64,000 bases of DNA. Origin: a virus. The position numbers and the translations under genes are program-made. The notes under the pieces were generated by a model. It searched no databases. It saw nothing but the letters and a program-made list of their open reading frames with translations, and was not told the DNA's origin. The DNA lies in the IMG/VR virus record IMGVR_UViG_3300042430_002694, positions 1-64,000 of that record; one strand, 5' to 3'. Position 1 is the first letter of the stretch; each line of letters starts with the position of its first letter. This document shows, in pieces, positions 1-64,000 of the stretch.

Positions 1-1
1 A

Positions 2-937
2 GAAACTAATAGTCAAACTGGAATGACGATTAAATTCGCATATTCATTTAGGTCTTTTAATGGATTAAGTCCAAAAATAGCAGCACTAGACCTAATTTCT
101 AATTTTATGAATTTAACTTACAATGATGCACAATTTTTAGGGCAGCTTGCTAGATATTACCCTAAAGTAGGTTTAAAGTTTAGCCCTACAATGACTGAGG
201 CGTTGGGAAAGATGCTGACTAGCTGGGGGTCGACTTATTCAGGCAATAATTCAGAAGAATTTTCTAAGATCGTAAGCAGTATGTTGTCAGCAGTTGACCT
301 AGCCGGTAGTAAATTTATGAATGACCCGGCTAAATTATTAAGTGATGGAATACAGTCTGCGCTGATGACTAAGCTTGGATCAGCAGTGCCTGACCTAATT
401 TCAATTAAGGCAGCACTATCGGACCGACCGGTTGGAGAGTGGCATCTAGTCGTTGGAAATCCAATGAACCCTATTTTCGTAATGGGGGATTTAATTTGTA
501 CGAATACTGCAATGGAGTGGGATCAAGAAATTGGCCCTGACGATTTTCCTACTGGCGTAACATTTACGGTTACTTTAAAACAAGGAAAGCCGAGAGATAA
601 AACGGCAATTGAGAGAATGCTTAACGCTGGTGAGACTAAGTTAACGGCAGGTATGCTAAAATCGTCAACTTTAGAAGACACCTTTGGCGAACAGAATAAT
701 ACTACATGGAATGCTATTGCTGGAACAAGTGGAGATGCGTCTACTGAAAAATTAACTGAGTATTACAATAGTCTAAGCGCGGGATCAAAAGGTCGCTATC
801 ATAACTTTAGAAATAGATTTCTCGGAGGATATGGATTTGAGCAAAATGAGGCTAAATTCAATGATGCAGATAAGAGTGGAGGCCTTGATGATAGTTTACT
901 TCTATACTATTACCAAAGAGAATACGGACAAAATTAA
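2..937 (+). CDS. Virion/baseplate-associated protein, 5' partial
   Basis: The reading frame is open from base 2 with no stop upstream of the first ATG (base 23), so the true start probably lies left of the window. The 304 visible residues read like the second half of a protein. Around residues 140-205 there is a segment beginning VGEWHLVVGNP, followed by a conserved-looking MGDL and then FPTGVTFTVTLKQGKPRDK. I recognise this as a motif found in structural proteins of large contractile-tail phages, but I cannot assign a T4 gene number. It heads a run of plus-strand tail genes (gp53-like, hub, tube cap, spike), with 11 bases to the next start, so a role in the baseplate or tail tip is inferred from context. 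No signal peptide or membrane segment is seen. Confidence 0.6.
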   Translation, partial: ETNSQTGMTIKFAYSFRSFNGLSPKIAALDLISNFMNLTYNDAQFLGQLARYYPKVGLKFSPTMTEALGKMLTSWGSTYSGNNSEEFSKIVSSMLSAVDLAGSKFMNDPAKLLSDGIQSALMTKLGSAVPDLISIKAALSDRPVGEWHLVVGNPMNPIFVMGDLICTNTAMEWDQEIGPDDFPTGVTFTVTLKQGKPRDKTAIERMLNAGETKLTAGMLKSSTLEDTFGEQNNTTWNAIAGTSGDASTEKLTEYYNSLSAGSKGRYHNFRNRFLGGYGFEQNEAKFNDADKSGGLDDSLLLYYYQREYGQN

Positions 938-948
938 TAAGATTAAGT

Positions 949-1548
949 ATGCTAGATTTAAAAGTTTTACAACAAAAAGGCGACTTTACAAAAACAAACG
1001 GCGATGTAGTTAACGACTTAACTCGGCGAAGTGTTTCGTTTAGAGGAGTTCTAGTTAACCAAGGAAGAACGTATGCAGTCGAAGAAGGAATTCAGATGCG
1101 AGGGGATTTGATTTCCAAAATATTTTATCAGACTGCCAGTTTCGTATGTGTTCTTTTTAAATACAACGGAATCTCTAATCCATTTTCGCTAGACGTTAAT
1201 GACTTAATAAAAGTACCAGACGGCTCTGCTCTATCTGGGATGTTGGTCAAACCGGTTGATATTAATGGAAATAATGAGAATTGGCAGACTTCTACTAGAA
1301 AGAAGAAAAAGACTGCGTTTATTTCTCCTAAAACTAAACAGGATAAGAATCGCCTTGACTATCTACAGGCTAATTCAGCAGCAACGGTGGCTCCGCCTAA
1401 TATCGCTAAAGATAATTCAGTGAAGGTTGTTAATGGTAAAATTGTATTTGGAACCGACGTAACGTCAGTTAAGAAAGAAGATTGTCCTGATCCAATTTCT
1501 AGAACCAAGCTACAGGCAGCGTTAGTAAAAAATAAGATATTTTCATAA
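949..1548 (+). CDS. Putative baseplate wedge protein with LysM/gp53-like segment
   Basis: A 199-residue protein. Residues about 40-90 contain RGDLISKIFYQ, then KYNGISNPFSLDVNDL and a closing IKVP. This pattern (a 'GDL...Y' strand-helix, an 'N-G-I-S-N-P' turn and a final I-x-x-P) resembles the LysM-like core seen in gp53-type baseplate proteins of large myoviruses. The C-terminal half is lysine-rich and low in recognisable domains. The stop codon overlaps the next ATG by one base, so it is probably translated together with the hub protein. The family call rests on the short motif and the tail-gene neighbourhood; it could instead be an unrelated small baseplate protein. Confidence 0.5.
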   Translation: MLDLKVLQQKGDFTKTNGDVVNDLTRRSVSFRGVLVNQGRTYAVEEGIQMRGDLISKIFYQTASFVCVLFKYNGISNPFSLDVNDLIKVPDGSALSGMLVKPVDINGNNENWQTSTRKKKKTAFISPKTKQDKNRLDYLQANSAATVAPPNIAKDNSVKVVNGKIVFGTDVTSVKKEDCPDPISRTKLQAALVKNKIFS

Positions 1549-3038
1549 TGGCATTGTCCGACCAAATACTATTATCGCTTGAGCCAAAGATAACTCCGCC
1601 AAGTATTGATGTACTGGACCTAGAAACACCAGACTCTACTAGACAGATTCGTAATCCGGACGCTTCAGGTTTTGCTCAGAATTTGGGTAGAAAATCTCCA
1701 TTAATAATGATTGGGAATTCTAGAATGCCAGCTGATAGTATTTTAGGAATGACGGTTTTTACAAACTCATTAATTCCAACCATTCATGTCAGTGTGTTAG
1801 ATTCGACTGGCTCGCTAACCTCAGTAGGGTACCCAAAAACCAAGCCCCTATTAACAGCGTACGTTGCAACTGGCCATCCTAAGCTTAAATCATTTTCTCA
1901 AACTTTCCTGATTACTGGAGTTCAGTCAATTCCAGTCGGAGGTTTTTCAGTTAGATATGAATTCTTTGGAGAGTTATATGTCCCTAAGTTAAATGGGAAT
2001 TTTATAAAGTCCTATTCAAATATGACGTCTGCTCAAGCTTTAAAAAAGATAGCAGAGGAACTTGGCCTTGGTTTTGCCAGTAATGAAGATTCAACTAATG
2101 ATGCAATGACTTGGATTAATCCTAATCTAAATTATAAATCGTTTATTAAACAGGTAACAGATCATTCATACAAGAACGAAAAGACGTTTTTTGACTGCTT
2201 TATTGACAGGTATTATGTCTTAAATTTTATTAACGTAGAGAAGCAATTTAAACAATTTAAAGATGACGCTGAAATACCTCAAAGTTATCCATCGTACGCG
2301 ACTGATTACTTAGACGTAAGCCGTGCAGAAAAAGGTGGAAAGTTAGATTCGACTGAATCGACTATTTCATTAGTTCTATCAAACGCTGAAGTTGGAACAA
2401 CTATGTCAGATCTAAAGATTCTTGAGTACTCAATGATAGGTGACAATGGTGATATCCTAAAAACTGAAGGATTTCGAAAGAGGGTTGTTCTATACCGCCA
2501 CGGAGAAGAATCTCCAGTAAAAGACTGGTATTCTGAGCCTTTATCTGAGCCTTCACCTGATGGATTAAGCGTGTATCAGGCCCCTGAATTAACTGATTAT
2601 TTGGAAAATGATATTGTTAAATGGGCTGGGACAGATTACCTTAACTCTCACACTAATTATAAATTCTCAAAATTATTAAACACACATAATAAAATTGAAG
2701 CTGAAAAGAATGTATTGAAGGTAAAACTTCCAGGATTCAATCAAAATATACTAAGAGGAAGTAGAATAAAGGTTAACATTTACTCAAGTCGTGCAAAAAA
2801 AGCGTATGACGATAGTTTAAATGACGATAAAACTCAAACTAATTCGCAAAAGCCAGAGATTGCAGATAAAGCTAGATCAACTGACTTAGTACTTGATACA
2901 AATTTAACTGATACGTATTATGTTAAAGATATCGTGTACCGATACAACCCGCTAAACGAATCTACATCGTTCACTACTGAAATTTTATTAAGTAGAAGAA
3001 ATTGGATTCCTGCACAAAAAATGGAAAATAAAGTTTAA
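1548..3038 (+). CDS. Baseplate hub protein, gp27/late-control-D-like
   Basis: A 496-residue protein in the place expected for the hub that carries the central spike. The middle shows the typical late-control/hub sequence pattern: MTSAQALKKIAEELGLGF, followed by a segment on a short 'window' of residues (YKSFIKQVTDHSYKNEKTFF) and a predicted beta-rich barrel. This is the usual organisation of gp27, P2 gpD and VgrG N-terminal domains, in which an AL-x-x-IA-x-x-LG helix is embedded between barrel domains. It overlaps the upstream gene by one base and is two bases from the downstream gene; the spike-like OB-fold protein follows two genes later. The family call is inference from pattern and context, without an alignment. 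Confidence 0.6.
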   Translation: MALSDQILLSLEPKITPPSIDVLDLETPDSTRQIRNPDASGFAQNLGRKSPLIMIGNSRMPADSILGMTVFTNSLIPTIHVSVLDSTGSLTSVGYPKTKPLLTAYVATGHPKLKSFSQTFLITGVQSIPVGGFSVRYEFFGELYVPKLNGNFIKSYSNMTSAQALKKIAEELGLGFASNEDSTNDAMTWINPNLNYKSFIKQVTDHSYKNEKTFFDCFIDRYYVLNFINVEKQFKQFKDDAEIPQSYPSYATDYLDVSRAEKGGKLDSTESTISLVLSNAEVGTTMSDLKILEYSMIGDNGDILKTEGFRKRVVLYRHGEESPVKDWYSEPLSEPSPDGLSVYQAPELTDYLENDIVKWAGTDYLNSHTNYKFSKLLNTHNKIEAEKNVLKVKLPGFNQNILRGSRIKVNIYSSRAKKAYDDSLNDDKTQTNSQKPEIADKARSTDLVLDTNLTDTYYVKDIVYRYNPLNESTSFTTEILLSRRNWIPAQKMENKV

Positions 3039-3040
3039 TT

Positions 3041-4120
3041 ATGGCAGTAGAATTTAAAACAAACGGCCCAAGAAGATGGAAACAGTTCGTAAAGAGTTCC
3101 ATATACGATATTCAGGATCCAGTATTCTTGACTTTTGATATTGATTTTTTTCCACCTAAATATTCAAATGATGGAGAAATGGCTCTGTATTGGGACCAGT
3201 TATTTGCAAATCCTAATACTGATAAAACAATAAATACATACAATGTAGTAGAATGGTCAGCAATTGACTTCTTAACTGCATACGATTCGCCGTGGACAAG
3301 GGCATACGCTCATCACTTAACCTCGGCGCAGGCTAATTTACAACTACTACAGAATTCTCCATGGTATTTTCAGTCAATAGCAGGAATAGATTCATTATGG
3401 AAAGCAGCAAGTAGAATAAAGGAGGGTAATAAAAAGGCTGAAATCACAATTAACTGCATTGATTCTATACAGCAACCATTACTTAAGTTTGCAGAAAATT
3501 ATAGACGAGCTATATACGATCAGGATAAATTAGCGTATACTCTTCCGGATAACTTAAGAACATTTGACATGACAATTACTCTATTTGAAATAAGAGATAT
3601 TAGGGATGATAACGGCCGCTTAGAAAGTGGAGTACAGCAGTTAAAGTACAGACTAAGTCGTTGTGAGTTTGATTTTGATGGATTTATGAGCGGCCCAACC
3701 TCGCTTGAAATGAAGGCGTTCACTCAAGATCAGCCATTTAACACTTCATTTAAGATTAAAGCTGGATGGGTAACCGAAGAATCAGAATCTTCAGCTCAAT
3801 CTGATTATCAGTCTCTTGGTATTTTCTCAGGTTTAGCAAATAGCCTAGAAGGAAGAGCTCAGCGCTTTTTATCAAGTGCAGCAAGTCTACCTGCAAGATT
3901 AATAGGCGACTTAACTAACCAATTACAGACTAGACTTGAAACCGCATTATCGCAAAATGTGTATAATAGAACAAATGAAGTACTTTCAACTAATCAGGTA
4001 TTCGGGCGAAGATCGCCAGTTGGGCCGGTTGGAGGACAGACTGTAGGAGATGACACTTACCCAGGATCAGATGTAAAACCAAATGTATCAGATGGTTCAT
4101 TGGGGGATGTTTATCCATAA
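3041..4120 (+). CDS. Putative baseplate-tail tube junction protein (gp48/gp54-like role)
   Basis: A 359-residue protein between the hub and the spike genes. The N-terminal 240 residues are beta-rich and include a strand pattern (NLRTFDMTITLFEIRDI) like tail-tube-fold proteins. The last 110 residues are low-complexity, rich in Ser, Gln and Gly, and end in a Pro/Gly/Asp tail, suggesting a flexible extension. In T4 the proteins that cap the hub and start tube assembly (gp48, gp54) have a tube-like fold and sit beside hub genes, so that role is proposed here. No catalytic motif is visible. It is separated from the spike gene by 15 bases. Confidence 0.45.
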   Translation: MAVEFKTNGPRRWKQFVKSSIYDIQDPVFLTFDIDFFPPKYSNDGEMALYWDQLFANPNTDKTINTYNVVEWSAIDFLTAYDSPWTRAYAHHLTSAQANLQLLQNSPWYFQSIAGIDSLWKAASRIKEGNKKAEITINCIDSIQQPLLKFAENYRRAIYDQDKLAYTLPDNLRTFDMTITLFEIRDIRDDNGRLESGVQQLKYRLSRCEFDFDGFMSGPTSLEMKAFTQDQPFNTSFKIKAGWVTEESESSAQSDYQSLGIFSGLANSLEGRAQRFLSSAASLPARLIGDLTNQLQTRLETALSQNVYNRTNEVLSTNQVFGRRSPVGPVGGQTVGDDTYPGSDVKPNVSDGSLGDVYP

Positions 4121-4135
4121 AATATAGAATAGCGA

Positions 4136-4936
4136 ATGAATCCAAATCACGATATAATGAAGGATCCTACTGGGTCGGATCGCCTAACTACTAAGTATTT
4201 AGGAGAAGTCGTTGATGTGACTGATCCTCTAAGAGAAGGTCGCTGTAAAGTTAAAGTATTTAGCCTATTTGATACGTTGCCAGTTGAAGATATTCCATGG
4301 GCAGTTCAATCTCAAAAGCCCGCATTTTTCGGGCAGGACGCAAAGGCTGGATCAATATCAATTCCTAAAAAGGGAGCGATTGTTAATGTGAGATTTAATA
4401 ATGGTGACTTATATTCGCCAGAGTACGAACAGGTTCAGGAAATAGGCGACGATATTAAGGAAGAGCTTAAGAAGAGTACAGAATACGAGTACGAAGGAGC
4501 TCACTATATCCTATTTGATGGAGATGAGCAGATAAAATTCTGGTTTAATAAAGGTCGAGGGTTAACTCTTGAAATGAAAGACTCTTACCTAAATATTGAT
4601 CAAAATTCAAAAATTGAATTGTATCACAAAGACGGCCTTTCCTCAGTTGAATTAGATGGAAACGTAATCACAGTAATGAGCCAGTCTCAAGTTAACGTTA
4701 TTTCCAATTCAATTAAAACAAGCGCACAAACAGTTCACGTAGATGGAAAGACTACCCGATTGGGTTCGTCAAATGTTGTTGAAAGTGCAGTGATGGGTGA
4801 TTCAATGTTTGCAGCTCTTATGGGATTAGCTGCAATGGTTGATGCTAAAATGCCTTCTACTGGAGCGGCAGCTCAATCTCTAATTAATAACATGAAAGAT
4901 CAGATCCTATCTGAAACCGTATCAATTGGGCGTTAA
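4136..4936 (+). CDS. Baseplate central spike protein with OB-fold (gp5/gpV-like), no lysozyme domain
   Basis: A 266-residue protein. Residues about 15-105 look like the OB-fold of phage spike proteins: LGEVVDVTDPLREGRCKVKV, a central W (IPWAVQ), then IPKKGAIVNVRFNNGD and SPEY. This is the gp5-N/VgrG pattern, in which the fold joins hub to spike. From about residue 130 the sequence turns into short repeating strands with Asn, Ser, Val and Thr, ending in a Gly/Ala/Met-rich tail, as expected for a trimeric beta-helix. T4 gp5 has a lysozyme domain between these parts; no such insertion is present, so peptidoglycan digestion must come from elsewhere. Its 3' end overlaps the convergent glycosyltransferase gene by 15 bases. 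Confidence 0.7.
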   Translation: MNPNHDIMKDPTGSDRLTTKYLGEVVDVTDPLREGRCKVKVFSLFDTLPVEDIPWAVQSQKPAFFGQDAKAGSISIPKKGAIVNVRFNNGDLYSPEYEQVQEIGDDIKEELKKSTEYEYEGAHYILFDGDEQIKFWFNKGRGLTLEMKDSYLNIDQNSKIELYHKDGLSSVELDGNVITVMSQSQVNVISNSIKTSAQTVHVDGKTTRLGSSNVVESAVMGDSMFAALMGLAAMVDAKMPSTGAAAQSLINNMKDQILSETVSIGR

Positions 4937-5758
4937 TCCAAATTGATCTTCACATTTAACTAATTCAAGCTCAGTATTTAAGTGACTAATTGCATCTCCG
5001 AAATGGATTGCATTATAGGTAAGTTTACCGGTGCTCTTAGCACGGTCAATATCTTCTGATAAAGTAGGTAACTGTTGTCTATTTCTAAAATATCGACTTG
5101 ACGCTTGGTATTTTCCAAGCAAGTCTTCTCTGACCATTTCCATGTGATGCATCGTTATAACTCCTGGGTCAAATACTCGCGATCTTTCGTATGAGTCATC
5201 CGCTATTCCGCGAGTAGGGTCTATATCAGAAAACATGAATTGCACTGAATGATGCCTACTGGCCGATCCTATCTTGTAGATAAATGGGACCTTAAACTTG
5301 GAGTACCCTTGGTGTAGAGTTGGCGTTACGTAATTTATGTACTTAACCGCAGTCGCATGTAAATTATTATCAATGATTTGTCGCTTAGCTTCGTCAAATT
5401 CGTCTTTAACATAGAATTCATCCGCGTCCATTGAAAGATAATGGGTTGCTCCTAATTCAAGAGATTTTTCCAATAGGCTTTGACGTTTATTGCACTCATA
5501 AACCTTAGCTCTCAGCACATCTTCAGCAGTGGTTAGGGATGATGGTACAAAGTCTGTGAATACTATTATGGCGTCAATTAATCCTTTCTTCTTGAGTCTC
5601 TCTAACATTGGAACTAGGTTAGGAGAACACTCAGTGTTTCCCCAAGAAACAGTTTGATATGACACGAGAACAAGGTCAACTGATTCTCGGATTGAGCGTA
5701 TTGATTGCTCTAGTGTCTCTAGTCCGTCAAAGACAACGTATCCTGCTGATAATTTCAT
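4922..5758 (-). CDS. Glycosyltransferase-like protein, GT-A fold
   Basis: A 278-residue protein, last gene of the four-gene minus-strand cassette. The N-terminus (YVVFDGLETLEQSIRSI) and the segment THYLSMDADEFY near residue 120 match GT-A glycosyltransferases, where an acidic D-x-D-like motif binds the metal and the nucleotide sugar. A histidine-containing C-terminal region (ITMHHMEMVRED) follows. Similar proteins transfer a sugar from a nucleotide donor in the cytoplasm. The acceptor is not visible from sequence. The gene starts 2 bases after the oxygenase gene stops, so the two are likely co-translated. Confidence 0.65.
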   Translation of the reverse strand: MKLSAGYVVFDGLETLEQSIRSIRESVDLVLVSYQTVSWGNTECSPNLVPMLERLKKKGLIDAIIVFTDFVPSSLTTAEDVLRAKVYECNKRQSLLEKSLELGATHYLSMDADEFYVKDEFDEAKRQIIDNNLHATAVKYINYVTPTLHQGYSKFKVPFIYKIGSASRHHSVQFMFSDIDPTRGIADDSYERSRVFDPGVITMHHMEMVREDLLGKYQASSRYFRNRQQLPTLSEDIDRAKSTGKLTYNAIHFGDAISHLNTELELVKCEDQFGLTPN

Positions 5759-5760
5759 AA

Positions 5761-6399
5761 TTAAAGTTTTTCAAAATATCCGCCTACTTCAAAAGACGAA
5801 TTCATGTTAATTGAGCCTGCTTTAGTTGGAATAAATTTAGCTGGATCAACTAATCTAAAGTCAACTGATACTCGAGTAGAGTCAGAGGTGTTTGTTTTAT
5901 TTCCATGAAGTAGATTAGCTCCATTAAATACTAAAATTTCTCCGTATTTTACAGTATACGGCATGAAATCTTCCTTTCCTTCAGAACTTTCCATCCAAAT
6001 AGTATTGGTCTCGTTAGTATCAGTAAATGGCATCCAAAAGTTAACTTCAGAAGTTCCGTGATTGTATGCTCGGTCCCTGTGCCATTCGCCGACTGCTAAA
6101 TTATTAACGAGTTGGGTTCTAAACGTTGGGATTTTTTGATAAATGATTGATTCATACTCGAATGAGTTCGCTAATTCTTTAACTAATTCAACGTACGTTG
6201 GGTAAAACAACTCACTGAATTTTGAGTAATAAGCTTTGTGCCAATCAGTAGATTGATCCATTTCTCTAGAAAAGAAAAGGTAGTCTTTTAATTTGTGCAG
6301 TTCAGATAGATTATCAACTTCTAGAATTGACTCGACGATTTCCTTAAATGGAAATTTTTGTGTGTCATACTGAACTTTGTAAGGTACTGGTAAATACAT
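5761..6399 (-). CDS. Fe(II)/2-oxoglutarate-dependent oxygenase, StrG-like
   Basis: A 212-residue protein with a full 2-oxoglutarate oxygenase metal triad: H107 and D109 in GEWHRDRAYNH, and H165 in NLLHGNK, followed by R176 in DSTRVSVDFR, which would hold the co-substrate. The HRDR-x-YNH wording is what I associate with StrG-type proteins of aminoglycoside clusters. Such enzymes hydroxylate a small molecule or a nucleic-acid or sugar group using O2. It lies between two glycosyltransferase genes (2-base gaps), so a sugar or nucleotide-linked substrate is likely, but this is inference. Length is typical of a single-domain member. Confidence 0.65.
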   Translation of the reverse strand: MYLPVPYKVQYDTQKFPFKEIVESILEVDNLSELHKLKDYLFFSREMDQSTDWHKAYYSKFSELFYPTYVELVKELANSFEYESIIYQKIPTFRTQLVNNLAVGEWHRDRAYNHGTSEVNFWMPFTDTNETNTIWMESSEGKEDFMPYTVKYGEILVFNGANLLHGNKTNTSDSTRVSVDFRLVDPAKFIPTKAGSINMNSSFEVGGYFEKL

Positions 6400-6401
6400 T
6401 A

Positions 6402-7151
6402 TTATTTTGTAGTTTTTTTATTAGTTATTAAGTTTAGAGCCGACTTGTCTACACCGTCATTTCTATTCGCCCAAAAGAAATCGTCAGTTGATCTAGGTTC
6501 AACATTGAGAGTTATGCGGCCTCGATTGATCTTCCAGTTGAATTCTTCCCATGATTTACAAAAATAATGGTTGATTTGTGCAATACTAGTTGTATTTATT
6601 TGACTCGCATGACCTGTTACTAATTCACCAGTTAACTCGAATATTTCACCGTCGACTGTCAAATCAGGCATGTGAGGATTTGTATACCTAACTACTTTTT
6701 TACAGTCGATGATTGTTTTGAAATGGTCAGAGCAATCGTCTTGGCATTTAATGAATCTCTCCAAGACTGGTCGATCTGAGTAACGAATATGACCGTTTGA
6801 CCCAAAGAATCGCCAATGGATTACTACACCAGCTGAAGTTAAGTAGGTTTGAATGAATTCGTTAATTGATAAATCATTATGAATTACTAAAAACTCATCA
6901 ATATCGAGTGCCATTGCATAGTCAAAGTCGCTAGCAAAATTTTCTAGAAAATTATTATATGCTGGAATTTGCATCCCTTTTCCAGGAAAATAGATGATCT
7001 TAACTGAGTCTGAGGCAAAGTCTCGTAGTTTGTTATTTGCTGAATTATCGTAAATGACAAAGTCAGTAACTCCTAATCTCTTGTGGTAGTCTAGCCATTC
7101 AGCTAAATACCTCTCCTCGTCTAATGCTATTGCAAAAATGGCAAGTTTCAT
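6402..7151 (-). CDS. Glycosyltransferase, GT92/DUF23-like
   Basis: A 249-residue protein. The start MKLAIFAIALDEERYLAEWL followed by a downstream ALDIDEFLVI (D-x-D-E motif near residue 100) and HWRFFGSNGH (near residue 130) is the recognisable pattern of the GT92 (DUF23) family, in which the DIDEF motif binds metal and donor sugar. Two His-containing stretches near residues 190-220 (VTGHAS, INHYFCKSW) also fit the family. It lies in the same tight minus-strand cassette, 3 bases after the large glycosyltransferase. The acceptor is unknown. Confidence 0.7.
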   Translation of the reverse strand: MKLAIFAIALDEERYLAEWLDYHKRLGVTDFVIYDNSANNKLRDFASDSVKIIYFPGKGMQIPAYNNFLENFASDFDYAMALDIDEFLVIHNDLSINEFIQTYLTSAGVVIHWRFFGSNGHIRYSDRPVLERFIKCQDDCSDHFKTIIDCKKVVRYTNPHMPDLTVDGEIFELTGELVTGHASQINTTSIAQINHYFCKSWEEFNWKINRGRITLNVEPRSTDDFFWANRNDGVDKSALNLITNKKTTK

Positions 7152-7154
7152 TTA

Positions 7155-9719
7155 TTATCGTATATTTTTGTTAGGTGATTTCGGAGTCTTACCGATTCTA
7201 GAAATATGAGTTAGCATTTGATTAACTTGAGCTGATCCCAATTTAGAAATGAGGATCGGCTTCCAATAGTCAATTAGTTTATTATATGGGCCAGTTTCCT
7301 GATTTGGAACTAGTGCTAAGCATTTAATTAACGGAAATCCTATTTTTAGTAGAGTATAAAAATGATCAGAATAGACATAGTCTCCTCCTATTTTTGAATG
7401 AAATATTCTTGACATTATATCGCTAGTTATGCCTGAATAATTTCCGGAAAGTAGCGAAAGGACCTCAGTTGTTAATTGAGTATCATTCGATCTAATGTAC
7501 TCATCTAGACTGACTGTGCTTATGTAACAACCGGTCCTATAACCATTCTTAATTAACATCTCAGATAAACCTAGCTCATACTTGTCAACTATTTCTGATT
7601 TATTATGAGAAACTGTTATACTGTTCATAAACTGAGAGAACGGTTTTGCCGTAAATACTGCTCGGTTAACTGAGAAAAAATTACTTTGTAAATAGCACTT
7701 GCCCTCTATTAGTTTTGGGTCGGGCGCATGATCACATAGTGCCCATGCATCAACGGATGCACCAGTCATAGTGTCAAAGACTGGAGTTAGATCGCCCACA
7801 CAATAACCTGAATCATTAACAAAAAGAAATTGATCAATTTTAGAAATGTCAGACTTGTACTTTTCAATTATTAAATTGAAACCTCTCTTGTAACTACCTA
7901 AATCGTTTGATTCACCGTGCCTTCCACATATACTATCAGATATTAAATGAGAGATTTTTTCCAGCTCAGAAGGATTTACGTTACCGTCAGACACAAATAT
8001 TATTTTGTCACAAAATTTACTAAGTTTAGTTAAATAGTCAACTACATAATCGTCGATCTGGTTAAGGACATCATAATGAGCAAATACTGCAATTCGATTG
8101 TGCATATTAAAACCAAGTCGACTCATCGCTGATTTAATAACAGCTTTATTACTTTTGTTAAATTCACGAACCTGATTATCAGCTAGTGCCAATTTTAGAA
8201 GCCGATCTGCTTCAGTAACACTGGAATATCTTAAAATCGGTAAATCGTGGTAATTATCATCAACTGAAACTTCGGAAACGACTTTACACCCGTAGCTTAA
8301 GGCTTCATATACTCTAACTACTTCAAGATTTCCATTATCGTAGTAGTGGTGATTTAGTACAACTTTAGTTCTCTTGAGAATATCTACGATATCTGATCCA
8401 AACTTATGTACGCTAAATCCGTCTACTACTTTGATGGACCTAAGCTCTCTCATACTATCTAGAAATTCAGTTCTTCGACTGCTGCCTGAGTATTCTCCAT
8501 AAAACAGGACATCTATATCTCTAGCTTGGTTAACTATATCAACATCATGTTCAACTCGACCGATTGGTACAAATATATGAGGTCTTCCAAATTTTCCTTT
8601 GAAATAATTGATATTGTATTCTGAATAATCCCATATTTCAATCGCACAATTTAGCCTGTGTATGTAATCTTTAGTGAACCAGCTTGAATGGGCTTGTTCA
8701 AATTGGTAGGCTATGTAATTCTTTGGGAAATCCGTGAATACATTTGGGCACATGACGATATGCAAGTTAGGGTCATTTGGGTTTAGAGCACTACCTGGAG
8801 ATTTAATTGAAGACTTTACAATAAACCCTAATTCGGTTAGGGTCTTTTCTAAATTCTTAGCGTGATTAGCTACCTGTTTTGTGTAGATCAGATTGATCTG
8901 TACCGTATTGGTGAGTTTGTCTGAATACTTTTTAAAGTTTTCGTAAGATATTGGAACTGCTGCATTATTTTGAGTAGCAGTAACTAGTGACTGATCTAGG
9001 TATTGGTATTTTTTCTTGATAAAGGCAAGTAGCTGCTTTTTCTTTTTGGCAACATGATTATCTCTAATTCCGGAAATTTCCTTGAAATGTGAAGTCCTAC
9101 TTAAATTTAAAAAATCAAAGCCGAGTATCTTATCTTCCTTTAATTCAACTTCATCACTAGGTCTGGTAAAGATAAAAAGATCAGACCGTATCGACTTTTC
9201 AGAAAAGGCTAGTGAGTTCGTTATAAAGAAATTAAAGGCCTGGATTATTGATATGTTAGTATAATCCTGGTTTATTAGAATTTGATTAGCAAGCCGACTA
9301 ATCTCAGAAGAAGGCTTAAATTTAAAAAAGCTCGTAGATATTAATGAGTTCTGGGAAAAGAAAAATTGATTGGAATTATTGGTTAAGTCTATATCCTTTA
9401 TTAAAAACACATGGGGGTCGAATACAGTAATATCCGATGCTTCTGAATAAGAAAGTGCTGTTAATATGAAAGGGTTAACTATAGTTGGGTTAGAATTACT
9501 TGAAAATTTCTTCTTCAACGAGATAGATTGCTCGTTTGGGGAGATCTTAATCACTTGAATAATTTCGCATAATGCCGATATTATGGTTTTAGGCAAAGGT
9601 ATATCGGAGCAAATGACTAGGCTGTCGTATTTTCCTGAATAGTAGAGGAATGTTTCCACATTTTTTAAGAAAATATCGGAGACTGCATTTGAGTAATAGG
9701 TAAAAGCAATGGGCTTCAC
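7155..9719 (-). CDS. Three-part glycosyltransferase: N-terminal GT-A-like, GT-B (group 1), C-terminal RgpF-like
   Basis: An 854-residue protein, first gene of the cassette, using a GTG start at 9719 (the ATG just upstream is followed at once by TGA). The N-terminal ~230 residues resemble nucleotide-sugar-dependent enzymes of unclear type. The middle (about 270-510) has a group-1 glycosyltransferase signature, RVYEALSYGCKVVSE. The C-terminal ~320 residues open with IAVFAHYDVLNQIDDY, then IIFVSDGN, GRHGESNDLGSYKRG and LFVNDSGYCVGDL, matching rhamnan-synthesis protein F. Such fusions build polysaccharide chains, and one polypeptide with several transferase modules suggests ordered addition of several sugars. 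The acceptor could be DNA, a virion protein or a host surface glycan; this is unresolved. Confidence 0.65.
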   Translation of the reverse strand: MKPIAFTYYSNAVSDIFLKNVETFLYYSGKYDSLVICSDIPLPKTIISALCEIIQVIKISPNEQSISLKKKFSSNSNPTIVNPFILTALSYSEASDITVFDPHVFLIKDIDLTNNSNQFFFSQNSLISTSFFKFKPSSEISRLANQILINQDYTNISIIQAFNFFITNSLAFSEKSIRSDLFIFTRPSDEVELKEDKILGFDFLNLSRTSHFKEISGIRDNHVAKKKKQLLAFIKKKYQYLDQSLVTATQNNAAVPISYENFKKYSDKLTNTVQINLIYTKQVANHAKNLEKTLTELGFIVKSSIKSPGSALNPNDPNLHIVMCPNVFTDFPKNYIAYQFEQAHSSWFTKDYIHRLNCAIEIWDYSEYNINYFKGKFGRPHIFVPIGRVEHDVDIVNQARDIDVLFYGEYSGSSRRTEFLDSMRELRSIKVVDGFSVHKFGSDIVDILKRTKVVLNHHYYDNGNLEVVRVYEALSYGCKVVSEVSVDDNYHDLPILRYSSVTEADRLLKLALADNQVREFNKSNKAVIKSAMSRLGFNMHNRIAVFAHYDVLNQIDDYVVDYLTKLSKFCDKIIFVSDGNVNPSELEKISHLISDSICGRHGESNDLGSYKRGFNLIIEKYKSDISKIDQFLFVNDSGYCVGDLTPVFDTMTGASVDAWALCDHAPDPKLIEGKCYLQSNFFSVNRAVFTAKPFSQFMNSITVSHNKSEIVDKYELGLSEMLIKNGYRTGCYISTVSLDEYIRSNDTQLTTEVLSLLSGNYSGITSDIMSRIFHSKIGGDYVYSDHFYTLLKIGFPLIKCLALVPNQETGPYNKLIDYWKPILISKLGSAQVNQMLTHISRIGKTPKSPNKNIR

Positions 9720-9770
9720 ATAAATTGATTTTTTATAAGGTTATTTAATCGAAAGTAAACTAACTAACGA

Positions 9771-9791
9771 TTTCTAGTATTATACTAGAAA
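9771..9791. promoter_or_regulatory. 21-base palindrome with TAGTATTATAC box before dnaJ-like gene
   Basis: Arms TTTCTAGTAT and ATACTAGAAA are perfectly complementary around one central T. The site lies between the divergent glycosyltransferase cassette and the dnaJ-like gene. It contains a TAGTATTATAC box (9775-9785) ending 26 bases before the TTG start at 9812. It could be an operator, a promoter, or both; it has no U-tract and is not a typical terminator. Confidence 0.45.
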
Positions 9792-9811
9792 CAAAAAGAC
9801 AGGTTTACCGT

Positions 9812-10717
9812 TTGAAAAATTATTATAAAATTCTCGAAGTTCCCGAAACAGCGGACTCTGCTGAAATAAAGAAAGCTTACAGAAAGCTTGCTTCTAAATA
9901 CCACCCTGACAAAAATGGTGGAAGTAAAGAATTTGAAGAAAAATTCAAAGAAGTAGCTGAGGCGTATGAACATATTGGATCAGAAGATAAGAAACGAGTA
10001 TACGATTCTGCCCGGGCACCTAAAAATTCTTCATTTAATTCGGAATTCTTTGGGTCGTTTCATGATTTCTCTTTCTCTGGAGCAAGAACTCAAGACTTTA
10101 GGCACTTAACGGTTACTGTTGACAAATGGGCAACCATCAAAGAATTAATGGACGGTTCGGTATTTGATATTGGATACCCGATATCAAAAAAGTCAAAAGA
10201 CGGTGCATTAAAGTTCGAAGACAAGCAAATTAGAGCAGAAGTTAATTTAGCAATTAACCCTTATCCAATTTCTTTTGAAAACGGTAAATATTTTTTAGTC
10301 CTAAAAGTCAGAGGAGGAGGGTCCAGTCAGGAAACTGAGGAAGTCGATTACTTTAACAGAAAGCGGGCAGGCAATGTGGTTGGCGATTTAATTATTCGCA
10401 TAAATGTTGATATGCTGGGCCTTGAACTTGAAGATAGTGATCTAGTTCAAGAGATTGAGATCAGCCTATATGATATTTTGTTTAATGAAGAAGTCATTTT
10501 AGAGAGCCCATTGGGTAAAAAGTACAGAATAAAATCATTTAACCGGGATTCACTTAGTGACTTAGTAGTTAAGATACCCAACCAAGGACTCGTATCCGCA
10601 TTTGGTAAAAGAGGAAGCCATCTCTTTAAAATAATTGTGAACCGTCCGGACTTTTCGAAATTAAGTGAAGAAAAGTTAAAGGAATTCAAAGACTTACTGA
10701 TTAGCATTAATAAATAA
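9812..10717 (+). CDS. DnaJ-like co-chaperone (J-domain plus substrate-binding C-terminal domain)
   Basis: A 301-residue protein. Residues 1-65 are a J-domain: [20 protein letters not shown], then HPD at 31-33, the tripeptide that stimulates Hsp70 ATPase. The rest (about 95-300) resembles the two C-terminal substrate-binding barrels of DnaJ/CbpA, without the Gly/Phe-rich and zinc-finger repeats of classic DnaJ (no CxxCxGxG motifs), so this is a type II/III form. The start is TTG at 9812; no in-frame ATG lies upstream. It precedes the capsid genes, so help with head protein folding is plausible. It would need the host DnaK, since no Hsp70 is in this window. The stop region contains the next late-promoter box. 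Confidence 0.85.
10707..10717 (+). promoter_or_regulatory. Late-promoter-like box (TTAATAAATAA type) before protease/scaffold gene
   Basis: ATTAATAAATAATG spans the last codons and stop of the dnaJ-like gene. The AATAAATAA core resembles the T4 late box TATAAATA and ends about 29 bases before the GTG start at 10746. The same core precedes tail tube, sheath and other structural genes here. Confidence 0.5.
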
Positions 10718-10745
10718 TGTTAGTACGGCTCACCATGTATGACAG

Positions 10746-12767
10746 GTGGCGCGTATAAATAATCAAAAAAGTCTGATACAATTGGCTAATCCTAAAATAC
10801 AAAGTTTGAACAAGACATCTGTTCCTGACAACTCAGTATTCATTATTGAGAAAATCAACGAAGCTGTCACTGTAACTAGAGAAGATAACGACATTATCCT
10901 TGAAGGTACTGCCGCTGTTTTTGGAGTAATGAACGAGAATAATCGAGTTTACGAAAAACAGGAGTATTTACCTCATCTAGAATACCTAAAAAAGAAGATC
11001 GAAGAGCGCAGACTCTTTGGTGAACTTGATCACCCACAAAAATTTGATGTTTCTTTAGCTAACGTATCTCACGTAGTAGAAGGACTTACTTACGATGAAG
11101 GTTCAAATAGCGTAAAGATTAGACTTCGTCTTCTTGATACTCCTTGTGGAAAGATCGCTAAGACCTTAGTTGAAGCTGGTTGCACAACAGCAGTTTCATC
11201 AAGAGCAGCAGGTAACGTTTCTGAAAACGGAAAAGTTAAGTTGCATAAAATCTTTACTTATGATTTAGTAGCAGAACCTGGTTTCTCTCAAGCATCATTA
11301 AGTCAAGTGTCTGAAAGTTTACAAGGTAACTTTGCTTCTATCTTTGAATCATTGGATACACTAAAGACAACTGCTATAACTAGCAAACTAACAGATATTT
11401 CTGAAAATTTCAACTTTGCAGATTCTGTAAAGATTTATAAAATAAATAATTCTGAAATTCCAACCCAACAAAATAATACACAGCAAATGGCTAATGAGTT
11501 TGTAACAAAAGATGAAATGAACCAATACTCTGAATTGGTTAAGAAGAAATTCTCAACTTTACAAGAGAGTATTTCAAAAAACAATAAAGGTCTTAAGCAG
11601 ATCAGCGAAAGCACAGCTGGTGAATCTCCAGTAGTTGCTAAAATGGTAGAATACGTTAATTACCTAGCAGGTGAAATGGAGCAGTTAGTTGAATATTCTA
11701 ACTACCTATCAGCAATGTTAGGAAAAGGTATCAACTACACTGAGCACGTTGCAGAAAAAGTTAATAATGTTATTGACTATTCTGACTACTTAGGAGAAAA
11801 AGTTGAAAAGAATATCCAGTATTCTGAATACTTAGGAGAAAAAGTTAACCAAAACATTAACTACTCTGAATACGTTGCAGAAAACGTTGAAAAAACTATC
11901 GAATACACTAATTACTTAGCTGAGAACGTTGATAGAGGAATTCAATACGCTGAATACGTTGGAGAAAATGCAGAAAAAGGAATCCACTATTCTAACTATA
12001 TCGCTGAAAACTTAGAAGCCGCTATTAAATATTCTGATTACTTAGGTGAAAACTTAAATAAAGGTATTAAATACTCTGAGTATATCGCAGAATCACTTAA
12101 TGAAAAAGTTCTTCCAGGAGCAACAGCTAAGACTCGTTCTCTACTTGGAGAAGTTAAGAAATTAAACGAAGGTGTTGAATTTGAAATCAGTGAAACTTCT
12201 ACAGTAGATGACCTAGTTGGTGCAGTAGACGGTATCTTAACACATATTAAATCTAATTCAGCAAACGCAGTTCTAGAAGGTAAATATCCTTTCTTAAAAT
12301 TGTTAAGCGAAGGCCGTAAACAAGCATTTTACAAGTTAGATCAACCTACTAAAACCGCAATCGTTGAAACTCTTAGAGGAGCAATCTACTTTAATGAAGA
12401 AGAGGTAGTTAATATCATGGAGGCAGTTCTTAACAAACAGGTTGAAAACACTCCTAACTATATTAAATTTATGCCAGCTGCTTACAAAAATGTATTTGAA
12501 AGTATGACTGAAGGAGAAAGAAATTGGGTTGCTGCTCAAGCAAACACACTAGTTCTTAATTCAGCATATCAAGTTAAATCTTTCTGGGATTCTCGTGACT
12601 TCAGAGGAATTAATGAAAGAATTGCAACAGAGACTATTATAAATAATAACACTATTAACGAAAGCCAAGGTAAAGAAGGTTATGTGTCGTTAAATCAAGT
12701 ACACGAAAGCTTAAGAGGCTATTCAAATACTTACATAGACATGCTTAAAAGAAAAGCACAAAACTAA
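10746..12767 (+). CDS. Fused prohead core protease and scaffold (gp21-gp22-like)
   Basis: A 673-residue protein with a GTG start 29 bases after a late-like box. The first ~220 residues are a T4 gp21-type protease: GELDHPQKFDVSLANVSHVV gives the His of the catalytic pair, and CTTAVSSRAAG the Ser. From about residue 248 (MANEFVTKDEMNQY) the protein becomes a Glu/Lys/Asn-rich, helical scaffold. It contains eleven 14-residue repeats (residues about 301-454). In T4 the protease (gp21) and scaffold (gp22) are separate genes; here they are one frame. An in-frame ATG at 11487, with an AATAAATAA box 38 bases before it, could give the scaffold alone. The major capsid gene follows by 17 bases, as in T4 (21-22-23). 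Confidence 0.8.
   Translation: MARINNQKSLIQLANPKIQSLNKTSVPDNSVFIIEKINEAVTVTREDNDIILEGTAAVFGVMNENNRVYEKQEYLPHLEYLKKKIEERRLFGELDHPQKFDVSLANVSHVVEGLTYDEGSNSVKIRLRLLDTPCGKIAKTLVEAGCTTAVSSRAAGNVSENGKVKLHKIFTYDLVAEPGFSQASLSQVSESLQGNFASIFESLDTLKTTAITSKLTDISENFNFADSVKIYKINNSEIPTQQNNTQQMANEFVTKDEMNQYSELVKKKFSTLQESISKNNKGLKQISESTAGESPVVAKMVEYVNYLAGEMEQLVEYSNYLSAMLGKGINYTEHVAEKVNNVIDYSDYLGEKVEKNIQYSEYLGEKVNQNINYSEYVAENVEKTIEYTNYLAENVDRGIQYAEYVGENAEKGIHYSNYIAENLEAAIKYSDYLGENLNKGIKYSEYIAESLNEKVLPGATAKTRSLLGEVKKLNEGVEFEISETSTVDDLVGAVDGILTHIKSNSANAVLEGKYPFLKLLSEGRKQAFYKLDQPTKTAIVETLRGAIYFNEEEVVNIMEAVLNKQVENTPNYIKFMPAAYKNVFESMTEGERNWVAAQANTLVLNSAYQVKSFWDSRDFRGINERIATETIINNNTINESQGKEGYVSLNQVHESLRGYSNTYIDMLKRKAQN
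11436..11450 (+). promoter_or_regulatory. Late-promoter-like box inside the protease-scaffold gene
   Basis: Sequence TATAAAATAAATAAT lies within codons for Y-K-I-N-N and about 38 bases before the in-frame ATG at 11487 (codon 248). Spacing is like other late boxes in this window. It may drive scaffold made without the protease. Confidence 0.4.
11646..12107 (+). repeat. Eleven tandem 42-base (14-residue) repeats in the scaffold part
   Basis: Each unit follows the pattern I-x-Y-S-x-Y-(L/V/I)-(A/G)-E-(N/K)-(V/L)-x-x-x, e.g. VEYVNYLAGEMEQL, IDYSDYLGEKVEKN, IKYSEYIAESLNEK. Eleven units run without a gap in frame. Fourteen residues equals two heptads, so a long coiled-coil rod is likely. DNA copies differ at many third positions, so the array is old or selected at protein level. 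Confidence 0.9.
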
Positions 12768-12784
12768 AAAAACATTTTTAAAAA

Positions 12785-14452
12785 ATGGCAACTAAAATTT
12801 TCAAAAAATTGAACGACGCTTCAATTAACGAAACTTGGACTCCAGTTTTAGAAGGTTACGGTGCAGACGTAAAAGCTCGCCCTTGGTTAGTAGACTACGC
12901 TCACAACCACGCAATTTTCGATAACGCAGGTTCAATCAATGAATCAGCGGTAGCTCCAGGATTGTTCTTACAACAACCAGGTTCTATCTCTTCAATCGGT
13001 GCAATCTCTGCTCCAACTAGCTCAATGACTCCATTCTCATCTGCTGGTGTAAAAAACGGTTACGGTGCTTCTGCATCAGGTTCTGGTGATAAATTCCCAA
13101 GCCTTTTACCGGTAGCTATCCAAGTAGCTGCTAAAACTATCGGTTTCGACCTAGTTGGTGTAGTTCCTATGGATTCTCCAGTAGGTTTCTTACCTTATTT
13201 GGATTACGTATACCAAGGTGGTAACACTGATAAAGCATACGAGCCATTCATGGTTAAAGTTCCTTCAATCAGCGCATCTATCGCAGTTGGTAAATTCATC
13301 GACGGTACTAACGCAGATTGGAAATTCCAATTGGTTGGAAAATCACGTGTTGATGGTCAACCAATCCTTAAAGTAGTAACTGGTACTGATGGTGCTACTA
13401 CTGTTGCTGACTTCCTTGCATCAATTAGTGCTACAGCAATCGGTTCTGGAACTGGTGCTACAGGCGATCCTTACGATGGTTTAGGTACAACTGCATTCGC
13501 AGCTAACACAGTTACTTTGGTATCTGCTTTAGAAAACCACATCTCTGGATTTACTTCAGTAAGTGATGATGATTATGCAACAACTGCATTTGATGGTCCT
13601 TTCTTAGGCGACACAGGTTCTCAATTACCATTCGAAGGAATGAAGAGAGAAGTTGCTGAGGTTTCTAAATTCCGTCAAATGGGTCTTCGTATGTTTACGA
13701 AATTCATTGAGGCTAAAGGTGACCAAGTTGCTATCTCTGCAACTGTTGAGCAAATCCAAGATCTTAACCGAGTTTGGAATTTCGACGTAATCTCTATGTT
13801 AGAGAACGTAGCAGTTAACGAGCTTGCTCAATCAATCAACAAAAAATTAGTTGACCGTGTATTCAAATTAGGTTCTGTTCACAACACTGCTATCGCAGCA
13901 GTTGAAGGTGCAGGAATCACTACTTTGGACTTAACTGTAGGTTCAACTGGTTTCGAGAACATCTCAACTTTACAACGTCGTGTTGTAACTAAAATCCTTG
14001 AAATGGCTAACTTGATTTATCATAGAGGTCGTTTCGGTGCAGGTACTTACATCGTTACTAACGGTCGTGTTGCTTCTGCTTTAGCAGACGTAGCTGGTTA
14101 CTCGTTCGCTCCTTTCAATAACGATCTTCCATCTGCTGCTGGTCAATTGTACCCTGCAGGTAAAGTTCACGGTTTAACTGTGTACGTAGATCCTAACTTG
14201 AAATTCAGCGACGATCGTATCCATATCGGTCGTAAAGGCGCTGATGAAGAGCCAGGTGTTAAATTCCTTCCATATATCATGGCAGAGTCTCTTCAAACAA
14301 TCGCAGAGGGAACTTTCTCTCCGAAAATTGGTATGAAGTCTCGTTATGCTATTACAGAAGCTGGATGGCACCCAGAAACTCAATACATTACCTTGAACGT
14401 AACAGGTCTAGGTGTATTGACTGGTTCTACTCGTCCTTCTGCATCTTACTAA
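12785..14452 (+). CDS. Major capsid protein (gp23-like)
   Basis: A 555-residue protein matching the T4 gp23 family in length and pattern. Signs include FDLVGVVPMDSPVGFLPYL near residue 125 (the 'DLVGVQPM..P.G' motif), KREVAEVSKFRQMGLRMF and RFGAGTYIVTNGRVASAL. A likely maturation site for the gp21-type protease is I51-N52-E53 before S54 (T4 gp23 is cut after a Glu in an I/L-x-E context). It follows the protease-scaffold gene by 17 bases and is ended by a strong terminator. Its codons differ from neighbours: CGT arginine and GGT glycine are common, while most genes here use AGA, as expected for a very highly expressed gene. Confidence 0.93.
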   Translation: MATKIFKKLNDASINETWTPVLEGYGADVKARPWLVDYAHNHAIFDNAGSINESAVAPGLFLQQPGSISSIGAISAPTSSMTPFSSAGVKNGYGASASGSGDKFPSLLPVAIQVAAKTIGFDLVGVVPMDSPVGFLPYLDYVYQGGNTDKAYEPFMVKVPSISASIAVGKFIDGTNADWKFQLVGKSRVDGQPILKVVTGTDGATTVADFLASISATAIGSGTGATGDPYDGLGTTAFAANTVTLVSALENHISGFTSVSDDDYATTAFDGPFLGDTGSQLPFEGMKREVAEVSKFRQMGLRMFTKFIEAKGDQVAISATVEQIQDLNRVWNFDVISMLENVAVNELAQSINKKLVDRVFKLGSVHNTAIAAVEGAGITTLDLTVGSTGFENISTLQRRVVTKILEMANLIYHRGRFGAGTYIVTNGRVASALADVAGYSFAPFNNDLPSAAGQLYPAGKVHGLTVYVDPNLKFSDDRIHIGRKGADEEPGVKFLPYIMAESLQTIAEGTFSPKIGMKSRYAITEAGWHPETQYITLNVTGLGVLTGSTRPSASY

Positions 14453-14478
14453 TCGTAAGCAAACGGAAATACATAAGC

Positions 14479-14513
14479 AAAAGGCTCCTCAAAAGGGAGC
14501 CTTTTCTTTTTTT
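14479..14513 (+). terminator. Rho-independent terminator after major capsid gene
   Basis: Ten-base stem AAAAGGCTCC / GGAGCCTTTT (14479-14488 with 14496-14505), seven-base loop, then a run of T. It separates the capsid gene from a new late box at 14527. Confidence 0.9.
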
Positions 14514-14526
14514 ATAGGAGAATCGC

Positions 14527-14536
14527 TAATAAATAA
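14527..14536 (+). promoter_or_regulatory. Late-promoter-like box TAATAAATAA
   Basis: CTAATAAATAACT lies directly after the capsid terminator and 36 bases before the ATG at 14572. It is the same core as the other late-like boxes and gives the small-protein/tail-tube unit its own start. Confidence 0.5.
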
Positions 14537-14571
14537 CTATCTAAAAACAATAAACAAAATAATAAAGCACA

Positions 14572-14937
14572 ATGAGCAACACCGTTTTAAATTACGCACA
14601 ATTTCTTTTAGAGAAAAAAGCGATCAACCAGGAAATGGCAGATCTTCCTAAGGGTAAAGGTTCTAAATCTAACAAGTCAGTTAATGCTGAGATGAAAGAA
14701 CTTCCTAAAGGTAAAGGTTCTAACTCAAATAAAACTGTTAAACCTGAAATGGCAAGTCTTCCTAAAGGTAAAGGTACAACTAGTACAAAAACAGTTGATA
14801 CTAAAACTTCTAAATTGCCTACTAGCAAAGGTACGGCTTCTAATAAAGTAGTAGATTCTAAAATGGCGAAGATCGTTATTAAAGGAAATGCTATTAATAA
14901 GAAAGTTGAGCCTAGCATGGCTAAAATGCCTAAGTAA
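14572..14937 (+). CDS. Small basic repeat protein, candidate packaged head protein
   Basis: A 121-residue, strongly basic protein. After a leader MSNTVLNYAQFLLEKKA, which resembles the T4 capsid-targeting sequence (F-L-x-E before a cleavage by the head protease), there are about five units near 20 residues long with the pattern E-M-x-x-L-P-K-G-K-G-x-x-S-N-K-x-V. The later units decay (KLPTSKGTASNKVV and IVIKGNAINKKV). Lys/Gly repeats of this type suit binding to DNA. It is downstream of a late-like box and beside the capsid gene. I do not recognise a family; a DNA-compacting internal head protein is an inference. It has no catalytic motif. Confidence 0.6.
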   Translation: MSNTVLNYAQFLLEKKAINQEMADLPKGKGSKSNKSVNAEMKELPKGKGSNSNKTVKPEMASLPKGKGTTSTKTVDTKTSKLPTSKGTASNKVVDSKMAKIVIKGNAINKKVEPSMAKMPK

Positions 14938-14957
14938 TTAAAAAATCAATCTCGACC

Positions 14958-15263
14958 ATGTCAGATAAAAATAAAAACAGACTAACTCCATTTAAACAGT
15001 TCGTAATTCAAGAGAATTCTATAAAGGATTTAGTTGGAAAATCAGACGACGAGGAATTGGATTTAGATGATGCACGTAGCATCGGAAAGAAAATTTCACG
15101 TATGAAGGGCGAAGATCGTAAGAAATTCGTAGGGATTGTCAATTTCATGGGAGCTTCATGCCGAATCTATAATGAGATTTGGGCAAATTACAAGCCAGTT
15201 GATCCAACTAAGAAAAAATCCAACCGCGGAAAAGAATTCCAAGGCGAAAAAGAAATAGGATAA
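14958..15263 (+). CDS. Unknown small protein with capsid-targeting-like leader
   Basis: A 101-residue protein with many charged residues. Near the N-terminus TPFKQFVIQEN resembles the F-x-x-F-x-x-x-E leader seen in other proteins of this window and in T4 internal head proteins. The middle is acidic (DDEELDLDDA) and the C-terminus is Lys-rich. I do not recognise the family. It lies between the basic repeat protein and the TTG-start gene with 3 bases to the next frame, so is probably translated in the same late unit. Confidence 0.55.
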   Translation: MSDKNKNRLTPFKQFVIQENSIKDLVGKSDDEELDLDDARSIGKKISRMKGEDRKKFVGIVNFMGASCRIYNEIWANYKPVDPTKKKSNRGKEFQGEKEIG

Positions 15264-15266
15264 TAA

Positions 15267-16292
15267 TTGAGCGCACAAGGAGTTATATCAGAATCACTAA
15301 TTAGCTTTAACATAACTTGGAGTAATCCAGGGAAAGGTCAACAGTCTAAGTGGGATCAAACAAAGCAAGGAATCGAAATTCACGAGACTGACGTGTATCC
15401 TGATTTACAATATACGTCTGCCTATGCAGCTCCATTGTATGTTAAGTACACATCAGGGGCTCTACTCAATGATCTAATATCTGAAATCAATAAGATAATT
15501 GATGCACGAATTGCAAGTGAATCTAGTAAAAAGAATGAGGCTACTGAAGCTTTACCTCCTGGGCCAAATGCACCCAAACAGTTAGGGTCTGGAGAAGAGG
15601 AGGAAGAGGATGAAGAAACTCAAAAAGCTTTACCTCCTGGGCCAGACGCTCCTAAACAATTAGCAGGATACTCGCCTGGTGGTGACCTGGTTAAGGTAGA
15701 AGAACCTGGATTACCTGCGATTATTGATACTAAGCCTGAGGAAATTGATGTACCAGATGTGACGCCTGACGAAACTGCTGCAGTTAGCGACTATGCATAC
15801 ACAGTAGTAGTTAAAGGAGATCGTCTTAGATTTTTAGAAGGTCAGCAAGAAAGAGGAGCTTACTCTGCAGGGGTTAAGTTTCTATATCAAGTATCAAATA
15901 ATCTATCAAAAGTAGTATCGGGAGAAACGATTGATAATAAAACTAAAATTTATGCAGAAATTTCAATGTCAGGTCTATTAGGCAGAACATTTAGAATGGA
16001 ATTTCCAGAGTTTGACGAAAAGGAATTTAAGTTTGGTGGAAATTTGTTAGCTCAAATATTACCATCGATCGAATTAAGCTTTACGCCTGATCAAAATTCA
16101 GTATATTCAAAAGAGAAACCTGAATTAGATATAGCAGACGTTATTAAAGCAACAAATATTACACTGGGAAGTAAAACTACTTCTGAAATTAAGGCTTTAC
16201 AAAAGCAAATACAAAAAGAAATTGAAGCAAGGGAACCTTCTCAATCAGAAGGATCATCCGATAAACAAGTTGCTTCGGACAAGAATAAATAA
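15267..16292 (+). CDS. Unknown late protein with repeated ALPPGP motif and acidic linker
   Basis: A 341-residue protein that starts with TTG at 15267, three bases after the previous stop; the reading frame has no better ATG nearby. It contains two copies of an exact pattern, ALPPGP(N/D)APKQL (around residues 94-135), separated by a Glu-rich stretch. The N-terminal part (ISFNITWSNPGKG) and the C-terminal part (about residues 175-300) look globular and beta-rich. Its stop sits inside the late box of the tail-tube gene. No family is recognised; its place between head and tail-tube genes suggests a virion or assembly role. Confidence 0.55.
   Translation: MSAQGVISESLISFNITWSNPGKGQQSKWDQTKQGIEIHETDVYPDLQYTSAYAAPLYVKYTSGALLNDLISEINKIIDARIASESSKKNEATEALPPGPNAPKQLGSGEEEEEDEETQKALPPGPDAPKQLAGYSPGGDLVKVEEPGLPAIIDTKPEEIDVPDVTPDETAAVSDYAYTVVVKGDRLRFLEGQQERGAYSAGVKFLYQVSNNLSKVVSGETIDNKTKIYAEISMSGLLGRTFRMEFPEFDEKEFKFGGNLLAQILPSIELSFTPDQNSVYSKEKPELDIADVIKATNITLGSKTTSEIKALQKQIQKEIEAREPSQSEGSSDKQVASDKNK
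16284..16292 (+). promoter_or_regulatory. Late-promoter-like box AATAAATAA before tail tube gene
   Basis: AATAAATAA forms the last codons and stop (N-K-stop) of the upstream gene and ends 19 bases before the ATG at 16312. The same arrangement (N-K-stop) is used before the protease-scaffold gene. Confidence 0.45.
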
Positions 16293-16311
16293 CTAAAAAA
16301 TAAGAGACAAG

Positions 16312-16896
16312 ATGGCAGGTCTACCACATTTTAAAAACTCAACAGCCGGTCCTGGAAAGTACGAGCCGTTGTACCTTAATCAATTTGAGGTAATTATTAC
16401 TCCTCCACCAGCAGTTGCTGGTAAAATAGGTTTCGGTAACAACTTAATGCTTGAACACGTTCTTAAGGTAACTAGTTTACCAGAGCTTGCAGGTTCAGGT
16501 TCAGCAGTAATTACGCAGAACTATAAATTCGCTCAAAGAACTTATGCTCCAGCTAAACCAGCTCAGACGTATCATCAGTTTAATATTGATTTTGAGGTTA
16601 ACTTAAACAATAATAATGATATGTACATCTACAATGCACTAAGAGCATGGGCAGATTTAATTTACGATCCATTAACTGGTCGTCAAGGTTTAAAAGTTGA
16701 CTACGCGGATGCCAGCATTCAAGTAACGCAATTTAATAGAGCTGGTGTAATTTACAGAGACTTTATGTTCTCACCAGTATTCATTGGACCAAATAAATTA
16801 ACTGAAACTGCACTAGATTACGCAGGAGACGGTATTTATAAACTAACCGCACAATTCACAGCGGATATGTACACTGAATCTAGAATCGGACAATAA
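16312..16896 (+). CDS. Tail tube protein (gp19-like)
   Basis: A 194-residue protein, close to T4 gp19 in length. It has the expected features: an N-terminal NQFEVIITPPP strand, a central VTSLPELAGSG segment, the beta pair HQFNIDFEVNLNNNNDMYIY and RAWADLIYDPLTGRQG, and a C-terminal FSPVFIGPNKL. It forms the inner tube through which DNA passes. It is preceded by a late-like box and followed, 21 bases on, by an acidic protein. The sheath gene is elsewhere (29737) rather than adjacent as in T4. Confidence 0.9.
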   Translation: MAGLPHFKNSTAGPGKYEPLYLNQFEVIITPPPAVAGKIGFGNNLMLEHVLKVTSLPELAGSGSAVITQNYKFAQRTYAPAKPAQTYHQFNIDFEVNLNNNNDMYIYNALRAWADLIYDPLTGRQGLKVDYADASIQVTQFNRAGVIYRDFMFSPVFIGPNKLTETALDYAGDGIYKLTAQFTADMYTESRIGQ

Positions 16897-16917
16897 AAAA
16901 ATCATCGCTAACTGACT

Positions 16918-17571
16918 ATGGACATGTTTAACGTAAAACGCAGAGATAATCCTTCTATGGATCGATACAGTGACTTGAAGAAGCCTGCATTCGGAGGTCC
17001 CAAAGAGAAGGAAGACTTTGATAAATCAAAAAGAAAATCACTTGATGGATACCAACGAGTAGTCGACAGAAATGCCGATTTTGAAGGTGGAAAATTCAAT
17101 CATAATTATGACACGACGTGGAAAGCAGTAACTCGTGACTTAATCTCAAGAACTGCTAAGAAAAAACCATTTGACCCTATGTACGCAAAACCAACAATCG
17201 CAACAGTTGACGCTGTTGAAGAAGGAAAAATTAAACGTTTCGAACAATTCGTAAACGAAAATGAAGGCTATAACATGTTCGCAGAAGCTGAAGAGGAAGC
17301 TCCAGAAATGGAAGAGACTCCAGAAGAAGGAGCAGAAGTAGAAGAAATTGAAGTAGACGAAGAGCAATTAGAAAATCTAATGGCTGATTTCGGAGAAGAT
17401 CTTGAAGCTATGATCGAAGATATCGCTGAAAAGATGGAAATTGAAAAAGAAGAAGTTTGCAATCTACTTTGTGCAGCTGTTAAAAAACTTTGTTTAGAAG
17501 AAGAATCTGAAGAAGGTGAAGAAGACGAGAACGAAGAAGAAGAGAACGAAGAAGAAGACGAAATGATGTAA
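16918..17571 (+). CDS. Unknown acidic protein with internal capsid-targeting-like segment
   Basis: A 217-residue protein with a basic first half (many Lys, Arg, Asp-x-Lys) and a very acidic second half: the last ~80 residues are mostly Glu. A segment EEGKIKRFEQFVNENEG near residues 104-120 has the same F-x-x-F-x-x-E wording as the leaders of other proteins here. Several Cys residues occur near the end of the acidic part (EEVCNLLCAAVKKLC). It ends at a bidirectional terminator. No family is recognised. It could be an internal head or scaffold-associated protein; function is not known. Confidence 0.5.
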   Translation: MDMFNVKRRDNPSMDRYSDLKKPAFGGPKEKEDFDKSKRKSLDGYQRVVDRNADFEGGKFNHNYDTTWKAVTRDLISRTAKKKPFDPMYAKPTIATVDAVEEGKIKRFEQFVNENEGYNMFAEAEEEAPEMEETPEEGAEVEEIEVDEEQLENLMADFGEDLEAMIEDIAEKMEIEKEEVCNLLCAAVKKLCLEEESEEGEEDENEEEENEEEDEMM

Positions 17572-17595
17572 TTCTTTAGAAACTTAATAAAAAAG

Positions 17596-17619
17596 AAAAG
17601 GGACTTTATAGTCCCTTTT
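17596..17619. terminator. Bidirectional terminator between convergent units
   Basis: Ten-base stem AAAAGGGACT / AGTCCCTTTT with a four-base loop and A/T tracts on both sides. It closes the plus-strand capsid unit and the long minus-strand operon; the minus gene's stop codon lies inside the hairpin (17606). Confidence 0.85.
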
Positions 17620-18007
17620 TTATTGTTTCAACTCCAGTTAATTCTCCAATTTCAAGATCCCCATCTATTAATTGAGGGATAAACTCTACTGACTGATACG
17701 CAGTATTTAGGAATTTTATAGCATTATTTACGCTACTTGCACTAAGTCCAGAATTAACGTAAATGATTCTATTGTATTTACGGTTTCTAACGTTAATTGC
17801 TTTATCGATTAATTTCTTAATCTCATAATTAATTAGGAACGATTGGATCTTATTTGGCACAAGAATTTCCTGTTCAAATTTCTCCTTGATTATTTTATTT
17901 ACGTTTAGTAAATAATCGCATTTCTGCTTCTTACTAAAGGTTTGAATAAATTGTTTTTGGTCTTTTACGAAAACGATTTCAAGTCTTCTGTCATCTGTAT
18001 CAATCAT
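17606..18007 (-). CDS. Unknown protein, last gene of replication operon
   Basis: A 133-residue protein overlapping the dCMP deaminase gene by 4 bases (ATGA type), so probably translationally coupled. It is rich in Ile, Lys and Asn. A strand pattern YNRIIYVNSGLSASSVNNAI is seen near residue 80, but no catalytic motif. No family is recognised. Its stop lies within the operon terminator. Confidence 0.6.
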   Translation of the reverse strand: MIDTDDRRLEIVFVKDQKQFIQTFSKKQKCDYLLNVNKIIKEKFEQEILVPNKIQSFLINYEIKKLIDKAINVRNRKYNRIIYVNSGLSASSVNNAIKFLNTAYQSVEFIPQLIDGDLEIGELTGVETIKKGL

Positions 18008-18480
18008 ATTGAATCTAGGCTGATTTTTTTAACGTCTACCCCGGCTCTTCTTAAAAAATCAAGTCCAGCAATATCTCGATATTCCTCTAGATAAACAACT
18101 TTTTTTATTCCAGCTTGAAGTATTAATTTACTGCAATCTGTACATGGGGAGTAAGTTATGTATAAGGTCGATCCATCGCAACTTTGAGTAGATTTAGCAA
18201 CTTTAGCTAAAGCATTAGACTCTGCGTGTAGAACGTACCATTTTGTTTTGTATTCTCTAAATGAACCGTCTTCGTTCATTACGGCCTCTTCGCATTCATT
18301 TTCAAATCCAGAAGGAGTACCATTGAATCCATCTGCAATAATCGTGTTATTCTTAACAATTAATGCTCCAACTTTTTTACGAGTTGCATGAGATAATTCT
18401 GCCCAAACTTGGGCCATTTTGATGTAGGCGACATCAACCTTATGTTGCCTCTGTACGGATAGTGAGTTAGTAGTTGACAT
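18004..18480 (-). CDS. dCMP deaminase
   Basis: A 158-residue protein counted from the ATG at 18480; a TTG six codons upstream is also possible but ATG is preferred. Zinc and catalytic residues are clear: HAE (H85, E87) and PCTDC (C113, C116). This is the deoxycytidylate deaminase family, which makes dUMP from dCMP for thymidine synthesis. The gene overlaps the end of the gp42/thymidylate-synthase-like gene by 14 bases and the next gene by 4. In T4 the deaminase and dCMP hydroxymethylase compete for dCMP, so keeping both together fits balancing modified cytosine and thymine. Only one deaminase domain is seen. Confidence 0.9.
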   Translation of the reverse strand: MSTTNSLSVQRQHKVDVAYIKMAQVWAELSHATRKKVGALIVKNNTIIADGFNGTPSGFENECEEAVMNEDGSFREYKTKWYVLHAESNALAKVAKSTQSCDGSTLYITYSPCTDCSKLILQAGIKKVVYLEEYRDIAGLDFLRRAGVDVKKISLDSI

Positions 18481-19357
18481 TTCCTTGAGATTTTTCAAAT
18501 ATCCATTTCAAAAGGTCTTCGCCATTTTGAAAAATTAGGACATCGTCTGTATGTTTATTAATAGAATCAAATAGTATTTCAAAATCTTTACTAGGAGTTC
18601 CGTCTATTTCGATTAAATCAGATACGATAGCTGGTAAAGTTACTGGTGAAAATTCATTTTGTAACATGTAGCCAGCTAGATCGTAGTGTCTATCGTAAAC
18701 ATGATATGAATTAGCGACATGAGTATACGATCCTAATTCCAATTCTGGATAGAATTGCTTAAGATGAGAATGGATTTGCATTTGTAGAGAACAGAAGAAA
18801 GCAACATCAGTTGGTGTACCCCATACTGCATCGTTACTTCTCATGAAAACACTCATGTAAAGTTTATTATTTCGAATATGAAGATTTGCGTACATAGTAC
18901 AAACAAAATCTTTATTTGAAAAATGCTGGTGAACTGGTTTATTGAAGTGCAGAACTGCTTGGCGAGTGTTCGAATCGTTCATTAGGCTTTGAATTGCCCA
19001 TTGATACTGAGTCAAATCATGAGAGTTTGTCTCTTTAAAGATTAGATTACCGTAAGCAGAGTTTGCGGTGCCGTCTGTGTTCTGAATTGTTTCCCAGAAT
19101 TTAGCCCATTTTGAAATAAACGCTACATCATTACGACCCATGTAATACCATAGGAATTCAGCTGCAATGTATTTCATTTGCGAACTTCTAGCCTGATTTA
19201 GGTATAGGCATTGAGTTGGATCTTCGACTTCGAGTGCAACATCTAGTAATTCTTTACTGGTAGTTCCTCTAGCGTTATTCACAAGACCGTTAGCCATTAA
19301 ATACTTAATGGAGTCTTCATAGCATGAAGCGAAAGTCTTTCCTTTAAATGTAATCAT
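18467..19357 (-). CDS. Thymidylate synthase-family enzyme, likely dCMP hydroxymethylase (gp42-like)
   Basis: A 296-residue protein with the ThyA-fold core: nucleophile C153 in DFVCTM, RSND at 173-176, TPTD with D184, and SYHVYDRH near 217. Two points favour a dCMP enzyme over a true thymidylate synthase. First, DFVCT and MRSND resemble T4 gp42 (DFMCT and MRSND as I recall it) and not the P-C-H and RSCD of ThyA. Second, the residue after P-x is Asp where ThyA has Asn (PFN); Asn to Asp at this site is the known switch from dUMP to dCMP specificity. The product could be 5-hydroxymethyl-dCMP or 5-methyl-dCMP. A dUMP hydroxymethylase cannot be excluded. Confidence 0.8.
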   Translation of the reverse strand: MITFKGKTFASCYEDSIKYLMANGLVNNARGTTSKELLDVALEVEDPTQCLYLNQARSSQMKYIAAEFLWYYMGRNDVAFISKWAKFWETIQNTDGTANSAYGNLIFKETNSHDLTQYQWAIQSLMNDSNTRQAVLHFNKPVHQHFSNKDFVCTMYANLHIRNNKLYMSVFMRSNDAVWGTPTDVAFFCSLQMQIHSHLKQFYPELELGSYTHVANSYHVYDRHYDLAGYMLQNEFSPVTLPAIVSDLIEIDGTPSKDFEILFDSINKHTDDVLIFQNGEDLLKWIFEKSQGNVNY

Positions 19358-19380
19358 ATTAATTGTGTTAAACTAGTAAC

Positions 19381-19390
19381 TATAATACTC
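19381..19390 (-). promoter_or_regulatory. TAGTATWAT-type box before gp42-like gene
   Basis: On the minus strand GAGTATTATA ends 23 bases before the ATG at 19357. It resembles boxes before gp32, groEL, the S1 protein and others. It may be an early or middle promoter -10 element. Confidence 0.4.
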
Positions 19391-19410
19391 AAAAAAAGGA
19401 AAAAGGTTAA

Positions 19411-21072
19411 CTATACAATAGCTAAATCTGAAAAATGGTCAGTATTTTCAACCTGGATCTTAGTATCGAAGTATTCTTCAGGTAATGGATCATGCGAGAT
19501 AACAAACACGGTCATATTATACTTCTTTGAGAAAGTTTTTAAGAGGTCAACTACTCTAAAAATAGAGTCTACGTCAAGAGAAGAAAATACTTCGTCTAAG
19601 AATAACACGTTTACTTTATTATGTTTAAGTTTAATAAGTTCAAGTATACAAAGCAGAACGATTAAGTTCATTTTCTTTTGTTCTCCAGCAGATAATGAGT
19701 CTGGTGAAACTTGCATTCCTAAATGAGTAATGATCGGATTGAACTCTAGGTCAAACTCGAACGAAAACTTAAATTCTAATACTTTAGCGGTTTTTAGGAT
19801 CTTCTTATTTAATAGTGGAATAATTTGACTCATTAGCATACGTTTCATTCCGTTATCCGATAAGATCATTTCCATTTCTTGCGAAACTTTTAACTTTTCT
19901 TGCTCAACTTTTAAGGTCTTACTAGAATCATCAATTTCAGACTGTATGTTTTTAATTACTTCAGCTAAATGATGATCAGTTGTTTTAACTGTTTGCGTTT
20001 TTAATCCAGAGAGTTCTCTCTTAAGAGATGTAATATTTGCATCGATTGAATAGTAATCGGCCTTTGCTGTATTTTGAGACTCCTCAATCTTTTTAAGACC
20101 TGTCGCCTGACTTGCAAGCGATTCAGTAATCGATGGAATTAGGGACTCTTGTTGAATCTTCTTTGCCTGTAACTTATCTTTAATTTGGCTGTGTAATTCG
20201 TCAGTTAAGTCAGATAAACAGTGAGGGCATTTATTTTTTGCATAGATATCTAGCTTCTTTTGGATTTCTGAGATATTTAAACGAGTAGAAGACTGGCTAT
20301 CTTGACTAGTTCGGATTGAGGTTCGGATTTCCTCTATTTTAGTATTAAAAGAAGCTGCTTCAGTTCTCTTAGCCTGTTTGTCTATTTCTAATTGAGATAT
20401 TTGAGCAGTAATTTCAGAAATTCGAGTCTCATTTGAAGTTTCAATTTCAACTTTTAGATTTTCAAGCTGAAGAAGAGACGACTCAAGAAGTCTCTGATTA
20501 CTTGAAATAGCCGTTTCATGGGCAGAAACATCCCCTTTAATTTTCTTGGATTCTTCTTTCACGATTTTAGACATGTCATTAACTATATCTAGTCCAAAGA
20601 TCTTATCGATAATTTGACGTTTATCTGCTGGACTTAATTTAACGAAGCTCTTAAAATCATTTACTGATAGACTGATTGTATTTGAGAATACGTTAAATGG
20701 GATTCTGGCTAATTCATCTTCTATGAACTCATCAACTCTGCGTTTATCCGGTAAGTTATATTCAGCGCCGTCTACTGATACTTTTGAAAAGTTTGGTTCA
20801 AGCCCACGTTCAATATCAATTAATTTACCACCATCGGTTAAGAATTTAATTTGAGTATAGGCATTCTTGTTAATACGATTAGGAATCTCCTTGGTTTTTC
20901 GGATTGCCGATTTTCCATAGATAGAAACAGTTAAGGCATCAGAAATTGAAGATTTACCTGAGCCGTTTTTACCTTGAACTAGAACAAGTCGAGGCTCGTC
21001 AGTAAATTTAAACGTCTGTAATTTATTTCCGTATGAACAAATGTTTCGGAATGAGAATTCTTGTATCTTCAT
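19411..21072 (-). CDS. Recombination endonuclease subunit, gp46/SbcC/Rad50-like
   Basis: A 553-residue ATPase of the SMC-like family. It has a Walker A (GKNGSGKS, residues 34-41) near the start, a coiled-coil middle with a zinc hook CPHC (residues 282-285), and a C-terminal ABC signature (LSAGEQKK) plus Walker B (VLFLDEV). With gp47 it resects DNA ends for recombination-dependent replication in the cytoplasm. The coiled coils are short, as in phage members. Its ATG overlaps the stop of the SET-like gene, and gp47 lies just upstream, so all three are expected to be co-translated. Likely T4 gene 46 equivalent. Confidence 0.93.
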   Translation of the reverse strand: MKIQEFSFRNICSYGNKLQTFKFTDEPRLVLVQGKNGSGKSSISDALTVSIYGKSAIRKTKEIPNRINKNAYTQIKFLTDGGKLIDIERGLEPNFSKVSVDGAEYNLPDKRRVDEFIEDELARIPFNVFSNTISLSVNDFKSFVKLSPADKRQIIDKIFGLDIVNDMSKIVKEESKKIKGDVSAHETAISSNQRLLESSLLQLENLKVEIETSNETRISEITAQISQLEIDKQAKRTEAASFNTKIEEIRTSIRTSQDSQSSTRLNISEIQKKLDIYAKNKCPHCLSDLTDELHSQIKDKLQAKKIQQESLIPSITESLASQATGLKKIEESQNTAKADYYSIDANITSLKRELSGLKTQTVKTTDHHLAEVIKNIQSEIDDSSKTLKVEQEKLKVSQEMEMILSDNGMKRMLMSQIIPLLNKKILKTAKVLEFKFSFEFDLEFNPIITHLGMQVSPDSLSAGEQKKMNLIVLLCILELIKLKHNKVNVLFLDEVFSSLDVDSIFRVVDLLKTFSKKYNMTVFVISHDPLPEEYFDTKIQVENTDHFSDLAIV

Positions 21073-21563
21073 TAGTTTGAAAAGTATGTAAGTTCTTGGT
21101 TGGGCATAATGTCTTGTACTGCATAGAATTTATACAGTTTTGAGGTAGAGTCATAGGACCAGTTTATATTGGGAGAATCTGAGCGTCTATAAACTGAGCC
21201 GTATCCTAATAGGATTGCATGCGAATTAATATTCATCATTTTATCTGGATTAACAACATCTAATAAAATTGCTTTGAATTGAGCTTGAGAAATTAAGCCT
21301 TGATCAAGCCTTTCCTGTAGGTCAAGCTCAGCAAGTCGGCTCGCAATCTCTCTCTCCTTTTCGATTCCATCAGGGTTAGGGAATAGTTTATTGGTTAAGA
21401 ATTGATCATTTTTACTTAAAAGAATTTGGGTCCTTTGTGTAACCGGCAACCAGGCACAAACTTCAATAACTGAGTCTCTAAAAATCTGACGATTAGTAAA
21501 AACGCAAAACTCAGATCCTATTTTTTGGATTGATATTGATTCTAAAATATTTGGTCTATTCAT
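21072..21563 (-). CDS. SET-domain-like protein inside the gp46/gp47 operon
   Basis: A 163-residue protein with SET-type sequence: N-terminal KIGSEFCVFTNRQIFRDSVI (like the G-x-G...F-A-T-R-x-I start), then the GYGSVYRRSDSPN core (residues 120-132) and YKFYAVQDIMPNQELTYF (144-161), which matches the A-x-x-D-I-x-x-G-E-E-L-T end. SET proteins bind S-adenosylmethionine and methylate lysine. The N-H-S of the core is R-R-S here, and the last Tyr is shifted, so catalysis is doubtful. It overlaps gp47 by 8 bases and gp46 by one base, a conserved-looking coupling. Its target, perhaps a nuclease subunit or host protein, is unknown. Confidence 0.55.
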   Translation of the reverse strand: MNRPNILESISIQKIGSEFCVFTNRQIFRDSVIEVCAWLPVTQRTQILLSKNDQFLTNKLFPNPDGIEKEREIASRLAELDLQERLDQGLISQAQFKAILLDVVNPDKMMNINSHAILLGYGSVYRRSDSPNINWSYDSTSKLYKFYAVQDIMPNQELTYFSN

Positions 21564-22668
21564 CGCCTCTTTCTTGTTTTACCAGTCCATGTACTTCTAT
21601 AAACTTTCGAGCTAAGTCCGTCTTAAAGGTCTGTGAGTAGTCTCTAGATTTAATGAAACTTTTAAAAATATCAATAACATTAAACTGATCTTCTGGATTA
21701 AAGTCTACTGACGTCTTATCGTCAGCGATATCGTCAACATACGTAAAAAATTCAACCTTTCTATGTTTTGATTTTGAAATTAATTCAAGAAATCTTGTTA
21801 CTGGAAATTTGTTTACGAAATTAACGCTAATCATCACATCAACGAATGAATTTTGAAAATGAGAAATAACTTGATCTGCTGGCATTTCCAATAATTCATA
21901 AATATCAAACTTTTTATAGGTAGGAGATTGAGTATTAAGAACGAATGTTTCAATTAGATTAGAGCCGCTTAGGTCTAATTGATAAAAACCTTTTTGATTA
22001 TCTCTATCGCCTCGATCCATTTGATATGGGGTTCCAGTGTATAGAACATTTTTAAATTCTTGTCTATGATGAATATGACCTGCGTAAACGCGCTTGTATG
22101 AAGTTAACATGTCAACCTCTACTCCGTGCTCAACTTTAGTCCACTTATTAAAACGTAATCCTTTAATATCGGCATGGCATACGATGTATTCACATAGATC
22201 CTGATGATCGGTTATTATTTGATTGATTCTATTAGTGTCTTCTACCCAAGGTAACATTAGGAAATTTTGAGTTCCATTAATCGTTAAGATTTCCGGGTTT
22301 TCAAACACATGAATGTTATCTGCAATATGCGAAATCGCCTTTAGTGAGTGAACCACATTTCGGTCTTTATAGTAGACATCATGGTTTCCAATAATAATGT
22401 AAATACCTCTCTTAAACTTCTCAGACAATTTCTTAAAGATAGTTAAAGCCTCATCGTGAATTCTAACATTAATTGATTCGCGTGAATGGAAAATATCTCC
22501 TTCTAAAAACAGAACATCTCGATCTTCATCGAAATCTTTGTCAACTTCACTAATTAAAAAATCCAGTAAAAAGTCCTTTTGTATTTGGAGCCACTCTACT
22601 GAATTGTTTTTAATTCCTAGGTGTAAATCACCAACTAGTGTTATTTTTCTAATATTGTTTAATTTCAT
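21556..22668 (-). CDS. Recombination endonuclease subunit, gp47/SbcD/Mre11-like
   Basis: A calcineurin-type metallophosphoesterase with D-x-H (VGDLHLG, D14/H16), EGDIFH, GNHD and GHIHH motifs, the full metal-binding set of Mre11-family nucleases. The start is taken as ATG 22668 because the longer frame would overlap the preceding gene and its first 15 residues are unlike the family. The previous stop overlaps the region just before this start. It forms the nuclease half of the gp46/gp47 complex that processes ends for recombination. The C-terminal third is less conserved. Confidence 0.92.
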   Translation of the reverse strand: MKLNNIRKITLVGDLHLGIKNNSVEWLQIQKDFLLDFLISEVDKDFDEDRDVLFLEGDIFHSRESINVRIHDEALTIFKKLSEKFKRGIYIIIGNHDVYYKDRNVVHSLKAISHIADNIHVFENPEILTINGTQNFLMLPWVEDTNRINQIITDHQDLCEYIVCHADIKGLRFNKWTKVEHGVEVDMLTSYKRVYAGHIHHRQEFKNVLYTGTPYQMDRGDRDNQKGFYQLDLSGSNLIETFVLNTQSPTYKKFDIYELLEMPADQVISHFQNSFVDVMISVNFVNKFPVTRFLELISKSKHRKVEFFTYVDDIADDKTSVDFNPEDQFNVIDIFKSFIKSRDYSQTFKTDLARKFIEVHGLVKQERGDE

Positions 22669-22669
22669 C

Positions 22670-23347
22670 TTAAAACATTTTATAGTTCTTACCCATACTA
22701 TCAAGGAATCCATATTTGCTGTTTAGCTCAATAAGAAGAAGTTCCTTATTTTCATAAGTCAACATGTCAAATATTTTTTTGTATTCCATGTTAACGGTAC
22801 TAGATATTGAATCAAGTACATGAATTGGACTAATGAATACGTTTAGGCTTACTCCTTTACTTAAACCTGATAGAATTAAATTAAATAGAAGATTCATCTC
22901 AGGTTTAGTAAATTTCTTCTTTTCAGGTTCATCACCAAGTATCGCTAGAACCTCTGAATTACCTTGGATGAATGAATTTATATCTTTACGGACGATCCCT
23001 AGATCCACATGTTCGGCGTATCGACTGGGATCAGTTAAGTGGTAATCGGCTGAGCTGCTATCTAATTTAATTTCAGAACTTCCTCTTGAAGATCCAGCAT
23101 TATCTTCGTCTTCTTCAGTAAATTCTAATCCTAAATTATAAGTATTATTAAAGATTTTATCAGTCTTCTTTAGGTCTGAGTAAGCAGATCGACGTCTTTC
23201 CAATTCGTCTTCGTCATAGTCATCATCGGATATTCCGTTGTTTAAACGGTCATACTCATCTTCAAGACCTAATTCGAGTTCCTGATCGATATTATTGTCG
23301 TCTTCATGTAAATCTAAGAAATCTTCATCTGTTTGTTTTGGTATCAA
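22670..23347 (-). CDS. Unknown acidic protein between helicase and gp47 genes
   Basis: A 225-residue protein, TTG start at 23347, 16 bases after the helicase stop; there is no in-frame ATG until residue 151. The first ~75 residues are highly acidic (many Asp, Glu, e.g. SDDDYDEDELE). The last ~90 residues look globular and helical. No motif is recognised. By position in the replication block it might help load or regulate the helicase, but this is a guess. Confidence 0.55.
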   Translation of the reverse strand: MIPKQTDEDFLDLHEDDNNIDQELELGLEDEYDRLNNGISDDDYDEDELERRRSAYSDLKKTDKIFNNTYNLGLEFTEEDEDNAGSSRGSSEIKLDSSSADYHLTDPSRYAEHVDLGIVRKDINSFIQGNSEVLAILGDEPEKKKFTKPEMNLLFNLILSGLSKGVSLNVFISPIHVLDSISSTVNMEYKKIFDMLTYENKELLLIELNSKYGFLDSMGKNYKMF

Positions 23348-23363
23348 AATAGTTATGATTTTT

Positions 23364-24902
23364 TTATATTGAATTTAATAAGTCATCGTACTCAGCAGAA
23401 GATTTCCCTGGATTAGCTACTGGCGCTGGATAGTCAGGGCTTATTGCTAAGTCGTATGGAATTAAATTCGGTGGCATTGTTGTTGTGTGAACTGTATTGT
23501 ATTGAGTTCGCATTTGATTTTCCAGAGATTGAGTATCATCATCATCTGAGTAGAACTCGCTAGCTGGATCGTATTCTTCAGTTAGTTTTGCAAATTCATA
23601 ACTCATTCGATACATTTTGAAACTTTCGGTGTATCCACCATCACGGTTTGCAATTAACTTAATCTTCATTCGTTTTTCCATAGGTCCTCTAATCAAACCG
23701 AATAGAGAATCTACTGTATGTACAAGCCCAAATGATTCTGCGATATCTGACATGCTTAAGTCTTGATCGTCTACTGCATCTCTTTTAATTTGAGTTGCTG
23801 TAATAATACACCATTCATTTCGAATAGCAACAGCTCTTAATTCCTCAGAGATTACTTTGATCTTTTCGTAAACGTTTCCTTGCTCTCGCATCGGTCTCAT
23901 TAAGTTAATATAGTCAACTACGACTACTGTAAATTTCTTTCCAGTATTTTGCTGAACTTTTAGGAAATAATTTTCTACATCAATCGCTGAGGCAGTTCCG
24001 GTTGGAAATTCTTTAACTACTAATTCGCCTAGGTGAGAAGATTTGCTTCTAAGATCAGCGATCCGTTGAGTTACTTCTCCGACTTGAGTGTTATCTAGTA
24101 GGGCATCATAATTTTTAAATGGAATATCTAGAATCATTGACCCAAGTCGCTTCATGTATTTACGGTCAGATAACTCAAGAGTTGCAATTCCGACATGACA
24201 TCCGGCAACAAATGCTCGACCTGCAATATTAGAAAGGACCATTGACTTTCCTACTTTTGGACGCCCTTGAAAAACTACTAGCGTTTTAGGATTCCATCCA
24301 CCGCCTAGTGTCTTATCAAAGAATGGGAAACCTGTAGGATTTCCAATTTTAGATAGCTGAACGTGATCAATTGGAGTAAAGAAGTCTAGGCCTGATTCGG
24401 CACTAGTAAATGATACGTTTAATTTTTGATTAAATTTTTCACGAACTTCGTTAGTTATTAGCTCAACATTCTCTGGGTTAATGTCAGTTGTTTTTAAATA
24501 CGAAAGAACATCAATTACTGAACCGTTTAGATTTTTGTAAAAGATGAAGGCTTTTGTGTACTTAAATAAGAAATCGTAATTGTAAGTAGTCAAGTCTACT
24601 TCGAATAGAGCTTTGTATTTAGAATCAGGAATATCTAGATTCGCTAGATTAATAAGTTCACGAAGTTCATTACGAGTTGGGATCTTTGAATATTCGACGA
24701 AAAACTTCTTTGCGAGACGGTACACTCTTTGTAAAGTGTCGTCGTTAAAGTAGTGAGCTTTGATTAATGGAATAACCTCCCTCTTGTCCATTGAATCGTA
24801 ATTCTTAGGCTTAATGATAATATCATTATCGTCTTCAGTTAGGACAAAATTAAAGATTATTTTTTCGAGAAGCTCAATGTTCTCTTTGAAGTCTATCATC
24901 AT
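23364..24902 (-). CDS. Replicative DNA helicase (gp41/DnaB-like)
   Basis: A 512-residue protein. The N-terminal 170 residues are helical; then RecA-like core motifs are seen: Walker A GRPKVGKS (213-220), a Glu-containing ATLELSDRK, and VVVDYINLMRP as the B-motif, followed by ITATQIKRD (motif H3/ Q-finger). This is the F4 hexameric helicase family. It is expected to unwind the phage DNA ahead of the polymerase. No separate primase gene was recognised in this window. The gene follows the 113-residue unknown by 5 bases. The C-terminus is low-complexity. Confidence 0.9.
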   Translation of the reverse strand: MMIDFKENIELLEKIIFNFVLTEDDNDIIIKPKNYDSMDKREVIPLIKAHYFNDDTLQRVYRLAKKFFVEYSKIPTRNELRELINLANLDIPDSKYKALFEVDLTTYNYDFLFKYTKAFIFYKNLNGSVIDVLSYLKTTDINPENVELITNEVREKFNQKLNVSFTSAESGLDFFTPIDHVQLSKIGNPTGFPFFDKTLGGGWNPKTLVVFQGRPKVGKSMVLSNIAGRAFVAGCHVGIATLELSDRKYMKRLGSMILDIPFKNYDALLDNTQVGEVTQRIADLRSKSSHLGELVVKEFPTGTASAIDVENYFLKVQQNTGKKFTVVVVDYINLMRPMREQGNVYEKIKVISEELRAVAIRNEWCIITATQIKRDAVDDQDLSMSDIAESFGLVHTVDSLFGLIRGPMEKRMKIKLIANRDGGYTESFKMYRMSYEFAKLTEEYDPASEFYSDDDDTQSLENQMRTQYNTVHTTTMPPNLIPYDLAISPDYPAPVANPGKSSAEYDDLLNSI

Positions 24903-24907
24903 ATTTT

Positions 24908-25249
24908 TTAATTGGCTATTGTGTAATATTTTAAAAATTCAGATTCATTGATTGTAATGAATTCTCCTTTTTTTATAAGTATATCATCTTCTATCAAAGT
25001 TTTCATGATAAGTTTTATCTTATCTCTAAACTCTTCATCATTCATTTTATCCCCAAATACGTATTTCAACGTTTTAGTAGAGAATTTAATGTCAGTTTGA
25101 TCAAATTCCTTTGATTTTGAAATTGTGACTTTGACTATGTAGGACAGAATATCGAACACAAAGTCCTGCCCAGTTGGATAACTAGGCAGAGCGATGTGAG
25201 ATTCTAGTAAGTATTTAAGTGGGATTGTTTGCTGTAAATTAATCTGCAT
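24908..25249 (-). CDS. Unknown small protein between UvsX and helicase
   Basis: A 113-residue protein overlapping the end of uvsX by 11 bases. The C-terminal 50 residues (EEFRDKIKLIMKTLIEDDIL followed by a short strand-turn and INESEFLKYY) have a helix-turn-strand pattern like a winged-helix domain. No sequence family is recognised. Given its place before the helicase it could be a loader or regulator (T4 uses gp59), but T4 gp59 is about twice as long and no clear similarity is visible. Confidence 0.55.
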   Translation of the reverse strand: MQINLQQTIPLKYLLESHIALPSYPTGQDFVFDILSYIVKVTISKSKEFDQTDIKFSTKTLKYVFGDKMNDEEFRDKIKLIMKTLIEDDILIKKGEFITINESEFLKYYTIAN

Positions 25250-26429
25250 CTTCTGAACTAGTTAAGTCTTCTAATTCATCTATTTCAATCTCGTCTATTC
25301 CGTCTTGTGTTTCTGGGAATTTAAAAGTAGGTTTAATAACTTTCTCATCCAGTTCAGTTAAGACTTCCTTGGTGAATAGTCGATCAGAGAAAAATTCTTT
25401 TACTGGAACGGCATCGCCATTATGTCTAATGATGTAGGTTTTTCCAAGTTTCTTAGGTAGGAAATAAAAAGTCTCACCGTTTAATTGAAACGCTGAACAT
25501 AAGTCAGCCTCATCAGGTTTAAGTTTTGAGAATTCTTTCTCGGTTAACTTATTACCACGACCGACTCCACAATTTTCCCAGTTTACGTATTGTTCCAGTC
25601 CAACAAACTGATTCATACCTTTATGGAAAGAGATATGGAACTCAATATCAATTGGTCTAGCTAAACGATTCTTCTTAGTTTTAGATCTAACGATAATTCC
25701 AGTAGTTGTTTTAGCTTCATCCCTAAGGGTTCCTTTACTTAACATCAAGATAATTGAGGCAGAGAACTCTGGACCTCCACCGCCTGACATACCTTTTGGA
25801 GTATATTGATCCATTGAAGCGTATGTGTGGTTAGTAAAGATAAACGGAACTTTATAATTTGAAAGATCTAACGTTAATGACTTGAATAGGGATCTCATCT
25901 CTTTTGCACGTAATCCCATATCTGCTGCATTTTTACCTGCATCCATATCACGTTGACTTTTATCAGTATCCAACATTCCTACTGAATCTACAAATAGAGC
26001 AAGCTTAAGTCCTGGATTTTCTTTAATTGTTTCAATTAGGTCATGAACGAAGAATTTAACTTCGCTGATAAGGCCCATACGTAAATATTTTAATTTAGTT
26101 AAGTCTACTCCAAATTTAACGTAATCACTTGAATCGATTGCACCTTCGGTGTCAATATAGATTACCATGTAGTCTTTCTTCTGCAACTCACGAACTGCAT
26201 TTAAACATAAGAATGTTTTACCTGAACCTGAGTCTCCAGCAATTCCAATACTACGAGTGTTAGGATAACCTCCAAAAAGGGATCCTGACATTTGAGCATT
26301 TAATAAGTAGTTTCCAGTCGGGATGTACTCTTCGATGTCAGAGAATCCGCGAATCTCAATTTTTGATTTTACTTTCTTTTCGAGCAAGTCGTTAAACTTA
26401 GCGAAAGCGTCCATTGTTGTTTTTGCCAT
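25239..26429 (-). CDS. uvsX: Recombinase UvsX/RecA-like
   Basis: A 396-residue strand-exchange protein. Walker A GDSGSGKT (65-72), an IDTEG box near residue 93, Walker B ALFVDSVG near residue 140, and a SGGGGPEFSAS loop near residue 225 are those of the RecA/UvsX family. It forms filaments on single-stranded DNA and drives recombination-dependent replication and repair. An 11-base inverted repeat lies just upstream. Length is close to T4 UvsX (391). It is the first gene after the nudix-like protein, with a 48-base gap, so may have its own promoter. Confidence 0.93.
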   Translation of the reverse strand: MAKTTMDAFAKFNDLLEKKVKSKIEIRGFSDIEEYIPTGNYLLNAQMSGSLFGGYPNTRSIGIAGDSGSGKTFLCLNAVRELQKKDYMVIYIDTEGAIDSSDYVKFGVDLTKLKYLRMGLISEVKFFVHDLIETIKENPGLKLALFVDSVGMLDTDKSQRDMDAGKNAADMGLRAKEMRSLFKSLTLDLSNYKVPFIFTNHTYASMDQYTPKGMSGGGGPEFSASIILMLSKGTLRDEAKTTTGIIVRSKTKKNRLARPIDIEFHISFHKGMNQFVGLEQYVNWENCGVGRGNKLTEKEFSKLKPDEADLCSAFQLNGETFYFLPKKLGKTYIIRHNGDAVPVKEFFSDRLFTKEVLTELDEKVIKPTFKFPETQDGIDEIEIDELEDLTSSEDAD

Positions 26430-26441
26430 GTTGTAAAAATT

Positions 26442-26473
26442 ATTTTAGTATCTTTTACAAGGGATACTAAAAT
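26442..26473. promoter_or_regulatory. 11-base inverted repeat before uvsX
   Basis: Arms ATTTTAGTATC and GATACTAAAAT with a 10-base spacer, between the nudix-like gene and uvsX. On the minus strand it contains TTTTAGTATC. It could be an attenuator/terminator hairpin, an operator or part of a promoter. The stem is AT-rich and lacks a strong U-tract, so a simple terminator is less likely. Confidence 0.45.
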
Positions 26474-26477
26474 GGGT

Positions 26478-27035
26478 TTAGTTAAAGTATGAAATTAATA
26501 AAAATGATCCAGAAAGGACCGTTGTGTCTGAGTAGTCTCCATTTACTACTTGGTGAAATCCGACTTTCACTATATTAGAATTATCTTTAGTGAAGTGGTC
26601 CTTTGATAGGTTTCGAGTAAAAGAAATGTCGTTCTTTGAAGTTAGGTTAACTCCGTAACAGTGCATCTTTAGCGACATTGGAGAATTCATTGAAATATCT
26701 CCCAAGTAAAAAATACTGTCTTCAGTAAGTCCAACCTCATCGATATTTAAACCAGCTTCCTCAATTAAAGCTCGACATACTGAGTCGTATGGAGTTTTAT
26801 CTAGATCTGGGTTAACTGTGTCAATTACTAATGAATTACCGGTTTGGCCATTTACCATATTCGGAGACTCGAGTAAAAATATTGACTTAATTGACTTAGT
26901 ATCTGGGCTTAATTCAAATGGAATAATGCAGATATAATCTAGATCATCTGATAAGTAATCGGCTGAATGTTGGTCCTTTTTTAAAGTTAACACCTTAAAT
27001 TTTCCGATTTGGGTTCTAGTTTCGTTATTAGTCAT
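26478..27035 (-). CDS. Nudix-like protein (degenerate box)
   Basis: A 185-residue protein. A segment ending CRALIEEAGLNI is similar to the Nudix box (R-E-x-x-E-E-x-G-x), although the leading Gly and first Glu expected in the 23-residue box are not clear. Nudix enzymes hydrolyse nucleoside diphosphates linked to other groups. It overlaps the upstream gene by 8 bases within the replication operon. A role in nucleotide or cofactor clearance is possible, or a regulatory, inactive family member. Confidence 0.5.
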   Translation of the reverse strand: MTNNETRTQIGKFKVLTLKKDQHSADYLSDDLDYICIIPFELSPDTKSIKSIFLLESPNMVNGQTGNSLVIDTVNPDLDKTPYDSVCRALIEEAGLNIDEVGLTEDSIFYLGDISMNSPMSLKMHCYGVNLTSKNDISFTRNLSKDHFTKDNSNIVKVGFHQVVNGDYSDTTVLSGSFLLISYFN

Positions 27036-27672
27036 TTGCGGCTACTCCTTTTTGTTTAGGTGATGCGCTTAAAGTCTTCTTCATAGTTTTCTTAATCGCA
27101 TCAACGGTTATGCTGTTATTTATATAGTTTGACAGTTTAGTCAAAAACTCCTCTTTGTTCTTGGAATTAGTGTACATCATTTTCAATAGACTCTTACTTG
27201 GAAGTTTAATCCTAACTGCTAAGTTTAGGTCAGTATCCTCCAATGAAAACATTCCAAATAGATCGCTTGGATCTACTTGAACTTGTTGACGAAGAGCTGT
27301 TTGATTAACTGGTTCAGCAGGTCTAGCTACTGGTGCAATCTCTTTTACCGTATTAGCAAATTCAGCAGGAATTTCGGGAGCAACTTGAATATCTTCAGTT
27401 AAGGAAGGTATGTAGTTAATTGACTGGATTTCAGCCATTGATAATCTAGGCTGGTCGTCAGTGATCATCATTAAGTCTGATGAAACTGCATCTGTGTCCA
27501 TTTGACTTCCATCAGATAGGACTGCTAGAAATCGACCGTTTCGTCCAGGCAGTACGTCCCTAACGGTTACAATAGTACCAGCTTTTCGTGGATCATTTGT
27601 TTTAATCCATTGAAACTCATTTGATTGAAAGCTACTCTTAATAGCCATCATCGTTTCGATATCGTAATTCAT
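27028..27672 (-). CDS. Unknown protein downstream of the polymerase fragment
   Basis: The start is placed at ATG 27672 (MNYDIETMM), 19 bases after the polymerase stop; a longer frame starts earlier but would overlap the polymerase. The protein is 214 residues. A small beta-rich part (TIVTVRDVLPGRNGRFLAVL) looks SH3-like. A Pro/Ala/Gln-rich linker follows, then a helical C-terminus with Lys-rich end. No polymerase motif is present, so it is not the missing polymerase half. Function is unknown. Confidence 0.55.
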   Translation of the reverse strand: MNYDIETMMAIKSSFQSNEFQWIKTNDPRKAGTIVTVRDVLPGRNGRFLAVLSDGSQMDTDAVSSDLMMITDDQPRLSMAEIQSINYIPSLTEDIQVAPEIPAEFANTVKEIAPVARPAEPVNQTALRQQVQVDPSDLFGMFSLEDTDLNLAVRIKLPSKSLLKMMYTNSKNKEEFLTKLSNYINNSITVDAIKKTMKKTLSASPKQKGVAAND

Positions 27673-27691
27673 AATTATGTTTTTTATTTTT

Positions 27692-29074
27692 TTAAGCCAC
27701 TTTATCACTGGACAATTGTTCTTCTAATTTTTTCATTTCGTCCTTAGTATCAACACGACCATTGTATAGTCTTGTTAAAATAGTTCGAGCAGCTGAATCG
27801 TATTTCTTAGTAAATAACGTGTCGTTCTTGGTTAAGACCTGATCAATCGTAGGTTCTTGACCAGCTTTAATTTTTCCACCGTATGAATCTGGTGAAATAT
27901 TAAATTGGATTTGGATATTGGGATACATTGAGGCAAAGTCAAAACATGAAACGTATTTGTAATATCCAGGTTCAGGCTTAGCGACGTATGCTCCATCGTA
28001 AGTTGCATCTTCTTCTAATTCTCTTCGGTCGTTTGCCATATACAAACCTCTTTCTAAGAATTCACGACACATTAGAGTTTCAGTAATGAATACTGCAGAG
28101 AATACTTTTGATACATCGACCTTTGCAAACTTGGAGATAGCGAAGGCTACATCAAGCAATCCAAGCTTATCTTCAATTAGTTTAACTAGAATTGTATCGA
28201 TAATGTTATACTTTGTAAAGTTCTCAACGTCTTGCTGAGCTTCCATCATTGTTGCATATTCACTATGTAATTTAGTTGTTCCTAATACTAAATTTGCAAT
28301 GTAATCTAACTTGTAATTCTCAACTACTTTGTAAGGTTTAGTATTCATAAACACTTCCATGTAATCCAGAAGTCCTAAGTGAACTGGCATTTTGGCCTTG
28401 CCGATTAGGGTTTTAGAAGGCATGTTTAACATTGGTTCAATTCCTAAATTCTTACAACGATTAATTAAATACAACCAGTCAAATCCAATTACGTTCCAGC
28501 CTGTTAAGAAAGGAATCTTTGGAAGAACTTTGTGAAAGAAAGTTTTCATTAAGTCTTCTTCATGTTCAAAGAATAGGTGCTTAACTACGAACGTTTGCTC
28601 ATGCGCTTTAAAATAATCATTTACTTCGTCTTCTAGTCGAGTAACTACATCAGGTGCAAGATCTCGCATAGTTGACATTACGAAACATACGTTATCTTCA
28701 TTTACGAAAGTAATCATATTAACCGGCATTGCGGCTTTAGCTGGATCTGGGAAATCTTGAGAAATAAGCTGAATCTCAATATCCAGATAGTATTTCTTTG
28801 GGCTATCATCTGAATAAATTGAAGCGAGCTCAGTTTCGGCTAACCTAGTTTGAGTTAACTCTTCAAGCCTAAATCGACTTAACCATTTTCCTTGAACCTT
28901 CTTTAGGAATCTTCCATCCCAATTTCTATGTTCAGTTGGAGTTGGCGTTAGATTCCAGTTGTACAGGTCATGCGGAAGTATTGGTTTCTTCATGAATCCG
29001 ATATTTCCATCTGGTTTATAATATGAGATTAGAAGAGCTGAGTCTTCTGTGTGAAATTCTGTACTTACAATCAT
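27692..29074 (-). CDS. Family B DNA polymerase, N-terminal part only (gp43-like)
   Basis: A 460-residue protein with the 3'-5' exonuclease motifs YLDIEI (D98, E100), NVIGFDWLYL (D199) and YNIID (Y289, D293), and then palm motif A FDFASMYP (378-385, D379). It ends about 75 residues later, before motif B (K-x-x-x-N-S-x-Y-G) and motif C (Y-G-D-T-D-S), both absent from this frame and from every other frame in the window. T4 gp43 is about 898 residues. The stop is followed by a different gene. A second part must be encoded elsewhere, as in other split T4-like polymerases, or the gene is broken. No intein signature is seen at the end. Confidence 0.9.
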   Translation of the reverse strand: MIVSTEFHTEDSALLISYYKPDGNIGFMKKPILPHDLYNWNLTPTPTEHRNWDGRFLKKVQGKWLSRFRLEELTQTRLAETELASIYSDDSPKKYYLDIEIQLISQDFPDPAKAAMPVNMITFVNEDNVCFVMSTMRDLAPDVVTRLEDEVNDYFKAHEQTFVVKHLFFEHEEDLMKTFFHKVLPKIPFLTGWNVIGFDWLYLINRCKNLGIEPMLNMPSKTLIGKAKMPVHLGLLDYMEVFMNTKPYKVVENYKLDYIANLVLGTTKLHSEYATMMEAQQDVENFTKYNIIDTILVKLIEDKLGLLDVAFAISKFAKVDVSKVFSAVFITETLMCREFLERGLYMANDRRELEEDATYDGAYVAKPEPGYYKYVSCFDFASMYPNIQIQFNISPDSYGGKIKAGQEPTIDQVLTKNDTLFTKKYDSAARTILTRLYNGRVDTKDEMKKLEEQLSSDKVA

Positions 29075-29092
29075 ATTGTATATTTTACTAAA

Positions 29093-29572
29093 TTAATAAC
29101 CTCTCTGTTGGCGAGCCTTGTTCTCCTCATTCTTAGACATGTACATATTGAACATTTCCTGAGAAGTCATTCCTACTGATACTGCATAGTTCATAAAGAA
29201 GTGTAGCATATCAATTATTTCAAATTTGCACTCAAGCTGATCAGACTCTGATAAATCTGAGAACTTTTTATCTGAGTAGCCTTCATGTGCGGATTTCCAA
29301 CGCTTCCAAATAGCATTACCTGAACCGTCATTGATTCCACCTAATGCATCGGTTGCTTCGTGGATCTCATCTATCATTGCATGGTTATTCATGTGCCAAA
29401 AGGTCATAAGCTCCCTAAGATTCATGTTGGCAAAGTCATACCCGTAAACATTCTTTTGTGTATCAGCCTGAATGTCCATGATTTGGCCTAATGTGTCTTC
29501 GTTCACTTCTGTTCTGTCTGACCAGTGATCTTTAATTTCTAATTTTGCACACGAGTTGTCTGTATTTGCCAT
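29093..29572 (-). CDS. dCTP/dUTP pyrophosphatase, gp56-like all-alpha NTPase
   Basis: A 159-residue protein and first gene of the operon. It matches the T4 gp56 pattern as I recall it: IMDIQADTQ near residue 30; DEIHEATDALGG and IWKRWKSA in the middle; and ECKFEIIDMLHFFMNYAVSVG with a final SKNEENKARQQRGY. Glu and Asp residues of the two E-x-x-E/D motifs (DEIHE, E-x-x-D in the second) would hold Mg2+. T4 gp56 removes dCTP (and dUTP), keeping unmodified C out of the DNA. With the gp42-like gene it suggests modified cytosine. Confidence 0.8.
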   Translation of the reverse strand: MANTDNSCAKLEIKDHWSDRTEVNEDTLGQIMDIQADTQKNVYGYDFANMNLRELMTFWHMNNHAMIDEIHEATDALGGINDGSGNAIWKRWKSAHEGYSDKKFSDLSESDQLECKFEIIDMLHFFMNYAVSVGMTSQEMFNMYMSKNEENKARQQRGY

Positions 29573-29641
29573 ATTTATGTAGTTTTACAGGATCTTTTAC
29601 CCTAAAAGTGAAAAAGGTTTAAGTTTAGTTAGAATAATACT

Positions 29642-29650
29642 GATAAATAA
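29642..29650 (+). promoter_or_regulatory. Late-promoter-like box GATAAATAA (distal) before sheath
   Basis: CTGATAAATAACAG lies 86 bases before the sheath ATG. A second box follows at 29702. The tandem arrangement may raise late expression. Confidence 0.4.
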
Positions 29651-29701
29651 CAGTAGCAACAACTAGACCAAGTTCAAAAGTTATGAATTTGGGACTAATG
29701 C

Positions 29702-29714
29702 GATAAATAAATAA
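29702..29714 (+). promoter_or_regulatory. Late-promoter-like box GATAAATAAATAA (proximal) before sheath
   Basis: The box ends 22 bases before the sheath ATG at 29737, the same spacing as before other large structural genes. It is T4-late-like (TATAAATA). Confidence 0.5.
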
Positions 29715-29736
29715 CTTAAAATAATACGCAAACTCG

Positions 29737-32700
29737 ATGGCAGAAAAATTAAATCTGAACCGATACAAAGCAAGTGGTGTCTATACGGTAGAAATTGACG
29801 AAAGCACTAACCTTAGCTTACCTCTTTCAACTGGAAGATTAGTAATCGGCTCTAGCAAAAAAGGACCTATCAATTCAGTAGTATTAGTGAATGACAATCG
29901 TTCACTATCCGCTGTATATGGTGAGACTGACACTAAATTGGAAAAAAACGGAAGCTTTTTCCACAGAACTATTGATGTTGCTTTACGTCAAGGCCCAGTT
30001 TACGCTTTAAACTTGTTACCGATTGCTGACACAGATGTTGCATACTTTACAACATTTAATACTGAGTCAGCATCTAACAATTCAACGTGGTCGGCAAATC
30101 TTTATCAAGATAGCATTTCAAGATTCTATAATACTCAAAAATTGTGGTTCGCTGATGTTGATGCGGTTAACAAATACAAAAATCTTGCGTTAGGTGATAC
30201 GTTCCCTGCGACTGGAACAATAGACAAGGATGCTAACAAAATCTTAAGTTTAGTAAATCTTTCTAAGAAAGCAGTTACTGCATGGGCAAGAATTGCTGAT
30301 ACTACTGGTTATGATATTAAAGTTAAAGAATACTATCAACTATTAGGAGACCGAGTAGAAGTTCCAGAATTTTTACACCCGGACGATTATGTTGCAGATT
30401 ACTTTGTTGAGCTTGCAGTAGTTGATGGTGATTGGACTGACTATATTCGTTTGTCGACTGACCCTATTTACAGACAGTACTTTACAGCAAACGGAATCAT
30501 TCTTTCTAAACTGGACGACTTTTTATCACTAAGAGATGTTGTTGTAGTTAATCGTACAATTGGAGCAATCATTCCTGACTTTAAGGATTTGGCTGGATCA
30601 ACTGCATCATTAGATACACTGTTTAATAGAAAATTCAGTAGCTCTAACGTATTTTGTGCAATTGACTACAAAAAAGTAGACTTAATTGACTTAACTAGCT
30701 CTACGTTTAATAGCGGTAGTTCAACTGAACCTATTGCACAACAGCGTATTGATTTAGTAGGTCACGGATTTGGTGAGCTTAATACAACTGATGGTAGTAA
30801 AACACTATACACTGTAGATAATGGAATAAGCGGAACTGATCCAATTGCTCTAATCGACGTGTTAAGTTACAAAAAATCAGCTGGATACGAATACTACTTT
30901 GAGTTAGACGGTCTTGCTCACTCAACTACTTTAGCAGCTGGTGAAACATACACAATGAATACAGGTGGAGACCTCTATATTACGGCTACTCAAGGAAGTA
31001 AATTATATGAAGCATGGGCAAATGGATTTGTTAAAGCTGGAGATACTTTACACTATTTAGCTGCACCGTCTAGTACTCCTACTACTCTATATTTAGGAAC
31101 TGACAACTTAGTTAAAACTCAAACTACTGGTCAAATTAAGTATATTGAATTTACAGCATATTCGGATATAACTAGAACTAATCAAGTAGATGCTCAATAC
31201 ATCACAGATGGAGCGCTTGAATTATTACACATTAAATCAACGGTAGTTAACCAATTTAATTATGAGTTTGACTTAACTAGTTCAGCTTTCTTTAATACAG
31301 TTGGAGCAAATAACTATCAGTATTTTTCTCCAAATCAATTAGTGTTCACATTGAATACGAATCTTTATGGAAATGTGGCTAAGAAAGAAACTGTTAATTT
31401 AGCGTACGACTCAGCACGCAGAGCATTAATTGATGGGTTCTTTGTACCAGGTCAATACATTAAAGCTAAGATCGCAACTGATGCGAATGGTGATAATGTA
31501 ATTAGAGATCGAGTTTTAAAAATTAAATCAGTTTACGCTCAACTAATATCAGTTCCAGTTGGACCTTCTAGTACTCCTACTAAAACTTTAAAGTACACGA
31601 TTACGGTAGATAATGCATACGATGCTAATGTTCAAGGAATTGATCTTACTGGTCAAACCGTTAAGGTTTATAAAGGAATTAAAAATTACGTAACTAATTT
31701 ACGAGGTTTCCACGTTCCAGCAATGGTAGTTGATGAGACTGCTCTTTATCCAAACGGTACAGCTTCTAGACAAGATGAAATTCTTGACTATATGTTTGAT
31801 TCAACTAATATTGCATCAACTCTAGCGGATAATGAGACTCTTGATTATCGTTATATTATTGATTCGTATGAAGGTCAAATTTCAAATGCATCAAAACAAC
31901 AACTTGTTCAACTTGCAGCAAATCACGGAAAAGCGTTAGCTATCTGTAATGCTCCATCTTTAGCACAATACGAAAAATCAAGTGACCCAAGCTTTATTGA
32001 TTTTAATACTAACTTAGTATCAGCTGAATACATTTCAACTGGTGGTAATTTATCTTCTAACCCAGCATTTACTTTTGGATTTGCAACTGGAGATAAAAAT
32101 GGTATTGCAATCTCTACTTACGCTGCATACTTTATGCCTAACTTGTTAATTTTCGAAGGAGGTAAAAACAAATCTATTCCGCCTGCAGCGTTCGTTGCTA
32201 ACACGTACATGAAGAAATACTCAAGTGGAAATACTTTCTCTATCGTTGCTGGTAAAAGAGGTATTATTACAGAAGCTGAAGTTACTGGACTTGAATACGA
32301 TTTAACTGATGACGATCGCGCTTACTTAGAGCCTGTTGGATTTAACTTAATTGTTAGACGTAGAGGTTTTGGAGTAATGATTTTCTCTAATAACACAGGT
32401 TATCAAAGAGTAAGATCAGCACTTAATAACGTTCACGTTAGAGAGGCATTAGTAACAATCGAAAGAGACGTTGAGAGAATCTTATTGAACTTCTTATTTG
32501 AATTCAATGATCCTACTACACGATTAAGAGTTAAAACTCTAGTTAAAAACTACTTAACTGCAGTTCAAGACGCTAGAGGTATTGCAACTTTCGATATTGT
32601 ATTTGATGATTCAAATAACGGTCCTGAAGTTCTTGAAAACAATGCAGGTATCATCGATATTATCGTTGACTTCCCAAGAGGTATTCACAAGTTCATCAAT

Positions 32701-32769
32701 CGTATTACAATCACAAGAGCTGGAGGTCAATTGGCTTCTAACTCAACAGGATTTACTCCTTCATTCTAA
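29737..32769 (+). CDS. Contractile tail sheath protein (gp18-like), enlarged
   Basis: A 1010-residue protein. The N-terminus (YKASGVYTVEIDESTNL, then LVIGSSKKGPIN) and the C-terminus (RRGFGVMIFSNNTGYQRVR, NVHVREALVTIERDVERIL, FDIVFDDSNNGPEVLENNAG, RITITRAG) are diagnostic of the sheath family. T4 gp18 is 659 residues; the extra ~350 residues fall in the middle and are beta-rich, probably additional surface domains. It contracts to drive the tube. It is isolated from the tail tube gene, flanked by tandem late-like boxes and a strong terminator. No frameshift is seen. Confidence 0.9.
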   Translation: MAEKLNLNRYKASGVYTVEIDESTNLSLPLSTGRLVIGSSKKGPINSVVLVNDNRSLSAVYGETDTKLEKNGSFFHRTIDVALRQGPVYALNLLPIADTDVAYFTTFNTESASNNSTWSANLYQDSISRFYNTQKLWFADVDAVNKYKNLALGDTFPATGTIDKDANKILSLVNLSKKAVTAWARIADTTGYDIKVKEYYQLLGDRVEVPEFLHPDDYVADYFVELAVVDGDWTDYIRLSTDPIYRQYFTANGIILSKLDDFLSLRDVVVVNRTIGAIIPDFKDLAGSTASLDTLFNRKFSSSNVFCAIDYKKVDLIDLTSSTFNSGSSTEPIAQQRIDLVGHGFGELNTTDGSKTLYTVDNGISGTDPIALIDVLSYKKSAGYEYYFELDGLAHSTTLAAGETYTMNTGGDLYITATQGSKLYEAWANGFVKAGDTLHYLAAPSSTPTTLYLGTDNLVKTQTTGQIKYIEFTAYSDITRTNQVDAQYITDGALELLHIKSTVVNQFNYEFDLTSSAFFNTVGANNYQYFSPNQLVFTLNTNLYGNVAKKETVNLAYDSARRALIDGFFVPGQYIKAKIATDANGDNVIRDRVLKIKSVYAQLISVPVGPSSTPTKTLKYTITVDNAYDANVQGIDLTGQTVKVYKGIKNYVTNLRGFHVPAMVVDETALYPNGTASRQDEILDYMFDSTNIASTLADNETLDYRYIIDSYEGQISNASKQQLVQLAANHGKALAICNAPSLAQYEKSSDPSFIDFNTNLVSAEYISTGGNLSSNPAFTFGFATGDKNGIAISTYAAYFMPNLLIFEGGKNKSIPPAAFVANTYMKKYSSGNTFSIVAGKRGIITEAEVTGLEYDLTDDDRAYLEPVGFNLIVRRRGFGVMIFSNNTGYQRVRSALNNVHVREALVTIERDVERILLNFLFEFNDPTTRLRVKTLVKNYLTAVQDARGIATFDIVFDDSNNGPEVLENNAGIIDIIVDFPRGIHKFINRITITRAGGQLASNSTGFTPSF

Positions 32770-32789
32770 GGAATACATTAATAAAATAA

Positions 32790-32820
32790 AAAAGGACTCT
32801 AGTAATAGAGTCCTTTTTTT
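32790..32820. terminator. Terminator after sheath, likely bidirectional
   Basis: Eleven-base stem AAAAGGACTCT / AGAGTCCTTTT (32790-32800 with 32807-32817), six-base loop, A tract before and T tract after. It also lies downstream of the minus-strand HAD gene end (32875). Confidence 0.88.
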
Positions 32821-32874
32821 GTTAGGGCCGACTTGGAAGTCGAATTCCACCACTTGGTTTAAGTCCAAGAACTA

Positions 32875-33447
32875 TTAGTCACGACCGGTCATGATCTCTT
32901 CCATAACTCTAACTGTATCAGTTGAATCGTTATGTAAGATACCCGTTCCGCCGTGCTCAATCCATTTCTCCAATTTCTTTTTAAAATCGTCGATTAGAAT
33001 GTCTTTTTCGCTAGTTGCGTACTTCCATTTGTCTTGATCTAGAACAAGCCTAGTATCAGGAGTCATATCCGCTGGGTCAGTTACTGGCTCTTGGTCAATT
33101 CCTAAATTTGAATTTACCCAACGAGTCTTACCAATAAGACACTCAGGACTACGGCTTGGTGCAGATAATAAAATTGGGTCATATCTTTGTAAGTAATCCC
33201 ATAATTCTCTGCCGTCTTTGGTCCATTGTAGGTTAGCCCAGAAGTCTGCTCCTAACTTATCCAGTAATGGCCAAATTGAGTTCTTTCCGTTTTTCTTTTC
33301 GTATTCCTTAGGTGAAAGATTTTCAGTGTTTTCTTCAATATCTTGAAAGCCTCTATCAAAATCGACAAGGACTCCATCTAAATCACAGAACACTCGATAT
33401 TTACCCTCTTTACCTTCGTTTACGAATTGTTTAAATTTCTTAAGCAT
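32875..33447 (-). CDS. HAD phosphatase (deoxyribonucleotidase-like) with capsid-targeting-like leader
   Basis: A 190-residue protein from the ATG at 33447 (a TTG five codons upstream is the alternative). The leader MLKKFKQFVNEGKEG precedes FCDLDGVLVDF, the HAD motif I (D-x-D-G). An SAPSRSP near residue 95 and IDDFKKK near residue 153 fit motifs II-III and the metal-binding site of 5'(3')-deoxyribonucleotidases. It would remove phosphate from a nucleotide or related substrate. The F-x-x-F-x-x-E leader is like that of packaged head proteins in T4, so injection with DNA is possible. It overlaps the GroES gene by 8 bases. Confidence 0.7.
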   Translation of the reverse strand: MLKKFKQFVNEGKEGKYRVFCDLDGVLVDFDRGFQDIEENTENLSPKEYEKKNGKNSIWPLLDKLGADFWANLQWTKDGRELWDYLQRYDPILLSAPSRSPECLIGKTRWVNSNLGIDQEPVTDPADMTPDTRLVLDQDKWKYATSEKDILIDDFKKKLEKWIEHGGTGILHNDSTDTVRVMEEIMTGRD

Positions 33448-33772
33448 TTTCTTTAAGTTCAAATTGTGTAGTCTCGTCTTTGTTTATAATGGCGACAAGA
33501 TCGTTTGCCATAATGATGTGGTAGTTAGTACCGTCCCACTGGACGTCAAGTCCTGAGTATCGTTGATATAAAACTCGATCGCCTTCTTTGATTGGGCAAC
33601 CTGAATTACTGGAAACCAGATGGCCTACTGCAATTACTACTCCGGTATTGGGTCTTTTTCTAGCATCAACTGATAAAATGATGCCTGTTTCAGTTTTAGA
33701 CTCTACTGAGTCCGGTAAAACTAATATTCTTTCGAATAGAGGAATAAATCCTCCTTTGATTGGTGTACTCAT
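33440..33772 (-). CDS. groES: GroES-like co-chaperonin
   Basis: A 110-residue protein with GroES fold features: PLFERILVLPD at the start, the mobile-loop region (ESKTETGIILS), VIAVG, IKEGDRVLYQRYSG and the C-terminal DLVAIIN. It is longer and more divergent than host GroES. With the phage GroEL at 47296 it could form a complete folding chamber. T4 uses gp31 in this role with host GroEL. The two phage chaperonin genes are about 14 kb apart. It overlaps the HAD gene by 8 bases and the RNase H stop by one. Confidence 0.88.
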   Translation of the reverse strand: MSTPIKGGFIPLFERILVLPDSVESKTETGIILSVDARKRPNTGVVIAVGHLVSSNSGCPIKEGDRVLYQRYSGLDVQWDGTNYHIIMANDLVAIINKDETTQFELKENA

Positions 33773-34881
33773 TAATTCTTGTAATTTTTTTTGAATTGGT
33801 AGTAATTGAATTTTCTACGAGTAGTCAAGTCAACGTTTTCTTTAATTGCATCAAGTACGTCTTTTGGAAAAACTGCTGTACTTAATCTGATTAAGGTCTT
33901 GTTACGATTAAGGTTGTTCTCGATCGTCAGCCATTCACCAGGTTCCTTTATTTTAAGGACTTCACATGTTACTTCACGTAATAAATCCATGAAACCTAGA
34001 TCACCTGAATCAATGAAGTAAATAACGTCTTTCCATTGAAGCGATTGCTTTACGTATTCGACAATTTTTGTTACTTTAGAGGCTGTCATCTTGGGATGGA
34101 CTCTTGGAATATTGTCTGATGCATCACCCGCTAAACACTTAACTAAGATATCTAAAGTTGGATCAACGGTTAAGTGTTGATAGTCCTTTTGAGTTAAGTC
34201 GTTGATTATGTTAGTTACAGCTGAATTGTCTATTGAGTCAATATCAAAATTAAAAAGGTCAACTTCAGCGGGTTCAACTTTACCGAAATCTTCAGTTGTG
34301 TAGATCTTTTTGTATTTCGTCATTTGCTTAGGCATAATCAAAATAACTTTACGTTTGTCACTTTCAAGTAACTGGGTTAAGTCTTTGTCTACTGACCAAA
34401 TACAAATATCTTCTTTTAAATTTTCGCAAATGTAAGCAATTAAATCATCACCTTCTGCTCCAGGAACACGGTTTACTACAACTCCATAATCGTCAGATAT
34501 TGTACTTAGAATTTCATTTTGAAAGTATTCAAAGAACAGATAAATTTTATCATCGTATTTTCTTTGACCTTTATAACTGAAATCCCCTTCTCCGTGTGTT
34601 TCAAAATGTTCTTTGATATATTTCTTTCTCCAACTCTTAGAGTCAAATACAAAAAATACTGAACTGATGTTTTCCTTAAATGGAGCAAGAATGCTGCCAA
34701 AGTAATTTACAGAAAATTGTCTAAATGTATCTTTGCTTACCTGCTTTAGAATAAACTTATCGTCATTTAATAAGTCATTGACATAATACTTTTCGCCAAC
34801 TCTCTTATCGTTAGCTAATATATTTTTTGCGATACTTACTGCGACATTCAGAAACGCATTTCCGTCAATGATTAAATTCAT
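33772..34881 (-). CDS. RNase H / 5'-3' exonuclease (T4 Rnh-like flap nuclease)
   Basis: A 369-residue protein of the FEN/5' nuclease family. Motifs include MNLIIDGNAF (first Asp), VPGAEGDDLIAYI, SVDKDLTQLL and GDASDNIPRVHP; together these give the cluster of acidic residues that bind two metals. In T4 the equivalent removes RNA primers from Okazaki fragments and has 305 residues. It sits close to gp32, as in T4 (rnh-dsbA-33-59-32). The stop codon overlaps the GroES start. Confidence 0.9.
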   Translation of the reverse strand: MNLIIDGNAFLNVAVSIAKNILANDKRVGEKYYVNDLLNDDKFILKQVSKDTFRQFSVNYFGSILAPFKENISSVFFVFDSKSWRKKYIKEHFETHGEGDFSYKGQRKYDDKIYLFFEYFQNEILSTISDDYGVVVNRVPGAEGDDLIAYICENLKEDICIWSVDKDLTQLLESDKRKVILIMPKQMTKYKKIYTTEDFGKVEPAEVDLFNFDIDSIDNSAVTNIINDLTQKDYQHLTVDPTLDILVKCLAGDASDNIPRVHPKMTASKVTKIVEYVKQSLQWKDVIYFIDSGDLGFMDLLREVTCEVLKIKEPGEWLTIENNLNRNKTLIRLSTAVFPKDVLDAIKENVDLTTRRKFNYYQFKKNYKN

Positions 34882-34884
34882 AGT

Positions 34885-35190
34885 TTAAGGTTTTGGAGCG
34901 TCAGCTTGTTCCGGCTGAACACTTAGTGTTTTAATTGACTTAGCAATTAACTCAGCTTCATCCAATGTAAATATACCCTTTGACTGACAGTGATTAGCTG
35001 CGGAAATCAAAACGATTACTGAATGTTCTGGTGTTAAATTAGCTAAGAAGTTATCGTAATCAGCTTGATTAGTATAACTGATTGAAGAAAGTAGTGTTGC
35101 AATCGGAGCAGCATCCGGCTGAACTTGGTCAGCCGGTGCACTCTTGATTTCTTCAACTACAGTCGCGGTTTGTTTTTTAGAACTTGCCAT
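34885..35190 (-). CDS. Unknown small protein between RNase H and gp32 (possible gp33 by position)
   Basis: A 101-residue protein. The N-terminal third is Ala/Pro/Gln-rich; the rest forms helices (ADYDNFLANLTPEHSVIVLI, FTLDEAELIAKSIKTL). T4 has the late-transcription co-activator gene 33 in this place and gp33 is 112 residues, but no clamp-binding C-terminus (L-D-F-L-L in T4) is visible. The link is therefore only positional. It lies 3 bases after the RNase H start region and 19 bases from gp32. Confidence 0.4.
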   Translation of the reverse strand: MASSKKQTATVVEEIKSAPADQVQPDAAPIATLLSSISYTNQADYDNFLANLTPEHSVIVLISAANHCQSKGIFTLDEAELIAKSIKTLSVQPEQADAPKP

Positions 35191-35209
35191 GTTTGTATGT
35201 TGTTATTTT

Positions 35210-36265
35210 TTATAGATCTTTGAATAAATCGTCTAAGTCATCTGCTTTAGCTGGAGCAGCTGGCGCAGATTTTACTGGAGCTGGACTTTCCGTTATTGAA
35301 CCAAAATCATCGTCTAATTCAATTGACATATTAGAGCTTGATGTAGCTGGCGCAGCTGGCGTATATTCCAAAGATTCTCCCATTGGTGCTTGAGAACGAT
35401 TAACTGGAGCAGAGTTAGTAAAGTGTTTCTTCATTCTCTCATCTTTAGTGTTTGCAACTAAGTTATCGATGATTTGTTTGTAAGGAACGATTGCTTTGAT
35501 AAATTCTGCAACTTTTTCATACTCATGGTCAGTCCACTCTTTTAAGAAGTATTGACTCATGTCCGGTGAGTTCTTTTTAAAGAACTCACTAGTAAATTGC
35601 ATTACTTTAGGCTCATTAGATACTGCGATCTCTTTTCCTGCATGAGAGATAATCAAAGGACTAACTTCATTCATGAATTTACTTGAACTGAAATCTCTCC
35701 ATGCTTTCGTTTTACGTTTAATAACTAATACGAAGTCCTTACCAGTAGTAAGAGAGAATGGATTGATTTTTTGAGTTGTTACTAACTCATTTTCTGGATT
35801 GATCTCTTGTTGAATCAAGTTATCAATAGTGTATCCGTAAGAATAAACTTTGATTTTGCCTTCCAATTGTGGAAATTGAGGGTCTTTCTTGATGTAAACA
35901 CAAGAGTAATAATTGTAGTAACGATTGAAGTACTTCTGAATTTCTTCAACAATTGAAGGTTCTTCGTTTTTCAAACGTTTTAATTCCAAGTCCAATGTCC
36001 AAAGAATTGATGATGCGCCAGTAGTAGAAGGGCAGTCAACGTACAACTTCTCATTTGTTAGAGGGTTGATAAGTTTTGCTGCGTACTTCTTGTAGCGGCT
36101 TTTACTAGGATCCGTTACCCATGGGATAAAACGGATTACTGATTTGTAGATTCCGTTCTGACCTTGGTCTGGACCCGGATTGTACATGTTTTCGTCGACT
36201 TTGCGAGCGTTTGCTGATGATTTACCTGAGAAATCATCGAGATTGAGATTGAATAGATCTTCCAT
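35210..36265 (-). CDS. Single-stranded DNA-binding protein (gp32-like)
   Basis: A 351-residue protein using ATG 36265 (a TTG two codons upstream is less likely). It has the gp32 order: a basic/polar N-terminus, a core with IRFIPWVTDP, YVDCPST and YYSCVYIKKD followed by GKIKVYSYGY (strand of the OB fold), and an acidic C-terminus (KADDLDDLFKDL) that recruits partner proteins. The four zinc ligands of T4 gp32 are not obvious. A Pro/Ala/Ser-rich linker joins the core to the acidic tail. It coats ssDNA in replication and recombination. A TAGTATAAT box lies 26 bases upstream. Confidence 0.85.
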   Translation of the reverse strand: MEDLFNLNLDDFSGKSSANARKVDENMYNPGPDQGQNGIYKSVIRFIPWVTDPSKSRYKKYAAKLINPLTNEKLYVDCPSTTGASSILWTLDLELKRLKNEEPSIVEEIQKYFNRYYNYYSCVYIKKDPQFPQLEGKIKVYSYGYTIDNLIQQEINPENELVTTQKINPFSLTTGKDFVLVIKRKTKAWRDFSSSKFMNEVSPLIISHAGKEIAVSNEPKVMQFTSEFFKKNSPDMSQYFLKEWTDHEYEKVAEFIKAIVPYKQIIDNLVANTKDERMKKHFTNSAPVNRSQAPMGESLEYTPAAPATSSSNMSIELDDDFGSITESPAPVKSAPAAPAKADDLDDLFKDL

Positions 36266-36291
36266 GTTCAAAAATGATTTTAATTTATAGA

Positions 36292-36300
36292 ATTATACTA
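36292..36300 (-). promoter_or_regulatory. TAGTATAAT box before gp32
   Basis: On the minus strand TTTAGTATAATTC ends 26 bases before the gp32 ATG. It follows the H1-gene terminator, so gp32 can be transcribed independently. Confidence 0.4.
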
Positions 36301-36319
36301 AATAAGTGTGAGAGGTTTC

Positions 36320-36352
36320 CAAAAAAATAGGGCGAGTTTTAATACCCGCCCT
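36320..36352 (-). terminator. Terminator after H1-like gene
   Basis: On the minus strand AGGGCG / CGCCCT (36352-36347 with 36334-36329) with a 12-base loop, followed by ATTTTTTT. It ends the short H1-like unit just before the gp32 promoter box. Confidence 0.75.
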
Positions 36353-36376
36353 CTAATGTGAACTTTTAATCTAAAA

Positions 36377-36565
36377 TTAAGCTTTTGGAGCTGTCTTAGA
36401 AGATTGAACGTGAGTTCTTCCCTCTTGGCAAGTAGCTTTAATTTCTTGAAGAAGACCACGAGTTCTAGTACCCGCAGATTTATTTCCTTTTTCGTAGAAT
36501 TTAACCGCTTCTGCTTCAAGTTGAGCAACTTGGTCCTTTAATTGTGTTAACCATTCTGGTGTCAT
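36377..36565 (-). CDS. Histone H1-like small DNA-binding protein (Bacteroidetes type)
   Basis: A 62-residue protein from ATG 36565 (a TTG two codons upstream is the alternative). The core KFYEKGNKSAGTRTRGLLQE followed by IKATCQEGR resembles the short histone H1/Hc1-like proteins common in Bacteroidetes (KFYEKGN-x-AGTR pattern). Such proteins bind DNA and help compact it or alter transcription. It is expressed as its own unit, with a terminator after it. The family link is based on that motif and supports a Bacteroidetes host, from which the gene may have come. The role in the phage is not known. Confidence 0.7.
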   Translation of the reverse strand: MTPEWLTQLKDQVAQLEAEAVKFYEKGNKSAGTRTRGLLQEIKATCQEGRTHVQSSKTAPKA

Positions 36566-36619
36566 AATCAATAAGTATTTTTGTATCTTATATTACGAAA
36601 CTTCACCCGGTTTTAAATA

Positions 36620-37345
36620 TTATTGATATTTGGTTGAAAATATTGCATCTGGGAATGATTTCTTAGTAAATCGTATCCAGGTTTGCATTACTTCTTCGAA
36701 TTCTGATTTAGAGATTACGCCGGAAGAAACGAAAGGCCGTAAGTATGAATTGAATTCTGAATCTATTGGGACTCTCTTTTTAACAGCAGCTGCGTGCATC
36801 CCTGAGACCATTGCTGGTATTTCATCAGGTAAAAGAAAATACTTGTAATTGTCTTGAGCACCATCTCTAACTTTTTTTGAGGTTTTTACAATGTGACCGA
36901 CTTTCTTGTTTACTCCTTTTTGTAAAAGGTGCTCCAATTCGTGTCTAAGTGTATCAACTATTTTAAAGTTTAAGTCTTGGTATTTAGAAGGTTCAGCGTC
37001 AGGGCTAATGTAAATAACTAGGTCTATCTCTGGAGAGTCTGGATCAGATTCAGCTGGGATATACACGTTTGCATCAACTACAAATCCATTCTCTTCGAAA
37101 TTAATGGTTTCCCAAGGAAGTCCATTAAAATCAGTAGTTTCAGAAGGATCAAAGTCGACCACTCTAACTATTTTAACAGTTAAGTCAAATTCAATAGGTT
37201 CAGAGTAGGTAAAACTCTCAGTTTTAGGTTTGCCTATTGTTGAGCCGGCTGTTTTTTTGATAAATGAAAATACATCGCTCGCATAAGAAGATGATAGCGT
37301 GTCGTATTTTGATTCGTATATAAATTGACTAAATCTTTTTATCAT
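36620..37345 (-). CDS. Zinc metalloprotease-like protein with capsid-targeting-like leader
   Basis: A 241-residue protein. Its leader is MIKRFSQFIYESKY, in F-x-x-F-x-x-E style. The catalytic region is LRHELEHLLQKG (H135, E136, H139) with a likely third zinc ligand E175 in PDEIPAMV, so it is a gluzincin-like HExxH peptidase. The ATG overlaps the upstream gene's stop by 4 bases. A late-like box precedes the pair. It may be packed in the head and act on a head or host protein after injection; this is inference. It could alternatively be a structural member that has lost activity. Confidence 0.65.
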   Translation of the reverse strand: MIKRFSQFIYESKYDTLSSSYASDVFSFIKKTAGSTIGKPKTESFTYSEPIEFDLTVKIVRVVDFDPSETTDFNGLPWETINFEENGFVVDANVYIPAESDPDSPEIDLVIYISPDAEPSKYQDLNFKIVDTLRHELEHLLQKGVNKKVGHIVKTSKKVRDGAQDNYKYFLLPDEIPAMVSGMHAAAVKKRVPIDSEFNSYLRPFVSSGVISKSEFEEVMQTWIRFTKKSFPDAIFSTKYQ

Positions 37346-37911
37346 TTCTTTAAGAAGATTACATCGAGATCACTAGTAGATGGAATTGACTTATCGTCAT
37401 AGTTAATATCAATATCTCCACGATCCTTCCCTAGTTTATCAGAAGATAGTGCTGATTTTAATTTATCGTATATGTCTTCAGGTAAAGCCTTTGTTCCAGT
37501 AAGAGCGACTGTAATCTGTTCTTTTTTATCTGTGAAGTTGTTATCGGTGATCCATTTATCTAGATCAGCTTGAGCCAATTCATATTCTTTGTATCTCTTA
37601 ACTCCACCACCGTCTGTGAATTCCGAATGCCATGACTTGTCTTTATCTAAGAATACGATTCGAGTAGAACCTGTACCAGAAGAAGCAACTGGAGCATTTG
37701 GATCGGGCGGAAGTGCTGCACTAGCAAAAGGATCAGCCATTGGATCAGGAGATGATGGTGCTGGAGCATCGGCTGGAGCATCTGCTGGTGGAGCAGGTTC
37801 AGCTGGAGTTTCGTCAGCGGGTGGTTCAACCGGTTCCGCTGCAGGCTCTGTTTCTGGATCGCCTTCTGCTTCCAATAACAGTTTAAATTTACTAAAGTTA
37901 AGTATTTCCAT
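37342..37911 (-). CDS. Unknown protein with capsid-targeting-like leader and Pro/Ala-rich linker
   Basis: A 189-residue protein. Its N-terminus MEILNFSKFKLLLEAEGD has the F-x-x-F leader ending in E-A, where a gp21-type protease would cut. Residues 19-80 are a Pro/Ala/Glu/Asp-rich linker; the C-terminal ~105 residues look like a compact domain of no known type. It overlaps the metalloprotease gene by 4 bases and follows a late-like box, so both are probably made late and packaged together. It may act as a partner or inhibitor of the protease. Confidence 0.55.
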   Translation of the reverse strand: MEILNFSKFKLLLEAEGDPETEPAAEPVEPPADETPAEPAPPADAPADAPAPSSPDPMADPFASAALPPDPNAPVASSGTGSTRIVFLDKDKSWHSEFTDGGGVKRYKEYELAQADLDKWITDNNFTDKKEQITVALTGTKALPEDIYDKLKSALSSDKLGKDRGDIDINYDDKSIPSTSDLDVIFLKK

Positions 37912-37930
37912 AATAGTCTATTTGTTACTG

Positions 37931-37941
37931 TTATTTATAAA
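37931..37941 (-). promoter_or_regulatory. Late-promoter-like box TATAAATAA on the minus strand
   Basis: On the minus strand TTTATAAATAACAG ends 19 bases before the ATG at 37911. It comes straight after the nrdA terminator. It suggests that the leader-bearing pair is expressed late, apart from nrdA. Confidence 0.55.
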
Positions 37942-37944
37942 CAA

Positions 37945-37969
37945 AAATAGGAGCGCTAGGCTCCTATTT
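37945..37969 (-). terminator. Terminator after nrdA
   Basis: Perfect ten-base stem (AAATAGGAGC / GCTCCTATTT) with a five-base loop, followed on the minus strand by a T tract. It separates the nrdA unit from the late-like box at 37931. Confidence 0.85.
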
Positions 37970-37990
37970 AAGTCAGTATAGTTTAAGGAT

Positions 37991-40420
37991 TTATGATCCG
38001 CAAGCTTCGCATGCATCTGGGTTATCAAGAGAACATACTATATCTTCCGCACTTGTATTAAGCGCTTCAAATACTGGTGCAATTTGGACAGTTGGAGCAA
38101 CTTTTCCAGTAGCCATATTTACTCCTAGTCCAGCAATTGCCGAACTCGCAGCTTCAGTTCTAAGATAATACATTCCTGTCTTTAATCCGCTTTTCCAAGA
38201 ATGGAAGTGAGCTGATGTTAATTTTGCAGTATTTACGTCTCTAAAGAATAAATTCAGAGATTGTGATTGACAAATAAATTTACCACGATCAGCTGACATG
38301 TCGATGATGGTCTTTTGAGAAATTTCCCAAACTGTTTTATAAACAGCTCTTAATTCCTCTGGAATCTCAACGATATTTTGAACAGAACCTTTTTCCAAGA
38401 TTACTCGATTTCTCATAGAATCTCCCCAAAGTCCTAGTTCAGCTAGATCTCTAACTAGATGTTTATTAACTACAATAAATTCTCCAGCTAAAGTTCGACG
38501 AGTTCCTATATTCGAAGTGAATGCCTCGAATGCTTCATTGTTACCCATGATTTGGGCAGTAGAGGCAGTTGGCATTGGCGCAAGCAATAGAGAATTTCGG
38601 GATCCATGCTTCATAAGTTTTCTACGAAGAGCTACCCAATTCCAACGACCTGATAATTGGTCATCCGTTACTCCCCATAAGTTAAACTGAAATTGTCCTG
38701 AGCTTAATGGAGAACCTTCGTATGAGGCGTATGCCCCATCCTTCTTTGCAAGATCAATTGATGCTTCCATTGCAGCGAAGTAGATTGTTTCAAATATCTC
38801 AGAGTTTAATTTCTTTGAGGCTTCTCCGCCAAATTCAATTCCCATTATTGCAAAAGTATCAGCTAAACCTTGAATACCTATTCCAATTGGGCGGTGTTTC
38901 TCGTTAGATGCTTTAGTTTCTGCAGTAGGGTAGAAGTTTACGTCAATTACTTTATTTAGATTTAGTGTTGTTTGATATGCTACATCATATAGAGCCTCAT
39001 AGTCGTACTCACAATTAGGTTTTCTTAGTTTACCTGTACGCTTTCCGATTGTAATAAATTGATTTACTGGAATAGACGCTAAGTTACAAACAGCCTGTTC
39101 TTCTTTTGAGGTGTACTCTATAATTTCAGTACATAAGTTAGAAGATTTGATTGTTCCTAAATTCTTTTGATTTGATTTACGATTAGCTGAATCTTTGAAA
39201 AGAATATATGGCGTGCCTGTCTCAACTTGTGATTCAAGGATTTTTTGCCATAGGGTTCTAGCCTTCATAGTATGACGACCTTTTCCTTCAGCTTCAAGTC
39301 TTTCGTAATTACTCTCGAATTCCTCTCCGTACATTTCCCAAAGCTCGCAGTCAATTTCAGCTGGACAGAATAGTGTCCAATCGCCATCCTCTTCAACTCT
39401 CTTCATGAAAAGATCTGGTGTCCACATAGCTAAGAAAAGATCTCGAGCTCTACGCTCTTCTTTACCGTGGTTTTTACGTAAATCCAAGAAATCTTCAATA
39501 TCTGCATGCCATGGCTCCAAGTAAATAGCAAAAGAGCCTTTACGTTTTCCTCCGCCTTGATCTACATAACGAGCAGTCTCATTGTAAACCTTTAGCATTG
39601 GAATAATTCCATTTGACGTACCGTTTGTTCCTTTGATATAAGAACCAGTAGCTCTAATATTTGAAACCGATAAGCCGATGCCTCCAGCATTTTGTGAAAT
39701 TGCAGCTACATCAGATAGAGTTTTGTAAATTCCTGAAATTGAATCTTCATGCATAGTTAATAAGAAGCATGAAGATAATTGTGGACGTTTGGTTCCAGCG
39801 TTAAACAGGGTTGGAGTGGCATGAGTCATTTTGTGAGTTGACAGAAGCTCATACGTTTTTAATACGTTTTGAATGTCTGTTCCCCAAATACCTACAGCTA
39901 CCCTCATGTATAAATGTTGAGGAGTTTCAGCCGGCTGGCCGTATGTCTTTAATAAGTAACTACGCTCTAATGTCTTAAATCCAAAGTAGTCAAAGTTAAG
40001 ATCGCGATCATGAATGATTGCTTCGTTTAGCGTATTCTTATTCTTCTGTACAGCAGCATAGGTTTCATCAGAGATAATGCCTGCCACCTTTCCAGTCTTT
40101 GGATCTATGTAATTATATAGGTGGTCAATTGTATCACTAAATGACTTGTGGGTCGTTTTGTGCAATCGGGTAATTGCAATTCTTGCAGCTAAGATTGAGT
40201 AGTCTGGGTGAATATGAGCTAGAGCAGCAGCAGTTTCAGCCGCGAGTAGATCAAGTTGCTGTGTGTTAATTCCATCGTATATTCCAGATACTACTTTAGT
40301 GGCTACTTCAAGTGAGTCAACGTAGTCTGTATCCAATCCGTATGTTTGCTTTTTAATACGGTTTGTTATTTTATCGAGCTTTAGCGTTTCGCTATGCCCA
40401 TCTCTTTTTATTACCTTCAT
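37991..40420 (-). CDS. nrdA: Class Ia ribonucleotide reductase, large subunit (NrdA)
   Basis: An 809-residue protein. The N-terminal ~95 residues are an ATP-cone (VIKRDGHSETLKLDKI); substrate-binding and catalytic motifs follow, including SSCFLL, NAGGIGLSVSN, CNLASIPVNQFI, MPTASTAQIMGNNEAFE and a C-terminal CEACGS with the cysteine pair that exchanges electrons. It reduces ribonucleoside diphosphates to deoxy forms. The sequence style (RDGHSETLKLDKI, FEAFTSNIGTRR) is closer to eukaryotic/Bacteroidetes R1 than to E. coli or T4. It is followed by a terminator and preceded by nrdB (14-base gap). Confidence 0.93.
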   Translation of the reverse strand: MKVIKRDGHSETLKLDKITNRIKKQTYGLDTDYVDSLEVATKVVSGIYDGINTQQLDLLAAETAAALAHIHPDYSILAARIAITRLHKTTHKSFSDTIDHLYNYIDPKTGKVAGIISDETYAAVQKNKNTLNEAIIHDRDLNFDYFGFKTLERSYLLKTYGQPAETPQHLYMRVAVGIWGTDIQNVLKTYELLSTHKMTHATPTLFNAGTKRPQLSSCFLLTMHEDSISGIYKTLSDVAAISQNAGGIGLSVSNIRATGSYIKGTNGTSNGIIPMLKVYNETARYVDQGGGKRKGSFAIYLEPWHADIEDFLDLRKNHGKEERRARDLFLAMWTPDLFMKRVEEDGDWTLFCPAEIDCELWEMYGEEFESNYERLEAEGKGRHTMKARTLWQKILESQVETGTPYILFKDSANRKSNQKNLGTIKSSNLCTEIIEYTSKEEQAVCNLASIPVNQFITIGKRTGKLRKPNCEYDYEALYDVAYQTTLNLNKVIDVNFYPTAETKASNEKHRPIGIGIQGLADTFAIMGIEFGGEASKKLNSEIFETIYFAAMEASIDLAKKDGAYASYEGSPLSSGQFQFNLWGVTDDQLSGRWNWVALRRKLMKHGSRNSLLLAPMPTASTAQIMGNNEAFEAFTSNIGTRRTLAGEFIVVNKHLVRDLAELGLWGDSMRNRVILEKGSVQNIVEIPEELRAVYKTVWEISQKTIIDMSADRGKFICQSQSLNLFFRDVNTAKLTSAHFHSWKSGLKTGMYYLRTEAASSAIAGLGVNMATGKVAPTVQIAPVFEALNTSAEDIVCSLDNPDACEACGS

Positions 40421-40434
40421 GTAGTTTCGTATTT

Positions 40435-41397
40435 TTAAAAGTCTGCGTCTAATGAAAATCCGGTGTTATCTCCGGTTTTTACCCCTGCTTTTTGGTATTC
40501 GCCTACTCTTTTTTCGAAAAAGTTAGTTTTTCCGTTTAGTGCGATGTTAACCATGAAGTCAAAGGGATTTATTGAATTAAATACAGGTTCACAACCTAAA
40601 TCAGATAATAGTCTGTCTGTTACAAATTCTAAATACTGAGCCATCAAATCTGAATTCATGCCGATTAGTTTAACTGGAAGAGCCTCAATTATAAACTCTT
40701 TCTCAATCTCAAGGGCAGATAATATAATTTCTTTAATTCGATCTGGTGACACTTTATCTACAATGTGATGATTGTGTAGGTGAACTGCAAAGTCTGTATG
40801 AGAACCTTCATCTCTGGAAATAAGTTCATTAGAAAAACTTAGTCCTGGCATTAGGCCTCTTTTCTTAAGCCAAAAAATAGAACAGAATGAACCTGAAAAG
40901 AATATTCCTTCAACTGCAGCAAATGCAACGAGTCTTTCTTGGAAAGTTGAGTTCTTGATCCATCTTAGTGCCCATTCAGCTTTTTTCTGAACGGCTGGGA
41001 TTGTGTCAATTGCTCGTAATAGGTGCATTTTCTCGTCTTGATCAGTAATATACGTATCGATTAACAGAGAATATGTTTCAGAATGGATATTTTCCATCAT
41101 GATTTGAAAGCCATAGAAGAATTTTGCTTCTGGATACTGGACGTCTTTTACAAAGTTCTCAGCTAAATTTTCATTAACGATTCCGTCGCTTGCGGCAAAA
41201 AATGCCAATATATGTTTAATAAAATGGCGTTCACCATCGTTAAGGTTTTTTCTCCAGTCGACTAAGTCTGCTGCTAAGTCAATTTCCTCTGCTGTCCAAA
41301 ATGACGCTTCTGACTTCTTGTAAAATTCCCAAATATCATGATGCTGAATTGGGAAGACAACGAAGCGGTTTGGATTCTCTGTTAAAATAGGTTCCAT
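40435..41397 (-). CDS. nrdB: Class Ia ribonucleotide reductase, small subunit (NrdB)
   Basis: A 320-residue protein. Iron ligands are in [28 protein letters not shown] and [12 protein letters not shown]; the [19 protein letters not shown] stretch and the final LDADF are shared with eukaryotic-type R2 proteins. It carries the tyrosyl radical used by NrdA. Spacing to nrdA is 14 bases. A long structured region lies upstream (41398-41597). Confidence 0.93.
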
Positions 41398-41461
41398 TTT
41401 TGTAATTTTTTTAATTAAGTGTGTGTAAGTGATTGAATAATCGAATATGGTGTCGTCTGTC

Positions 41462-41586
41462 GGCTAATAGTGGTTGCAAAATGCTTGATATGGTTAGCCA
41501 GGTGAACAGCGAACAGTAAAATGCGTGGTATTTTAAATTTCGAGTTATCCATCTGGATTATTTATATCGAAACTATAATACCACGC
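41462..41586. promoter_or_regulatory. Structured intergenic region before nrdB: two hairpins, TATAAATAA and GGTATTATA boxes
   Basis: The 200-base gap between the S1-domain gene and nrdB has no credible ORF or tRNA. At 41462-41499 GGCTAA pairs with TTAGCC. At 41523-41586 there is a nested structure: GCGTGGTATT / AATACCACGC (ten bases), inside it TTTCGA / TCGAAA, and inside that ATCC / GGAT. On the minus strand the second element holds GGTATTATA (41582-41574) and TATAAATAA (41566-41558). It could be a promoter region, a structured 5' leader controlling nrdB, or a small RNA. Confidence 0.45.
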
Positions 41587-41597
41587 AACTTATAAAA

Positions 41598-42779
41598 TTA
41601 GACGAATTCGAACTTTAATTGCTTTCTAATCGCATCTACTTTGTAGACTTGGATTTGGCCTGAATCGCTCACCTTGGTTCTACCTTTAAGGTGATTTACG
41701 TCAGTTGTAAAAACTGTATCTGAATCAGGTAACTCAATTTCTAAAACAAAAGTTTGTTTGTTAAGTGTGAAATTTAATGTTTGACCTTCGATTCGGTCTT
41801 TTAGGTTTTGCCAAGTTAACTGCTCTTCTCCTACTTTCTCTAATGAATCAGTTAAAATAATTCTAGGCTCTCCTTTCTTGATTACGATATCTTTGATATA
41901 GAAATCAATTGAATCTCCGGATTTATAACCTTTACTGAATTCTTCGTAATTTGCAAATTCAGTTTTGTGTAATAGCCCGGTAAAATAGTTTTGGAATTCA
42001 ACGAACATTCCGAAATCATAAGGTTTGTTAGTTAAAATACCTGTGTACTTTTCTCCAAATTTAAGTTCGTGAACTCTTTGAGGTAAAGTTTGTTTAATAT
42101 ATTTCTTGTATGAAACAATGAATAGATCATTTGTTTGATCGTAGTTCTCAATCATTACTGGAATCTCTTTATTCAAGTATTCATTGAAGTCTCGAATAAC
42201 GTTTGCAGCAGCATGTGATCCAGGTAGGAAACATTTAACTGTTCCTTTATACAGTGCAAGGTAACCTCCTTTAACTAGGTTAGTAACCTTAACATAGAAC
42301 CATTTTTCTTCTTTTAAGAACTCGTTAAGATCGTCTCGGTAAGAAAGAGCAGCGCAACGTTTTTCTGATCCTAAATAATCGCCGGCATCGGCTTTGTAGA
42401 TAACAACTTTGAACTTTGCACTTGTTTCATTCTGTAATAACAAAGAAGGCTCTTCGCTAAATTCTCTAAATGGAACAAAGATAGTAGACAAGGAATCATC
42501 ATCTTGAACTTCGATTTGTTTGTTTTCAAAATCAACTTTCTTCGCTGTTACTTTACAAACGTGACCTAATTCAAAGTCTTTATTTGCAGTTGCGCCGAAT
42601 GTATTTGATGAATAGTACTTGTCGTAAAGCTCTTGGGCATAAGGTTCTTTACAGAAAATCTTTAAGCCCGCTTTTTTATCCGCTGGAGTTAATTTAATGC
42701 TTTTGTTTACTCGGGAATTTCCCTGGCTAAACAGTAAGTCAAAATCAATAACTTCTTGGACGTTTTCGTTTTTTTGCAT
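41598..42779 (-). CDS. S1-domain RNA-binding protein (ribosomal protein S1-like)
   Basis: A 393-residue protein with at least two S1-type segments: VKVTNLVKGGYLALYKGTVK followed by CFLPGSHA, and FGEKYTGILTNKPYDFGMFV followed by GLLHKTEF. S1 domains bind RNA and help mRNA reach the ribosome. The flanking regions are not S1-like. Host genes usually have six S1 domains, so this is a short form. In a host where mRNAs lack Shine-Dalgarno sequences, a phage S1-like protein could favour phage mRNAs; this is a hypothesis. A GTGTATAATT box lies 31 bases upstream. Confidence 0.78.
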   Translation of the reverse strand: MQKNENVQEVIDFDLLFSQGNSRVNKSIKLTPADKKAGLKIFCKEPYAQELYDKYYSSNTFGATANKDFELGHVCKVTAKKVDFENKQIEVQDDDSLSTIFVPFREFSEEPSLLLQNETSAKFKVVIYKADAGDYLGSEKRCAALSYRDDLNEFLKEEKWFYVKVTNLVKGGYLALYKGTVKCFLPGSHAAANVIRDFNEYLNKEIPVMIENYDQTNDLFIVSYKKYIKQTLPQRVHELKFGEKYTGILTNKPYDFGMFVEFQNYFTGLLHKTEFANYEEFSKGYKSGDSIDFYIKDIVIKKGEPRIILTDSLEKVGEEQLTWQNLKDRIEGQTLNFTLNKQTFVLEIELPDSDTVFTTDVNHLKGRTKVSDSGQIQVYKVDAIRKQLKFEFV

Positions 42780-42810
42780 GTTTTTGTTAGATTAAAAAAG
42801 TTAACTAATA

Positions 42811-42820
42811 AATTATACAC
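42811..42820 (-). promoter_or_regulatory. GTGTATAATT box before S1-domain gene
   Basis: On the minus strand GTGTATAATTTATTAG ends 31 bases before the ATG at 42779 and resembles the boxes before gp32, gp42-like and groEL. Confidence 0.35.
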
Positions 42821-42837
42821 AGAAACTGCCTAGAGTT

Positions 42838-45800
42838 TTAAATTGTATGAATTCCTGGATCAACAAATATACTTGGTGCCCAGGTGGTTGGATACAGCCC
42901 TGGCATTTTACTTTGGAATATTAAGGTGCCGGTTGAAAGTAGGCTTGATCTCCAAGCTAACTCATCCAGAAATATTGCAAATAATGGATTTTTATGAGTT
43001 AATCTTTCCCAAGGCGGAAGATCATCCTGGTTAAAAAATGGGCTTGATGCTACTCTAGCTAACTGAACGCCGGGCTTACTTAGAAAAGAACACGATATGA
43101 TTGCGCCCAAGTATGCTATCTCTTTTACGACTGGTTCAGTAGCAGTGATAACTGGAATATAGGCGGCTTTAATCAAATCCATTGCATCTAAATTAGTGAG
43201 TCTAACCTTTGTTGAATTAGGTATCTGTAATTGAAGCGCCATTATAATTAATTTAATTGGAAGAATGTATGGATTCGCTGATTCAATGATGTTAAACGAT
43301 AGATCCTTTAAGGATTTAGTTAATCCAAGAATTGGCTCAACGATAGACTTAACCGGTTGCAATATTCCGTCGATTGCCGTATTAATTAAGCTTCTGATTA
43401 ATTCAACCAAGTCAGTAGAGGTAAGTAATGAAAAATAACTGACTATGTCTAATGGAATCATTGGAATTTTAGGAAGCTTAAGTTTAAATCCATTAGGTAA
43501 AGTAATTGTGACGAATTTTGAAGCGGCGGTTGTAGTTACAGTAGCGGTTTGTGAATTTCCACATGGTATTAATTGAAGTATCTCACCGACTGTCGTAGAA
43601 GCAGCCGATCCGGCTCCGGACGTTAATAAATTTCCAGCATCGGCTAGCATTCTTAAAATTAGTTCAAGAAGGTAAGCAATTGCTGATTTAAGAAGAGGCT
43701 TAATTAGTGCGTCTAATGGAATTGATACTTGAATCGGAAAGGGTAGTCCCAAAGGATTTGGTGCTTGTGGGACGTGTAATGCAGTTAATACTGGAATAAG
43801 CATTGCTTGTGAAATTGCAACTAAATCTGCTTTATTAGGTAAAACAATTGGTGGAAATGCTGAAAGTATAGAATCAAATAGGCTTGTTATGCTAGATATT
43901 CCAATATTAGATAGAGAATCTCCAAGTAAGGCTTTTAGTGATTCAACGGTTAATCCGCTTAGTACTGCATCTAATAACGCATTAAATATTGCAATCGCGG
44001 CTAATATTTGAGGAGACGCTGGTAATTCAAGTGAAGTCTCTTCAGTTGAGCAGCATGGGGCAAATGGATCAAATAATTTTAAACTCGGTGAGACTATTGA
44101 TAGCGAAGTAAACGCCAGTGCCGACTTTAAGCGAGCCTTTCTAAGATCGGCTGCTTTTTTTATTCTTGCTTTTTCTTCATCACTTAAATTTGGATCAATG
44201 TCATCTGCTGGGGACTTTACTCCTTGCAGATAATCCATTGCCTCTTTTGTGTACTCTTTTATCGCTTTTTTAAATTCAACAATATCTTCTTGCTTGTTTA
44301 GATTAAACGATTTTTTTGATTTTAATTTTGAGGTATCTACTTGAGCAGCCATTCTTTTAATCTTTGCAATAAAGTTAACTGAGTCGAGGTCAAGATTAAG
44401 TTCGCCTTTTGCGGCTTGTTCAACAATTGGCTGCATCGCACTAACTGCATTAGGTAGAGGTGGATTTAATTTAGTCGGATCGTTAGGGAATGAAATTGTT
44501 CCTAATTTGATTTTATCAATGTACTTATTGAAATCTTCTAGCACTCCATCAATTTTAGACTGTAGTGTTATTGGATCAAGCGATCGAGCCTTCTTTTTAG
44601 TTTCGCGCTTCTTTGCTAAGTTTTCTTCAGACTCAGCGCCTTTAACTTGAGAGTCTCTCTCGTTTCTAGTCTTTTCCTTTAACTTAGTTATCGCGGTAAT
44701 TTGAATTTCCCCAAGTCTATCGAATTGCTTGTTAATTGATCTCTTAAATTCGTTTACTTGTTTTGTAAAATCATTGGACGCTTCCATATCGAGGGCGTCC
44801 GCTAATTTCTCAGAAAGCCCAGTATATTTAGCAAGATAAGTCACAGGATCAATTTGTCCTAACACTGCTCCTGCTCCATTCTTTATGTCAATGCCCTTTC
44901 CTAATGCAACAGCCGCGGCGACGGTTGCAACTCTAATTGCCTTTGATGCTTTTGCTGAAATTGTAATTGGTATACTTAGAGAGCCTTTAGTAAGCTGTCC
45001 TTTAAATGGGTCAGTTGGATTTATACCTAATGGGTTCTGAGAAGCTGGGCTGTTGTCTACCTCAAATCCAACTTTAGATCCACCTGGGATTAGTAGGAAT
45101 GGAATATTTGGAGCAACTAGCATGTATTTTCTACCATCCGGTGCTATGTATAACACGTAAACTGATGGTAATGGGATTCCAACAATTACGACTGGCATTG
45201 TTATAAATGTAACAATTGTGCCAAGCGGAGTAGATAAAGAAAATAACGGAGTCCACTTTTGAGGTATAGGAATCATTACTATACCAAGTGGAGTTGGAAT
45301 AATATTGTTAATTGGATAATATCTAAATAATGGAGAGCTTAGATCAGGAATAGGTAATAAACTTACTTTGTTTAACGCTTTTGCAAACTCTTTCCAATAA
45401 CATGGGTTATTCATGTCAGGTAATTTAGAATCATTTCCATTTAATGTTCTAATAAAGAGAGGATCTTTTCCTAATTTCGCGAGAGTTTCAGCTTCACAAT
45501 CTTTGGCAACGGCTTTTGACTTAGCTGCTTCGCTAAAACATTTTATCTTGGAAATTTTAACTTCAAGAACCTTGGGGTCCATTGAATTTTCTTTTATTAG
45601 TAGATCTAAGTTAGCGATATCTTTTTGACAAGCCTGTATTTTTAGAGCAGCTTCATCGTATGCTTTTTGATAGTACGCTAACCTTTGAGAAATCACGGTG
45701 TCTAGCGTAGAATACTTGAATACTCCTTGTGTATAAACAGTTGAAGCTCCTGCCCTATATGAAGTCGGTCTAGCTAATTTAATTGATGCGTCAGTAGTCC

Positions 45801-47196
45801 TTCTAAAAAAGTCAGCAACTTCTCTTTTTGCAATAGTAGATAGGGAGGTTAAAGTTGGTGCTATTTCCGCTGGAAACACCTGCTCCTTTTCTTTCTTAAT
45901 TCTATCAGGTAAACTTTTATTAGCAGTATCATAGAAGGTAGAGTAGGCTTCTTGACTACTTATATAAAACGTGATGTCTCCTTCTTTTAAAGAAACTGGC
46001 GCGTTTTCAACGTCTTTTATTAACGGATCAATTTTAGTTGGATCAACAGTTAATCCTCTTTCCTCTGGTGTATATAGATTTGAAATCGGATTGGCTAATT
46101 TTTTATAAAGCCCTCTATATCCGCTAGCAGTTAAGTTGTATAAAGCACCAGAGATAAAATCATAGTCTCTATTCTGTTTGTATTGCTCAAATGGAATTGA
46201 CTGACAACTAGTAGCAACTGAATTAGAGAATGGAGAATTTTTTAGGTATGGGCTATTGCGTATAACTAATGTTTTTTCAACTTGAGAAGTTTCTCCATTT
46301 TCCAATAATTTAGGGACCGTTAATTTAGTAAAATCTAAATCGATTAATCTCATTGAAAACACAGCCGTTCTAGCTGGAGCAATAAGTCCTCCAGTTAGAG
46401 AAGATTCAGTATCTGAAAAAATAGGTATTAATTGACCGCTTATTTTTGAAGTTAGCGAATTTAAAGTGGACTCAACTGTTGAACTATCGCTTAAGGCTGG
46501 ATAGTTTTGAATACTTTGAGATAGTGCATTTGCTGCTCCTTGCTTAGAAAGAAGTTGACGCTCTTCTGCTAAGATTCTATTTTTTCTAGCTGTATAATAC
46601 TTGAGGTATATTGGAGTATTGACAATATAGTTAAAATAGGTTTGGGTAATAAGATTAGATAAGACAGTTGAATTATACGTAGTGATAGTTTTAAATTGAG
46701 AATCAGTTAGTGAAACTACTAACTTGATTCCATAATTTACATAGTCAAACGACTGAAACGTTGAATTATAGTCCTCAATTATTTTATCTTCAATTGCTTT
46801 AGTTCTATCATACTCGTCCGTCCAATACAGATACTGGGAGGTGAGAGGTTCAACTGTACTTATGGTGGAAGTAAAGAATTCAACCCTAGCCTTATAATAA
46901 TTAGAAATGACTTTGTAATGATCTAGTGCTTCTTCTACTTTACCTTTAATTGTTCCAAGTTCAACAACTACATCTTGTTTCGAAAGCTGTTCGGTTAGGA
47001 TCTTTTTAACCTGGATTAATCCATCGTTAACGCATGAGCTCTCTGATGGAACTGTAACTTTTACCTCTTTAGTAGGTTGAGCTATTGGTTCAGGAATACA
47101 GGCTTTTACTTTAGCTAAATCATCTTCCGTAAACGCTGGGGATGCTAGCTTTCCGCATTTAATATCTGTTAATATTTCCTTAAATGTTTTATCCAC
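42838..47196 (-). CDS. Very large protein of unknown function (possible tape measure or injected virion protein)
   Basis: A 1452-residue protein with a GTG start at 47196 (TAA directly before it). The first ~550 residues are polar and helical; a central part (about 630-780) holds many hydrophobic strands (GIVMIPIP, TIVTFITMPVVIVGIPLP). There follows a charged coiled-coil-like region (about 830-930) and a hydrophobic C-terminal third with several possible membrane helices. It ends in a conserved-looking short tail (SIFVDPGIHTI). I do not recognise the family. Length and mixed helical/hydrophobic nature would suit a tail tape-measure protein, which T4 calls gp29, but the location among metabolic genes on the minus strand is unusual. 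Confidence 0.5.
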   Translation of the reverse strand: MDKTFKEILTDIKCGKLASPAFTEDDLAKVKACIPEPIAQPTKEVKVTVPSESSCVNDGLIQVKKILTEQLSKQDVVVELGTIKGKVEEALDHYKVISNYYKARVEFFTSTISTVEPLTSQYLYWTDEYDRTKAIEDKIIEDYNSTFQSFDYVNYGIKLVVSLTDSQFKTITTYNSTVLSNLITQTYFNYIVNTPIYLKYYTARKNRILAEERQLLSKQGAANALSQSIQNYPALSDSSTVESTLNSLTSKISGQLIPIFSDTESSLTGGLIAPARTAVFSMRLIDLDFTKLTVPKLLENGETSQVEKTLVIRNSPYLKNSPFSNSVATSCQSIPFEQYKQNRDYDFISGALYNLTASGYRGLYKKLANPISNLYTPEERGLTVDPTKIDPLIKDVENAPVSLKEGDITFYISSQEAYSTFYDTANKSLPDRIKKEKEQVFPAEIAPTLTSLSTIAKREVADFFRRTTDASIKLARPTSYRAGASTVYTQGVFKYSTLDTVISQRLAYYQKAYDEAALKIQACQKDIANLDLLIKENSMDPKVLEVKISKIKCFSEAAKSKAVAKDCEAETLAKLGKDPLFIRTLNGNDSKLPDMNNPCYWKEFAKALNKVSLLPIPDLSSPLFRYYPINNIIPTPLGIVMIPIPQKWTPLFSLSTPLGTIVTFITMPVVIVGIPLPSVYVLYIAPDGRKYMLVAPNIPFLLIPGGSKVGFEVDNSPASQNPLGINPTDPFKGQLTKGSLSIPITISAKASKAIRVATVAAAVALGKGIDIKNGAGAVLGQIDPVTYLAKYTGLSEKLADALDMEASNDFTKQVNEFKRSINKQFDRLGEIQITAITKLKEKTRNERDSQVKGAESEENLAKKRETKKKARSLDPITLQSKIDGVLEDFNKYIDKIKLGTISFPNDPTKLNPPLPNAVSAMQPIVEQAAKGELNLDLDSVNFIAKIKRMAAQVDTSKLKSKKSFNLNKQEDIVEFKKAIKEYTKEAMDYLQGVKSPADDIDPNLSDEEKARIKKAADLRKARLKSALAFTSLSIVSPSLKLFDPFAPCCSTEETSLELPASPQILAAIAIFNALLDAVLSGLTVESLKALLGDSLSNIGISSITSLFDSILSAFPPIVLPNKADLVAISQAMLIPVLTALHVPQAPNPLGLPFPIQVSIPLDALIKPLLKSAIAYLLELILRMLADAGNLLTSGAGSAASTTVGEILQLIPCGNSQTATVTTTAASKFVTITLPNGFKLKLPKIPMIPLDIVSYFSLLTSTDLVELIRSLINTAIDGILQPVKSIVEPILGLTKSLKDLSFNIIESANPYILPIKLIIMALQLQIPNSTKVRLTNLDAMDLIKAAYIPVITATEPVVKEIAYLGAIISCSFLSKPGVQLARVASSPFFNQDDLPPWERLTHKNPLFAIFLDELAWRSSLLSTGTLIFQSKMPGLYPTTWAPSIFVDPGIHTI

Positions 47197-47242
47197 TTAG
47201 GGTTTTGCTTTATTTTATCTATCGCCCTTCTAAAACAGAGCA

Positions 47243-47270
47243 GCGCCTGCGAGTATTACTCAACAAGCGC
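47243..47270. repeat. Hairpin between groEL and the large unknown gene
   Basis: GCGC / GCGC arms (47243-47246, 47267-47270) enclose the palindrome GAGTATTACTC (47251-47261). It lies in the 99-base gap after groEL on the minus strand. There is no U-tract of note, so it may be a regulatory hairpin rather than a simple terminator. Confidence 0.4.
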
Positions 47271-47295
47271 CGTTCTTCGATGGCTAATCTTAAAT

Positions 47296-48879
<1,584 letters not shown>

Positions 48880-48895
48880 TTATTGTGTGGTTATT

Positions 48896-49639
48896 TTACT
48901 TTATTATTATACCAGATTTTTCAATTTGGTTTAGGTTAGAAAGCTTTAAAGCTATCTGAATTAACGTAATTACGTCTTTTTGGCAGTATTCTTTAATTCT
49001 TTCGATATTACCGGCCCAGTAATTCTCATGAACTTGATCACCTTTGATATCGTCTTTCGGTGAATCGACTCCTAGAATAGTGGCTAATAAGTCGAGTGAA
49101 GTGAATCCTTCTTGCCATGCACCAAATGACCAAAGCTCAGAAGTATCAATAATTGAAGTTTCCCAAGGTTTTTTATCCCATACTTGAAGAGGTATTGGTG
49201 TTTCTACTCCTAGTATAAATGCTCTTTTGCAAAGATATGGAACATCGAATCTTTTAACGTTATGGCCAGTTAATTTAGCACCAGTTTTCCCAAGACCACC
49301 AATTACCTTAAAGGCTTGACGTAAAATGTCTTCTTCATCTTCTCCAGAGTAGGAAACTATTTGAGCTACGGGTTCGCCGTCCACCCATTTAATTTTACCG
49401 AAGGAAATACAGACAACTCTACCGAATTCAGCGTGAAGAGCTGATTTCATTTGATAAAGCTCATCGTCTGATTTATCTTTATTGTCTGGATACTTTGCAC
49501 CCAATTGATTTCTAAGGATTTCCGAACGATTTGCCCAAAGTTCTTGCATTTTCTCTGAAAGATCTCCAGAATGGCTAACTGTTCCAGCTGTTTCTATATC
49601 GAAGAACAGCATTTTTTCTAATTGATGTGGATCAAACAT
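48896..49639 (-). CDS. 3'-5' exonuclease, PolB-exonuclease-like (DEDD)
   Basis: A 247-residue protein. The first motif is FFDIETAG (D14, E16), the second GHNVKRFDVPYL (near residue 130) and the third YCQKDVITL (Y-x-x-x-D, near residue 220), giving the four acidic residues of DEDDy exonucleases. It resembles the predicted 3'-5' exonucleases related to the exonuclease part of family B polymerases, which are frequent in Bacteroidetes. It has no polymerase domain and is not the missing part of gp43, which already has its own exonuclease. It may proofread or repair DNA. Confidence 0.82.
   Translation of the reverse strand: MFDPHQLEKMLFFDIETAGTVSHSGDLSEKMQELWANRSEILRNQLGAKYPDNKDKSDDELYQMKSALHAEFGRVVCISFGKIKWVDGEPVAQIVSYSGEDEEDILRQAFKVIGGLGKTGAKLTGHNVKRFDVPYLCKRAFILGVETPIPLQVWDKKPWETSIIDTSELWSFGAWQEGFTSLDLLATILGVDSPKDDIKGDQVHENYWAGNIERIKEYCQKDVITLIQIALKLSNLNQIEKSGIIIK
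48906..48913 (-). promoter_or_regulatory. GGTATAAT box before groEL
   Basis: On the minus strand GGTATAATAATAAAG ends 26 bases before the GTG at 48879. It overlaps the 3' end of the exonuclease gene, allowing groEL its own transcript. Confidence 0.4.
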
Positions 49640-49663
49640 ATTTTAATTTTATGAATTAGTTGA

Positions 49664-49672
49664 AATATACTA
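49664..49672 (-). promoter_or_regulatory. TAGTATATT box before exonuclease gene
   Basis: On the minus strand TTTTTAGTATATTTCA ends 24 bases before the ATG at 49639. It fits the same box type as gp32 and groEL. Confidence 0.35.
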
Positions 49673-49680
49673 AAAATCAG

Positions 49681-49773
49681 GACTAAGTAGCTAAGTGCTT
49701 AGGATTAAGGTAGTAAGTTTACTTAATTCTTTATATTAATAATATAAGTAGACTAAGTTCCTAAGACTCTAAG
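49681..49773. repeat. CTAAG repeat cluster between divergent operons
   Basis: The 239-base gap 49640-49878 contains five CTAAG and two CTTAG words. Two 15-base copies, GACTAAGTAGCTAAG (49681-49695) and GACTAAGTTCCTAAG (49751-49765), start exactly 70 bases apart. The rest is AT-rich with no ORF. It may bind a regulator or mark an origin. Confidence 0.5.
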
Positions 49774-49878
49774 CTCTATACCCTCCCAACACCCTTATTC
49801 TACAGTACATTTTACAAAGGTTTCAAAAAACTTAATCTTTTTATTCAGTAGAATACTTCAAATCACTTAGAATGACTC

Positions 49879-50544
49879 TTGGTAGTAATAGGAATAGATT
49901 TCTCAATACAGTTTCCAGCTGTTTGTATTTGCAAAGACTTTAAAAGTTTTCGCTGGATCGCGTGTGTCAATTCCAATACGACTAAAGCCCACCGGAAGTT
50001 ACTAGAGGACACTCAATTAGAATTTCCTGAGCTAGAGTTTATTTTTCTCCCCCCTAAGAACTTTAAATATGATACCTATTCTGGAGTAGAAAGGGCTAAA
50101 TTAGCTAATTATTCGCTACTAGTCGATACATTAATCGATAGAGTGGAAGAAGTTATTAAAGATGAGCCTAACCGAATCATTTCAATTGAAGGTATAGCAT
50201 ACGGTGCTCAAGGCAATGCACTAATTGATATTGCTCAATCTACTGGCATGTTAAGAAAGAAAGTACTTGACAATTTATTAAATAATAATCAAGAGAGTCT
50301 ATTCATATTTTCTCCTGGGGAACTAAAAAATGCAATTGGAGCAAAAGGAAATGCCGGTAAGTTTGACGTGTACGAACAATTTAAGGAAACTCCTATGCTG
50401 GCCGAAGGCAGTAGTCTTCATCAAGTACTACTTAAATACGAAGATCAAATTGTTAAAAAAGAGGTAATTGGATCCCCGTATATGGATATGATTGACTCGT
50501 ACTTAGCAGTTCTTAAAATATACACGTCACTAAAAGAATCATAA
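49879..50544 (+). CDS. RuvC-like Holliday junction resolvase
   Basis: A 221-residue protein, TTG start at 49879 (an in-frame stop is just upstream). The RNase H-like fold is marked by VIGIDFSIQFPAVC (D7), ISIEGIAYGAQGNALIDIAQ (E104) and PYMDMIDSYLAV (D203, D206), which form the acidic active site, and by a KNAIGAKGNAGK loop. It would cut four-way junctions before packaging; T4 instead uses the unrelated endonuclease VII (gp49). It is 4 bases upstream of the gp55-like gene, so the two may be co-translated. Confidence 0.8.
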   Translation: MVVIGIDFSIQFPAVCICKDFKSFRWIACVNSNTTKAHRKLLEDTQLEFPELEFIFLPPKNFKYDTYSGVERAKLANYSLLVDTLIDRVEEVIKDEPNRIISIEGIAYGAQGNALIDIAQSTGMLRKKVLDNLLNNNQESLFIFSPGELKNAIGAKGNAGKFDVYEQFKETPMLAEGSSLHQVLLKYEDQIVKKEVIGSPYMDMIDSYLAVLKIYTSLKES

Positions 50545-50548
50545 CCAA

Positions 50549-50968
50549 ATGTCAAAAGCTAGAGAAAGTAAGTACTACATCAACAACCGGGATTTTACAA
50601 ATGAAATAATTAGGTGTAAACACGGTCTACTAAACGAAGAGACTGGATACCAGCACACAGCTGGTGAATTATCCCCAATTGCAATTAACTATTTTATAAT
50701 CCTGGCAAATAGAGCGATCCTAAAACTTAGGTTCAGTAATCCACTTGATAAAGAAGACTGTATTCAGTCAGCTCTATTGGACCTGTTGCGATATTGGAGA
50801 AACTTTAATGAGGAAAAATCAAATAATGCATTTGCATACTTTACTCAGATCTCTAAAAACGGGTATGCTAAAGAGTACAAGAAAATCTATAAGCACATAG
50901 GCAAGGGTGAAAAAGTAGAATTTGTTTCGTTAAGCCACTCAGGCGAGAGCGAGATCTTTACTATTTAA
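50549..50968 (+). CDS. Late transcription sigma factor, gp55-like
   Basis: A 139-residue protein. KYYINNRDFTNEIIRCK at the N-terminus aligns by eye with KYNYVNNKELLQAIIDWK of T4 gp55, and DCIQSALLDLLRYWRNFNEE with FAYFTQISKNGYAKEYKKI corresponds to sigma region 2. T4 gp55 has about 185 residues; this one is shorter and lacks a clear hydrophobic C-terminal clamp-binding tail (it ends HSGESEIFTI). It should direct host RNA polymerase to the TATAAATA-type boxes found before structural genes here. It is directly followed by such a box. Confidence 0.75.
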   Translation: MSKARESKYYINNRDFTNEIIRCKHGLLNEETGYQHTAGELSPIAINYFIILANRAILKLRFSNPLDKEDCIQSALLDLLRYWRNFNEEKSNNAFAYFTQISKNGYAKEYKKIYKHIGKGEKVEFVSLSHSGESEIFTI

Positions 50969-50983
50969 TTCCAGTTGTCTGGC

Positions 50984-50994
50984 TTAATAAATAA
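50984..50994 (+). promoter_or_regulatory. Late-promoter-like box TTAATAAATAA
   Basis: GGCTTAATAAATAAAGG ends 23 bases before the ATG at 51018. The box and flanks match that before 54339 (GCTTAATAAATAAA in both). Confidence 0.55.
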
Positions 50995-51017
50995 AGGTAA
51001 AGAGCTAGCATTAGCGT

Positions 51018-54000
51018 ATGAATATTAATAATCTCTTATTTTTTGATAAAAATGGTGAATCGTACAACTTTTCACAGAACTCGGATGGAGTATGGGAAGG
51101 TGCTGACTATTTTCTTCCTATTTCAACTGCTCTATACGATGTATCTAACCTTTTTATTCTAGAAAGTACAAATAGCGGTTACCGGTTCCCAGTTATGGAG
51201 CCAGGTTCAAAGATTATTGCAAAATGGATAACTTCTGAAAATTCCGATAATTTTTTCCTATTTACCGTAGCTAAAGAGGACTCACATACTGATTCTACCA
51301 CGTATATCACAAGACAAACTGGTATTACTATTGACTATGAGGATCTTTTGCCATCAGGTACCACAAATCTTGACTTAACTTACCCTCTTCAATTAAATGT
51401 GAGTTTTTCTCCAGCTGAAGAGGTATCATACAATCGAACTCTTGAACTTTATTACGAAACTTCATCAACTACCACAAAAATCGCATCCATTTATTTTTAT
51501 GGAGAAGGCGAGGACGAAGACGAGCGTTTCCGAATTTGGTTAACTAACTTTGGTATTAAATTTAACAGAGAGGATGCCCTTCTACTTAAAGATTATGACT
51601 TAAAAGAAGGTCTTCCTGACTGGAAGCAAATTAACCAAGCCCGAAAAGAGATTCTAGTAAATAGAGATCAAATTTACCCGTATGTTGGAACTTACAAAGG
51701 ATTAATTAACTTAATTGACATTTTGGGCTATCGTGACGTACTGCGAGTAAAGGAGTATTGGAAAGATGCTGATACAAACTCACCGTATTACAATAAGTTT
51801 GCAATGGTTGATGTTACTGACCTAATGACAGCTGGTTCAATTGACTCAATTAACCTAGTTGACCTAAATGGCCAAATTAAAAAAGGCGGCAAGTTTAAAA
51901 AGACTGAATTCCTAGCTTTAGCTTACGAATTTTCCGTAGCTAGTGATAATTATGATGATGATGGTGTTCCAGAAGTTGAATTTACCACAGATTTTGAAGT
52001 AGATGAAATTTTCTATAAATTAAATCGCCTTTCAACTAAATTAAAAACAGAAATACTTCCAGTAAATGTTGTAATTAAGGACATTATTGGAGAATTCATA
52101 TATTTTGACAAATTTAATCTTCGTAATTGGTCAGATGTTACCTACATCAACTCATTAGAAATAAACGACGACTATAATTTAGTAATAAATCAGCCGGTTA
52201 CAACTTCTCAGTTATTACAGATTAGAGATATTAAAACCCTGTATCATAAAACAAACTCAACCTCTGAATTTCCAGAAATAAGTTTTAATACATCAAACAT
52301 AAACCCATACGAGTTTAACCAACAGTATCCAGTAACAAGTATTCCATCTCTATTAACTGGAATTCAGGATTATTATCTAAACTTACGGAATTATGAGTTT
52401 GCGTATCACGGCCAAAGTAATCCAATGCAAAGCGTTGATGATATCGATGGAAAAGTAGGTTGCCCAGTTTCATTAGAGGCGTATATTCCCGATTTTACAT
52501 TGGGAGGACTAGACGGATCTAAGTTTATTGACTTTGCAAACTCGCATTTCACAATCGGAAATATCAGATACCGTAACGGATATGAAATTGAATGGACCAT
52601 TACTGGACCGCAAGGTTATAATTTTTCATGGAGAGGACTATTAGCTGATTTAGTTAAGCTTCCTCATATTTTGCCTCACATTGGGACCTACGTAATAACT
52701 TCAAATGTATATGATTTACAAGGAGGACAAAACGTAAGCCACCTAACGGTTACTGTATTGACTGAGGAGCCGGTTATTGAAGTTTTTGCTAAGATTCAAG
52801 ATAAAAATTCATATAGATTTAGAGATCTTCATAATGTAACGATAGGACAAATTCAAAACAATCCAATCTACTTACAATTCGCAAATATTGTTCAGACTGG
52901 AGAAACTTCGTCTACTTTAAGTTCTCACTATTTAGACTGGTTCACATATTCAAATAATTTTGGAGTAGGTAATCCACAAAATGAAGTTCAAATATTTACA
53001 GATGGAATAGGTTTCGAAGATATTTCAACATCTACTAACTTACTTAAATCACAGTGGGGTACTGGATCACATGCATTTGGCCAACCATCATTAGGCGATT
53101 ACGAAAATGCAATGATTAAGGACTTAAAAATGAATCGAATGATTGATTTATCGTATGTTCCAGATAGACTTAATGGATTCATATTGGATTTACCTACTAT
53201 GGGAGTTTTGGAATTTATTAATTTTGCGGATTGGGACGTTCATAATAGCTATGTAGTATCTTCTTATTCAACAAGTGAAGATTTAACTAACCAGTTAAAT
53301 GCGTCAACTAATCCACATGTTAGCGAATATCGGTATGTTTTAGTTAACGGAAAAATTCACGCTCATGCAAAAAGACAGGATGTAACTCTACACCGAATCA
53401 TTAGAGTAACTGATGACTCTGGAGAATATTACCGAATTTATACTTTCTGTTATCCATTTGGAGTTTATTCAAACGGGCTAATCGATTCAATTAATACTCA
53501 ATTAGCAACAGTTTCACGTGAATTAGACGAAGACCTTTTATTCTTAGATTCTCCGTTTGACGATTGTTTAAAAAGAACTGGCGAAACTGTTACTTCAAAT
53601 ACAACAGCGACTATCCCAACGAGTTTTCCAACTAACATTACTTTAACTCTGGCTAGGGCGTTTACCTTTACGAATGGAGTTACAATCAAAGCTTCAAGTA
53701 TATCTAATCCGAGTAGATGGATAACTGGAACAGTTATCCAAAATAGTCCAAACTCAATAGTAATCACAACCAGTTCAAGTTCAGGTTCAGCTGTATCAGT
53801 TAGCGATTGGAAGTTTGAATACGTTAAACCAGTTGACGCAAATGCATCAGATATTAATTATTGGATAAACAAGAAATTTGTAGAATTTACAAATAATCAA
53901 GTACCAGAAGTTGAAATGAGAGGGTACCTACCGTCAAACTATGACGAGAACAGCTTTAACTTCTCTAACCTAAAAATCGGATTAGACGGAATAACTATTC

Positions 54001-54287
54001 CACTACACCATCCAGTGTTTGCAGCAGTATCTAACATTGATTCCAAAAAGGAGTGTATTTGGACACTATCGTTATTTGGAGAAACTGTGGTTCAAATTAA
54101 AGCTAACTCTACTTTTATTTGGAGATTTTCTGAACCTGGAGACTATTTGCTTTCAGTAAAAGTAACCGATGTCAATAACAACGTATATGAATTAACTAAA
54201 GAATTTAATGCGTTTGATCCAAGAACAGTTCACGATTACCAAGATCATATAGAAAACACGTTAAATCGTAGGAAAGCCTTAATGTAA
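51018..54287 (+). CDS. Large virion protein, probable baseplate wedge component with PKD-like domains
   Basis: A 1089-residue protein. The N-terminal ~170 residues are beta-rich. Then REDALLLKDYDLKEGLPDW and YPYVGTYKGLINLIDILGY occur near 190-240; the latter resembles the wedge protein family related to P2 gpI/T4 gp7, so a wedge role is plausible. There are at least two PKD/Ig-like domains (GPQGYNFSWRG to LTVTVL near 530-600, and FGETVVQIKANSTFIWRF to the C-terminus). It is the first gene of a late-like unit after gp55. No enzymatic motif is seen. Its fold assignments are by pattern only. Confidence 0.55.
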   Translation: MNINNLLFFDKNGESYNFSQNSDGVWEGADYFLPISTALYDVSNLFILESTNSGYRFPVMEPGSKIIAKWITSENSDNFFLFTVAKEDSHTDSTTYITRQTGITIDYEDLLPSGTTNLDLTYPLQLNVSFSPAEEVSYNRTLELYYETSSTTTKIASIYFYGEGEDEDERFRIWLTNFGIKFNREDALLLKDYDLKEGLPDWKQINQARKEILVNRDQIYPYVGTYKGLINLIDILGYRDVLRVKEYWKDADTNSPYYNKFAMVDVTDLMTAGSIDSINLVDLNGQIKKGGKFKKTEFLALAYEFSVASDNYDDDGVPEVEFTTDFEVDEIFYKLNRLSTKLKTEILPVNVVIKDIIGEFIYFDKFNLRNWSDVTYINSLEINDDYNLVINQPVTTSQLLQIRDIKTLYHKTNSTSEFPEISFNTSNINPYEFNQQYPVTSIPSLLTGIQDYYLNLRNYEFAYHGQSNPMQSVDDIDGKVGCPVSLEAYIPDFTLGGLDGSKFIDFANSHFTIGNIRYRNGYEIEWTITGPQGYNFSWRGLLADLVKLPHILPHIGTYVITSNVYDLQGGQNVSHLTVTVLTEEPVIEVFAKIQDKNSYRFRDLHNVTIGQIQNNPIYLQFANIVQTGETSSTLSSHYLDWFTYSNNFGVGNPQNEVQIFTDGIGFEDISTSTNLLKSQWGTGSHAFGQPSLGDYENAMIKDLKMNRMIDLSYVPDRLNGFILDLPTMGVLEFINFADWDVHNSYVVSSYSTSEDLTNQLNASTNPHVSEYRYVLVNGKIHAHAKRQDVTLHRIIRVTDDSGEYYRIYTFCYPFGVYSNGLIDSINTQLATVSRELDEDLLFLDSPFDDCLKRTGETVTSNTTATIPTSFPTNITLTLARAFTFTNGVTIKASSISNPSRWITGTVIQNSPNSIVITTSSSSGSAVSVSDWKFEYVKPVDANASDINYWINKKFVEFTNNQVPEVEMRGYLPSNYDENSFNFSNLKIGLDGITIPLHHPVFAAVSNIDSKKECIWTLSLFGETVVQIKANSTFIWRFSEPGDYLLSVKVTDVNNNVYELTKEFNAFDPRTVHDYQDHIENTLNRRKALM

Positions 54288-54304
54288 GGTTCCCTTGGGT
54301 TTGC

Positions 54305-54315
54305 TTAATAAATAA
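54305..54315 (+). promoter_or_regulatory. Late-promoter-like box TTAATAAATAA
   Basis: TTGCTTAATAAATAAAA ends 23 bases before the ATG at 54339. It shares a 14-base stretch with the box before 51018. Confidence 0.55.
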
Positions 54316-54338
54316 AAAAGACAAAAAATTCTTAAACA

Positions 54339-55397
54339 ATGGCATTTACTAATGTATCCTTAAACACTCAAACTCTACTTGAGACTACTTTTATCTCAGA
54401 CATGCGTCTAATACTTAACGCAAATGTCACTGTGGTAAAGTCAAAACTTGAGGACGTTATTAACACTCTTGAAATCGACTTAGTTAATAAGTACATCGGG
54501 GTAGACAATTACGTTAACCAAGTAAAAACAAACAATGTTATTCTAGGAAATGGAATAACTTTCATGGACTCAACCAATACAATTGGAAGTCTAACAAAAA
54601 GTGCTGGCAAGTCAATTCTATCAATTGATAAGTTAATTATTCAAGCCGGTGGAACAATCGATATGACTGGAGCAGCAAATGCAATGGCAATCACTCGATT
54701 GGGCGTAGGTATTCCATTAGCTAGTGTAACAGCAGATGGATTTTACGTAGGTAACTTAAGTACTTCTGTTAAGTCTCAGTTTTACGGAGAAGTTAGTTTT
54801 CCAGCGCAAGCAATCACCCAAAGTACGGAAGGTTCAACTAATACAGTTGTTACAACTACCGCAATTAATGTTAGTAGTACTGACTACTATTACGGAGTTC
54901 TTAAACTAAGTAAAACAAGCAAGCAATTCATCTATGTCACAATTAAATGTGCAGATAACAGCCCATCTTCAAGTAAGCCGATTATCTTATTTGTTTACGA
55001 AGACGTTGCAAGCCGCCCAGACAATGGACAAAGCTTCACTGTGATTGTTAAAGAATACATAAATTCAAGTTCAGCTACAATTGCAACAACTAACTGGGGA
55101 GACATTAAAATTCTTCCAGGATTTACTCTACTTGCAAACGGTACTCCAGGATTAATTAATTCAGGAACCCTAGTTGCACAAACTACTGCGAGTACAGCAA
55201 TCGGCCAATTAGCAGCTGGAACACCAGTGCAACATATCACCACTTATAATACAAACGTGCAAGCTTCAACTACTAGTTCTAGACTATTTGGTTCTAGTGT
55301 AACTTTAACCAAGTTCGAAAATACAATGTCTGGCCTTAATTTCGTAAGTTCAAGATTCGTTATCACAAGCTCACACAACATTGAAATAACAAACTAA
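54339..55397 (+). CDS. Virion protein of unknown type, Thr/Ser-rich
   Basis: A 352-residue protein. The first ~75 residues form a helix likely to trimerise (TFISDMRLILNANVTVVKS, then KLEDVINTLEIDLVNKYIG), followed by repetitive strands rich in Thr, Ser and Gly. The composition suits a fibre, whisker or neck protein. It follows a late-like box and is 12 bases before the next gene. No family is recognised. Confidence 0.5.
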   Translation: MAFTNVSLNTQTLLETTFISDMRLILNANVTVVKSKLEDVINTLEIDLVNKYIGVDNYVNQVKTNNVILGNGITFMDSTNTIGSLTKSAGKSILSIDKLIIQAGGTIDMTGAANAMAITRLGVGIPLASVTADGFYVGNLSTSVKSQFYGEVSFPAQAITQSTEGSTNTVVTTTAINVSSTDYYYGVLKLSKTSKQFIYVTIKCADNSPSSSKPIILFVYEDVASRPDNGQSFTVIVKEYINSSSATIATTNWGDIKILPGFTLLANGTPGLINSGTLVAQTTASTAIGQLAAGTPVQHITTYNTNVQASTTSSRLFGSSVTLTKFENTMSGLNFVSSRFVITSSHNIEITN

Positions 55398-55409
55398 TAA
55401 CTAACTACT

Positions 55410-57590
55410 ATGGCAGTTGCACCATTAATAAAACCAATTCAAACCCAGAAAGGAATGTTCTATTCTTTTCAAAGTGCGATTGAAGACTTAAGCTTAACAT
55501 TTAACAATAATACAAATAAGTTTAAGTTTTCTAAATTCGCCCTGTTACGTATTCCAGAAATAGGTATACCAACTACTATGGAAACTGATAACAAAGTACA
55601 GTTTATTGCGCAAGGTGAAACTCCAATCATTAATAATTTATCAGTAAATGAAAATATTAACCTAGCTCAAAGTTTCCAAAATTACGCTCTAAATTTCGAG
55701 AGTTTGCTGATTTCACAATCGTCATACAATCGAGAAAAAAAGCTAAATGTTTCCGAAAGAGTTTTTTGGAAGTGGTTAAAGGAGCTTGGAGCAGTTCGTT
55801 GGAGAGACGCTAACTCAACTGAAGTTAATCAATCACTACCGGTTAGTGAAAAAAGATGGGCAGAAGACTGGTACGATCCAACTACTTCTACCTATGACCG
55901 AGTAGTTAAGTATATTGGAGAAATTGATGTAGTTAACTCAGTTCGCAGCAAAGATAATTCATACAGCGAATTGTACATTCACGTGCCAACTAATGTTGGA
56001 ACTACTCCAACTGTCTTATTCAAGTCAAAGCCTGACGAGAATTACGGTCCAGGAATGGTAATCGTAAATACGCCAGGGGATCCACTTGACGCGGAATACT
56101 TAAACGGTAGACACTACACAGACACTCATCCATTTGCTGGAATGGGGTTAGAAGCGTTTTATGACTTAGATTCAAACGCGGTAACTACATATACTTCGAA
56201 TATTTTAAATACTACACCGGTTGCTACCGGATTCTGGTGGGGAGCATCATCTGTCAATAATTCATATTACACTGATCAGGCTGCATACTTTGGAACACCT
56301 TACAATACTGGAAGCTCTGCTCCAAAAACTCAAAGAATCAAAAAGACCTACACTGCAGGTTTAAATACCAGAACAGTCGAGTACCTTAGATCAACCCACG
56401 ACGGTATGACTATTGATTTTGACTTAACTGACTACTTAATTGCTTCTCAAAATACAACAATCAAATCATTCTCTCAACTAAATGACAGCGTTGGAAATGA
56501 GGATTTTGAATTTAATGCAATTTTAGTTTACTATGACGTATATGATCCAGCGCCAAACGCGGTAGCCGGCACCGAACCAGTTAGCGTTTCTAACTTATAT
56601 GGAGTTTACTTCCTAAACCGAGTGGTTCAAAGCGGAAGTGAATTTATTATCCCAATGATCACCAAAAACAAACCGGATACTATTAATAAAACTAATGGTA
56701 ACTCGTTTGCATTCAAAGTAAACCTTAAATTTGATACTTCAATTGAAGATGTTTCAGTTGAAAAATCAATTAATGACTACAATACATTTTCATTGAACTT
56801 GTTTACCGATGTATTGACTGAAATTAGACAGCTTCAAACTAAATTTAACGATAAATTAGCGGCTCTTGAGAATTTAAGAGTTAACGTCGATACCGCAAAA
56901 GACGCATTATTAAATTCAACTGCGATGTCTAGCTTAGCTAAAAGAATCGCCGTATTGGAAACAACTGTTTCTGCATCAAGTGCAGCCTTTGCCGAGTCAA
57001 CTGCAATTATGGATTTAATCGGGAGCACAAATGATAGAATAGACGAGATTTTAACAGGAACAACTTCATTGCAAATATCATATAATATGGATGCATTCAA
57101 GCCAGGTTACGGAATTTCTCTTGGAAAACTTATCCCAGGTCAAATTACAATAGGATCAAACGTTCAAGGCTATTCAGATATAACCGAAGTCGACTTTAGT
57201 ACAAATGCATTAGGCGTAAAAACCGTTTCATTAGGAATCTCATCAACTCAAATCCGACATCTAAAATTAAATGGATCAAGTAGCCCAATTCCATTTAATC
57301 TTTCTCAAGATTTAACGATTTACATAGATGATTCTATTAATACTTGGAAGAAGGGTCAGCTACTTAAAGTAGTATGTGACTCTCCAATTATTCCTGGGCC
57401 GTACACAATAACACTAAAAACTGATTCACAAAACATCACAAATGCACTGTCAGCAAACAGCGTACTTATAGCAACATTAACCGCTGCGGATTTTCCAACA
57501 AACTACGGAAGAACTGCTAAGCCTATTATAGAAATTGTTTGTACAAATGCTGAAACTTTAACGTTTGCGGTTGATAAAATAATAAGATAA
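55410..57590 (+). CDS. Large baseplate/virion protein of unknown type
   Basis: A 726-residue protein. The N-terminal ~115 residues look structural (SFQSAIEDLSLTFNNNTNKF). Residues 125-340 contain a Trp-rich segment (FWKWLKELGAVRWRD, then RWAEDWYDPTT). A coiled coil is likely around 470-560 (LNLFTDVLTEIRQLQTKFND, then SLAKRIAVLETTVSASS), and the C-terminal part is a beta domain. Its genes are contiguous with other giant virion genes, so a baseplate role is likely. I do not recognise a family. Confidence 0.5.
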   Translation: MAVAPLIKPIQTQKGMFYSFQSAIEDLSLTFNNNTNKFKFSKFALLRIPEIGIPTTMETDNKVQFIAQGETPIINNLSVNENINLAQSFQNYALNFESLLISQSSYNREKKLNVSERVFWKWLKELGAVRWRDANSTEVNQSLPVSEKRWAEDWYDPTTSTYDRVVKYIGEIDVVNSVRSKDNSYSELYIHVPTNVGTTPTVLFKSKPDENYGPGMVIVNTPGDPLDAEYLNGRHYTDTHPFAGMGLEAFYDLDSNAVTTYTSNILNTTPVATGFWWGASSVNNSYYTDQAAYFGTPYNTGSSAPKTQRIKKTYTAGLNTRTVEYLRSTHDGMTIDFDLTDYLIASQNTTIKSFSQLNDSVGNEDFEFNAILVYYDVYDPAPNAVAGTEPVSVSNLYGVYFLNRVVQSGSEFIIPMITKNKPDTINKTNGNSFAFKVNLKFDTSIEDVSVEKSINDYNTFSLNLFTDVLTEIRQLQTKFNDKLAALENLRVNVDTAKDALLNSTAMSSLAKRIAVLETTVSASSAAFAESTAIMDLIGSTNDRIDEILTGTTSLQISYNMDAFKPGYGISLGKLIPGQITIGSNVQGYSDITEVDFSTNALGVKTVSLGISSTQIRHLKLNGSSSPIPFNLSQDLTIYIDDSINTWKKGQLLKVVCDSPIIPGPYTITLKTDSQNITNALSANSVLIATLTAADFPTNYGRTAKPIIEIVCTNAETLTFAVDKIIR

Positions 57591-57595
57591 ACTAA

Positions 57596-60500
57596 ATGGC
57601 AGACAAATCATCATTAACGGATTACTTAGCAGAACTTGGAGTTGATGTTAACAATATGCAGGAGTTTTTATTAAAACTTTCTACATCACTTTCCACAACC
57701 GCAAAAAGCGTCAATGTAAATCAAACTTTACAAGACGGTTCTACTCAAGTGTTCACAATCCCGTCATTTACCTATCTAGACAATAGAGTTTCCAACCTTG
57801 ATGCTAAAATTACTGAATTACTAAGCGGCAATGCAAATCAATTAGGAGTAAAGGATGCAGATGGAAATCTTAGAACATTTGAATTAAAAGATATTTCTTC
57901 AGTAATCTCTGATCTAGAAAATGTTACTAATACTGGAGTTGCCGTACCTTCAAGTTTTAATTACAAAACTAACTGGTTTTTTGAATCATTCTTAAATCCA
58001 TTATTGTATATTAATATCGACACAGCAACTTTAACAACTGATCCAGATATTAACCGTTTTGAAGTTAGGCGATTGATCATTACTTCAACATCTGCTACTG
58101 AAATTGCATATTTTGATACAAATTACAAAGGCATAAATAACCTTTCATATTCTGCAGTAATTAGCGATTTAGGGACTAGGGCTATCGATTATTTCGAAGA
58201 TTCAAGCGAATTGACTCTACCGCCAGCAACAAATACAGTTAGGGGAACATTTGATATTTTAGATATTTTAGAAGATTCATCTACTGCCGTAATTGGCGGA
58301 CAAACTTTAACTGAGCAGGTTCGTAAGTATCGTTTAAGCTCTTTAAAATACACAAGTTTAGCAACTAGTGGAGACGTTGAAAAAACTCTACAGGCTGGAA
58401 ATATCTTAATCAGCTCAAATAATTCAGAGTATAAAATTAAGTCAGTTGACTCAAACTCAAAAACCATTATTCTGGAAAATACTTTTGGAGTTGATGGATT
58501 AGCAGTCGGCGCAGCCCAACTAAGAATGAAACCTATTTTAACTAGGTCTTCATTAGTTCAATTAAACCTAGGTTATAACGAAAGAAATATTATCTTCTTA
58601 AAACCAATAAGCGACCGACTAGCCGTCACGACTGATCAATTTTCGCAAGGATTTGGAATCTTAACCAATGAGTTACAGATTACAATGAATAACGGAAAAC
58701 AAATGACGCTAACTGATTTTTACCAGACATTCGTTTCTGATTTCGGTATGTTATTCCTAAGTTATGCTAAAGAGAAAAAATTACCTTCAGCTCTAGGAGA
58801 TACTCCAAATACCGTAACTATCGCTGCGGAAAATTTTAAAGTTATTCAAACTGATCAGCACATTCAAGACGCTGATAATACGTTAGGTATTAAGCAAAAA
58901 ATTTCAGCAAAAGAGCAAGCCTCTTCTCAAATTAGGGAAATTGATACTCAGATTTCTGATACTAGAGCTAATTTAAACACAAACGCTTCATTAAATGAAG
59001 CACAGCGACTAAAACTACAAAAGGACTTAACTAATTTTGCGGATAAGCGATTGACTTTGACTAAAAGTCAGCAAAGTTTAATTTCAGATATTACCACCTC
59101 AATTAAATCAACTCCCAGCTTTATAACTAATCCAATGTATAGTGTTAGAGGATTTTGGGCAATACCTGAACCTAGAACTACTTTACATGGAGTTCAACAA
59201 GTAGCTCAGTTTAAAATAGCATATCGAACACTAAGTAAAACTGGAAGCACTAAACCTGCTGATCAACTTGAGTTTGTTGACGCAAGCGGAAATAAAGTTA
59301 CTGGAGCATTTTCTCCATGGACAGAATTCAAATCTAAGTCTAGAGCTAAAATTTATAATTCAGCGACTGGATTCTATGAATGGGCAGATGAAAATATCTC
59401 TGATCCAAACGAAGTAAATTCAAACCAATTAGATATTCCAATTAAAAAAGGAGAAGTTCTTGAAATTAGAATAAAGAGTTTATCTGAAGCTGGATGGCCT
59501 GATTCACCAGTTGAATCCGCATGGTCTGATAGTATTTTAGTTGAATTTCCAGCAAATATCGAAACTGCCGAAGATGCAACAATTGTTTCTCAACAGGCAT
59601 TTGCTGAAGAAACTAAAATATCATTTCAAGAAGAGCTTAACTCAAAGGGATTAGACATTCACTTAGGAACTTCATTTACTACTAGAGATAAGTACTACGC
59701 TCATAAATCAGAAGATATTGCAAGTGGATTCTTTGCAACTGATGGAAATATTGTTGATCTATACACTAAATTGAAATCTATATCAGATTCTCTTTCCGCT
59801 GTACAGACGGCCTTATCTACTGGTGCTGGTGCATTAACTGTAAGTATCGTTGATCAAGTAGGTAATACCAAGACTTTAACTAACGGTCAAAGCCTTGAAC
59901 TATTCGCTGGATACTACAAAGATTTAATCAAAGATACTAGCGTAACTCCAGTTGCATATAACCACGGTAAAGTAGTAGCAGTTCAATACTTAATTCAACT
60001 GCAAAATACTTCACAAACTCCTCTTCAATTAATTTCAACATTAAACGGGGGAATTGGAGAAACCGCAACTCTATCTGATCCAACTGCCTACCCTACGGTA
60101 AATTATCATACTAACCTAAGATATGACACAGCTCCTATTGCAATTAACAATTCAACTACTTCAGTATTAGGATCGTTTATTCAAAAGGATGCATACCAGT
60201 CGTCTCAAGTAAAGAGCCAATTTGTTTATTCTAGATATAAAAACGTAACTCTTGCAAATACTCTGTACTCTGGAGATAATTTAGCAGTCGGCGTTACTTA
60301 TTCAAATGCCGTTTCCGGAAATTATGCATATAATGGAAGAACCGTCAGTGCAGTAACTGTACCTTACGTATACGGACACTATTTACCATTTAACCCAACT
60401 CTAACCACTATTCCAGGATATGCAACTAGTGCTAATCCTAAAGTTTGGAATGGAACTCTTGATGCAAACCAAGCTCCAATCGGCGGAGGAAAACTAAGCG

Positions 60501-61195
60501 AATTCTGTATTCATAAAGACCACCCATACATTAAAGTAGGCGGTGCATACAATATCGCTTGGAATAATACAACATTGACTATTGCTAGACCAGCGTATTC
60601 GACTGGCGCAACTAATCAACTGTATTTACCGTTTAGCCAAGCAATTCACTCTGAGATAACTGAAGCTGAGGGAACAAACGCGTTCGGCGCACTACATTAC
60701 CAACAAGCAGTGTACAGTGATGCTGCTCCAGTAAACGTTACTGCCCCAGTTACAAGTGCAAACATGAGAGAAAACCAATATCCTATAAAAAATGGATATT
60801 TAATAGAAGACGCTTACTTAATTGGTAAGTACACATGTGGTGCTTACTTATCAATTGCACCATCTTCTCATGCTAATATATCAGTAGACGGATTAAGCCC
60901 AGCAGGTTCACAAAAAATGTTGGAGTTCGGAGCAGACTCAGCAATTAAGATTCCATTAATCTTCCAATTCCGAGCATCTGATGCCCTAGGCTATGTAGGC
61001 GGATGGCGTTCAGCTGTTCCAGCTGGATTAAAAAATGTTAAGTACTCTAAGAAAATAGGAATTGATATTTACTCATTAAATTCAGTTTTCTCATTTGATG
61101 TAACTGTTAAAACACAATACGAGAAAGAAACAGCAGTAGTTACTCCAGTAAGTCAATTATCGATTAACTCAACTGGGATAAGTGCTTCTGCTTAA
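57596..61195 (+). CDS. Giant virion protein with fibronectin III-like domain
   Basis: A 1199-residue protein, 5 bases after the previous stop. A coiled-coil-like segment occurs near 445-490 (EIDTQISDTRANLNTNASL). Then VAQFKIAYRTLSK ... PWTEFKSKSRAKI and GEVLEIRIKSLSEAGWPDSP fit a fibronectin type III domain, a form often seen in tail-tip proteins. The C-terminal ~500 residues are beta-rich with many Thr, Tyr and Asn and may form a receptor-facing head. No lysozyme or protease motif is seen. It is likely a baseplate or side-tail-fibre protein. Confidence 0.55.
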   Translation: MADKSSLTDYLAELGVDVNNMQEFLLKLSTSLSTTAKSVNVNQTLQDGSTQVFTIPSFTYLDNRVSNLDAKITELLSGNANQLGVKDADGNLRTFELKDISSVISDLENVTNTGVAVPSSFNYKTNWFFESFLNPLLYINIDTATLTTDPDINRFEVRRLIITSTSATEIAYFDTNYKGINNLSYSAVISDLGTRAIDYFEDSSELTLPPATNTVRGTFDILDILEDSSTAVIGGQTLTEQVRKYRLSSLKYTSLATSGDVEKTLQAGNILISSNNSEYKIKSVDSNSKTIILENTFGVDGLAVGAAQLRMKPILTRSSLVQLNLGYNERNIIFLKPISDRLAVTTDQFSQGFGILTNELQITMNNGKQMTLTDFYQTFVSDFGMLFLSYAKEKKLPSALGDTPNTVTIAAENFKVIQTDQHIQDADNTLGIKQKISAKEQASSQIREIDTQISDTRANLNTNASLNEAQRLKLQKDLTNFADKRLTLTKSQQSLISDITTSIKSTPSFITNPMYSVRGFWAIPEPRTTLHGVQQVAQFKIAYRTLSKTGSTKPADQLEFVDASGNKVTGAFSPWTEFKSKSRAKIYNSATGFYEWADENISDPNEVNSNQLDIPIKKGEVLEIRIKSLSEAGWPDSPVESAWSDSILVEFPANIETAEDATIVSQQAFAEETKISFQEELNSKGLDIHLGTSFTTRDKYYAHKSEDIASGFFATDGNIVDLYTKLKSISDSLSAVQTALSTGAGALTVSIVDQVGNTKTLTNGQSLELFAGYYKDLIKDTSVTPVAYNHGKVVAVQYLIQLQNTSQTPLQLISTLNGGIGETATLSDPTAYPTVNYHTNLRYDTAPIAINNSTTSVLGSFIQKDAYQSSQVKSQFVYSRYKNVTLANTLYSGDNLAVGVTYSNAVSGNYAYNGRTVSAVTVPYVYGHYLPFNPTLTTIPGYATSANPKVWNGTLDANQAPIGGGKLSEFCIHKDHPYIKVGGAYNIAWNNTTLTIARPAYSTGATNQLYLPFSQAIHSEITEAEGTNAFGALHYQQAVYSDAAPVNVTAPVTSANMRENQYPIKNGYLIEDAYLIGKYTCGAYLSIAPSSHANISVDGLSPAGSQKMLEFGADSAIKIPLIFQFRASDALGYVGGWRSAVPAGLKNVKYSKKIGIDIYSLNSVFSFDVTVKTQYEKETAVVTPVSQLSINSTGISASA

Positions 61196-61210
61196 AATAA
61201 AAATTAAATA

Positions 61211-64000
61211 GTGGCGAATCCAAATTTAACATACACTCAATTAGCTGAGAGAAATGTCAGTTTTCAATTATTACGAACTAACCCTAAATTAACAACTAAT
61301 TTAAAGTTAACCGTTGATTCAGTTGGAGATCTGTGGTTTAATTCAATTGACGCTAACGAAAAATTAGCGAATCAAAAATACAAACGATTCTCAATAAATG
61401 AGAATTCAAGCCATGAAGTTAATTTATATAAGTTCTATGATAATGGAAAAACTCCATCCACTATTGCCTATGAAGTTGGTTCAACTATTGGGAAAACCGC
61501 GACAGCTAAAGATCTAAAAGATCAATATGACTTTGACTTGTATACAAGTGGCGCGAAGTACTTATCAAGTAGACAATACTCTGAGAAATTTACTTACTTA
61601 GCTCCATTATACGTAGACCAAATCATTCCGACTAAATTCGTAATATTTAAAGTTCCTGGGCCTTCTAACTATACAGCTGGCCAAGGAAAGGACCTAGACG
61701 GTATTGTTAAACCTGAGGATTTCGCAACTGACTTATTTAAAAATGCGACCGTCGTTAAAGTATTTGACATGGGGCCTACTTCCAAGATAGGAAAATACTT
61801 GGAAAACATAAAGAAGAATCCAATGTTTACAAAAAATCCACTTTATGTTAATTATAAAGCGGACGGGTTTTCGATATACCGAGGTCCTTCTATTAAAACT
61901 GGAACATACGTTGAACTTCCTGAGCAATTAAGTACGGTCTTAACTAGAGCTCTTCCATTATTAAAAGTTGAGCAATTTATAACTCAAGGATTTGAGAGAA
62001 ATAATATAGTTCACCCTAGTATTTTAAATCTGGAATTTTTATTTAATGACGATACGTCTAACCCTTACGAATTTAATAGGTATTTTGGATTCTATTGCAA
62101 CGATATTGATTTAGAAACATTTGATATTGACTTAACTGCAATGTTTAATTCAAAAATCACAGCATCAGATTCAATAGACATATCAACTGCTCTTGCTAGT
62201 TCAGAAATAGGTGGAGGCACAGTTAAAACAATAACAGTTGATCCAGCTACCGATAAAATGTATATTGGTGGAACATTCACTAGTTATAATGGATATCCAG
62301 CAAATGGAATAATCCGTCTTAACTCAACTGGCGAAATTGACTTTTCATTTCATTACGGAAGTGGTTTTTCCCCAGCTAAAGTTGAATCAATTGAACTTGA
62401 TAAATTTGGAAAAGTATACGTTGGTGGAGAAATGCTATCGTATAATGGAACACCAATTAGCAATTTTATAAAATTAAATACAGACGGTTCAATCGAATCG
62501 ACTGATTTTTCATTTGACTCAACTGTACGTACAATCCACATAACTCCATCACAGGACATTTACGTTGGAGGTACTTTTACCGAATACACAAATAGTGGAG
62601 ATGTATTACCATCAGTTGGACTAGTTAAAATTAATTTAGACGGAGTCGCTGACTCGTCGTTTGATGTCGGCTCTACTGGATTTAGTGGAGGCGCCGGACT
62701 AGTTAAGAAACTAATAGTAAATTCCTCGAATAAAGTTATTGTAATTGGGGATTTTACTAGCTACAAAGGAACCACCGCAAACGGCATTGTTCAGTTAACG
62801 AACACCGCCACTATCGATTCAACTTTTGTATATGGAACTGGTTTCAATAATGTCTCTACTGTAAATGATATTGTGTTAGACGAAGTAGGCGAAGTTTATG
62901 TAGCCGGTGGATTCACCAGTTATAATTCAAATACAGTTAATCGATTAATTAAATTAACTGAGGCTGGTGCAATCGATCTAGCATTTAATTATCAAACTGG
63001 AGCAAATGGCACCATTTCTAAAATATCACTAGACTTAAATGGAAATTTTTACATAGGTGGAGCATTCACGTCATATAAAGGAGTTCCAGCTAGAGGAATT
63101 GCTAGAATATTTAAAAATGGAGAACTTGATTTTTCATTTAATACTTCAACCGGCCTTAGTCCTCAATCCGTTACTGATATAGTGGTTCATGATGAATCTC
63201 ATATTTATGTAGCTGGAGGATTTACTAAATTTCAGGAAGTTACAACTGGAGGACTGCTTAATTTAGCAAATGTTGGAATCGATAATGATCAGTTGATACC
63301 AATCAACTATAAACAAACAGATGACATATCATTTTTATTAACTAATCCAACTGGGGTTAAACTAAGAGGTATGAATCTTACGCAAGACTTATCTGATCTA
63401 ACTAATAACCGTACATCAAAAGACACATTATTCTTTCCATACTTAAAAACAAAAGACGGAGATATTCACTTAATAAATTCAGAAGATTGGAATCAATCTG
63501 GTAGTATTGTTGACTTTAAAATAGACAATACTTCATTTGATTTAGGTTTAACATTTGGCCCAAAAGAATTAGTTACTCAAGAGATTGCAGAGATTTCAAC
63601 GAAAGACTCTAAATCAACTATATCAATTGAAATTATTTCAAAGCCAAACCACTTAGATAAAATTCGAATCTACCACCCAAGTGGATCAGTTATTGATTCA
63701 CTAGACCTAAATGGAAAATACGATGAGCTTGTATTTACTCGAAATTATTTACCTATTACTACACCGTATACTTTAGCCTATTCAGCAGGGATATCAACTA
63801 TCTACGTTAATGGCGACCGTGATCTCGATCAAATCGCACAATCAATATCCGATATCTCAGATATTCTAAATAATACATCAATTAGTGGAGTAACTTTAAA
63901 CACTACATCGTTTCTACAAACAAATCGATTCGGAGATGCATACGGTGAATTAAAAGTTAAAGTTCTTCCAGTTTCAAGTAGTTACAATTTTGTCAAATTA
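61211..64000 (+). CDS. Virion protein with seven-bladed beta-propeller (Delta60/DUF5122-like), 3' partial
   Basis: A GTG start at 61211 (TAA two codons upstream) opens a frame that runs to the window edge with no stop (930 codons seen). The first ~330 residues are unlike known domains. From about 62215 to 63260 there are seven units spaced about 150 bases, each containing a (V/I)Y(V/I)GG-x-F-T-x-Y-N/K-G core (e.g. MYIGGTFTSYNG, VYVAGGFTSYN, FYIGGAFTSYKG) and a D-x-S-F-x-x-G-x-G-F linker. This is the Delta60/DUF5122 beta-propeller family. Such propellers can bind sugars or proteins, so it may be a host-recognition or baseplate-rim protein. Confidence 0.7.
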   Translation, partial: MANPNLTYTQLAERNVSFQLLRTNPKLTTNLKLTVDSVGDLWFNSIDANEKLANQKYKRFSINENSSHEVNLYKFYDNGKTPSTIAYEVGSTIGKTATAKDLKDQYDFDLYTSGAKYLSSRQYSEKFTYLAPLYVDQIIPTKFVIFKVPGPSNYTAGQGKDLDGIVKPEDFATDLFKNATVVKVFDMGPTSKIGKYLENIKKNPMFTKNPLYVNYKADGFSIYRGPSIKTGTYVELPEQLSTVLTRALPLLKVEQFITQGFERNNIVHPSILNLEFLFNDDTSNPYEFNRYFGFYCNDIDLETFDIDLTAMFNSKITASDSIDISTALASSEIGGGTVKTITVDPATDKMYIGGTFTSYNGYPANGIIRLNSTGEIDFSFHYGSGFSPAKVESIELDKFGKVYVGGEMLSYNGTPISNFIKLNTDGSIESTDFSFDSTVRTIHITPSQDIYVGGTFTEYTNSGDVLPSVGLVKINLDGVADSSFDVGSTGFSGGAGLVKKLIVNSSNKVIVIGDFTSYKGTTANGIVQLTNTATIDSTFVYGTGFNNVSTVNDIVLDEVGEVYVAGGFTSYNSNTVNRLIKLTEAGAIDLAFNYQTGANGTISKISLDLNGNFYIGGAFTSYKGVPARGIARIFKNGELDFSFNTSTGLSPQSVTDIVVHDESHIYVAGGFTKFQEVTTGGLLNLANVGIDNDQLIPINYKQTDDISFLLTNPTGVKLRGMNLTQDLSDLTNNRTSKDTLFFPYLKTKDGDIHLINSEDWNQSGSIVDFKIDNTSFDLGLTFGPKELVTQEIAEISTKDSKSTISIEIISKPNHLDKIRIYHPSGSVIDSLDLNGKYDELVFTRNYLPITTPYTLAYSAGISTIYVNGDRDLDQIAQSISDISDILNNTSISGVTLNTTSFLQTNRFGDAYGELKVKVLPVSSSYNFVKL

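Follow-up and report, generated by a model that had tools for sequence, protein, structure and literature searches.

A T4-type dCMP hydroxymethylase operon in a giant phage far from T4, and the exchange of its gp56-type gene for a dUTPase among relatives

In phage T4, the set of gp42, gp56, and deaminase replaces cytosine with 5-hydroxymethylcytosine. Whether a phage distant from T4 may do likewise is the question raised by one operon in the 64,000-nucleotide stretch analyzed here (the window), which forms the first part of a 271-kb viral record (G000). In this operon, 14 minus-strand ORFs form a single run from 17606 to 29572, with overlaps of no more than 44 bases and gaps of no more than 53 between neighbors. 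The three genes that an earlier note had singled out as a possible cytosine-modification module were all found on this strand at the same positions (Table 1), the gp56-type gene being first in the operon and the deaminase gene and a small gene last. One relative's contig sits in a Bacteroidetes MAG, and the hosts may therefore be Bacteroidota.

Table 1. Operon genes of the proposed pathway and context genes in the window
Feature	Coordinates	Strand	Basis
dCMP 5-hydroxymethylase (predicted), T4 gp42-type, thymidylate synthase fold, 296 aa	18467..19357	-	PF00303 1e-21 (Pfam), residue panel, AlphaFold2 model
dCMP deaminase (predicted), T4 Cd-like	18004..18498	-	phrog_174 1.3e-49
gp56-type dCTPase/dUTPase (predicted), all-alpha NTP pyrophosphatase, 159 aa	29093..29572	-	tblastn, phrog_173, T4 gp56
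Last gene of run, 133 aa	17606..18007	-	conserved directly 3' of deaminase gene
gp46-like recombination nuclease subunit (context)	19411..21072	-	phrog_77 7.6e-78
gp47-like recombination nuclease subunit (context)	21556..22713	-	PF00149; T4 gp47 31%, 3.7e-25
gp41-like replicative helicase (context)	23364..24902	-	PF03796; T4 gp41 1.5e-33
UvsX-like recombinase (context)	25239..26429	-	PF00154; T4 UvsX 1.5e-19
Split family B DNA polymerase, N-terminal half (context)	27692..29074	-	phrog_262 and phrog_2062
Ribonucleotide reductase large subunit, NrdA-like, deoxynucleotide source (context)	37991..40420	-	T4 NrdA 27% over 796 residues, 6e-62

Assignment of the gp42-like enzyme and its predicted substrate

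The tests made on sequence, residues, and fold all identify the product of 18467-19357 as a dCMP 5-hydroxymethylase, with its catalysis predicted. A sequence search of solved structures returned MilA at 9e-18, T4 gp42 at 1.2e-13, and the first thymidylate synthase (TS) at 1.5e-10. When the AlphaFold2 model (pLDDT 89.6) was submitted to Foldseek, seven MilA chains ranked first (E from 3.4e-16, with a dCMP complex at the top); many TS chains also matched, and T4 gp42 (6l18, E 2.0e-13) ranked 21st, after several of these (from 6.3e-14). The protein scored below the cut-offs of all six NCBIfam TS models that it matched (best 62 vs 327).

The aligned residues are those of a deoxycytidylate enzyme: Cys153 as the nucleophile, Asp150, Thr154, Ser174, Arg132, and Asp184, with the words DFVCT and MRSND. 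Of these, we take Asp150 to be the hydroxyl-activating and Asp184 the cytosine-choosing residue of a T4 gp42-type active-site set. PMC6400193 assigns these roles in T4 gp42 to Asp145 and Asp179, respectively, and gives as marks of gp42 Asp145, the lack of a Trp83 equivalent, and the lack of the TS C-terminal tail. In the window enzyme, Asp150 stands at the TS Leu143 site, Ile replaces Trp83 (E. coli numbering), and the TS C-terminal tail is unaligned. A panel of 29 enzymes was compared at three sites: -3 and +1 relative to the Cys, and E. coli position 177. The window enzyme and 24 others read Asp/Thr/Asp, gp42 of T4 and of Aeromonas phage 25 among them. Two dUMP-hydroxymethylase-type enzymes, Goe9 gp29 and PaMx11, carry Asp/Asn/Asn, and E. 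coli ThyA and the window phage's own second TS carry Leu/His/Asn. The positions that inform on predicted substrate class are -3 and +1 around the Cys, plus E. coli 177. In PMC8670742, no TS-family residues mark modified-cytosine contigs more strongly than Asp177 and an altered position 147.

Three other identities were tried and rejected. A TS would have Asn177, His147, Leu143, the C-terminal tail, and a sufficient TS model score, none of which was found; an SPO1 gp29-type dUMP hydroxymethylase would have Cys-Asn and Asn177, where the window enzyme has Cys-Thr and Asp. MilA, the CMP hydroxymethylase of mildiomycin synthesis, is the best solved match in fold and sequence, but in the ribose pocket, where PMC5175136 distinguishes a deoxy-type Ser and Arg from the CMP-type Ala/Lys of MilA, the window enzyme has the deoxy-type Ser174/Arg132, unlike MilA's Ala176/Lys133. 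Two observations speak against the gp42-type reading: the 21st rank of T4 gp42 in the fold search, and the loss of a phosphate-binding residue, since of the two arginines that bind phosphate in T4, Arg124 corresponds to Gln133 in the window enzyme and in the 15 panel relatives.

Among 80 related loci kept, there were 52 distinct hydroxymethylase sequences, one of them identical to that of the window. Because all 52 keep DFVCTM and have the equivalents of Cys146, Thr147, and Asp177 (E. coli numbering), chance is excluded as a source of this residue set. This dCMP-type code confirms the gp42-like enzyme with Asp184 and DFVCT that the earlier note had described; MRSND, which it had also read as gp42-like, is not cytosine-specific, since two dUMP-type enzymes have NRSND.

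Deaminase, thymidylate synthase, and the gene at the operon head

The remainder of the set described in the earlier note was borne out. The deaminase is 35% identical to T4 Cd over 165 residues (1.7e-21), and its gene, given the listed TTG start, shares 32 bases with that of the hydroxymethylase. It was found in 79 of the 80 related loci, the one miss ending 74 bases past the hydroxymethylase match. The 133-aa last gene was likewise present in 79 of 80; its product gave nothing notable in Pfam, PHROG, or PDB sequence searches, and its model (pLDDT 86) bears a weak likeness to P-loop kinases (best E 4.3e-3, TM about 0.5), with no P-loop seen. As in T4, a true TS is encoded elsewhere, at 141 kb; it matched eight NCBIfam TS models and passed two of them (327.8 vs 108; 331 vs 325), and the window enzyme is therefore not needed for dTMP. 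No dihydrofolate reductase (DHFR) was found in the 271-kb record; since hydroxymethylation regenerates tetrahydrofolate, this has no bearing on it.

The gene that opens the operon belongs to the gp56 family by whole-length homology and acidic motifs, with dCTPase activity predicted. By tblastn, its product is 36-39% identical to T4-type gp56 over 97-100% of its length (best 30 of 1417 records), Proteus phage PM2 being among the matches listed (1e-27). It matches phrog_173 at 3.9e-17 and T4 gp56 at 39% over 94 residues (2.6e-20), and shares with the latter an acidic motif and a C-terminal KNxxNxxRQxxxY.

Among relatives, this position alternates. Of 31 typed rows, 16 have gp56 at the operon head, 15 have an unrelated trimeric dUTPase, and none has both; the hydroxymethylase is kept in the 15 with a plain dUTPase. 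On a tree, the exchange must have occurred five times, or four if one row with a long branch is set aside. The dUTPase type was checked in one representative, L129, scanned against the NCBIfam dut models, which passes TIGR00576 (105.3 vs 102.6) and fails NF001862 (95.9 vs 103). Across 21 records, phrog_173 was found in eight of eight gp56 carriers and in none of 12 dUTPase carriers, although a control of 14 named genomes was also silent. It is possible that a MazG-type dCTPase replaces gp56 in part of the dUTPase carriers: of 10 records searched, MazG was present in two (G022, a dUTPase carrier, and G020, to which typing gave no type) and PRA-PH in none.

As tabulated in PMC2993671, gp56 occurs in all listed T4 relatives but four, including phages without gene 42, and exchange of gp56 for a host-like dUTPase is described there as possible in KVP40, nt-1, Aeh1, and 65, which are absent from its list of gene 42 carriers. 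In the window clade, by contrast, the gp42-type enzyme persists in both backgrounds. A literature search (titles and abstract openings, among the matches listed) returned no paper in which gp56 and a dUTPase replace each other while a dCMP hydroxymethylase is kept. As judged from gene content, synthesis of the hydroxymethyl nucleotide is uncoupled from destruction of dCTP in this clade. Since gp56 is found without gene 42 in T4 relatives and a dUTPase stands in its place in 15 of the 31 typed rows, gp56 alone would not be diagnostic of modified cytosine. Of the module that the earlier note had proposed, the hydroxymethylase, gp56, and deaminase in one operon therefore stand, and gp56 as its diagnostic does not.

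Proposed pathway and alternatives

Sequence and fold show what the hydroxymethylase is and to which substrate class it belongs, and they identify the deaminase, the gp56 family member, and the true TS; from these we infer activities, a kinase step, whether and how far virion DNA contains hydroxymethylcytosine, and its protective role. The window would encode those steps of a T4-type replacement of cytosine that supply the precursor, with hydroxymethyl-dCTP built into DNA for most cytosine (probability roughly 0.8). The gp56-type enzyme would break dCTP down to dCMP and, likewise, dUTP to dUMP. With methylene-tetrahydrofolate as donor, the 18467-19357 enzyme would hydroxymethylate dCMP at C5, and the deaminase would turn remaining dCMP into dUMP for the phage's own TS. 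Host or phage kinases would then raise hydroxymethyl-dCMP to the triphosphate, which the phage polymerase would insert in place of most cytosine, guarding the DNA against host nucleases. Hydroxymethylcytosine is accordingly a likely, if predicted, constituent of virion DNA.

Replacement could instead be partial, with hydroxymethyl-dCMP made, the operon-head gene acting mainly as a dUTPase, and dCTP competing at the polymerase. The near-even alternation at the operon head, the occurrence of gp56 in T4 relatives lacking gene 42, and the failure of tblastn to find a gp1, denB, or alc homologue agree with this, but the window phage has the gp56 form with its acidic motifs intact, which in T4 removes dCTP and dUTP (as the T4 record is annotated), and partial replacement in this phage appears improbable. 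A dCMP methylase would yield 5-methylcytosine DNA such as that reported for Xanthomonas phage XP12. E. coli TS with Asp at 177 is reported to give 5-methyl-dCMP (PMC8670742), and Asp184 alone therefore does not fix the product; Asp150, the Ile for Trp83, and the unaligned tail, all as in T4 gp42, together with the lack of a DHFR in the record, make this very unlikely. That the enzyme is a second TS or a dUMP hydroxymethylase is hardly credible: its PF00303 membership and the many TS chains matching its model would fit, but its residue code differs from both classes, a true TS lies elsewhere, and its best solved relatives are cytosine enzymes.

For the kinase step of the replacement pathway, T4 gp1 had no match at 0.05, and phrog_139 gave a weak match (4e-5) that overlaps an AAA_33 ORF and whose reading frame is interrupted by stops. 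Candidates are a guanylate kinase (G000:131952-132431) and ORF 260508-261116, with a sub-threshold AAA_14 match. The further decoration suggested in the earlier note has so far found no homologue to support it: in the 271-kb record, tblastn detected neither T4 alpha- nor beta-glucosyltransferase, carbamoyltransferase PF02543 was absent, and PF09198 gave no match, its positive control also being silent. No homologue of denA, denB, alc, or arn was found by tblastn, which small proteins such as denB and alc could escape; PMC2993671 places denB and alc after gene 42 in T4 relatives.

Nine glycosyltransferase or sugar-type genes were recognized by Pfam or by eye (starts 4922, 6402, 7155, 77208, 95061, 188794, 193749, 229362, and 249121); five were matched in G013 and none in the dUTPase-carrying G021 (217 kb, possibly incomplete), and as decorators of hydroxymethylcytosine they led nowhere. 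An FkbM-type methyltransferase and a 352-aa protein (family A3, at G000:124070-125128) form a conserved pair (G000:122881-125128). The latter looks glycosyltransferase-like by eye. In hhalign against 32 T4 proteins, the T4 alpha- and beta-glucosyltransferases fell in the noise, PDB and PHROG searches gave nothing usable, and phage records gave no match; PF13524 matched one of 12 members at 0.005 and TM_PBP2_N matched four (best 0.0081). The family was found in two of 17 records searched (G000 and G012), and also in G013 and G021, and as a decorator it is a lead only. Tentatively, and at well under even odds, the clade may switch between full replacement (dCTP destroyed by gp56, nearly all hydroxymethylcytosine) and partial replacement (dCTP spared by the dUTPase, which is not expected to destroy it, and a mixture in the DNA), with the methyltransferase/352-aa pair decorating hydroxymethylcytosine; by gene content, such a switch could consist of one gene at one spot, and within the typed phages it would have been thrown four or five times.

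Relation to known systems and meaning

The T4 gene 42/56/cd/td pathway uses the same families for dCTP breakdown, dCMP hydroxymethylation, deamination, and dTMP synthesis, and the hydroxymethylases share the telling residues at about 27% identity. The window phage differs from T4 in that its hydroxymethylase and deaminase genes overlap within one run with replication genes, in that tblastn found no gp1, glucosyltransferase, denA, denB, alc, or arn, and in that gp56 is exchangeable in its clade while the hydroxymethylase stays. In the modified-cytosine contigs of MetaGPA, TS with Asp177 co-occurs with dCMP deaminase, as here, and in Xanthomonas phage Xp15 a putative deaminase gene comes after that of a putative TS. 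A carbamoyltransferase (5-carbamoyloxymethylcytosine) is present in Xp15 (gp39, 'Nol-like') and in some of the MetaGPA contigs, whereas the window record has none by PF02543. The uncultured, unannotated 462-kb phage LR756500.1 encodes a hydroxymethylase 44% identical to that of the window with the same residue code, no gp56 match, and two PF00692 matches about 100 kb from the hydroxymethylase gene.

These observations would carry cytosine replacement of the T4 type over to giant phages only distantly related to T4. Repeated exchange of gp56 for dUTPase with the hydroxymethylase kept provides matched sister phages, and, with nucleotide synthesis and dCTP destruction uncoupled, full and partial replacement could be compared between them, including whether removal of dCTP is needed to modify DNA. 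Partial replacement, and its effect against restriction, Type IV nucleases, CRISPR, and newer modified-base defenses, thus becomes a question that can be asked, and some relatives may carry DNA that is only partly altered.

Gene content and possible host

The earlier note had placed gp42-like, gp56-like and dCMP deaminase genes in one operon, and all three were confirmed at their coordinates (table). They belong to a run of 14 successive ORFs, all on the minus strand, with neighbors overlapping by at most 44 bases or separated by at most 53. The gp56-like gene heads this run, which also contains T4-like replication and recombination genes (the N-half of a split DNA polymerase, UvsX, gp41, gp47, and gp46). 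The window comprises bases 1-64000 of a 271,160-base IMG/VR virus record (G000), and the two genes for the family B polymerase lie far apart, the C-half having been judged by visual inspection of its start together with gene conservation.

Scanning viral contigs for hydroxymethylase relatives gave 269 matching stretches; among the best 80 of 269, which were kept, 52 distinct hydroxymethylase proteins were encoded, one identical to that of the window, and all 52 contain equivalents of Cys146, Thr147, and Asp177 and the word DFVCTM. The dCMP deaminase gene and then the 133-aa gene follow the hydroxymethylase gene in 79 of 80 related loci, the sole exception (L070) stopping 74 bases past the hydroxymethylase match. 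The predicted model of the 133-aa protein weakly resembles P-loop kinases, with the P-loop itself not seen. In a scan of GTDB contigs, 1 of 41 candidate stretches was a relative: a 254-kb contig with gene order equal to that of the window where the contig covers it. Since this contig belongs to a MAG named uncultured Bacteroidetes bacterium, a Bacteroidota host is suggested, with the caveat that its placement may reflect mis-binning.

Coordinates of features in the window, the whole record (G000), and loci of relatives (L numbers)
Location	Strand	Feature
window 4922-9719		GT92/GT2-like gene, RgpF-like gene, and two further genes
window 17606-29572	-	run of 14 ORFs
window 17606-18007	-	133-aa gene
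window 18004-18498	-	dCMP deaminase
window 18467-19357	-	putative dCMP 5-hydroxymethylase, 296 aa
window 27692-29074	-	DNA polymerase, N-half
window 29093-29572	-	gp56-like gene
window 47296-48879		large GroEL-like protein, by eye; identity 56-73% to counterparts in relatives G021 and G013
G000:122881-125128 (L008:7382-9629)		FkbM-type methyltransferase, small HhH-GPD protein, 352-aa protein, consecutive
G000:141052-142218		second, true thymidylate synthase, 388 aa
G000:147945-148940		histone-deacetylase-like protein (PF00850, 1.2e-15); identity 66-69% in G013 and G021
G000:254052-255677		DNA polymerase, C-half
L138:2508-2864 (G012)		extra ORF between gp56 and polymerase, 118 aa
L222:605-3091 (G018)	other	extra ORF between gp56 and polymerase, 828 aa

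A probable cytosine enzyme rather than a thymidylate synthase

Among solved structures, the closest sequences to the window enzyme are MilA CMP hydroxymethylase (9e-18) and T4 dCMP hydroxymethylase (1.2e-13), with the best thymidylate synthase (TS) behind both (1.5e-10). The enzyme also fell under the cut-off in all six NCBIfam TS models that it matched (best 62 bits versus 327 required), while the second TS of the phage passed two of the eight models matched (327.8 versus 108; 331 versus 325). This true TS is longer than that of E. coli (264 aa) and contains an inserted segment; in relatives, its open frames range from 380 to 429 aa. When a structure model of the window enzyme (input 28 sequences; pLDDT 89.6) was searched with Foldseek, the top seven matches were all MilA chains, led by the dCMP complex (E 3.4e-16); TS chains appeared from 6.3e-14 and T4 gp42 (6l18) ranked 21 (2.0e-13). 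With MilA chains first and several TS chains ahead of T4 gp42, the fold search favors a MilA-like cytosine enzyme but on its own does not rank T4 gp42 ahead of TS.

In an alignment of 29 enzymes read at nucleophile -3, nucleophile +1, and E. coli position 177, 25 have Asp/Thr/Asp: the window enzyme, 15 relatives, LR756500, Xp15, Agathobaculum phage, phage G, Effie, ctIqW946, vipetofem, T4 gp42, and Aeromonas phage 25 gp42. Asp/Asn/Asn is found in PaMx11 and in gp29 of Goe9, whose annotation is that of a dUMP enzyme, and Leu/His/Asn in ThyA and the second TS of the phage itself; to our knowledge, the panel enzymes besides T4 gp42 and ThyA are mostly known from annotation rather than assay. As described for T4 gp42, Asp179 selects cytosine, Asp145 activates the water destined to become the hydroxyl, Val85 stands in place of Trp83, and the protein lacks the TS tail (PMC6400193). 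At these positions the window enzyme has Asp184, Asp150, and Ile, and no tail aligned; one phosphate-binding arginine of T4, Arg124, is replaced by Gln133. The preference of MilA for CMP is attributed to Ala176/Lys133 (PMC5175136), whereas Ser174/Arg132 occupy these places in the window enzyme. Among TS-family markers of modified-cytosine contigs, positions 177 and 147 are reported to rank highest (PMC8670742). Sequence, residue code, and fold search together lend good support to the proposed gp42-like, probably dCMP-type, enzyme, and the module represents a diverged form of the T4-type hydroxymethylcytosine gene set.

Possible decoration of the modified base

Of 32 T4 proteins run by tblastn against this genome (E <=0.05), 12 matched (gp56, gp42, Cd, gp41, gp61, UvsX, gp32, gp47, gp52, NrdA, gp3, and gp4, with gp3 weak at E 0.006) and 20 did not, including gp1, alpha-gt, beta-gt, denA, denB, alc, arn, and frd. 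Carbamoyltransferase PF02543 was not found in the 271,160-base record, and nine genes of this genome with glycosyltransferase or sugar-type character had no match in the dUTPase-carrying relative G021. The four-gene cluster with the GT92/GT2-like and RgpF-like genes, inserted among apparent tail/baseplate genes, gave no match in G021.

The earlier suggestion that the cytosine might be further decorated has candidates in the FkbM-type methyltransferase (75.7 bits versus a cut-off of 37.7) and the nearby 352-aa protein, both kept in G013 and G021. The small HhH-GPD ORF between them did not appear in the stretch from G021. Such conservation says little taken alone, since a comparison of 316 ORFs found 146 others likewise conserved in both relatives. 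The 352-aa protein is a candidate glycosyltransferase based on its appearance and one 0.005 match in 12 members.

Exchange of gp56 and dUTPase at the operon head

A total of 10 of 24 whole records (this genome and 9 of 23 others) encode gp56, and 12 of 24 encode the trimeric dUTPase PF00692, with no overlap; in the fragments G019 and G020 neither was found. LR756500 has two dUTPase matches ~100 kb from its hydroxymethylase gene. In the other 11 carriers the dUTPase lies immediately upstream of the polymerase half, with one small ORF between in G017. Direct inspection of the polymerase's upstream region in ten records showed a dUTPase-like ORF in nine and gp56 in one (G012); in an eleventh, G018, gp56 adjoins the divergent sheath-like gene, an arrangement shared with this genome. 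The extra ORFs that separate gp56 from the polymerase in G012 and G018 are absent in this genome, and the operon head is therefore a site of insertion. A representative dUTPase passed TIGR00576 (105.3 versus 102.6), missed NF001862 (95.9 versus 103), and has dUTPases as nearest PDB relatives (1.2e-21). The family phrog_173 was found in none of the 12 dUTPase carriers searched.

Of 81 rows (80 loci and the window), 31 were typed once loci extending to the operon head were added; with near-identical genomes among them, they comprised 16 with gp56, 15 with dUTPase, and none with both. On a quick tree of four other genes with 30 rows (24 different; L019, missing its left flank, was excluded), the label requires five changes, each forced by starred branches. 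Loci L068 and L069 have long branches, and leaving out L069 alone, or the pair, lowers the count to four. The tree gives four or five exchanges.

A survey of T4 relatives tabulates gp56 for all those listed but Aeh1, 65, KVP40, and nt-1, in which host-like dUTPases may stand in for it, and none of these four appears among the gene 42 carriers that it lists; elsewhere it describes many relatives without genes 42 and 56 alike (PMC2993671). The exchange was thus already known, but outside the gene 42 carriers of that survey, whereas the window's relatives retain the hydroxymethylase and its active site on both sides. Because the hydroxymethylase is kept with gp56 or dUTPase alike, gp56 is an insufficient sign of complete cytosine replacement. 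Mixed cytosine is predicted for dUTPase carriers unless they have some other dCTPase; two of ten records tested (G020 and G022) contained MazG, and none of ten contained PRA-PH. Hydroxymethylcytosine DNA is likely, the explanation as a whole, with replacement of most cytosine, having a probability of about 0.8. What stands out most in the module is that the removal of dCTP has repeatedly been separated from the hydroxymethylation of dCMP.
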